From a virus, in IMG/VR virus record IMGVR_UViG_3300044623_000860, positions 1 through 27,657 of that record: a DNA stretch of 27,657 nucleotides. One strand, 5' to 3'. Both the position numbers and the translations under genes were made by a program. Of the stretch, positions 1-27,657 are shown in pieces; within the stretch, counting starts at the first letter, position 1, and each line of letters starts with the position of its first letter. The notes below the pieces were generated by a model, which was not told the DNA's origin, searched no databases, and worked only from the letters and a program-made list of their open reading frames with translations.

Positions 1-1
1 C

Positions 2-76
2 AGAACCAACGGAGAAAAATACGTTTGCCATCCGATTGAACATATGATTAAGATTTATTTAAACGAAAAGAAATGA
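2..76 (+). CDS. Partial CDS, C-terminal end of an unknown protein
   Basis: The frame is open from the window edge and ends in TGA at 74-76, giving 24 residues that end in a lysine/glutamate-rich helix. The ATG of the next small gene (73-75) overlaps this stop as ATGA, the same junction type used by many genes here, so it is probably the end of a real gene whose start lies upstream. Too little is visible to name a family. Confidence 0.5.
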   Translation, partial: RTNGEKYVCHPIEHMIKIYLNEKK

Positions 77-195
77 AAAATATTTTAATTCAGTTCTTTA
101 TGTGGTATATGAAAAATGGAGAAAACCATCAGGAAAAAACAGTTGAGGAATTAATACAATTTTATTTAGATGAAAAATACAATAGCAGAAAGTAA
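73..195 (+). CDS. Small unknown protein (40 aa)
   Basis: A 40-residue frame opens with ATG at 73 in an ATGA overlap with the preceding stop. The product starts MKNILIQFFMWYMKNGENHQ and continues with an acidic helix, EELIQFYLDEK. No domain is recognised. The tight start coupling and same-strand packing favour a real gene; its end overlaps the next CDS by 26 nt, which is long for this genome and leaves some doubt about one of the two starts. Confidence 0.5.
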   Translation: MKNILIQFFMWYMKNGENHQEKTVEELIQFYLDEKYNSRK

Positions 196-598
196 AAATA
201 GCAGTTTAATTGTACAAGTTGAGGAAATGAGTGAAAATGTACTAGCTGGTAGAGTGTTAGTAGCAGACAATACTACTAAAGTTGGTGACTTTATAAGTGT
301 TGCAACATCTACTTTTAACATATCAAACAAAGAACCTAAAAAAGATGATATAGTTCAGAAAGTTGTAGATAAATTTCAAGAACGATCAAAAGTCGGCATT
401 GAGAAATACGGAACGACTTTAAAAGATAATAATACGGATGACTTTCACAATCATTTGAGTGAGGAATTAATGGATGCTTTACTTTATTTGGAAAAGATTA
501 AGGAACAAAAAGATACTTACTTTCTATTATTAGGTCGTTACAATGAATTATTAGATCAATTTAATAAGTTACAAGCTAAAATAAAAGATTTATGTTAA
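170..598 (+). CDS. All-alpha NTP pyrophosphohydrolase-like (MazG/dATP-dGTP diphosphohydrolase-like) phage protein
   Basis: 142 aa. Residues ~62-112 carry the pattern KFQERSKVGIEKYGTTL followed by a short acidic spacer and HLSEELMDALLYLEKI. This matches the all-alpha NTP-pyrophosphohydrolase family common in phages; E98, E99 and D102 are the likely Mg-binding residues. In that superfamily the enzymes hydrolyse (d)NTPs to (d)NMPs and adjust nucleotide pools; this specific substrate is not deducible. Residues ~11-50 form a separate beta-rich stretch and ~113-142 a helical tail. The start at 170 overlaps the previous small gene by 26 nt; an internal ATG at residue 20 would remove that overlap but would cut into the beta-rich segment. 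It lies in a run of small genes just before the terminase. Confidence 0.65.
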   Translation: MKNTIAESKNSSLIVQVEEMSENVLAGRVLVADNTTKVGDFISVATSTFNISNKEPKKDDIVQKVVDKFQERSKVGIEKYGTTLKDNNTDDFHNHLSEELMDALLYLEKIKEQKDTYFLLLGRYNELLDQFNKLQAKIKDLC

Positions 599-774
599 TA
601 CAGCCCATACTCGATTTGCCCAATAGAAAAAATATAATTACAAAGCATGGCACTTTATCAGACCTTCATAAGGTTGCAATTGAATGGTATAAAAGCGAAA
701 AGGATAGCGTGTTTATGCATGAATTTGTCATCTACATTGTAAACAATTATAGTACATTTAAAACAAAAAAATGA
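592..774 (+). CDS. Small unknown protein (60 aa)
   Basis: 60 aa, starting 7 nt before the end of the previous gene and ending in a TGA that overlaps the next ATG (ATGA at 771-774). The middle of the protein, LSDLHKVAIEWYKSEKDSVF, is helical and the C-terminus is basic. I recognise no family. Coupling at both ends supports it as a translated member of the pre-terminase small-gene run. An antisense frame over 658-906 has no comparable context and was not called. Confidence 0.6.
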   Translation: MLIQPILDLPNRKNIITKHGTLSDLHKVAIEWYKSEKDSVFMHEFVIYIVNNYSTFKTKK

Positions 775-869
775 CAGTGGAAATTTTTCAATGGATAGAA
801 ATAATAGTCTACGAGAATATAAGATGTGAGAAATATTATTATCTTTACGAGAGAATATGCAACAATTAG
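771..869 (+). CDS. Very small unknown protein (32 aa)
   Basis: 32 aa frame beginning at the ATGA junction with the previous stop and ending 13 nt inside the next gene. The product begins MTVEIFQWIEIIVYENIR and is amphipathic. Only the ATGA coupling and the fact that it fills the gap between two same-strand genes support it; no homology is recognised. Confidence 0.4.
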   Translation: MTVEIFQWIEIIVYENIRCEKYYYLYERICNN

Positions 870-1069
870 AAAAACTAGAACAATACTGCAAAGTTAGGAA
901 TATCAAAGCTACTTTTGTGGAAGGTATTCTAATTGACCCTTTGCCTGTGGTTAAGTCAAACTATAGAGTAAGAAAAGAACCTTACTTTATTGATTTGGCG
1001 GTTAAAAGATACGGATGTTCAACGGTGGTAGATGCAATGTTTAATAAGCAAATGACATTGATCATATGA
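857..1069 (+). CDS. Small unknown protein (70 aa)
   Basis: 70 aa; a short N-terminal helix (QQLEKLEQYCKVRN) is followed by a mixed segment with several valines and prolines and a C-terminal helix (FIDLAVKRYGCSTVVDAMF). Its TGA at 1067-1069 overlaps the ATG of the sigma-like gene at 1066 (ATGA), so the two are probably translationally coupled. No family recognised; the coupling suggests a regulatory or accessory partner but that is inference only. Confidence 0.6.
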   Translation: MQQLEKLEQYCKVRNIKATFVEGILIDPLPVVKSNYRVRKEPYFIDLAVKRYGCSTVVDAMFNKQMTLII

Positions 1070-1578
1070 AGCAATTAGAAAAGTTAGCCAAAAACCATAA
1101 AAAGTGGGTATCAATTGCAAAATCATTTGGAGCTGGTGAACTTTCTGAAGATGTGGTCCAAGATATGTACTTAAAAATATACACAAACAAAAGCAACAAG
1201 GACATATCAGACGCCTACATTTGGCTAACTTTACGATCTGTTTACATTGATAAGGTACGAATAGATAACAGAATGCAAAAAGTAAACTTAGAAGACGTTA
1301 AAGGCTTAGTTTCTGAACAAATAGATGAACTAGAATTTCAATCGTTCACAAAGATAAATACCAAAATAGAAGCTGTTAAATACAAAACACATTACTCCGA
1401 CGTTATAATATTGAACAACTATTTTGAGAAAGGTTTATCAATGAGAAAAATAGCATCTAAATACAATATAGCTCCCTCAACTGTTTTTAGAAGTATTAAG
1501 AAAACAAAGGAGAAAATTAGATTAGAGATAGGTGAAGATTTTGAAGATTATTTAAACAAAGAATTTGAATTGATATAA
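1066..1578 (+). CDS. Sigma-70-like / sigma region 4 HTH transcription factor
   Basis: 170 aa. Residues ~27-66 (SEDVVQDMYLKIYT, then DAYIWLTLRSVYIDKVR) look like a reduced sigma region 2. Residues ~108-150 contain a helix-turn-helix of the sigma region 4 type (GLSMRKIASKYNIAPSTVFR, followed by a basic helix). This two-part plan is that of ECF-like sigma factors and of the sigma-like proteins often found just before the terminase in Bacteroidetes phages. It probably directs or modulates transcription of the late genes. It is coupled by ATGA to the previous gene and sits 2 nt before the next. A recurrent promoter-like element downstream (see 3385, 11698, 14157, 16994) is a candidate target; that link is inference. 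Confidence 0.75.
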   Translation: MKQLEKLAKNHKKWVSIAKSFGAGELSEDVVQDMYLKIYTNKSNKDISDAYIWLTLRSVYIDKVRIDNRMQKVNLEDVKGLVSEQIDELEFQSFTKINTKIEAVKYKTHYSDVIILNNYFEKGLSMRKIASKYNIAPSTVFRSIKKTKEKIRLEIGEDFEDYLNKEFELI

Positions 1579-1580
1579 TT

Positions 1581-1811
1581 ATGGCAAAGAAAAAATGTAA
1601 ATTAGTGGTACAAGATCATTTACCATTAGAATTAAACGAAATTGAATTTTTAAACGATTGCTTTTTAAGTGATGAGATTTCACCATTAGAGCAAATTAGA
1701 TTAATACAAATATTTAACAGGATATTCAGTAAAAACGAACAACCTACAATGTGTGGGAGTTGTTGGAGAGACCTCGTTAAAGAGCTTAAAAAGGTTTTAG
1801 ATAATCAATAA
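1581..1811 (+). CDS. Small unknown phage protein with CGSCW motif
   Basis: 76 aa. A lysine-rich N-terminus is followed by two helices (ELNEIEFLNDCFLS and SPLEQIRLIQIFNRIF), then TMCGSCWRDLVKELKKVL. The C-x-x-C pair with a following amphipathic helix is a small conserved signature I associate with short proteins encoded next to phage terminases, but I cannot assign a function. The two cysteines alone are not enough for a zinc finger unless the protein oligomerises. It lies between the sigma-like gene and the small terminase gene on the same strand. Confidence 0.65.
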   Translation: MAKKKCKLVVQDHLPLELNEIEFLNDCFLSDEISPLEQIRLIQIFNRIFSKNEQPTMCGSCWRDLVKELKKVLDNQ

Positions 1812-1826
1812 TGATTTTTTTTGATT

Positions 1827-2105
1827 ATGGATAAGAGAAAAAATAACGGAGGTAATGCAGGTTGCGGAAGAAAATCCAAAGCAGAAGAGCAAAGCTTAAT
1901 ACAAAAACTTTCTCCATTGGAAGAGCAGGCATTTATTAAACTTTCAGAAGCTATTGATGGTGGAAAAGATTGGGCCATTAAAATGTTTTTTGAATATATG
2001 TTTGGTAAACCTAAACAACAAATGGACGTTACTACAATGGGGGAAAAAATATCAAATGTTATCCAATTAGGGAATGGAATAAATCCGAATGAAACTACTA
2101 ATTAA
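1827..2105 (+). CDS. terS: Terminase small subunit-like protein
   Basis: 92 aa from ATG 1827; an upstream in-frame TTG at 1821 is less likely. The N-terminus has the Gly/Arg/Lys-rich stretch NNGGNAGCGRKSKAEEQ seen in small DNA-binding proteins that precede terL in Bacteroidetes phages, followed by helices (LSPLEEQAFIKLSEAIDGG and WAIKMFFEYMFGKPKQ). Small terminases recognise the phage DNA for packaging and regulate the large subunit. The assignment rests on position immediately before terL (17 nt overlap), size, and the FGKPKQ-type tail rather than on a visible canonical HTH, so terS is likely but not certain. Confidence 0.7.
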   Translation: MDKRKNNGGNAGCGRKSKAEEQSLIQKLSPLEEQAFIKLSEAIDGGKDWAIKMFFEYMFGKPKQQMDVTTMGEKISNVIQLGNGINPNETTN

Positions 2106-3384
2106 ACAGGAACACGCTACATTTTATTTGCAAGATAAAACTACTGAGGAGGTTCTTTATGGTGGTGCGGCTGGTGGTGGTAAATCTGCATTCGGGTGCT
2201 TGTGGTTAATTTCGATGTGCCAAAATTATCCTAATACTAGATGGTTAATGGGACGTGCTAAATTAAAAACATTAAAAGAAACTACTTTAAATACTTTCTT
2301 TGAACTAGCTAGTAAGTTAGATATTGGAGATGAATTTAATTATAATGCTCAATCAAATGTTATTTACTTTGAAAATGGGAGTGAGATAATACTCAAAGAT
2401 TTATTCCTATATCCATCTGATCCGAACTATGATAGTTTAGGTTCATTAGAAATAACAGGGGCATTTATTGATGAGTGTAATCAGGTTGTGTATAAAGCGT
2501 GGCAAATCGTTAAATCTAGGATAAGATATAAACTAACTGAATATAATTTAATACCTAAAATGTTAGGTACTTTAAATCCTGCTAAGAATTGGACTTATAA
2601 AGAATTTTATCAACCATCTAAGAATGGAACTTTAAAAGATTATAGAAAGTTCATACAAGCTTTGCCACAGGATAATCCACATTTGCACCCATCTTATTTG
2701 AAGTCATTATTGCAGTTAGACAATAACGCTAAACAAAGACTTTATTATGGTAATTGGGAATATGATGATGATCCATCTACATTAATCGATATGGACGCAA
2801 TTATAGACTATTTTAATCCAGTTCATATAAATGATAACGGTAAGCATTACATAACTATTGATGTGGCACGTAAAGGTAAGGATACAACTGTTTATAGAGT
2901 GTGGAATGAATGGAAGTGTATTGATGTTGTTATATTTGCTAAGAATACAATAGTAGAAGCATACGAAGAAGCTAGAAGATTACAAGCTAAATATAATGTA
3001 TCAAATACTCAAACAATAGCTGATGAAGATGGAGTTGGAGGCGGTTTAGTAGATATGTTAAGGTGTCAAGGTTTTATAAATAATAGTAGAGCTTTGAATG
3101 GAGAAAACTATGAGAATTTAAAAAGTCAATGTAGTATTTTAATGGCTAAAAAAATACAATCTAGGGAATGCGGTGAAATTTCAAACAATACTCATATTAG
3201 AGATATAGTAAGTGAAGAAATGGAGCAAATAAAACAAAAAGATATAGATAAAGATACAAGACTAGGAATACTTTCAAAGGATGTTATTAAAGCAAATATA
3301 GGGCGTTCACCCGATCATTGGGACAGTATAATGATGAGATACTATTTTGAATTAAAACCAAAAGGTAACTATTCAATCTACTAA
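2089..3384 (+). CDS. terL: Terminase large subunit (packaging ATPase-nuclease)
   Basis: 431 aa, full length. ATPase domain: Walker A GGAAGGGKS at residues 25-33, Walker B with acidic pair in GAFIDECNQV (~124-133), and a coupling motif LGTLNPAK (~159-166). Nuclease domain, RNase H-like: YITIDVARKGKDTTV (D258) and TIADEDGVGGGLVDM (~309-323), with a final acidic cluster in PDHWDSIMMRYYFE near the C-terminus. TerL docks on the portal, pumps DNA into the procapsid and cuts the concatemer. It overlaps terS by 17 nt. Unusually, the portal gene does not follow; it lies about 11 kb downstream. Confidence 0.97.
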   Translation: MKLLIKQEHATFYLQDKTTEEVLYGGAAGGGKSAFGCLWLISMCQNYPNTRWLMGRAKLKTLKETTLNTFFELASKLDIGDEFNYNAQSNVIYFENGSEIILKDLFLYPSDPNYDSLGSLEITGAFIDECNQVVYKAWQIVKSRIRYKLTEYNLIPKMLGTLNPAKNWTYKEFYQPSKNGTLKDYRKFIQALPQDNPHLHPSYLKSLLQLDNNAKQRLYYGNWEYDDDPSTLIDMDAIIDYFNPVHINDNGKHYITIDVARKGKDTTVYRVWNEWKCIDVVIFAKNTIVEAYEEARRLQAKYNVSNTQTIADEDGVGGGLVDMLRCQGFINNSRALNGENYENLKSQCSILMAKKIQSRECGEISNNTHIRDIVSEEMEQIKQKDIDKDTRLGILSKDVIKANIGRSPDHWDSIMMRYYFELKPKGNYSIY

Positions 3385-3411
3385 ACACAAATATTAAATT
3401 AATCGTTTAAA
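3385..3411 (+). promoter_or_regulatory. Recurrent start-proximal motif 1 (ACAAAT...CGTTTA), candidate phage promoter
   Basis: In the 31-nt gap after terL, an ACAAAT box (3387-3392) is followed after 11 nt by CGTT (3404-3407). CGTT lies exactly 8 nt before the ATG at 3416. The same arrangement recurs in the gaps before 11728, 14189 and 17027. If it is a promoter, transcription would start at or very near the ATG and the mRNA would be almost leaderless. Confidence 0.55.
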
Positions 3412-3415
3412 AATT

Positions 3416-4123
3416 ATGAAATTAGAATTAACAATACCAACAACTTTAGATGAAATCCCATTAATGCATTATCAGAAATTTATGGAGGTTTCAAAGAACT
3501 CAAATGATGATGAATTTACAGCACAAAAAATGATACAGATCTTTTGTGGAATTGAACTAAAAGAAGTTGTGAAAATTGCGTTCAATGATATGTTGGACCT
3601 GGTTAACCATTTTAATAAATTGTTTTCTGAAATACCGAAATTAAAACCTACATTTAAGATTAAAGATTTAGAACTTGGTATGATACCAAACTTTGATAAA
3701 ATTACATGGGAGGAATATATTGAACTAGAAAGTCAATTTAAAGACTTCGATACGTTTCACAAAGCTATGGCAGTATTGTACAGACCAGTAATTGAGAAAA
3801 ATAAAAAAGGTCAATATCTTATAGCTCCATTTAACAACGTTGAGGAGTTTAGCGATTTAATGAAATATACTCCATTATCGGTTGCATTAAGTTCTCATAT
3901 TTTTTTTTGGAATTTAGAAAGGGAGTTGTTAACAGCTACTCTCAACTATTTGGAGATACAGATGAAGAAACTGAACAAGAGCAATCGAATGATTTTAGCG
4001 AAGAAAATCAATTCAGCAAACAATGGGGATGGTATCAGTCAATTTATGCAGTTGCAAAGGGAGACGTTACAAAATTTGATGAAGTCCTCAGAACAGAACT
4101 ATTTACCATACTTAACTTTTTAA
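3416..4123 (+). CDS. Tail assembly chaperone, gpG-like (zero-frame product)
   Basis: 235 aa, helical and acidic in the N-terminal half (MKLELTIPTTLDEIPLMHYQ) with a C-terminal part from ~164 that includes NLERELLTATLNYLE and NGDGISQ. This plan matches the tail assembly chaperones (lambda gpG type) of Bacteroidetes phages, which bind the tape measure protein and recruit tail tube subunits. The next frame overlaps its last 217 nt and encodes the expected gpT-like domain, so the gene probably makes two products: this one and a -1 frameshift fusion of about 256 aa. It starts 31 nt after terL, preceded by the recurrent CGTT motif. Far from the tape measure gene (5.3 kb), which is unusual for a chaperone. 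Confidence 0.75.
   Translation: MKLELTIPTTLDEIPLMHYQKFMEVSKNSNDDEFTAQKMIQIFCGIELKEVVKIAFNDMLDLVNHFNKLFSEIPKLKPTFKIKDLELGMIPNFDKITWEEYIELESQFKDFDTFHKAMAVLYRPVIEKNKKGQYLIAPFNNVEEFSDLMKYTPLSVALSSHIFFWNLERELLTATLNYLEIQMKKLNKSNRMILAKKINSANNGDGISQFMQLQRETLQNLMKSSEQNYLPYLTF
3901..3907 (+). other. Candidate -1 ribosomal frameshift slippery site (T TTT TTT)
   Basis: Within a run of nine T (3900-3908), the zero-frame codons are ATT TTT TTT TGG. The heptamer T TTT TTT at 3901-3907 is a canonical -1 slippery sequence: both tRNAs can re-pair one base back, and reading then continues in the gpT-like frame with TTG at 3907. The -1 frame is open from 3853 (TAG at 3850-3852) to 4185, so the slip point lies inside the permitted window. 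No convincing downstream stem or pseudoknot could be drawn by eye. Confidence 0.7.
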
Positions 4124-4185
4124 CTTTCGAGAAGCAAAAGAATAGAATTGAAATAAACCAATTAAAAAAACAACGATTAAAATGA
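3907..4185 (+). CDS. gpT-like domain of tail assembly chaperone, expressed by -1 frameshift
   Basis: About 92 codons in the -1 frame relative to the preceding gene. There is no ATG at its beginning; the first possible start is TTG at 3907, inside the T run. The product has an acidic Glu/Gln-rich linker, then QWGWYQSIYAVAKGDVTKFDEV and FLTFEKQKNRIEINQLKKQ. This is the W-G-W-Y ... GD-x-T-x-F ... L-x-F-E-K pattern typical of the C-terminal domain of Bacteroidetes phage tail chaperones. It is most simply read as the C-terminal half of a fusion made by slippage at 3901-3907. An independent TTG start is possible but less likely. The stop at 4183-4185 overlaps the next ATG. Confidence 0.75.
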   Translation: MEFRKGVVNSYSQLFGDTDEETEQEQSNDFSEENQFSKQWGWYQSIYAVAKGDVTKFDEVLRTELFTILNFLTFEKQKNRIEINQLKKQRLK

Positions 4186-4637
4186 GTGGATTTTACGACA
4201 TAGTGACAAAACTTTATGATAGTGTTAACAATGATAGTTTAGTTAATCAAACGACTAAGGGCGACCTTGCAAGCGTATTAAATAACAAACAAAACTTGTT
4301 CCCTTTATGTCATATAATGGTAAATAGTTCGACATTTGATAAGCAAATATTAGTGTTTAATATATCAATCATTTGCATGGACCTAGTAGATTTTAGCAAG
4401 GATCAAACGGTTACATTATACACAGGGAATAATAATGAAGACGATGTAATGAACACTACTTTATCAATACTAAATAGACTTTACGAAAGTATGTATAGAG
4501 GTTCTTTGTTTAGTGATCTATATCAAATCGAAAACGTGGCAAATTGTGAGCCTTTTTATGATAAGTTTGAAGAGAATGTAGCAGGGTGGACTATGACTTT
4601 TGATGTTATTTGTGAGAATTCTATGGTAATATGTTAG
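4182..4637 (+). CDS. Conserved phage structural protein (probable tail completion/terminator-like)
   Basis: 151 aa. The N-terminus is helical (YDIVTKLYDSVNNDSLVN), followed by FPLCHIMVNSSTFDKQILVFNISIICMD and then TGNNNEDDVMNTTLSILNRLYESM. The pattern N-(D/N)-N-E-D-D-x-x-N-T-x-L-x-x-L-N-R-L-Y and a closing GWTMTFDV strand are hallmarks of a small family found next to gp10-like proteins in Bacteroidetes phages. Its size and position before an HK97-gp10-like gene suggest a tail terminator or neck role, which is inferred from context. It starts at an ATGA overlap with the previous stop and overlaps the next gene by 7 nt. Confidence 0.65.
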   Translation: MSGFYDIVTKLYDSVNNDSLVNQTTKGDLASVLNNKQNLFPLCHIMVNSSTFDKQILVFNISIICMDLVDFSKDQTVTLYTGNNNEDDVMNTTLSILNRLYESMYRGSLFSDLYQIENVANCEPFYDKFEENVAGWTMTFDVICENSMVIC

Positions 4638-5146
4638 AAACTGAAAAGGAATTAAAGAAGTTCAGAGACTACGTTATAAAAGAAAGTAGAACAAACTTAA
4701 CTAAGCTAAAAAAGAATAGCTCTAAAAAGCTTTATAATAGCTTAAAAGGGGAATACAAACTAATGGCAAATTCATTTAGCTTATATTTTTCTATGGAAGA
4801 CTATGGACACTTTCAGGATAAAGGAGTAGATGGTTTAAAGAAGTCTCAAGGTTCTGAATATTCATTTAAAAAAGGTGTGCCTAGCAAAGCAATGTTAGGT
4901 AGTTTGGATAAATGGATAGTAAGAAAAGGATTAGCACCTAGAAATAAACAAGGTAAATTTGTAAATAGATTATCTTTAAAATTTGCAATAGCAAAAGGAA
5001 TATTTAATAAAGGTATAAAACGTTCTTTATTCTTTACCAAACCATTTGAATATGCTTATAAAAGATTACCCGAAGAATTAGTCACTAAATACGGTTTAGA
5101 TGCAATTACGTTATTTAATTTAACAATAGAACAACCGAAAAAATGA
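4631..5146 (+). CDS. HK97 gp10-like tail completion / neck protein
   Basis: 171 aa, basic. Key stretch: MEDYGHFQDKGVDGLKKSQG, then SLDKWIVRKGLAPRNKQGKF and LKFAIAKGIFNKGIKRSLFF, ending in KPFEYAYKRLPEELVTKYGL. The Y-G-x-F-x-D-x-G-V motif, the W-I-V-R-K-G segment and the final helix match gp10-like head-tail joining or tail completion proteins. Such proteins cap the tail tube or join it to the neck. It sits between the terminator-like gene and a large tail protein, overlapping neighbours by a few bases at each side, so the three are probably translated together. Confidence 0.7.
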   Translation: MLETEKELKKFRDYVIKESRTNLTKLKKNSSKKLYNSLKGEYKLMANSFSLYFSMEDYGHFQDKGVDGLKKSQGSEYSFKKGVPSKAMLGSLDKWIVRKGLAPRNKQGKFVNRLSLKFAIAKGIFNKGIKRSLFFTKPFEYAYKRLPEELVTKYGLDAITLFNLTIEQPKK

Positions 5147-6195
5147 GTATAATATTAACAAAAAGTCCTCACATTGTAGAAGTAACTCATCCAAGTTTAG
5201 AGGGTGGTAAAGTAGAAATATATCTATTTAAAGCCGATGTTTTACCTCCTACTGTGCCACAATATACACTTAGTAAATTAACTCCCGCTACTAATGTAGA
5301 TAGTGTTTATTTTGATGTTGCACCGTACATTAATGAATTTATAACTAGCAATTCATACACTCCAAATGTATCAACAAATAATGTAAGTTTACCAATTGAG
5401 GCATATTGTAGGGTTGAAATAAAAAAATATAGATTAGTTGCGGGGGTTTACACTTTAGTTGATTTAACGGGGTTCTTTTGTTTGAAGGGATATATGGAGC
5501 AATCTATATCAATAGACCAATTAACAAATTCAGATCTTTTATTAGCTCCAAAAACTTACTATTATTATTATAATTCAGCAAATCCAACTGCTATTCCTTT
5601 TGGTGATATTACTTTATATAATAATACTGAATTATTTTATAGATATACTGATCTAGTTAATGGAGCTTTTTATGAATATAGTATAGCTTCAAATGGTTTT
5701 AAAAAGATTTATAAAGTTTATCCAACATATGCATCTCATGGTAATAAGTTGGAGGTTATTTCTGATATAACAGGATTAGTTGCAACGTATTATTTCAGAC
5801 CAATTGAAGAATGTAGATACACTCCTGTAACTTTAGATTTTATAAACAAATACGGAGCGTGGCAAAGAGAGTTTTTATTTAAGAACTCAACTGATAGTAT
5901 AAATGTAGAAAATCAATCTTATAAGAATTATAGAGCTATACCAAACGTTTTTAATGTTCAAGAAAGTTTAGTTACTTCATTTAATACAAATGGAAGTGAA
6001 AGCATTAAAACAAATACAGGATGGGTTAATGAGGACTTTAAAGACACTATTAAACAAATATTACTTAGTGATAGGATTTTGATAAATAATAGACCTGCTA
6101 CAATAACAACTAAGCAAGTGGACCTACAAAAAAACATAAACAATAAGTTGATTAATTATTCTTTGGACTTTCAATTTTCTAACTCTATAATATGA
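5143..6195 (+). CDS. Minor tail / tail-tip structural protein
   Basis: 350 aa, beta-rich throughout, with no transmembrane segment. It begins with a strand-rich module (IILTKSPHIVEVTHPSLEGG, then KVEIYLFKADVLPP and VYFDVAPYINEFI), a plan I associate with large structural proteins encoded before the distal tail protein in Bacteroidetes phages. A central part is rich in Tyr and Asn, and the C-terminus returns to paired strands. No enzymatic motif is seen. A contractile sheath was considered because of size, but no sheath-like sequence is recognisable. It overlaps both neighbours by 4 nt (ATGA). Confidence 0.6.
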   Translation: MSIILTKSPHIVEVTHPSLEGGKVEIYLFKADVLPPTVPQYTLSKLTPATNVDSVYFDVAPYINEFITSNSYTPNVSTNNVSLPIEAYCRVEIKKYRLVAGVYTLVDLTGFFCLKGYMEQSISIDQLTNSDLLLAPKTYYYYYNSANPTAIPFGDITLYNNTELFYRYTDLVNGAFYEYSIASNGFKKIYKVYPTYASHGNKLEVISDITGLVATYYFRPIEECRYTPVTLDFINKYGAWQREFLFKNSTDSINVENQSYKNYRAIPNVFNVQESLVTSFNTNGSESIKTNTGWVNEDFKDTIKQILLSDRILINNRPATITTKQVDLQKNINNKLINYSLDFQFSNSII

Positions 6196-8228
6196 AAAGA
6201 CAGGTAGACATATACATTGAAGGTACAACGAAAAATAATTACACAAAATTAGATTTATTTGATGATGAAAAAATAAACATATCTAGTTCAATTCAAAACG
6301 TTCAGGATATTTCAAAAGTTTATACAGATTTTAGTCAGTCATTTACGGTACCAGCTTCGGACAATAATAATAAGATATTTGAATACTTTTACCAAAACGA
6401 TGTTGACAATAAAATCGATCATAATTTAAGGCGCAACGCTTACATTGAAATTGGATTAGTTCCGTTTAGAAGTGGTAAAATTCAGTTAGAAGGTAGTAGC
6501 GTAAAAAATGGAAAAATACAACATTATTCAATTACTTTTTACGGTGACTTAGTTAGTTTAAAAGATACTTTTGGGAATACTAAAATAAATCAATTAGACT
6601 ACACTTTTGTTTCAAATCCTTATAGTGGTACGGAGGTGAAAAATAGAATAGTAGATAATACAACAGATTATGATGTTAGGTACCCATTAATTGCAAGTGA
6701 GAGTTTTTGGAGTTATCAAGACGGAACGAGCACCGATATAAGCACTTCAAAAGGTCGAGTTGATTGGAGGGAGTTATTTCCTGCTATAAAAGTGAGTAAG
6801 ATATTTGAAGCAATCCAAAATAAATATGGGTTAACTTTTCAATCTACATTCTTACAAACTCAAAAATTTAAGAAGTTATTTTTGTGGTGTAAAAACACTG
6901 ATAATTTAGATAATAAAATAAATGGAAGCGATTTGCCAATTACTTCATTTACTGAATATCATGACTGGATAGGAATAAATTACAGCATTTATAACAACGA
7001 CAATAACAGTTATAATTTATTTAGTTCTAAAGCTAATATATTTATTAAAAAAACTGCAAACATTGTAACATTCACAATAGATAATACTATACTTATTTCT
7101 GATCCACAATATATATTTGAAATTGATAAATACATTAATGGTATTTTTCATTCAACAGTTATTTTAGATACAAAAGTTGATAATAGTTTACAGATTTACT
7201 ATGTCAATGGTAGTTCTTACAATGAAGTTTTAACTTTAAAAATAAGAAGTCAACAAAGCATAGTTTTAAAATATACTATTTCTGTTCAAAGATTATACGA
7301 TAACACAAATCCAACAGCTCAAAATGGTGGTTATGTAATTGCGCAAAATACTATAGGATTAAATTTAAATAATACTTCAAACAGTATTTATACAAATATG
7401 CCCGACATAACAGTAGCGGATTTTTTTAGTGGTATATTAAAGGAATTTAATTTAACTTGTTATTCCGTTGGAGTTGATACTTTTCAAATAGAACCACTAG
7501 ATAATTGGTATTCAAAAGGTGCTATAATTGACGTTACTAAATATGTGGACATAGATACAATTTCAGTAGATCGTTTGCCACTTTATAAAAATGTATCTTT
7601 TAACTACCAAAAAAGTGAAAGTTTTTTAAATAGACAGTGGGGGAATGCAGCGGGTAGAGAATGGGGTGATATTTCAAACAATTATCCATACGATGGGGGA
7701 GAATATAAAGTAGAAGTACCTTTTGAAAATTTACAATTCAATAGGTTTACAAATACTGATGCGCAAGTTGGTTATTGCTTAACTCCTTCACCGGATTTCA
7801 AACCTTATATACCTAAGCCTATTCTATTATATTATAATGGTTCAGAATTAATAAATTTGAAGTTTTATGATGGAACAAGTGAAATAAATATATTAAATTA
7901 TGCTGTTTTTGGTCAGGATTTATTATATAATAATCAGGTTTATTCCCTTAATTTTTCAAGTGATACATCAACTTGGTATAATACTTTAATTGAAAATTCA
8001 CTTTTTGCAATATATTATTTTGGTTACCTATCAAATTTATTTAATGCTAAAAATAGATTGACTAAAATTAAGGCATATTTTCCTATTGGTTTGATTACCT
8101 CGTTACGTTTGAACGATAGGCTCGTTATACAAGATAAGAGGTACATAATTAATAGTATAAATTCAGACATTACTACGGGTGAAGTATCTTTAGAATTAAT
8201 AAACGATTTTAGACCAGTAATAGGATGA
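6192..8228 (+). CDS. Large tail-tip/baseplate-type structural protein
   Basis: 678 aa, beta-rich, Asn/Tyr-rich. The N-terminal ~130 residues are the most recognisable part: MKRQVDIYIEG, NVQDISKVYTDFSQSFTVPA, NNKIFEYFYQNDVDN, then RNAYIEIGLVPFRSGKIQLEG. This D-I-S-K-x-(F/Y)-T-D-F-S-Q-x-F-T-V-P-A pattern marks a conserved virion protein of Bacteroidetes tailed phages, probably a distal tail or baseplate hub component. The middle region (about 150-450) is variable. A C-terminal strand module (about 635-678; LNDRLVIQDKRYIINSINSD) is again conserved-looking. No peptidase or glycosidase motif was found. ATGA junctions couple it with both neighbours. Confidence 0.65.
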   Translation: MKRQVDIYIEGTTKNNYTKLDLFDDEKINISSSIQNVQDISKVYTDFSQSFTVPASDNNNKIFEYFYQNDVDNKIDHNLRRNAYIEIGLVPFRSGKIQLEGSSVKNGKIQHYSITFYGDLVSLKDTFGNTKINQLDYTFVSNPYSGTEVKNRIVDNTTDYDVRYPLIASESFWSYQDGTSTDISTSKGRVDWRELFPAIKVSKIFEAIQNKYGLTFQSTFLQTQKFKKLFLWCKNTDNLDNKINGSDLPITSFTEYHDWIGINYSIYNNDNNSYNLFSSKANIFIKKTANIVTFTIDNTILISDPQYIFEIDKYINGIFHSTVILDTKVDNSLQIYYVNGSSYNEVLTLKIRSQQSIVLKYTISVQRLYDNTNPTAQNGGYVIAQNTIGLNLNNTSNSIYTNMPDITVADFFSGILKEFNLTCYSVGVDTFQIEPLDNWYSKGAIIDVTKYVDIDTISVDRLPLYKNVSFNYQKSESFLNRQWGNAAGREWGDISNNYPYDGGEYKVEVPFENLQFNRFTNTDAQVGYCLTPSPDFKPYIPKPILLYYNGSELINLKFYDGTSEINILNYAVFGQDLLYNNQVYSLNFSSDTSTWYNTLIENSLFAIYYFGYLSNLFNAKNRLTKIKAYFPIGLITSLRLNDRLVIQDKRYIINSINSDITTGEVSLELINDFRPVIG

Positions 8229-8536
8229 TATACGAGATTGAAGGATTAGTTCCAAACCAAACAGATAGCAACGGGGTTACTTTTACGGGAAGTACGGGCG
8301 TTACTCCGGTACCGTCAAATATTACAAGTGATGCTTTGATTGAGGTCACAATTGCACCGGATCCGAATCCTATATTTTATTTTAGAGGTGAAGAAAGTGG
8401 ATACATTTTAAGGGATGAAGAAAGTGGATTTATCTTAAGAAATGAACAAGGCGTAACTTATTTACCATTTTTAGAGATGAATTGGACCGATACTTTTGGA
8501 GAAACATTTTTGCAACCAATATTTATTAATTTATGA
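8225..8536 (+). CDS. Small tail-associated protein with a tandem 9-residue repeat
   Basis: 103 aa. The N-terminal half is Thr/Ser/Gly/Pro-rich (TFTGSTGVTPVPSNITSD), as in linker or fibre-type proteins. Residues ~56-73 hold a perfect-length tandem repeat, EESGYILRD then EESGFILRN, and the C-terminus is LEMNWTDTFGETFLQPIFI. No enzymatic domain. It begins in an ATGA overlap with the tail-tip protein and ends in an ATGA overlap with the next small gene. A minor tail accessory role is inferred from position only. Confidence 0.55.
   Translation: MIYEIEGLVPNQTDSNGVTFTGSTGVTPVPSNITSDALIEVTIAPDPNPIFYFRGEESGYILRDEESGFILRNEQGVTYLPFLEMNWTDTFGETFLQPIFINL
8390..8443 (+). repeat. Tandem 27-bp repeat inside a tail gene
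   Basis: Two adjacent copies of 27 nt, 8390-8416 and 8417-8443, both beginning GAAGAAAGTGGAT and encoding EESG(Y/F)ILR(D/N). The reading frame is kept. The copies differ at several, mostly third-position, bases, so the duplication is not recent. Confidence 0.7.
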
Positions 8537-8679
8537 AGAATTTATTACAACTATTATCAATTTCTAATTTCTACGGTGAAAGTGAAAATATAGATATTGC
8601 AAAGGGTATAAATGAAATACCTAAGACTTATAAAGAAGCTCTTAAACAAGCGTTTAGAAAAATTAAAGCAATGAAATAA
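8533..8679 (+). CDS. Small unknown protein (48 aa) before the tape measure gene
   Basis: 48 aa from ATG 8533, which overlaps the previous stop (ATGA), to TAA 8677-8679, which overlaps the tape measure ATG (TAATG). Sequence: MKNLLQLLSISNFYGESENI, then a lysine-rich helix ending FRKIKAMK. Coupling on both sides makes it a convincing gene despite its length. No family recognised; it could be a chaperone or adaptor for the tape measure, but this is position-based speculation. Confidence 0.65.
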   Translation: MKNLLQLLSISNFYGESENIDIAKGINEIPKTYKEALKQAFRKIKAMK

Positions 8680-10475
8680 TGGCAGAAACTAAAACAGTTA
8701 ATTTAAATGTTGAAACAAATTTAGGTAGTTTAAAGAGCCAGTTAAAAGAAGCTCAAAGAGATGTTGAAAAGTTATCGGAAAAGTTTGGCGCAACATCAGT
8801 AGAAGCTACAAATGCAGCGAAAAAAGCAGCACAATTAAAAGATGCTATAGGTGACGCTAAAGCCTTGACTGATGCGTTTAACCCAGATGCTAAATTCAAT
8901 GCTTTAGGAGGCGCTTTACAAGGTGTTGCGGGTGGTTTTAGTGCTGTTCAAGGTGCTATGGGATTATTTGGTGTTGAGAGTAAAGACTTAGAAGCTACAA
9001 TGCTAAAAGTTCAAAGCGCTATGGCCTTTTCACAGGGTATCAATTCCGTAATGGGTGCGAAGGATGCTTTTACAAACTTAGCAGCAGTAATAGGTAAAAC
9101 AGCAATAGGTCAACAAGCATTAAATGTAGTTCAAGTTATAGGGACAGCGGTTATGAAGGCTTTGAACTTCGTGATGAAACAAAACCCTATACTTTTAATT
9201 GTAGCGGGAATAACAGCAGCGGTTGCAGCATTTAAATACTTTTCTAGTTCAACCGAAACAGCAACAGAAAAAAACGAGAAATTAAACGCAAGTTTAGAAC
9301 GTCAACAAAGAGCCTTAGATCGTAACTCAGCATCTATAAAACAGTCAGGTGAAAACAGATTGAAAATATTAGTTGCTCAGGGTGCAAGTGAACAAAATAT
9401 ACACGATCAAACTTTAAGAAACTTAAATAATGATGAAAAGGCAAGGCAAAAAAATGTAGACTTTTTAAAAGAAAAGCTAAAAGAAAAAAGAGCTATTTTA
9501 AAACAAGCCTATTTAGATGAAGATACCGACTTAATTAAATCGGTAAAAAAAGAAGTAAGCGAAACAAAGGGTAAATATATTGATCTAGTTAGTCAAAAGA
9601 AAAACAATATAACAAATATTAGGGTTGAAGAAATTACCTATAAAAATAAAGTAAAAGCAGATGAAGATGAAAAAACAGCCAAGCAACAAGAAGAAAATAG
9701 AAAAAGAATAGCAGACAATAAAGCTAAAAATGCTAAAATTGCTGAAGATAATAAGATCGCCGCAGAAAAACATAAGCAGGAATTAATAGATAATGCAAAT
9801 GATTTAAATGCTTCATTATTAGCAAGCGATCAAGCAAGGCAAAAAGCAAAAGAAGAACAAGCTGTAGCGGATGCAAAAATGCGAGCGGATGGATTGGAAG
9901 CTTTAAAAGAAAATGCAAAAGCACAATTAAAAATAAATGAAGAAGAATCCGCAGCCGCTAAACTTTTACAAAATCAAAAAATTGACGCAGTTCAAAGTAC
10001 ACTTTCAACTATTGGAAACTTAGCAGAATTATTTGCGGGTAAATCTCGTAAACAACAAGAGACTGCATTTAAAATTCAAAAGGCTGCAAATATAGCAAAT
10101 GCAACTATAGATGCGTTCAAGGCTGCTAACGGTGCTTATTCATCTTTATCAGCTATTCCAGTTGTCGGTGTTGGTTTGGGTATTGCAGCAGCAGGAGCGG
10201 CACTTACTGCAGGTTTATTAAATGTAAAGAAAATATCAGCTACAAAATTCGAGGGCGGTGGCGCTACGGGTGGCGGTGGTTCTAATCCTTCAATTGGCGG
10301 TGGTGGTGGTGCACCTCAAAGCGTTATAACTCCAAACTTTAATATAGTAGGCAATAACGGCACAAACCAATTAGAACAATTAAAACAAGCACCAATACAA
10401 GCCTATGTAGTAAGTGGTGAAATGTCAACTCAACAATCATTAGATAGAAACAGATTAAGAAATGCAACGTTATAA
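8679..10475 (+). CDS. Tape measure protein
   Basis: 598 aa. N-terminal ~60 residues are helical with the pattern LKSQLKEAQRDVEKLSEKFG, followed by Ala/Gly-rich segments, a hydrophobic stretch at ~160-188 (ALNFVMKQNPILLIVAGITA), a long Lys/Glu/Gln/Ala-rich coiled-coil region (~195-460), a second hydrophobic stretch at ~488-518, and a Gly-rich linker around 525-545. This is the classic tape measure layout: it sets tail length and is released during DNA ejection. With the ~1.5 angstrom per residue rule a tail near 90 nm would be expected. No lysozyme or peptidase domain is embedded. Unusually, it precedes the capsid genes and is 4.5 kb from its chaperone pair. Confidence 0.88.
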   Translation: MAETKTVNLNVETNLGSLKSQLKEAQRDVEKLSEKFGATSVEATNAAKKAAQLKDAIGDAKALTDAFNPDAKFNALGGALQGVAGGFSAVQGAMGLFGVESKDLEATMLKVQSAMAFSQGINSVMGAKDAFTNLAAVIGKTAIGQQALNVVQVIGTAVMKALNFVMKQNPILLIVAGITAAVAAFKYFSSSTETATEKNEKLNASLERQQRALDRNSASIKQSGENRLKILVAQGASEQNIHDQTLRNLNNDEKARQKNVDFLKEKLKEKRAILKQAYLDEDTDLIKSVKKEVSETKGKYIDLVSQKKNNITNIRVEEITYKNKVKADEDEKTAKQQEENRKRIADNKAKNAKIAEDNKIAAEKHKQELIDNANDLNASLLASDQARQKAKEEQAVADAKMRADGLEALKENAKAQLKINEEESAAAKLLQNQKIDAVQSTLSTIGNLAELFAGKSRKQQETAFKIQKAANIANATIDAFKAANGAYSSLSAIPVVGVGLGIAAAGAALTAGLLNVKKISATKFEGGGATGGGGSNPSIGGGGGAPQSVITPNFNIVGNNGTNQLEQLKQAPIQAYVVSGEMSTQQSLDRNRLRNATL

Positions 10476-10479
10476 TAAT
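10468..10479 (+). promoter_or_regulatory. CGTT 8 nt before ATG 10480 (weak form of the recurrent motif)
   Basis: CGTT at 10468-10471, inside the last codons of the tape measure gene, is 8 nt from the ATG at 10480. The upstream ACAAAT box seen in the four intergenic copies is only approximated (ACAGAT, 19-14 nt before). It may be a degenerate copy or chance. Confidence 0.3.
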
Positions 10480-11070
10480 ATGAAAAAAGAACTACAAACA
10501 ATTGAATTAACAATTAAAGACGAGCTAAAAGAAGGTGTTTTCGCAATAAGTTTTGTCGATAATCCTGCAATTGAGGAACCATTTTTAATGCTTAATGCCT
10601 TAGAAGTTGAGTTAAAGGTTATTGATGAAGCTAAAAGAGAGGTTATCGGACTTGCTTTAGTGCCAAATAAGAAGATATTAAGACGTAAAGACAACGTCGA
10701 ATTTAACATTGAGTTCTCAGAACAAACAATTGAGAAAGTTCAAGAGCTTTATATGAAAAATTTACGAGCAAATAACGTTACAATTGACCACGAAAAGCCA
10801 GTTAACGGAGTTTCTTTGATTGAAAGTTGGATAGTTGAAGACCCTAAAAATGACAAATCAAACATATATGGACTAAATGCGGTTAAGGGTGCGTGGGTTG
10901 TTAAGATGAAAATCTATAATGATGAAGTTTACGAGGGTGTTAAGCTAGGTAAATTCAACGGGTTTTCAATCGAAGGAATGTTTGATGGTTTGGATCAACT
11001 TAAAATGAGTGAACTTACAGAAGATGAAAAATTGATTGAAGAAATAAGAAGTTTGTTAGATAAATTATGA
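10480..11070 (+). CDS. XkdF-type prohead protease / capsid maturation protein
   Basis: 196 aa from ATG 10480; an in-frame ATG at 10462 would add six residues and overlap the tape measure gene. Recognisable elements: FAISFVDNPAIEEPFL near the N-terminus, then VIGLALVPNKKILRR, a conserved NNVTIDHEKPVNGVSLIESW with the presumptive catalytic His, VEDPKNDKSNIYGLN, and VKLGKFNGFSIEGMF. This is the XkdF family of phage proteases or protease-related capsid proteins, widespread in Bacteroidetes and Firmicutes phages. It is expected to cleave scaffold and capsid precursors during prohead maturation. The scaffold-like gene and major capsid gene follow within 2 kb. Confidence 0.82.
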   Translation: MKKELQTIELTIKDELKEGVFAISFVDNPAIEEPFLMLNALEVELKVIDEAKREVIGLALVPNKKILRRKDNVEFNIEFSEQTIEKVQELYMKNLRANNVTIDHEKPVNGVSLIESWIVEDPKNDKSNIYGLNAVKGAWVVKMKIYNDEVYEGVKLGKFNGFSIEGMFDGLDQLKMSELTEDEKLIEEIRSLLDKL

Positions 11071-11666
11071 TTGACTTAAATTATAATAGGCGATATAAAG
11101 AAGTTACTACAATTGCAGAAAGTGACTACATTTATTATGATAATAATACTCAAATATTACAACGTATTTTATATTCTGATTTAATTTATTCTATTAATTT
11201 ACTTGTACGTATACCTAGATATGGATCTTTCTATTCTACACAAACACAAACTCCAACAATTAACACAATTACAGCAATTACCTATAATAATACAGATACA
11301 AGTGCAACTTATGGAGTTTCAATTGTAGATAATAGCAAAGTAACAGTGGATATTGAAGGTGTTTATAATATCCAATTTTCGGCTCAATTAAATCGGTTGA
11401 GTGGTGGGGTTTCTAGGCAAGCTATAATATGGTTAAGAAAAAACGGTGTAGATGTACCCTCAACTTCGACACACGTAACAATGCAAGCGAATGCTGATTT
11501 CTTAGTCGCATCTTGGAATTTCTATATAAAATTAGAGGCTAATTCTTATGCTCAATTAATGATAGTTCAAAATGATGCAATTGAATTGATTTATGAGGTT
11601 GCAAATACTGCGGTGCCTTACCCAATTGTACCATCTGTAATATTAACAATACAAAAGATAAGTTAA
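11067..11666 (+). CDS. C1q/TNF-like jelly-roll virion protein with fibre-type N-terminal motif
   Basis: 199 aa. Residues ~65-195 form a beta-sandwich of the C1q-like type: FYSTQTQTPTINTITAITYN, then VDIEGVYNIQFSAQLNRLSG, IIWLRKNGVDVPSTSTHV, NADFLVASWNFYIKLEANSY, LMIVQND. Such domains are used in phage fibres and capsid decorations, and usually trimerise. The N-terminal ~40 residues (TIAESDYIYYDNNTQILQRI) resemble the N-terminal motif of the fibre proteins at 17027 and 17479, suggesting a shared way of attaching to the virion. Its location between the protease and scaffold-like genes points to a head fibre or decoration. It overlaps the protease gene by 4 nt (ATGA). Confidence 0.65.
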   Translation: MIDLNYNRRYKEVTTIAESDYIYYDNNTQILQRILYSDLIYSINLLVRIPRYGSFYSTQTQTPTINTITAITYNNTDTSATYGVSIVDNSKVTVDIEGVYNIQFSAQLNRLSGGVSRQAIIWLRKNGVDVPSTSTHVTMQANADFLVASWNFYIKLEANSYAQLMIVQNDAIELIYEVANTAVPYPIVPSVILTIQKIS

Positions 11667-11697
11667 ATAAAATCAACAAGTTAAGTAAATAAATTGA

Positions 11698-11722
11698 AAC
11701 AAATATAAATTAAATCGTTAAT
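11698..11722 (+). promoter_or_regulatory. Recurrent start-proximal motif 2 (ACAAAT...CGTTAA), candidate phage promoter
   Basis: In the 61-nt gap before the scaffold-like gene, ACAAAT (11699-11704) is followed by an A/T spacer and CGTT (11716-11719), 8 nt before ATG 11728. Spacing and composition match the copies before 3416, 14189 and 17027. No terminator precedes it, so it would add transcription of the scaffold and capsid genes. Confidence 0.55.
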
Positions 11723-11727
11723 TAGTT

Positions 11728-12306
11728 ATGAATAAAGAAGTAAAAAAAGCAATTAAAACACTTAAAACCTTTTTAGGAATGGAAACAAAATTAGAGGATA
11801 TGCCTTTAGCAGATGGAATGACAACTATACAGGCAGATACGTTTGAAGTTGGTGAGGCGGTATTTATCGTTGGACCTGAAGGATCTTTAGTAGAATTAGA
11901 GCCAGGAGAATATGAACTTGCAGATGGCAGAATGTTAGTAGTTGAAGTCGCAGGAATTATCGCATCTATCAATGAAGTAGCTGAAGAGGAAGTAGAAGTA
12001 GAACCGACTGAAGTCCCTGTAGAAGCTGAGAAAGTTGCACCACAAACAACAAAAGCAAAAAAGATTATTAAATCAACAGTTGAAGAACAGCATTTTTCTA
12101 AATTAGAGGCTAAGATTGAAGAATTAGAAGCTAAGATTTTAGAACTTTCTAAGGTTAAAGAAGTTGTTGAAAATGTAGTTGAGGAAGTTGTTGAACTTAC
12201 AGAAGTTAAAGCAATTAAATTTAACCCTGAAAACAAAACTAAAAACAATATTCCATTAACTCCATTAGAGCGTTTTAGAGATATTAAAAGTAGAATGAAT
12301 GGATAA
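11728..12306 (+). CDS. Scaffold-like / capsid assembly protein
   Basis: 192 aa, very acidic. Residues ~25-85 form a beta-rich module (LADGMTTIQADTFEVGEAVF, then GEYELADGRMLVVEVAGIIA) that in related phages accompanies prohead proteases or scaffolds. It is followed by an acidic low-complexity stretch (EEEVEVEPTEVPVEAEKV), a long coiled coil at ~118-160, and a short C-terminal segment (PLERFRDIKSRMNG) of the kind scaffolds use to bind capsid subunits. It lies just before the major capsid gene and after the protease. The scaffold call is based on composition and position; a scaffold is normally removed from the mature virion. Confidence 0.65.
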   Translation: MNKEVKKAIKTLKTFLGMETKLEDMPLADGMTTIQADTFEVGEAVFIVGPEGSLVELEPGEYELADGRMLVVEVAGIIASINEVAEEEVEVEPTEVPVEAEKVAPQTTKAKKIIKSTVEEQHFSKLEAKIEELEAKILELSKVKEVVENVVEEVVELTEVKAIKFNPENKTKNNIPLTPLERFRDIKSRMNG

Positions 12307-12466
12307 GTTTGTAAATCCATTTGAGGTGGGTGTAAATTACGAACACTTTTTAAAAGCATTGGGAGCAAAGACAATTAAAACATATTGCAAGGGAAAATTA
12401 ACCAACGAACAAATAGAGTGGTTAATAAATGATTTGAAACATTATAAATTAAATAAAAACAAATAA
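12299..12466 (+). CDS. Small conserved phage protein (55 aa) between scaffold and capsid genes
   Basis: 55 aa from ATG 12299, overlapping the previous stop by 8 nt and ending 2 nt before the capsid ATG. Sequence features: YEHFLKALGAKTIKTYCKGK, then LTNEQIEWLINDLKHYK. The pattern G-(A/V)-K-(S/T)-(V/I)-K-T-Y-x-K-G-K-L-T-N-E-Q-I-E is familiar to me from small genes encoded just before Bacteroidetes phage capsid genes. Function unknown; it may be an assembly cofactor. Confidence 0.7.
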   Translation: MDKFVNPFEVGVNYEHFLKALGAKTIKTYCKGKLTNEQIEWLINDLKHYKLNKNK

Positions 12467-12468
12467 AC

Positions 12469-13485
12469 ATGGCAATTTCTTACACTAGTGTAGACATTAG
12501 AGGAAAAGCAGTAGAACCAATTTTAGAAGAAGTTTTATTTGCTAACAAAACGGTATCAGATGGTTACGTAACTTTCGCAACTGATATTAAAGCAGGAACA
12601 ATTATCACTGAGGCGGGGGTAGATGTAACCGCTCAATTGTACACAGGTTCGGCTTTATCTAGTTCGGGTTCTATGTCAATCAATGACAGAATTGTTACTC
12701 CAACTAAATTAGAGTATAAACAAACTTTTTTACAGGAAGCATTAAGAGCTGGTAGATTTGGTCGTTCTATGAATCCGGGAGCATTCAACATTGAAAGTTC
12801 AGAATTCGCAAGTACAGTATTAGCACAATATGCGCCTAATATTTCACAGGATGCTGAAAGTTTATTCTGGGGTGGTATTACTGCAGCTACACAAACAGCA
12901 ATTGCAGCATTAACTCCTGGAGCTGCTCAAGGTTCTATGACAGCAGCTACACAAACAGCGGTTGCAGCACTTTCACCAAGATTACTTGATGGCGTATTCT
13001 CCAAAATTTTATACGACAATTCTGCATTAGGTGGTTATGTTAAAGTTACAGGAACTACGGTAACTAGCTCAAATTTATCGGCGCAAATGGCCCTTATTTA
13101 TGCAGCAATACCAGCAGAAAATTTAGCTGATACAGTTTCACCAACAGCTATTTATTGCCCAAGAGCTTGGAGACAATTAGCACGTATCGCTAACAACTCT
13201 GTAGGTGCTGCACAACAAATTAACTTTGAGTTTGATAGCTCAGCAGCAGATGCAAAATGTTTCTACAATGGTGTTGAATTGATTTTCGTACCTACTCCTA
13301 ATAATTTAATGGCATACGCTCAAAGAAAAGCAGCTATTATGTGGTGTACTGATTTAGTTGATGATCTTAACAAATTTGAAGTTGGTAAATTAACTAACGA
13401 CGGTGACGTTCAATTCGTAAGATCAATCTATACATTAGCTGCACACGTTGGTCAAGCATCTAAAGGTGTACTTTACGGAGGATAG
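12469..13485 (+). CDS. Major capsid protein (HK97-fold type)
   Basis: 338 aa. N-terminal arm (SYTSVDIRGKAVEPILEEVL), then ATDIKAGTIITEAGVDVTAQ, a helix-containing P-domain-like region with YCPRAWRQLARIANNSV, and a C-terminal segment NGVELIFVPTPNNLMAYAQR that resembles the closing strands of HK97-fold capsids of Bacteroidetes phages. Residues ~137-170 hold an internal duplication (TAATQTAIAALTP / TAATQTAVAALSP). The gene is relatively richer in Ala and Gly codons than its neighbours, as expected for an abundant protein, and is followed directly by a strong terminator. Together with the protease and scaffold-like genes it forms the head assembly set. Confidence 0.88.
   Translation: MAISYTSVDIRGKAVEPILEEVLFANKTVSDGYVTFATDIKAGTIITEAGVDVTAQLYTGSALSSSGSMSINDRIVTPTKLEYKQTFLQEALRAGRFGRSMNPGAFNIESSEFASTVLAQYAPNISQDAESLFWGGITAATQTAIAALTPGAAQGSMTAATQTAVAALSPRLLDGVFSKILYDNSALGGYVKVTGTTVTSSNLSAQMALIYAAIPAENLADTVSPTAIYCPRAWRQLARIANNSVGAAQQINFEFDSSAADAKCFYNGVELIFVPTPNNLMAYAQRKAAIMWCTDLVDDLNKFEVGKLTNDGDVQFVRSIYTLAAHVGQASKGVLYGG
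12881..12969 (+). repeat. Direct repeat within the capsid gene
   Basis: Copies at 12881-12909 and 12941-12969, 60 bp apart, share the identical 17-mer GCAGCTACACAAACAGC and encode TAATQTA(I/V)AAL. The offset is a multiple of three, so the protein carries the same repeat. I recall similar repeats in related capsid proteins, so it is probably an old feature of the family. Confidence 0.7.
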
Positions 13486-13509
13486 GAATAAAATAAATTA
13501 ATAATCTAA

Positions 13510-13541
13510 GGGGGTGGTGAGAAATACGCTACCCCTTTTTT
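13510..13541 (+). terminator. Rho-independent terminator after the capsid gene
   Basis: A GC-rich stem, GGGGTGGTG (13511-13519) pairing with CGCTACCCC (13527-13535) with G-U pairs, is followed directly by TTTTTT (13536-13541). It stands 25 nt after the capsid stop. It would set the dose of capsid mRNA relative to the downstream tail tube gene. Confidence 0.88.
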
Positions 13542-13555
13542 AATACAAAAAAATT

Positions 13556-14104
13556 ATGGCTTGTAGTATAGCAGCAGGAAGGATTGAACAATGTAAAGAT
13601 AGTATTTCTGGTTTAAAAAATATTTATTTCATTAACTATCAAATTGAAAAAAGTGATGTAACTTATGATGTTACAAATACCGACTTAATAACAGCGGTTA
13701 CAAATGTAGATACACTTTATAAATACGAATTAAAAAGTTCAGAAAACACATTTGAACAAACAATTAATTCAGACAGAAATACAGGTACTACTTTTTTCAC
13801 ACAAACTTTGAATGTTAAGTTGAAAAAACAAGACATCGCAACTTCAAAAAATGTGAAATTATTAGCTTACGGAAGACCTCACATAGTTGTTGAAACAAAT
13901 GCAGGTCAATTTTTCTTAATGGGATTAAGACAAGGATCAGACGTTACTGCAGGTGCTTTGTCTAGTGGTGGTGCAATGGGTGACTTTAATGGTTATTCAT
14001 TAACTTTTGAGGCACAAGAGGAATGTTACGCAAATTTCTTGAATGCAGCTACTCAAACTGCAATGGTTACTTTGTTTACTTCGGCTACATTAGTTGTAGG
14101 ATAG
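13556..14104 (+). CDS. Major tail tube protein
   Basis: 182 aa. Starts MACSIAAGRIEQCKDSISGL with the sequence K-D-S-I-S-G-L-K-N-I-Y-F that marks tail tube proteins of Bacteroidetes phages. Later elements: LYKYELKSSENTFEQTINSD, TGTTFFTQTLNVKLKKQDIA, HIVVETNAGQFFLMGLRQGS and GDFNGYSLTFEAQEE. The fold is expected to be the beta-barrel that stacks in hexameric rings around the tape measure. Its placement next to the capsid gene, flanked by terminators on both sides, suggests independent high-level expression. No contractile sheath gene is adjacent. No good promoter was recognised in the 14 nt between terminator and ATG, so it may depend on read-through. Confidence 0.82.
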   Translation: MACSIAAGRIEQCKDSISGLKNIYFINYQIEKSDVTYDVTNTDLITAVTNVDTLYKYELKSSENTFEQTINSDRNTGTTFFTQTLNVKLKKQDIATSKNVKLLAYGRPHIVVETNAGQFFLMGLRQGSDVTAGALSSGGAMGDFNGYSLTFEAQEECYANFLNAATQTAMVTLFTSATLVVG

Positions 14105-14122
14105 TAATAAATAATTGATATT

Positions 14123-14154
14123 AAGGCTCTGCAGAAATGTAGGGCTTTTTTTTT
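14123..14154 (+). terminator. Rho-independent terminator after the tail tube gene
   Basis: An 11-bp stem with G-U pairs, AAGGCTCTGCA (14123-14133) with TGTAGGGCTTT (14138-14148), closes a GAAA tetraloop and runs into a T tract to 14154. Confidence 0.9.
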
Positions 14155-14156
14155 GA

Positions 14157-14184
14157 ATACAAATTTTGAAATAATACGTTAAAT
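14157..14184 (+). promoter_or_regulatory. Recurrent start-proximal motif 3 (ACAAAT...ACGTTAA), candidate phage promoter
   Basis: Directly after the terminator, ACAAAT (14159-14164) is followed by an A/T spacer and CGTT (14177-14180), 8 nt before ATG 14189. The position between a terminator and the first gene of a unit is where a promoter is needed, which makes this the best-placed copy of the motif. Confidence 0.6.
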
Positions 14185-14188
14185 TGAT

Positions 14189-14608
14189 ATGATTATATTG
14201 ACGACAGAAACAACGGAGCAAACGTTTAATTTTATCCCTAGAAATAAGGACATAGATTTTGACGTTTTCCCTGTTAGAGATGAACAAAGCAATGAAATTG
14301 TAAACCTACTTGTAAATAATTCAGCAGGAACGAGCTATAACAAGCTACAAATAACAGATGAACAAACAAATGAAACAATTGAACTAACTATTATTAGTAG
14401 TTATGCAGGTGAATACTATCACACTATAACAAGTGAATTTGAATTAATTGAAGGACACTTTTATATGATTAGAGTTTATAGAGATAGTACAACGCAAACA
14501 CGATTTTTAGGTAAGGTTTTTTGTACAGATCAAAGTTTGCCTTACAAAATTACTGAAGGAGTTTATAATCAAAAAACAAGTGAAAACGATTTTATAATAT
14601 ATGAATAA
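14189..14608 (+). CDS. Unknown small beta-rich virion-associated protein before the portal gene
   Basis: 139 aa, mostly beta: TTETTEQTFNFIPRNKDIDF, VFPVRDEQSNEIVNLLVNN, LQITDEQTNETIELTIISSY, GHFYMIRVYRDSTTQ and a closing YKITEGVYNQKTSENDF. The two D-E-Q-(S/T)-N-E segments (residues ~31 and ~58) suggest an internal duplication of an Ig-like or fibronectin-like sheet. Proteins of this size and plan occur next to portal genes in related phages, but I do not know a function. It overlaps the portal gene by 8 nt and is the first gene after the terminator and CGTT motif. Confidence 0.6.
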   Translation: MIILTTETTEQTFNFIPRNKDIDFDVFPVRDEQSNEIVNLLVNNSAGTSYNKLQITDEQTNETIELTIISSYAGEYYHTITSEFELIEGHFYMIRVYRDSTTQTRFLGKVFCTDQSLPYKITEGVYNQKTSENDFIIYE

Positions 14609-16487
14609 GCAAACTCAAATAATTGAATTAAGTCAATATACTACGCCCGTAATTACTGAACAAAGAAACGAGGGTTGGGTTGATTTTGGAAAAAAGAATG
14701 ATTACTATCAATTTCTTATAGATAGATTTCAAAATTCAGCTACAAATAACGCCGTTATTAATAACATTTGTAAACTTATTTACGGTCGTGGAATTACAGC
14801 ATTAGATGCTAGTAAAAAACCAACGGATTACGCTAACTTTTTGAGCCTTGTATCTAGTGATGATATTAAACGTATTATTTCAGATACTAAAATGTTAGGA
14901 CAATCAGCTATTCAGGTCCACTATAACAAAAAAAGAGAGGTTATAAAATTCTTACATTTGCCTGTTAATTTAATACGTTCAGAAAAGTGTAACGAAGACG
15001 GTGAAATATTAGGATATTACTATTCAGACAATTGGCAAAAAACAAGAGAATATAAACCTATTAGATACGATGCTTTTGGAACGTCAAATAGTGAGGTTGA
15101 AATATTAATGATACAACCCTATTCAGCAGGAATGAAATACTATTCTTATGTTGACTACCAAGGCGCACTTGATTACTGTATGTTGGAGGAGAAAGTTAGT
15201 GAATACCTTATAAATGAGGTTAGTAACTCTTTTGCCCCGACCAGTATAATTAATTTTAACAACGGACAAGCTACTCCAGAACAAAAAAGACAAATATCAG
15301 AAGACGTTACAAACAAGTTAACAGGGTCAACAGGAAAGAAAGTAATAATTTCATTTAATGACAATCCCGAAGCTAAAACAACTATTGACACTATTCAATT
15401 ACAAAAGGCTGCGGACCAATATCAGTATTTAAGTGACGAAAGTAGAAATAAAATATTAGTAGGTCACAATGTAACTTCACCGTTACTTTTTGGAATAGCT
15501 ACTTCAACGGGTTTTAGCTCAAATGCGGATGAGTTGAAAAATAGTGCTATCTTATTTGACAATATGGTAATCAGACCATACCAGGAATTAATAGTTGAGG
15601 CTTTTGATAAGATTTTAGCAGTAAATAACATTAGTTTAAACCTTGAATTCGTACCGTTACAACCTTTAGACAGTTCAGGAGAGTTAGCAAGCGGTGGATC
15701 TAAACGTATAATTGACGGTATTAACTCACTTTCTCCATTAGTAGCTAATAAAGTACTAGAAAGTATGACAGCAAATGAGATACGTGGGTTAGTTGGTTTA
15801 AATCCTGAGCAAGGTGGGAGCGATTTACAGCCACCAACAACGGATGGGACAACTTTAAAAGCTGAACTTTCAGAACTTGAATTATATTTAAATGAAATAG
15901 GAGAAGATTTAAACGAAAATGAGTGGGTAATTGTAGACGAAAGAGATGTTGACTATGAAGATGAAATTAATTTAGACGCTCAAATTGACGCTTTAAATAA
16001 CCCTAAACAAAATCTATTACAAAAGTTAGCAAGTGCGGTTAAATCTATTCCAAACGCAAAGAGTGAACAAGATAAAACTATCAAAGGTGTTAATTACAAA
16101 GTAAGATACCAATATACTGGTAACCCTTCACCTCAAAGAGATTTTTGTAAGGTAATGATGAAATCAAATAAATACTATCGTAAGGAAGATTTAGAAAGAG
16201 CAAATTCAAACGTTGTAAATCCTGGTTTTGGTCATAATGATGAAGCCTATAATTTGTTTTTATTTAAAGGTGGTCCACGATGTAAACATTCATTTAAGAG
16301 AGTAACTTTTATGTCAACAAATGGTATAGATGTAAATTCACCAAATGCGAAAACAATCGGAACAGATACAGCAAGTAAAAGAGGTTTTAAAGTTACAAAT
16401 CCTTATCAAGTTTCTATACAGCCAAACAACTTACCTAGAAAAGGATTTCATCCAAATAATGAAAATTTACCATCAGACGTTAAATAA
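14601..16487 (+). CDS. Portal protein with C-terminal Cys/His-containing domain
   Basis: 628 aa. Residues ~1-400 are portal-like: GWVDFGKKNDYYQFLIDRFQ, NNICKLIYGRGI, a stem/wing region with LPVNLIRSEKCNEDGEILGY, and the conserved QYLSDESRNKILVGHNVTSP then ATSTGFSSNADELKNS. Such proteins form the dodecameric DNA-entry ring that docks TerL. From ~410 an acidic linker leads to a second domain at ~495-580: YKVRYQYTGN, FCKVMMKSNKYYRKEDLERA, NPGFGHNDEAYNLFLFKGGP, then C561-K-H563. C516, C561 and H563 could bind metal. This fusion of portal with a head-morphogenesis-like tail domain occurs in Bacteroidetes phages. The gene lies 11.2 kb from terL, which is atypical. Confidence 0.85.
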   Translation: MNKQTQIIELSQYTTPVITEQRNEGWVDFGKKNDYYQFLIDRFQNSATNNAVINNICKLIYGRGITALDASKKPTDYANFLSLVSSDDIKRIISDTKMLGQSAIQVHYNKKREVIKFLHLPVNLIRSEKCNEDGEILGYYYSDNWQKTREYKPIRYDAFGTSNSEVEILMIQPYSAGMKYYSYVDYQGALDYCMLEEKVSEYLINEVSNSFAPTSIINFNNGQATPEQKRQISEDVTNKLTGSTGKKVIISFNDNPEAKTTIDTIQLQKAADQYQYLSDESRNKILVGHNVTSPLLFGIATSTGFSSNADELKNSAILFDNMVIRPYQELIVEAFDKILAVNNISLNLEFVPLQPLDSSGELASGGSKRIIDGINSLSPLVANKVLESMTANEIRGLVGLNPEQGGSDLQPPTTDGTTLKAELSELELYLNEIGEDLNENEWVIVDERDVDYEDEINLDAQIDALNNPKQNLLQKLASAVKSIPNAKSEQDKTIKGVNYKVRYQYTGNPSPQRDFCKVMMKSNKYYRKEDLERANSNVVNPGFGHNDEAYNLFLFKGGPRCKHSFKRVTFMSTNGIDVNSPNAKTIGTDTASKRGFKVTNPYQVSIQPNNLPRKGFHPNNENLPSDVK

Positions 16488-16489
16488 TT
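16478..16489 (+). promoter_or_regulatory. CGTT 8 nt before ATG 16490 (weak form of the recurrent motif)
   Basis: CGTT at 16478-16481 lies in the last codons of the portal gene, 8 nt before the connector ATG, followed by A/T bases as in the intergenic copies. No ACAAAT box stands at the usual distance (a CAAATA occurs further away), so it may be a partial site or chance. Confidence 0.25.
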
Positions 16490-16993
16490 ATGGCAAAAGT
16501 ATTATTAATTTCAAACAAAGATTTAGTTAAGTTCACGGCTCTAAATGGTAATATCGATCCAGATAAAGTTATGCATTTTATATCTATTGCACAGGATATT
16601 TATATTCAACAATATTTAGGTAGTAAACTATTGACAAAATTGCTTACAGACTATGCGAATAATACGTTAACAACGGATTACAGCAACTTAATTGACATTT
16701 ACTTAAAACCTATGTTAATTCACTTTACAGCGGTTGAAATGTACCCTTTTATAGCTTATTCAATAAGTAATAAAGGGGTGTACAAACATAGCGCAGAAAA
16801 TAGTGAAGTTGTAAGCAAAAATGAGGTAGATTATTTAGTTGAAAAGGAACGAGTAATAGCTGAGAATTACGCTCAAAGGTTTCTTAATTATATGAAATAT
16901 AACCACGAATTATTCTCTGAATATTACGACGTTTATAACGAAGATATTGCGCCAAAATTCAAAACCGATTTAACAAGTTGGTATCTCGATTAA
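16490..16993 (+). CDS. Head-tail connector protein (DUF6712-like)
   Basis: 167 aa, mainly helical. Elements: VLLISNKDLVKFTALNGNID, MHFISIAQDIYIQQYLGSKL, LKPMLIHFTAVEMYPFIAYS, NKGVYKHSAENSEVVSKNEV, and a Tyr-rich C-terminal helix region. This matches the connector-type protein typically placed after the portal or capsid gene in Bacteroidetes phages (DUF6712), expected to form the ring below the portal. It starts 2 nt after the portal stop and is followed by the fibre genes. Confidence 0.75.
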   Translation: MAKVLLISNKDLVKFTALNGNIDPDKVMHFISIAQDIYIQQYLGSKLLTKLLTDYANNTLTTDYSNLIDIYLKPMLIHFTAVEMYPFIAYSISNKGVYKHSAENSEVVSKNEVDYLVEKERVIAENYAQRFLNYMKYNHELFSEYYDVYNEDIAPKFKTDLTSWYLD

Positions 16994-17022
16994 ATACAAT
17001 AATTAAATAAATACGTTAATTA
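16994..17022 (+). promoter_or_regulatory. Recurrent start-proximal motif 4 (ACAATA...ACGTTAA), candidate phage promoter
   Basis: In the 33-nt gap before the first fibre gene, ACAATA (16996-17001) is followed by an A/T spacer and CGTT (17014-17017), 9 nt before ATG 17027. It differs from the other copies by one base in the upstream box and one nt in spacing. Confidence 0.5.
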
Positions 17023-17026
17023 CATA

Positions 17027-17479
17027 ATGGCTTTAGAAAAAAGAATTTCAGAACTTACAGCAAAAGTAGGCTCAATTGAGGATACCGATTTAATGGTTAT
17101 ATCCGATTACAACGGCGCAACATACGACACTAAGAAAGTGACAGGATTACAAATAAGACCTTTTAAAACTTATTTAGCTAATATAAGCCAAACGGGTACA
17201 AGTGCGCCTGTTGTTAATTTTAATTACTCAGAATTAACGGGTACATTAACATTCTCGAGAATTAATACAGGAGAATATTTAATAACAAATTCAGTTGCAG
17301 AATTTACATTGAATAAAACATTTGTCTTTAACAACGCAGGCGATGGGACTATTATTAAATATTACCAATATTTGATAGCTTCAACTACTCAGATATATAT
17401 ATATACATATAACAATTCAGGTGCTGCAGCTGATGCTTTATTAACGAATAATTCACTTGAAATTAAAATAATTAAATAA
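17027..17479 (+). CDS. Short fibre/virion protein with conserved N-terminal attachment motif
   Basis: 150 aa. The first ~45 residues, MALEKRISELTAKVGSIEDT then DLMVISDYNGATYDTKKVTG, form a module also present at the start of the next gene, and in weaker form in the C1q-like protein at 11067. The rest is a beta sandwich (LTGTLTFSRINTGEYLITNS, FVFNNAGDGT). A short (AT)n run around 17394-17404 encodes part of QIYIYTYN. It is probably a short tail or head fibre that uses the shared N-terminal module to bind the virion. It starts a new unit after the CGTT motif and overlaps the next ATG by one base (TAATG). Confidence 0.6.
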   Translation: MALEKRISELTAKVGSIEDTDLMVISDYNGATYDTKKVTGLQIRPFKTYLANISQTGTSAPVVNFNYSELTGTLTFSRINTGEYLITNSVAEFTLNKTFVFNNAGDGTIIKYYQYLIASTTQIYIYTYNNSGAAADALLTNNSLEIKIIK

Positions 17480-18684
17480 TGGCAATAGTTAAAAAAATAT
17501 CCGAGTTAACTCCAAAAGGTTCTGCTTTATCAAATACCGATTTATTGGTGGTCGGTGTTGACAATGGCACAGATTACGATTTAAAAAGTGTTACAGGCGC
17601 TCAATTATTGGGAACGGTGGTAAGTCAAACAATTACAGATGGGGTAACTACAAAATCACCTTCTGAAAATACAGTTTTTGACAAACTAAAAGATTATGAT
17701 AGTTTATCTAGTTCTCAAAATACTAGCACAGCAATTAGATTTGATAAAAAATTTATTCATGCTGATACCGATATAAGTGGAAAATTTGTAGGTTTAACTG
17801 GAAACATTACAGTATCTACGGGTGTAGGAATTGGGACATTAAACGTAAATACTCAATCTTTATTAATTCACAATCATAGTTCAATACCTACATTTTCAAG
17901 TGAATTTATTAAAGCACAGGACTCGCTTGATTATAAAATAAATGTAGATAATTATATTATTTGTACATTAATAAATCAAAATCCGTTCAAAGTATCTTAT
18001 AGAATAGTTAGAGATACAAATGATTTAAGATTAATTACAACTGCTGAAAGTACTATATTAAGTAATACAAGCGGAACGAATACGGGCGATGAAACTATTA
18101 CTACTATAAAGACAAAATTAGGAATAACAACTTTATCAGGTAGTAACACAGGCGATCAGGATTTAAGTACTTTACTTGTTAAAAACACTGCAATTACAGG
18201 AGCTACAAAAACCAAAATTACATATGATAGTAAAGGACTTGTAACTAGTGGAGCTGATGCAACAACTTCAGACATTGCTGACAGTTTAAATAAACGTTAT
18301 GTAACTGATGCTAATTTAACTGCTATAGGTAATACTAGCGGAACGAATACGGGTGACCAAACTTTCTTAAATGCAAGATTTCAAAGTGTAACTAGTTCAG
18401 CTACGGTAACTCCAATTTCAACAAATGACTTAGTAATTATAACCGCTCAGGCAGTTGGATTAACTTTAGCGAATCCAACGGGAACATTCACAGAGGGACA
18501 AGCGTTAATGATTAGAATTAAAGACAACGCAACTGCAAGAACAATAGCTTTCGATACTAATTATAGAGCTATAGGAGTTACTTTACCAACAACAACGGTA
18601 ATAAGTAAGACATTGTATTTAGGTATTATCTATAATAGTACAGATGCAAAATGGGATGTAATCGGTTATAATATACAAGCATAA
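17479..18684 (+). CDS. Tail fibre protein with GTNTGD repeats
   Basis: 401 aa. N-terminal attachment module (MAIVKKISELTPKGSALSNT, DLLVVGVDNGTDYDLKSVTG) followed by a variable region and three glycine/threonine turns: NTSGTNTGDETI, LSGSNTGDQDL and NTSGTNTGDQTF, the last two flanking TKITYDSKGLVTSGADATTS and KRYVTDANLTAIG. Such S-G-T-N-T-G-D-Q repeats are a common mark of trimeric phage tail fibres. The C-terminal ~90 residues are a compact beta domain (VITAQAVGLTLANPTGTF, LMIRIKDNATARTIAFDTNY) that may be the tip. TAATG junctions link it to both neighbours. Confidence 0.78.
   Translation: MAIVKKISELTPKGSALSNTDLLVVGVDNGTDYDLKSVTGAQLLGTVVSQTITDGVTTKSPSENTVFDKLKDYDSLSSSQNTSTAIRFDKKFIHADTDISGKFVGLTGNITVSTGVGIGTLNVNTQSLLIHNHSSIPTFSSEFIKAQDSLDYKINVDNYIICTLINQNPFKVSYRIVRDTNDLRLITTAESTILSNTSGTNTGDETITTIKTKLGITTLSGSNTGDQDLSTLLVKNTAITGATKTKITYDSKGLVTSGADATTSDIADSLNKRYVTDANLTAIGNTSGTNTGDQTFLNARFQSVTSSATVTPISTNDLVIITAQAVGLTLANPTGTFTEGQALMIRIKDNATARTIAFDTNYRAIGVTLPTTTVISKTLYLGIIYNSTDAKWDVIGYNIQA
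18062..18353 (+). repeat. Dispersed direct repeat in the fibre gene
   Basis: GTAATAC(A/T)AGCGGAACGAATACGGG occurs at 18062-18086 and 18329-18353 (one mismatch, 267 bp apart, a multiple of three), with a degenerate third copy near 18139-18156. They encode the (N)TSGTNTGD turns. Confidence 0.75.
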
Positions 18685-19565
18685 TGTACTACGGTTTAAT
18701 AAATAGTATGAATAGGGTTGTAGCTCCTTCTTATCTTTTAGATAGTTATGGAGGTGCTAGTGCCGCCTATTCACTAAGAAAGTTATCATCTTCTTATAGT
18801 GGAAATGCTATAAGAGTTAGAAGGTCATTTGATAATGCCGAGCAAAATATTGGTTTTGATATTAGTGGAAACTTAGACACTACAACATTGCTTTCATTTA
18901 TTGGGAATGGTACTGGTATTCCAGGTGATGGGTCAACAAATGGCTATGTTACAACTTGGTATGACCAAAGCGGAAATGGAAACAATGCAATTCAAACAGC
19001 GGCTTCTAATCAGCCAAATATTGTAAATACAAAAACAGTTAATCTTCAAAATTCAAAACCTACACTTACTTTGAATGGGAACTATTTTATGTCTTTTAAT
19101 ATTGGTGCGACATCTAATCCGTTAAGTGTTTTTACTTGCGCATTAACTTCAGCAACAGGCAGTTATAGATATGAATGGGCTTTAGGGACAGCTGGTTGGT
19201 TAACGGCTTATGGTACTTATTCTAGTGGGTATTTAAACAGTAATAATAGCTACTTTCAATGGAATGGGAGTAGTGTATTAGCAGATGGTATTTTGACAAA
19301 TAATGTATTTTATTTAAAAACTGTTCTAAATTTAACTGGAACAACAAAACATTTCTTTTATAAAAACAATGTACCTCAGACGGTTGATAATTATACAACT
19401 AATATAACCTCAAATGGAGTGGGGTATTTATTTAAAGATGGCTCAGCGTCTAATACTCAGATTTTCGCAGGTAATAATTCTGAAATGATATTTTATAAGT
19501 CAGACCAAACATCAAATTTAAACGGAATAAATACTAATATTAACTCATATTATAGCATATACTAA
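18684..19565 (+). CDS. LamG/concanavalin-like adhesin, probable receptor-binding fibre tip
   Basis: 293 aa. After a short N-terminus, residues ~27-120 hold AAYSLRKLSSSYSGNAIRVR, RSFDNAEQNIGFDISGNLD, NGYVTTWYDQSGNGNNAIQT and ASNQPNIVN. This A-(A/S)-x-S-L-R-x-L ... I-R-V-R-R-S ... W-Y-D-Q-S-G-N-G-x-(N/D)-A pattern is that of arabinofuranosidase-like or LamG-like sandwich domains used by phage tail fibres and bacterial adhesins to bind glycans. No clear catalytic pair is assigned. The C-terminal part is a second sandwich half (FYLKTVLNLTGTTKHFFYKN). It is coupled by TAATG to the fibre gene, so it probably acts as a separate chain at the fibre tip or as a second fibre. Confidence 0.7.
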   Translation: MYYGLINSMNRVVAPSYLLDSYGGASAAYSLRKLSSSYSGNAIRVRRSFDNAEQNIGFDISGNLDTTTLLSFIGNGTGIPGDGSTNGYVTTWYDQSGNGNNAIQTAASNQPNIVNTKTVNLQNSKPTLTLNGNYFMSFNIGATSNPLSVFTCALTSATGSYRYEWALGTAGWLTAYGTYSSGYLNSNNSYFQWNGSSVLADGILTNNVFYLKTVLNLTGTTKHFFYKNNVPQTVDNYTTNITSNGVGYLFKDGSASNTQIFAGNNSEMIFYKSDQTSNLNGINTNINSYYSIY

Positions 19566-19566
19566 A

Positions 19567-19809
19567 ATGGAAGTAACAGGATATAAATATACAGCAGAAC
19601 AAGAAGCAATTGATGCAAGGGAATTAGTAGATGCTTATTATGGCATACCTGTAACGCCTTATGATGTTACTCGAAATTGGATTGACTATCAAATAGCTAA
19701 TTTAGATAATCCAATATTTTATTATATTGTTTATGATGAAAGTTTAGAAGTGGTATTAGGAGTACCAGAAGGATTTACAGTTACTACAAATCCTTTCCCA
19801 CCAATGTAA
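19567..19809 (+). CDS. Small fibre-associated protein (80 aa)
   Basis: 80 aa, acidic. Contains YKYTAEQEAIDARELVDAYY, then RNWIDYQIANLDNPIFYYIV and YDESLEVVLGVPEGFTVTT. The motif (N/D)-W-(I/V)-D-Y-x-x-A-x-L-(D/N)-x-P-x-F-(Y/W)-Y-I is recognisable from small genes downstream of phage fibre genes, where they may be fibre chaperones or chain terminators. That role is inferred from position. It starts 1 nt after the adhesin stop and is the last gene before a change of promoter type. Confidence 0.6.
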   Translation: MEVTGYKYTAEQEAIDARELVDAYYGIPVTPYDVTRNWIDYQIANLDNPIFYYIVYDESLEVVLGVPEGFTVTTNPFPPM

Positions 19810-19827
19810 TTAAATCAATTATTTTAC

Positions 19828-19835
19828 TATATTTG
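19828..19835 (+). promoter_or_regulatory. Bacteroidetes-type -7 element (TATATTTG)
   Basis: TATATTTG matches the TAnnTTTG consensus and lies 25 nt before ATG 19861. No clear TTG -33 box is seen at the usual distance, so strength is uncertain. Confidence 0.55.
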
Positions 19836-19860
19836 TAATTCAAACTTAAAAGACAAAATT

Positions 19861-20085
19861 ATGGAAACTGAAGTATTAGAAATGCCAACACCAACAACGA
19901 TGACAGTAGAAACACCAACGAATACTGAAAACACTAGAGAAGAAGACTACAAAAATGCTATTAATGAAGTTGAAACTATTTTAAAAAAATACAACTTAAC
20001 ATTAAGTGCTGAAGTAGTTGTAACTACAAATGGTAATTACCCTAGAGTATTTGTAACTGAAATTCCTACGGAAACGGCAGAATAA
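19861..20085 (+). CDS. Unknown acidic small protein (74 aa)
   Basis: 74 aa. The first ~25 residues are low-complexity Thr/Pro/Glu (PTPTTMTVETPTNTENT), followed by a helix (EEDYKNAINEVETILKKYNL) and a short strand pair (LSAEVVVTTNGNYPRVFVTE). It has its own TAnnTTTG element upstream and a strong terminator 20 nt downstream, so it is a single-gene transcription unit between the fibre and lysis blocks. The family is not recognised. Confidence 0.6.
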   Translation: METEVLEMPTPTTMTVETPTNTENTREEDYKNAINEVETILKKYNLTLSAEVVVTTNGNYPRVFVTEIPTETAE

Positions 20086-20105
20086 TTTTATCGGAAACTA
20101 TTGAA

Positions 20106-20130
20106 AAAGCTACCTTATGGTGGCTTTTTT
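20106..20130 (+). terminator. Rho-independent terminator before the lysis block
   Basis: AAAGCTACC (20106-20114) pairs with GGTGGCTTT (20119-20127) across a TTAT loop, followed by T residues to 20130. Confidence 0.92.
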
Positions 20131-20173
20131 CATTTAATTCAACTAAAAATTTTATAAATGATTTTATAAGTTC

Positions 20174-20181
20174 TATTTTTG
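20174..20181 (+). promoter_or_regulatory. Bacteroidetes-type -7 element (TATTTTTG) before the holin gene
   Basis: TATTTTTG fits TAnnTTTG and lies 18 nt before ATG 20200, just after a terminator. No convincing -33 box. Confidence 0.5.
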
Positions 20182-20199
20182 TTGTAAGAAACTATTACT

Positions 20200-20667
20200 A
20201 TGATGAAAATTGCTTTACTAAAAAAGGTTACTTTTGATAAAATATTAATTATTTTAAGTGCGTTTTTAATGCCTATCAAACCATTAATGATATTGGTTGG
20301 TTTAATGATTATTTTAGATACTATCTTCGGAGTATGGAAGTGTAAAAAGCAAGGAACTAAAGTAACGAGCAAAGGTTTATCCGCTATAGTTTCTAAAATG
20401 GTTTTATATCAAGTTGCCGTTATTCTAATTTTCGCTTTAGAAAAATTTATGTTTGGTGATTTTATACAATTATTTACAGCTATTCCTTTATTCTTAACAA
20501 AGGTTGTTGCTACATTGTTAGTTGGTATTGAGGTTACAAGTATATCGGAAAACATTGAAGAAGCTACAGGAGTTAATATCTGGCAAAGAATTAAAATCAT
20601 GCTAGGTAGAGCAAAAAAGATTAAAGACGATGTAAACGATGTTTTAAAAAATAATAATGAACAATAA
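20200..20667 (+). CDS. Phage holin
   Basis: 155 aa (ATGATG; start could be 20203). About three membrane segments: ILIILSAFLMPIKPLMILVG running on to MIILDTIFGVW (~15-45), VSKMVLYQVAVILIFALEKF (~65-85) and FTAIPLFLTKVVATLLVG (~93-111). Then IEVTSISENIEEATGVNIWQ and a basic C-terminal helix (MLGRAKKIKDDVNDVL). The D-T-x-x-G-V-x-K-x-K-K-x-G motif between segments and the S-I-x-E-N-x-E motif mark a holin family of Bacteroidetes phages. Holins form membrane lesions that let the endolysin reach the wall and time lysis. It opens the block with a host-type -7 element, and the endolysin-like gene follows after one small gene. Confidence 0.82.
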   Translation: MMKIALLKKVTFDKILIILSAFLMPIKPLMILVGLMIILDTIFGVWKCKKQGTKVTSKGLSAIVSKMVLYQVAVILIFALEKFMFGDFIQLFTAIPLFLTKVVATLLVGIEVTSISENIEEATGVNIWQRIKIMLGRAKKIKDDVNDVLKNNNEQ

Positions 20668-20851
20668 TTTTAAAATTGTTTTATCAGGTCATTCAATGTC
20701 TAATCGTTGTAAGTGCATTAATTGCCACTATGATATTGTTGATATTTACAGTAATCGTAATATCAGTATTAAAAAACAAAAAGAAGTAATTACTCCAGAA
20801 TTTCGGCAAGTAATTCAAGAAAAATTTTCAAAAGGGAGTTTTTTTTCATAA
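20657..20851 (+). CDS. Small unknown protein with CKCINC motif in the lysis cassette
   Basis: 64 aa, overlapping the holin end by 11 nt. Contains SNRCKCINCHYDIVDIY, a cysteine-rich knuckle (C-x-C-x-x-C-H) that might bind metal, and a basic C-terminal part ending FSKGSFFS. No membrane segment and no lipobox, so it is not an obvious spanin. Function unknown; its position between holin and endolysin suggests a lysis accessory role. Confidence 0.5.
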   Translation: MNNNFKIVLSGHSMSNRCKCINCHYDIVDIYSNRNISIKKQKEVITPEFRQVIQEKFSKGSFFS

Positions 20852-20867
20852 AAACTTTTATAGTAAC

Positions 20868-20875
20868 TATCTTTG
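20868..20875 (+). promoter_or_regulatory. Bacteroidetes-type -7 element (TATCTTTG)
   Basis: TATCTTTG fits TAnnTTTG, 18 nt before ATG 20894, in a 42-nt gap. No -33 TTG at the usual distance. Confidence 0.5.
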
Positions 20876-20893
20876 CTTAATAAATCATAAGAT

Positions 20894-21445
20894 ATGAGCA
20901 ATACAAATATCAAAAGTTATACGGATAAGCAATTATTAGACAAGGTAAGACTTGAACCTAATTTTAAAGGTTTTCCTAATAAGTTATGGAATGTAGCTAT
21001 TAGATCAACTGAAGACGAAAACGATAGGTTTGATGATAAAATATACACCTTTAATGGTGAAACTTTTATTTCAGTAAGTTCATGTACTACAAACAAAGGA
21101 AATAAAGGCACAGCGGTGATGTGTACTGGCTTGTTTTATGATAGTTTTGAATATGGTTTGCATAAACAGAAAACACCAGCTCTACGTCAAATTAAAGCTG
21201 TCCCTTATCGTAGGGACTATAGTAACGATAAAAAAACAAATCCGACTACTATAGTTTATAATGATATTATTTACACAAATATTCACGCGGCTAGTCACGA
21301 TTTAAACCAACAAATAGTAAAAACTAATATTGGTGGTTATTCAGAGGGTTGTATTGTATTAAATGATATTCCTTACTACAAGGAGTGGATTAAAAAGTTT
21401 AAGTTAGTTGGTTTGGTTACTTTTTGTTTATTAGATGAGTTTTAA
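20894..21445 (+). CDS. Endolysin-like / L,D-transpeptidase-fold peptidoglycan enzyme
   Basis: 183 aa, no signal peptide or membrane segment. N-terminal part TDKQLLDKVRLE ... LWNVAIRSTEDENDRFDDKI; core FISVSSCTTNKGNKGTAVMC; GLHKQKTPALRQIKAVPYRR; then H131 (NIHAAS) and GGYS150-EGC153-IVL. The spacing His ... S-x-G-C is that of the YkuD (L,D-transpeptidase) active site, with C153 as presumed nucleophile. Proteins of this plan serve as endolysins or wall-modifying enzymes in Bacteroidetes phages. Position after a holin makes it the likely endolysin. Hydrolase versus transpeptidase activity cannot be told from sequence. It overlaps the next gene by 11 nt. Confidence 0.68.
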   Translation: MSNTNIKSYTDKQLLDKVRLEPNFKGFPNKLWNVAIRSTEDENDRFDDKIYTFNGETFISVSSCTTNKGNKGTAVMCTGLFYDSFEYGLHKQKTPALRQIKAVPYRRDYSNDKKTNPTTIVYNDIIYTNIHAASHDLNQQIVKTNIGGYSEGCIVLNDIPYYKEWIKKFKLVGLVTFCLLDEF

Positions 21446-22106
21446 TATAAAAAATAATAAAGAAATAATAGTGATAGCTACTTCAATAGTGGCTTTTGCT
21501 GTATCTTATTATTTAATTAAAAACTATATATCAAATAAAGGTAGATTAAAGCATTTAGCTAAAAAAGACTTAGATAAATGGGAAGGTAAAAAAGAAACTG
21601 ATCCTTCTATGAGTTCTGAATTGGTAAGTTATTGGAAAGCTGTAGGAAAAGATTTTACTAGCAAAGATATGCAACAAAGCTCGACTCATGCGACTTTTCC
21701 ATGGTCGGGAGTTTATATATCTCATTTAGTTCAAAAGTCAGGATATAAAAACTTTATTCCTAGATCGTTTCACTCCGCTTATGTAGTGGACTCTAAGAAA
21801 AACAGAACTAATAAACTTAATAAATCTTATTGGGCTTATAAACCTAGTGAGTTAAAAGAAGTTGAAATAGGTGATATTATCGTAAAAGGTAGAAGCGGTT
21901 CAAATCCTAGCTTAGATACGATTACTGATAATGTAAAAAGTCATGGTGACATAGTTGTTGACATTGTTACAGAAAACGGTCAAAAGTATGCCGTTACTCA
22001 AGGTGGGAACGTTTCAAACACAGTTAAACAAACAAAAGTTAAATTAACAGATAATTATAGATTGTTAAATCCAGTGCATTATGCACAATTAAAATATGAA
22101 AAATAA
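21435..22106 (+). CDS. Membrane-anchored DUF2272-like (NlpC/P60-related) protein
   Basis: 223 aa. One N-terminal membrane segment at ~11-30 (IIVIATSIVAFAVSYYLIKN) followed by a basic stretch, then a DUF2272-like domain: YWKAVGKDFTSKDM, TFPWSGVYISHLVQKSGYKN, SFHSAYVVD, VEIGDIIVKGRSG and SHGDIVVDIVTENGQ. DUF2272 is related to NlpC/P60 peptidases. The likely nucleophile position is in P-W-S-G, where a Ser replaces the Cys of classic NlpC/P60, as I recall is usual for DUF2272; H113 and H170 are candidate partners. The membrane anchor is unusual for a phage wall enzyme. It overlaps the endolysin-like gene by 11 nt and the next gene by one base (TAATG). Confidence 0.68.
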   Translation: MSFNIKNNKEIIVIATSIVAFAVSYYLIKNYISNKGRLKHLAKKDLDKWEGKKETDPSMSSELVSYWKAVGKDFTSKDMQQSSTHATFPWSGVYISHLVQKSGYKNFIPRSFHSAYVVDSKKNRTNKLNKSYWAYKPSELKEVEIGDIIVKGRSGSNPSLDTITDNVKSHGDIVVDIVTENGQKYAVTQGGNVSNTVKQTKVKLTDNYRLLNPVHYAQLKYEK

Positions 22107-22597
22107 TGAATTTAAATAAACAAAAAAAGCCAACTGTATTTTACAAAGTTGATTGGATAGGGCAAGACCCTAATTTTATGTTTTCTAAGACATTTGTAAA
22201 AGGTCAAGAAGCTGTAGATTTAGCTAAGAAAAACACTGAATCAATAGCTTATAAAAGCGTTAAAGTAAACGATGATTTAATTAAGTGGCAAATTATACCT
22301 ACTGATGGAAGTAAGGAAATGATACGTCAGATTAAGTTGAAAAGAGAAATGAAAGAAAGTAAGGGACTTTCTCAATTTGTAAACGCGGACGGAGTAGGTG
22401 ATGTTGAAGTTGTAACTACAAGTGAGTACAAACAAAATCAAAGGTCAAGAATTTTAAGTACGGTTCTTATTTCTGGTTCGTTAATTTACGTTGGAACGAG
22501 AAAAGAGCTACCTACATGGTTAAGATATAGTTTAATCGGTTTAGGTTCTTTAAATGCAATATTGAATATTAGAGCGTTTAACATAAATAAAAAGTAA
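22106..22597 (+). CDS. Unknown membrane protein, C-terminal membrane hairpin
   Basis: 163 aa. A soluble N-terminal ~110 residues (VFYKVDWIGQDPNFMFSKTF, IIPTDGSKEMIRQIKLKREM) is followed by two membrane segments, ILSTVLISGSLIYVGT (~116-131) and LRYSLIGLGSLNAILNIR (~139-156), and a basic end NINKK. No family recognised. It is TAATG-coupled to the DUF2272-like gene and 3 nt from the next, so it is likely made together with the other membrane proteins of the block. Confidence 0.6.
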   Translation: MNLNKQKKPTVFYKVDWIGQDPNFMFSKTFVKGQEAVDLAKKNTESIAYKSVKVNDDLIKWQIIPTDGSKEMIRQIKLKREMKESKGLSQFVNADGVGDVEVVTTSEYKQNQRSRILSTVLISGSLIYVGTRKELPTWLRYSLIGLGSLNAILNIRAFNINKK

Positions 22598-22600
22598 GAA

Positions 22601-22993
22601 ATGGGTAATTTTTCATTACAAGGTCACATGACAGGTGTTCAATATGCTCAACGTATGTCAAATGCTGGTGGAAACGGAAATTCTACAGCTCCTATTGTAG
22701 AAGAAGAAGTTGAACTAGGCGATATTGAAATAGAGGACGTAGCGCCTAAAAAAGAGAGAGTTCCTTTTTTAACTAAAAGAGGTAAAATTGTTGTTGCACT
22801 TTTAATTGTTGGTGGCGCTTTCTATTACATTTGGAAAAAAAACCAAGCTAAAAAAGCAGGTGGCGTGGCTGTAGAAACGGCACAGCCAAGTCAACCAGAA
22901 GCTGAAAAAAGCGAAGGAACAACAGAAAAAGCAAGTCAAACAACACAATCAGTAGCTCAAGAAGATGGTACTGAAGGCGCAGAATTAATATAA
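22601..22993 (+). CDS. Unknown single-span membrane protein with acidic flanks
   Basis: 130 aa. Residues 1-30 are Gly/Asn-rich (TGVQYAQRMSNAGGNGNST), 33-47 strongly acidic (EEEVELGDIEIEDV), then a basic patch, one membrane segment at ~62-78 (KIVVALLIVGGAFYYIWKK), and a Gln/Glu/Thr-rich disordered tail. No enzymatic motif. Composition resembles small structural membrane proteins rather than enzymes. It belongs to the run of single-span proteins ending the segment in aromatic residues followed by Lys/Asn. Confidence 0.6.
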   Translation: MGNFSLQGHMTGVQYAQRMSNAGGNGNSTAPIVEEEVELGDIEIEDVAPKKERVPFLTKRGKIVVALLIVGGAFYYIWKKNQAKKAGGVAVETAQPSQPEAEKSEGTTEKASQTTQSVAQEDGTEGAELI

Positions 22994-23008
22994 TTAAAAA
23001 TAAAAAAG

Positions 23009-23176
23009 ATGAAAGATAAAAATTTATTATTAGCAGGTGGATTAATAGTTTTAGCTGTTATTGTTTATATGAGAAAAAACAAAAAACCTGTAGTAACTAG
23101 CGTTGCACCGCCAAAAGAAGAAATGTCGAACAGCTGTGGGGCTTGTTCGGGAGCAAACGGTGAAAACTGGAACTAA
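23009..23176 (+). CDS. Small single-span membrane protein with C-terminal Cys pair (55 aa)
   Basis: 55 aa, ATG 23009 to TAA 23174-23176. Membrane segment at residues ~5-20 (NLLLAGGLIVLAVIVYMRKN), a Pro/Val linker, then NSCGACSGANGENWN with a C-x-x-C pair. It stands 15 nt after the previous gene and 3 nt before the glucosaminidase gene. N-terminus and anchor closely resemble those of the protein at 26691 (MNNKNLMIGGLVLVALAGAY), suggesting the two are paralogous or at least share an anchor type. Confidence 0.65.
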   Translation: MKDKNLLLAGGLIVLAVIVYMRKNKKPVVTSVAPPKEEMSNSCGACSGANGENWN

Positions 23177-23179
23177 GAA

Positions 23180-23791
23180 ATGAGTAAAGGAGCTTCATAT
23201 ACCAGAGCTGAATTTGTAAAAAAATACGGTTCGTTTATTCATAAAGCAGTTGAGGGTTCTGGCATATTAGCTGGAACTTTAGTTGCGCAAGCTATTTTAG
23301 AAAGTTCTGGAAAAGATTCACAAGGTAATTTCAAAGTTGCTGGTTCAAAGCTAAGTAGAGAAGCAAATAATCTATTTGGGATAAAAAAATCTAAAAGTTG
23401 GACTGGTAAAGTTTACAACATTAATACAGGCGAAGTTCTAAACGGTAAAAACGTTGTTGTTAATGCTGATTTTAGAGCTTATGACAGCTATGAAGACTCA
23501 ATTAAGGACTATGTTAAGTTTTTAAGCGAAAATCCTCGTTATGCAAAGGTTTTAAAAGCTACTACGGTAAAAGACCAAGCTATTGAATTAAAGAAAGCAG
23601 GATATGCAACTTCAGTTGAATACGCGGACACAGTTAATCAAGTTTATAATTCTGTAAAAACCTTAATGGACGAAAGTTATTTAAACTATCTAAAAGAAAA
23701 TAAACTAAAAAAGGTTAAAAATATTTCAATTTCTTTAGCTATTTTAGTTGTCCTAATTAGTGGGTTTTATTATTTTAAAAAAAGTAAATAA
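23180..23791 (+). CDS. Glucosaminidase (GH73, FlgJ/AcmA-type) with C-terminal membrane anchor
   Basis: 203 aa. GH73 features: SYTRAEFVKKYGSFIHKAVE, VAQAILESSGKDSQG with catalytic Glu41, REANNLFGIKKSKSW (the N-L-F-G-I-K motif), FRAYDSYEDSIKDYVKFLSE then RYAKV, and KAGYATSVEYADTVNQV. The enzyme would cleave the glycan strands of peptidoglycan. There is no signal peptide. A C-terminal membrane segment at ~182-198 (ISISLAILVVLISGFYYFKK) makes it tail-anchored, which is unusual for this family. It lies between a small membrane protein gene (3 nt) and the papain-like gene (one-base overlap). Confidence 0.83.
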   Translation: MSKGASYTRAEFVKKYGSFIHKAVEGSGILAGTLVAQAILESSGKDSQGNFKVAGSKLSREANNLFGIKKSKSWTGKVYNINTGEVLNGKNVVVNADFRAYDSYEDSIKDYVKFLSENPRYAKVLKATTVKDQAIELKKAGYATSVEYADTVNQVYNSVKTLMDESYLNYLKENKLKKVKNISISLAILVVLISGFYYFKKSK

Positions 23792-24336
23792 TGGATAAAG
23801 ATTTTATAAAAGAAAAATACGATAGATTACGCCCTATAATGAAGCAAGGTGACTTAATCGTGTTTAGAGGTAGAAAATTACTATCAAAAATAATTCAAGA
23901 ATCAGATTCAAATGCTTATTACAATCATATTGGTGTTATTGGTGAGATTAGCGGTGCTTTATTCATAATTGATTCAAATGGTAACGGAGTTCACCCAGAA
24001 AGACTTTCAGAGCGAGTTTTAGGTTATTCAGACTTTACTATTATTAGATCGGATAAAGACCAACATATAATAGATGAAGCGTTAAAAAAAATTCTTAAAA
24101 AACAAGATGAAACTGTTATTAAATACGATTTCATTAATGGTACGAAGGCGTTATTCAATCGTTGGTTTAAATTAAACTTTAAAACTAGAAAAGTTTACAA
24201 TAGAGATATATGTTCAATGTTTGTTTTACCTTTCGCTTTAGAGCTTGAAATGGTTTTACCGCTTACAGATATGAATAATTTATTCTTCCCTCAAGATTAT
24301 ATTAGACAAATACATAAAGCAACTAAAATTAATTAG
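23791..24336 (+). CDS. Permuted NlpC/P60 (YiiX-like) peptidase-like protein
   Basis: 181 aa, no membrane segment. Features in order: MKQGDLIVFRGRKLLSKIIQ, Y-N-H46-I-G-V-I, FIIDSNGNGVHPERL, YDFINGTKALFNRWF, and RDIC141SMFVLPFAL. The order His before Cys with G-D-L-I near the N-terminus is that of circularly permuted NlpC/P60 (YiiX/YaeF) proteins, which act on peptide or amide bonds, often in cell wall or lipid contexts. H46 and C141 are the predicted catalytic pair. It is joined to the glucosaminidase gene by TAATG, so the two probably work together. A terminator follows. Confidence 0.72.
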   Translation: MDKDFIKEKYDRLRPIMKQGDLIVFRGRKLLSKIIQESDSNAYYNHIGVIGEISGALFIIDSNGNGVHPERLSERVLGYSDFTIIRSDKDQHIIDEALKKILKKQDETVIKYDFINGTKALFNRWFKLNFKTRKVYNRDICSMFVLPFALELEMVLPLTDMNNLFFPQDYIRQIHKATKIN

Positions 24337-24382
24337 TATATTTACAGAGTTGTATCATAATAAAAAACTTGCTAGGTAAGAT

Positions 24383-24408
24383 AAAAGCTCGATTAATTTC
24401 GGGCTTTT
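24383..24408 (+). terminator. Rho-independent terminator after the YiiX-like gene
   Basis: AAAAGCTCGA (24383-24392) pairs with TCGGGCTTTT (24399-24408) across a 6-nt loop; T residues continue with interruptions (TTTTGTGTTTTTT). It lies ~45 nt after the stop. Confidence 0.85.
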
Positions 24409-24436
24409 GTGTTTTTTGTTAATATTATTGTTGAAA

Positions 24437-24468
24437 TTGTGAATAAGTAATATTTTTTTATATATTTG
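24437..24468 (+). promoter_or_regulatory. Bacteroidetes-type promoter (TTG-N21-TATATTTG)
   Basis: TTG at 24437-24439 and TATATTTG at 24461-24468 are separated by 21 nt, matching the -33/-7 architecture of Bacteroidetes housekeeping promoters. It follows a terminator and precedes GTG 24485 by 16 nt, implying a leader of only about 10 nt. Confidence 0.72.
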
Positions 24469-24484
24469 CTGAAAAACCGACAAA

Positions 24485-24811
24485 GTGAAAGCAGAAATTA
24501 TATCAAATGATTTAAAAAGATACTATAAAACCGATTTTGGCAAAGGGTATTATAATGAGTTAAGGGATAAGATAGAACCATTAATCAAAGAAGGAGTTCC
24601 GATAATTAAAATAATAAGAAATTTCAATCTAAAAACTGAACAAATAGGGTTTTTAATTACAAGTCAAGATAAAAAATCTAAATTTGTTAAAATATTAGGT
24701 AGTAAAACAGAAAGTTATTATAGTGAGGACGAAATGATGAAGCCTATAACTTACAGTTACAATGACTTATCGCCAGATGAAAAATTAATTTATAATGAAA
24801 GCTATGATTAA
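24485..24811 (+). CDS. Unknown protein, possible HTH-like (108 aa, GTG start)
   Basis: 108 aa starting with GTG, the only good start near the promoter. Basic helical N-terminus (NDLKRYYKTDFGKGYYNELR), then IEPLIKEGVPIIKIIRNFNL followed by KTEQIGFLI, which could form a helix-turn-helix, and an acidic C-terminus (DLSPDEKLIYNESYD). I do not recognise a family; a DNA-binding regulator is possible. It has its own promoter and terminator boundary and overlaps the following gene by 17 nt, so the pair is a separate unit inserted between peptidoglycan enzyme genes. Confidence 0.55.
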   Translation: MKAEIISNDLKRYYKTDFGKGYYNELRDKIEPLIKEGVPIIKIIRNFNLKTEQIGFLITSQDKKSKFVKILGSKTESYYSEDEMMKPITYSYNDLSPDEKLIYNESYD

Positions 24812-25088
24812 GAAATTAAAAGGTTATCTACATAGAAAATGGTTCGATAAAAATTACGAAGATAAATTTTCAAAAGTTAAAGTTGAACTAGACATATATT
24901 ATGCTATGGAGCTAGCTACTATTTTAATGAGTATTGATGAAAAAAAATTACATACTGACTATCAATATTCAATAAAGCACTTTATAGCTCAACTAGCTAA
25001 ATCAATTACAGAGGAACAAATTGAAGATGTGCATGGTAAAAATGCTTTAAACGAATTAATTAGAGATGTAAATTCTAGTGCAAATTAA
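24795..25088 (+). CDS. Unknown helical protein (97 aa)
   Basis: 97 aa (94 if the internal ATG at 24804 is used, which gives a more usual 8-nt overlap). N-terminal basic part (KKLKGYLHRKWFDKNYEDKF), then helices (LDIYYAMELATILMSIDEKK, YSIKHFIAQLAKSITEEQIE) and NALNELIRDVNSS. No membrane segment, no motif recognised. Co-transcribed with the 108-aa protein upstream. Confidence 0.55.
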   Translation: MKAMIKKLKGYLHRKWFDKNYEDKFSKVKVELDIYYAMELATILMSIDEKKLHTDYQYSIKHFIAQLAKSITEEQIEDVHGKNALNELIRDVNSSAN

Positions 25089-25095
25089 TTTTATT

Positions 25096-25126
25096 TTTGT
25101 AAATAATTTAGTATGAAGTATCTTTG
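25096..25126 (+). promoter_or_regulatory. Bacteroidetes-type promoter (TTTG-N19-TATCTTTG)
   Basis: TTTG at 25096-25099 and TATCTTTG at 25119-25126 with 19 nt between is the best -33/-7 match in the window. It lies 26 nt before ATG 25153 and would drive the second membrane/peptidoglycan unit (25153-26996). Confidence 0.78.
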
Positions 25127-25152
25127 TTGTTAGAAAATAAAAAATATTTTAT

Positions 25153-25323
25153 ATGGATTTCAAAAAGAAAGTATTAATCGCTACTGGTATTGCTACTGTT
25201 TTAGCAATAGGATTAGGTATATTCGTTTACATTAAGAAAAAAAACAACGAAGGTTGGAAACTATTAAGGCTTCCTGCTGGAAACAAAAGAGATAGAAAAA
25301 TAATCATTAATAGAACTAATTAA
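25153..25323 (+). CDS. Small single-span membrane protein (56 aa)
   Basis: 56 aa, ATG 25153 to TAA 25321-25323. Membrane segment ~6-27 (KVLIATGIATVLAIGLGIFV) followed by a basic tail (YIKKKNNEGWKLLRLP, then KRDRKIIINRTN). No family recognised. First gene after the strongest host-type promoter of the window and 2 nt before the transglycosylase gene, so it is likely that enzyme's partner. Confidence 0.65.
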   Translation: MDFKKKVLIATGIATVLAIGLGIFVYIKKKNNEGWKLLRLPAGNKRDRKIIINRTN

Positions 25324-25325
25324 TA

Positions 25326-26006
25326 ATGGCTACATTAACTTTAAACGCTCCTACAGTTGGGCTTACAGCTCCTACTTCATGGGGTTCAAGAGCGCAAATA
25401 GAAGCTCAATTAAGAAAAATATGGACTAACTACGGTAAATATATTCAATTTGCTAGTAAAGAAAGTGGAATAGCACCAGAGGTTTTAGTTGCTTTTATTT
25501 CAGTTGAATCTGGAGGCAACCCTACGGCTGGAGGTTCTGGTTCGGCTACTCAAGGCTTGATGCAATTTAATAGAAAATATGCTAAGTCACAACTTAAAAA
25601 TGAATTTATTTCTAAAAGATTAAGTGATGCTGAAAAATCTAAATTGTCTTCTTTTGGTTTTAAATTTGATGCAAGCGGAAATACAAGAGAGTTTACTCAA
25701 GCTGATTTAGTTAAGCCAGAATTAAATGTTGTGGTAGGTTCAATTGTTTTGGGTCAATTAATAGATCAACCTTTCGCTGTTCAAAATGGTAATTTAAGAC
25801 TAGATAAAGTTATTACAACTTATAATTCTGGTTTGTATTCTAAATGGAGTAAAATTGCTATGGCTTCTAACTCTACAAACGCAAAACAACTACATGATGA
25901 GTTAGCTGGGAATAGTGTTACAAGAGCATACATAAGAAAAATATTAGGTAAAAATGGAGCTTTAGACATAGCTACTAAGGAACTTAAAGGAATAATTGTT
26001 GCGTAA
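25326..26006 (+). CDS. SLT-type lytic transglycosylase
   Basis: 226 aa, no signal peptide or membrane segment. Goose-lysozyme-like/SLT features: YIQFASKESGIAPEVLVAFI with SVE61-SGG (catalytic Glu), GSATQGLMQFNRKYA (the G-L-M-Q motif), NVVVGSIVLGQLID, and ITTYNSGLY. Such enzymes cut the glycan strand to a 1,6-anhydro end. In tailed phages they serve in lysis or, as virion proteins, in local wall opening during DNA entry. Lack of export signals means it needs a partner or packaging into the virion to act on the wall. It is flanked by small membrane protein genes on both sides. Confidence 0.85.
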   Translation: MATLTLNAPTVGLTAPTSWGSRAQIEAQLRKIWTNYGKYIQFASKESGIAPEVLVAFISVESGGNPTAGGSGSATQGLMQFNRKYAKSQLKNEFISKRLSDAEKSKLSSFGFKFDASGNTREFTQADLVKPELNVVVGSIVLGQLIDQPFAVQNGNLRLDKVITTYNSGLYSKWSKIAMASNSTNAKQLHDELAGNSVTRAYIRKILGKNGALDIATKELKGIIVA

Positions 26007-26017
26007 TAATAGATAAA

Positions 26018-26347
26018 ATGAAATTAACCTTAATAAAAGATTTAAAAAAAGAGTTTGGTGATAAAAATTGTACTTCAAAAACTTTTGATTGTAGTCCTTA
26101 TGTTTTACTAGATAAAAAATCAGGCGAAACTATAGATGGTAAATTATTAGATAGTCAAAGAGTTCAATTAATTTATGGTGGTGCTTCTTTTGTTATTGAT
26201 AAATCTTATTTCAAAGAATTTTCAAATAAGGCTTTTACAAATACATCTATAAACGCTACAAAATCAAAAAAAGGATTATATATAGGTATTGGACTAGGCG
26301 TTATCGCTATAGGTGTTATTACATTTTTAATAATAAAAAATAAATAA
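26018..26347 (+). CDS. Unknown tail-anchored membrane protein (109 aa)
   Basis: 109 aa. A soluble domain of ~80 residues (FGDKNCTSKTFDCSPYVLLD with two Cys, DKKSGETIDGKLLDSQRVQL, IYGGASFVIDKSYFKEF) precedes one C-terminal membrane segment at ~86-106 (GLYIGIGLGVIAIGVITFLI) and the basic end IKNK. No family recognised. Spacing of 11 nt after the transglycosylase and 1 nt before the next gene suggests co-expression. Confidence 0.62.
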   Translation: MKLTLIKDLKKEFGDKNCTSKTFDCSPYVLLDKKSGETIDGKLLDSQRVQLIYGGASFVIDKSYFKEFSNKAFTNTSINATKSKKGLYIGIGLGVIAIGVITFLIIKNK

Positions 26348-26348
26348 A

Positions 26349-26681
26349 ATGGCAAGTTGTTTTCAAAAATTTCCTTTTGATAAAGGTGCTAGAGATAGAT
26401 GTGAAGCTGAAAGGAATCTTATAGGTTTAAAAGCTGAACAAGAAGCTAGACAAAAAATCGTACAAGATTACTATGATGCTCAACAAGAAGCAAAAGCTAT
26501 TGAAGAAGCAAAAAAGAACGGAACTTATGTCGATCCAAATATAGACGTAAACAAAATAGCAAATGATTTAATAAGAAAAAACGAAAAAGCTAAAAAGCGT
26601 AAATATTTGATTACTGTTGGTGTCGGTATAGTCGTAGTAAGTACAATTGCTTTTTTTATAATTAGAAAAATAAATAAATAA
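26349..26681 (+). CDS. Unknown tail-anchored membrane protein with coiled-coil domain (110 aa)
   Basis: 110 aa. N-terminal MASCFQKFPFDKGARDRCEA with two Cys, then a long Glu/Ala/Lys helix at ~21-56 (KAEQEARQKIVQDYYDAQQE), a second helix (VNKIANDLIRKNEKAKKRK) and one C-terminal membrane segment at ~86-105 (YLITVGVGIVVVSTIAFFII) with the basic end RKINK. The helix could form a coiled coil. Family not recognised. Same tail-anchored layout as the preceding protein. Confidence 0.62.
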   Translation: MASCFQKFPFDKGARDRCEAERNLIGLKAEQEARQKIVQDYYDAQQEAKAIEEAKKNGTYVDPNIDVNKIANDLIRKNEKAKKRKYLITVGVGIVVVSTIAFFIIRKINK

Positions 26682-26690
26682 ATAAATAAT

Positions 26691-26996
26691 ATGAATAATA
26701 AAAATTTAATGATAGGTGGTTTAGTTCTAGTTGCTTTAGCTGGAGCTTATTATTTTTACAATAAGAATAAAGGTGGTGTAGCTTCATCAAGCCAAAATGA
26801 ACCTATAAATAAAATTCAAAAAAATGCTTGCGGTCAAACAATTCCAACGGTAATTCCTTGCGTTAAAAATTTAGATAATGATGGTAAATGTTATGATTCT
26901 AAAGGTGTAATTGTTGATGTTACTAAAATTCCAATGGGACAACCATGTTTCAATAAAAACGGAACTTCAAGGGACGTAAGAAATATAGCTGTTTAA
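26691..26996 (+). CDS. Small N-terminally anchored Cys-rich membrane protein (101 aa)
   Basis: 101 aa. Membrane segment at ~5-23 (NLMIGGLVLVALAGAYYFYN), basic linker, then an external or lumenal-type domain with four cysteines (C47, C57, C67, C86) spaced as in a small disulfide or metal-bound fold: NACGQTIPTVIPCVKNLDND, GKCYDSKGVIVDVTKIPMGQ, PCFNKNGTSRDV. No lipobox. No family recognised. It is the last + strand gene, followed by a terminator. Its N-terminus resembles that of the 55-aa protein at 23009. Confidence 0.65.
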   Translation: MNNKNLMIGGLVLVALAGAYYFYNKNKGGVASSSQNEPINKIQKNACGQTIPTVIPCVKNLDNDGKCYDSKGVIVDVTKIPMGQPCFNKNGTSRDVRNIAV

Positions 26997-27034
26997 TTAT
27001 ACATAACATAAGGAGCTAAAAACTTCGACTTATT

Positions 27035-27061
27035 AGGGGGCTATATAAAAAACCCCCTTTT
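27035..27061. terminator. Terminator between convergent genes
   Basis: GGGGG (27036-27040) pairs with CCCCC (27053-27057) around a 12-nt A/T loop; TTTT follows on the + strand. The opposite strand ends in a weaker T-poor tail, so it acts mainly for the + strand unit, at the junction where + and - strand genes meet. Confidence 0.72.
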
Positions 27062-27070
27062 ATTCCCCTT

Positions 27071-27448
27071 TCATTTAAAATCGGTCAATAACAATTGATA
27101 AATCCTTTCCGCAATACTTTCAAACTTTTCAATCGTACAATTATCATCTGAAATCGTAAAATCAAATCTACCATCTGGAGTTGCTTTATTTCCTGCTATA
27201 AAATCAAGTTGTACTCCATAAGGGTGTTCATTTAAAAATGGGTCAAAACGAGCGTGTTCACGCCAATCCCATACCAAAACGGCTAATTGGTAACCTATTT
27301 GTTTCTCATCTGTTTTCTCATCGTAAGTTTTATGTAATGTTTTCCAAAATCCAAAACTTTCTGACTTAAACCTATAATTTCTTTTATTATATCCACCTTC
27401 AATCATTTTGGCTTCAAACGCTTCAAATTCTTTCTCTGTAAATCTCAT
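27071..27448 (-). CDS. Conserved unknown phage protein (125 aa)
   Basis: 125 aa. Features: FTEKEFEAFEAKMIEGGYNK, SFGFWKTLHKTYDEKTDEKQ, IGYQLAVLVWDWREHARFDP, and a C-terminal half with DGRFDFTISDDNCTIEKFES. The plan (F-x-F-W-K ... Y-Q-(L/V)-A ... W-D-(W/F) ... I-x-x-F-E) is familiar from small conserved proteins encoded among phage replication or early genes, but no function is known to me. Opposite strand to the late block, and its ATG overlaps the preceding stop by one base (TAATG) so it is the second gene of an early-type unit entering from the right. Confidence 0.6.
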   Translation of the reverse strand: MRFTEKEFEAFEAKMIEGGYNKRNYRFKSESFGFWKTLHKTYDEKTDEKQIGYQLAVLVWDWREHARFDPFLNEHPYGVQLDFIAGNKATPDGRFDFTISDDNCTIEKFESIAERIYQLLLTDFK

Positions 27449-27633
27449 TATTTTCCTATTAAAAATTTCTTAATTATTTCTTTTTTGCCAGCTTCTACAA
27501 AAATAAACTTATTATCTATTTTCGCCAAAAAACCACCTAATTTAAAAGCCCTTCTAAGCGAACATAAACGGCATGAAACGGTTCTATTCATATCTGCTTT
27601 AACTTTGTAAACACAATTGTTTACATTAAACAT
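27448..27633 (-). CDS. Small unknown protein with CxxC motif (61 aa)
   Basis: 61 aa from ATG 27633; an upstream in-frame TTG at 27639 is less likely. Contains TVSCRLCSLRRAFKLGGFLA, a C-x-x-C with basic flank seen in small phage proteins of unknown role, and a basic C-terminus (EIIKKFLIGK). TAATG junction to the next gene. An 8+8 bp inverted repeat lies within its first codons (27606-27625). The promoter would be beyond the window. Confidence 0.55.
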   Translation of the reverse strand: MFNVNNCVYKVKADMNRTVSCRLCSLRRAFKLGGFLAKIDNKFIFVEAGKKEIIKKFLIGK

Positions 27634-27657
27634 TATCAAAGGGAGCTTCTTCCTACA

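Follow-up and report, generated by a model that had tools for sequence, protein, structure and literature searches.

Four intergenic gaps in an uncultured phage genome carry the same short element just upstream of a start codon, which raises the question of what reads this element and where the resulting RNA would begin. The genome is IMG/VR virus record IMGVR_UViG_3300044623_000860, and the window, the whole stretch of DNA analysed, spans its 27.7 kb (27,657 nucleotides). It is A+T rich, with 31% G+C, and its gene order is typical for tailed flavobacterial phages. A sigma-like gene is followed by the small and large terminase genes and then by tail and structural genes, and lysis proteins and small membrane proteins are also encoded (Table 1). 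The presumed major capsid protein has a homologue in phage phi46:1 that was identified as a structural protein by mass spectrometry. A nucleotide search of phage records with the window returned no matches. The analysis below indicates that the four elements, named P1 to P4, are very likely late promoters of a phage-encoded ECF-type sigma factor, with transcripts beginning at the A of the ATG or within 1-2 nt of it. No RNA data support this reading and the family has no cultured member.

Table 1. Coordinates of the features discussed in the window
Feature	Position	Strand	Remarks
Putative phage-encoded ECF-type sigma factor	1066..1578	+	170 aa, regions 2 and 4 only
Arg65 of the sigma (DxxR, region 2.4)	1258-1260		Codon
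Small and large terminase genes	2089-3384
P1, predicted late promoter	3387..3409	+	ACAAAT-11-CGTTTA; 8 nt from CGTT to ATG 3416
First gene of the P1 transcription unit	3416..4123	+	Unknown function, phrog_32199-like
Doubtful extra site	10447..10471	+	GAAAC-16-CGTT, 8 nt before ATG 10480
Head protease gene	10480
P2, predicted late promoter	11699..11721	+	(GAA)ACAAAT-11-CGTTAA; 8 nt before ATG 11728
Presumed major capsid gene	12469-13485
Intrinsic-terminator-like hairpin with T tail	14123..14148	+	Immediately upstream of P3
P3, predicted late promoter	14159..14182	+	ACAAAT-12-CGTTAA; 8 nt before ATG 14189
CGTTAA before 16490	16478..16483	+	Coding; most likely chance
P4, predicted late promoter	16996..17019	+	ACAATA-12-CGTTAA; CGTT ends 9 nt before ATG 17027

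An element at the heads of gene blocks

The first-pass annotation had described four elements with CGTT placed 8, 8, 8 and 9 nt before the ATGs at 3416, 11728, 14189 and 17027. This held and the coordinates were right, while its spacer range of 11-14 nt held only in part, the measured range being 11-12 nt. The claimed excess of CGTT before starts was also confirmed: with the A of the ATG numbered +1, CGTT begins at -12 in 5 of the 46 window starts, against 0.09 expected. The fuller pattern, ACAAW followed by CGTTWA at the promoter position, occurs at 4 of these starts, compared with a mean of 0.001 under a first-order Markov null whose maximum was 1 in 3000 sets. The core AC-N15/16-CGTTWA is found five times on the two strands of the window, and four of the five copies are P1-P4. 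As also claimed, none of the four matches the host sigmaA-type element (TTG-17-21-TAnnTTTG), the TAnnTTTG box being absent from each.

Two further genes, at 10480 and 16490, had been proposed to carry the same signal; this part of the claim failed or is doubtful, as in both cases CGTT lies inside the upstream gene and is not conserved. At 10480 it falls within the last codons of that gene and is kept in the closest relatives only. Before 16490, the CGTTAA encodes the end of the upstream gene (...SDVK*) and is missing in nearly all relatives; one, L010, retains CGTT, also in coding sequence. With no -35 partner and a place within the upstream gene's coding sequence, this site is most likely a chance occurrence.

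Relatives were gathered through their capsid and terminase proteins, not through the motif, and comprised 160 related virus loci with 2824 starts. The annotation had suggested a motif search over the upstream regions of relatives, and the enrichment was strengthened by it: 97 of the 2824 starts have CGTT at exactly -12, accompanied by ACAA at -29 and TACA at -30, while each other offset yields about 9. A second form at -12 is AGTC. The P1 boxes are conserved before orthologues of 28-43% amino acid identity and the P3 boxes before orthologues of 29-44%; across this range (28-44%) the boxes stay at -12 and the spacer sequence diverges. The P2 gene precedes the major capsid gene by two genes, and in other lineages the P2 equivalent stands before a fused protease gene. 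An upstream gap of at least 25 nt is present at 91% of motif starts versus 28% of other starts, so motif starts are the heads of gene blocks. The element was never found upstream of the capsid gene itself, relatives included.

Chance, or the shared ancestry of a few intergenic gaps, could in principle account for such a pattern, and relatives do share sequence by descent. This explanation is all but excluded by the count in the window relative to its null, by the conservation of boxes between diverged spacers next to genes only 28-44% identical, and by a separate peak in contigs that were found by their sigma gene alone (below).

A second rival, offered as an alternative in the first-pass annotation, is a translation-start signal in which CGTT at -12 contacts the ribosome independently of transcription. 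The fixed distance to the ATG speaks for it. Against it, CGTT is coupled to an AC box at fixed spacing, the element is confined to the first genes of blocks, most genes, the major capsid gene among them, lack it, and lineage-specific letters of the -10 box follow the sigma (below). Furthermore, the A-rich stretch found at -14 to -11 of ordinary starts is absent at motif starts; the initiation context of F. johnsoniae includes A at -12 and -13 (PMC6847099). The translation signal is thus unsupported and very unlikely, and was rejected on the missing A-rich context and the restriction to block heads.

Other signals in the window were also noted. A G+C-rich hairpin with a T tail lies 3′ of the capsid gene (13510-13541). 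Hairpins occur at this position in all lineages, with differing sequences, and may represent a conserved terminator or attenuator before the next gene, which itself lacks a late promoter. Host-type TAnnTTTG boxes were found upstream of 19861, 20894, 24485 (a GTG start) and 25153, and probably also of 20200; the right part of the window (19800-25153) therefore seems to be transcribed by the host polymerase. Between 23009 and 26996, short proteins with a single membrane span are encoded (at 23009, 25153, 26018, 26349 and 26691), interspersed with candidate cell-wall-cleaving enzymes assigned by eye (21435, 23180 and 25326).

The predicted phage sigma factor and its association with the element

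The product of the sigma-like gene is predicted, by profile and by structure model, to be an ECF-type sigma; its activity in transcription is inferred. As a single sequence it gives only weak Pfam and PHROG matches, scoring 14.7 bits against Sigma70_r2 (Pfam cut-off 24) and 11.8 against Sigma70_r4_2 (cut-off 25.7). The Pfam gathering score is a curated cut-off and not a defining feature of ECF sigmas. Compared with solved structures, the family profile matches SigL (E 4e-6, residues 3-150) and SigW (E 9e-5, residues 18-150). The structure model has a mean pLDDT of 75, two domains and a low pTM, and its top matches in a structure search are ECF sigmas (AlgU, sigmaE, SigL). Residues 92-160 superpose on region 4 of E. 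coli sigmaE with an rmsd of 1.4 over 69 residues (Z 11.5). The 170-aa protein meets the ECF (group 4) criterion of regions 2 and 4 without region 3, and the model meets that of a region 4 fold, as a fold only, without data on -35 binding. A DxxR motif is present as D62-K-V-R65; in relatives it varies to DxxK and NxxN, with the promoter varying alongside.

A search of phage records with the sigma protein returned no matches, and a profile search of genome contigs with the sigma alignment returned only one Bacteroidetes MAG and proteobacterial ECF-like proteins. In one virus record, a 62.6-kb contig (L183 and L186, with L063), two different sigma homologues were observed.

The element AC-15/16-NGTY at -12 was counted in contig sets grouped by how the contigs had been found. 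In the capsid set it occurs at 90 of 903 starts (1.6 at other offsets), and in contigs found through the sigma alone (L218-290) at 27 of 1174 (again 1.6 at other offsets). Among relatives found through the large terminase (TerL), those with a sigma gene carry it at 9 of 336 starts and those without at 1 of 883, with 0.7 at other offsets in either case. The element is therefore found together with the phage sigma gene and is absent without it. This contrast is confounded with phage lineage, as sigma-less TerL relatives also differ in their downstream genes. Three cultured phages, Flavobacterium phage 11b and Cellulophaga phages phi46:1 and phi10:1, have the element at none of 123 starts; they were set aside as models, having neither sigma nor motif in the stretches read.

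At least 569 sigma-bearing contigs were matched, of which only a part entered the analysis. Within 227 sigma-bearing loci, many of them truncated at contig ends, a P1 satisfying the strict pattern was found in 123. When 32 contigs were searched as whole records, the first profile detected a sigma in 24; two more (G024 and G029) have divergent homologues and the remaining six appear to be fragments. Two capsid relatives, L070 and L076, were initially taken to lack both sigma and motif. They were rejected and are no longer used as negatives, as divergent sigma homologues are present in the remainder of these contigs. In L070, a different element, TGTCAC-N-AGTTAT, is repeated at the same three places (1319, 9191 and 11680). 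Its box lies 15-16 nt before the ATG, and L190 (415-936) was grouped with this observation.

The sigma gene itself is often preceded by a host-type box: TAnnTTTG lies within 80 nt of 46 of 101 sigma genes, versus 166 of 1456 other genes (p=3e-16). At many loci, host polymerase would thus make the sigma, which would in turn switch on the late genes. No perfect host promoter was found before the window's own sigma gene.

Covariation of region 2.4 with the -10 box

The -10 letters agree at 0.83 between promoters of one genome versus 0.56 between genomes (permutation p=0.0002, 14 capsid clusters), and hence the -10 box changes in concert within a genome. The base at -12 can be predicted from residue 65 of the sigma, which closes the DxxR motif in region 2.4: Arg goes with C and Lys with A, with exceptions. 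This pattern was first seen in 21 sigmas, where the exceptions are L168 and L181 (Lys with C) and L115 and L190 (Arg with G/A). In 26 sigma-found contigs the rule is respected, K occurring with A or G and the single R with C. Applied to 78 unexamined loci, it was followed by all nine distinct types that have P1, and contigs missed by the strict gene pattern agreed with it on inspection. After clustering at 70%, the 123 P1 contigs comprise 8 Arg-C, 1 Arg-other, 1 other-C and 19 other-other clusters (p=2e-5). Because the clusters retain some dependence on one another, the p-values for this coupling are guides only. Residue 65 has near-highest mutual information of all columns, with only three residue states. 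In another ECF sigma, the D of DxxR reads the G of CGTC (PMC3397946); by analogy, this would fit the R reading the neighboring base.

One subfamily contains two sigma types that differ almost solely in a block of regions 2.3-2.4. In the pair L204/L210, the -35 box and spacer are the same, as is the sigma outside this block, and the -10 boxes are TGTTAT and CGTTTA. The pair is an illustration rather than a proof: in a third contig, L209, which is short and belongs to a very mosaic family, a TGTT-type sigma accompanies a CGTT promoter, and for the ten near-isogenic contigs including L209 our hypergeometric estimate is p ~0.07. As a separate observation, the two sigma genes (L210 187-615, L204 141-569) form a mosaic in which the 2.3-2.4 patch has ~75% DNA identity and the flanks ~93%, which looks like a specificity exchanged by recombination; this is an inference.

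A sigma of the host could be proposed as the reader instead of the phage protein. The motif does resemble the SM6 CGT box of F. psychrophilum, a flavobacterium with CGT-box promoters and seven ECF sigmas (PMC9723704). However, the element occurs only with the phage sigma gene and its -10 box covaries with phage region 2.4, which makes a host ECF sigma very unlikely.

Predicted transcript starts, known systems and meaning

The A-rich -35 box with its invariant AC lies 15-16 nt upstream of the -10 CGTT. The element is called ECF-like because its two boxes are spaced as in ECF promoters, for example tGTTAC-N16-CGTC (PMC3397946). The distance from NGTY to the ATG is 8 nt in 107 matches, 7 nt in 7 and 9 nt in 4, while host-type TTG-TAnnTTTG promoters of the same contigs lie 4-56 nt from the ATG. 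T occupies -1 in 96% of motif starts versus 46% of other starts. T(-1)A(+1) is a usual transcription start. From the 8-nt distance, the T(-1)A(+1) and the missing A-rich context, the RNA is predicted to begin at the start codon and to form a leaderless mRNA; for P1 this would be at or near the A of ATG 3416. No 5′ ends are available. Such mRNAs are unusual for flavobacteria: they make up 5.5% of mapped mRNAs in F. psychrophilum (PMC9723704), and 87% of predicted transcripts in F. johnsoniae have leaders of more than 10 nt (PMC6847099).

A milder variant retains the phage-sigma promoters and places the RNA start a few nucleotides upstream or downstream of the ATG, leaving a very short leader or a partly missing start codon with another codon used. 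In its favor, the CGTC of a studied ECF promoter is numbered -13 to -10 (PMC3397946), one off from a start at the A; the P4 distance is 9 nt, and in the divergent L070 genome the box is farther away still. The sharp peak at 8 nt, the strong preference for T at -1 and the lack of a translation context upstream argue against it, and we consider it unlikely.

Transcription starting at or near the ATG from a phage-specific promoter, as the annotation had inferred, hence remains the best-supported reading, without 5′-end data. It rests on the coupled -35-like box, the fixed -35/-10 spacing, the fixed distance to the ATG, the intergenic placement, the dependence on the phage sigma gene and the covariation of region 2.4 with the -10 box. 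In the proposed mechanism, host core RNA polymerase carrying the phage sigma would read P1-P4. Region 4 would contact the -35 box and region 2 the CGTT 15-16 bp downstream. A -10 box 8 bp (once 9) before the ATG matches the ECF start-site distance, and would set the transcript start no more than 1-2 nt from the A of the ATG. Each virion-gene block would have a leaderless mRNA for its first gene, and early genes, in many relatives including the sigma gene, would be read from host-type TAnnTTTG promoters and carry ordinary leaders. The motif, its positions, its conservation, its co-occurrence with the sigma gene and their covariation are seen directly in the sequences. The activity of the sigma, the late timing, the precise 5′ ends and leaderless translation are inferred from sequence alone.

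Phage sigmas for late genes are known, such as T4 gp55, phiEco32 gp36 and 7-11 gp47 (PMC2988020, PMC8948821). In phiEco32 and 7-11, as proposed here, the phage sigma directs host core to late promoters whose places are syntenic, related phages differ in specificity, and 6-9 bp separate the start from the -10 box (PMC8948821). In contrast, their hosts differ, their promoters are tAATGTAtA and GTAAtg-16-aCTA, and gp36 has no recognizable region 4; no mention of a link to start codons was seen in that study. T4 gp55 is likewise a phage sigma for late genes (PMC2988020). Its promoters consist of a -10 box only and need the sliding clamp, whereas here a -35 box and a region 4 are present.

ECF sigmas with CGT(C/T) boxes are already known. 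Those of the Tt-RpoE1 type (PMC3397946) share with the present family a two-domain sigma, an AC-containing -35 box, an N15-16 spacer, a CGT(T/C) -10 box and DxxR in region 2.4. Unlike them, the sigma here is phage-encoded beside terminase genes with no anti-sigma gene seen, its promoters abut the start codon, and there is a natural Arg/Lys switch with C/A at -12. In F. psychrophilum, the SM6 CGT -10 box is assigned to ECF sigmas of a flavobacterium, but it serves host genes with ordinary leaders (PMC9723704). In the literature searched, which mostly did not cover subscription journals, no report was found that Bacteroidota phages encode ECF-type sigmas together with cognate late promoters, nor of start-codon-abutting promoters as a rule in these phages or of the Arg/Lys switch.

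A bolder reading, which we consider more likely than not, is that the late programme of a large Bacteroidota phage family depends on leaderless mRNAs made with ECF sigmas that the phages themselves encode. One region 2.4 residue would switch specificity, Arg reading C and Lys reading A at -12, with the promoters changing in concert.

Bacteroidota phages are very common and the timing of their genes is almost unknown; here the sigma, its promoters and the transcript starts can all be inferred from sequence. Should the mRNAs prove leaderless, the phage would produce its virion proteins in a way that is seldom seen in its host class. Natural sigma/promoter pairs are also numerous in the family, and some differ almost solely in region 2.4; they may serve to test what determines an ECF sigma's choice of the base preceding the -10 GT.
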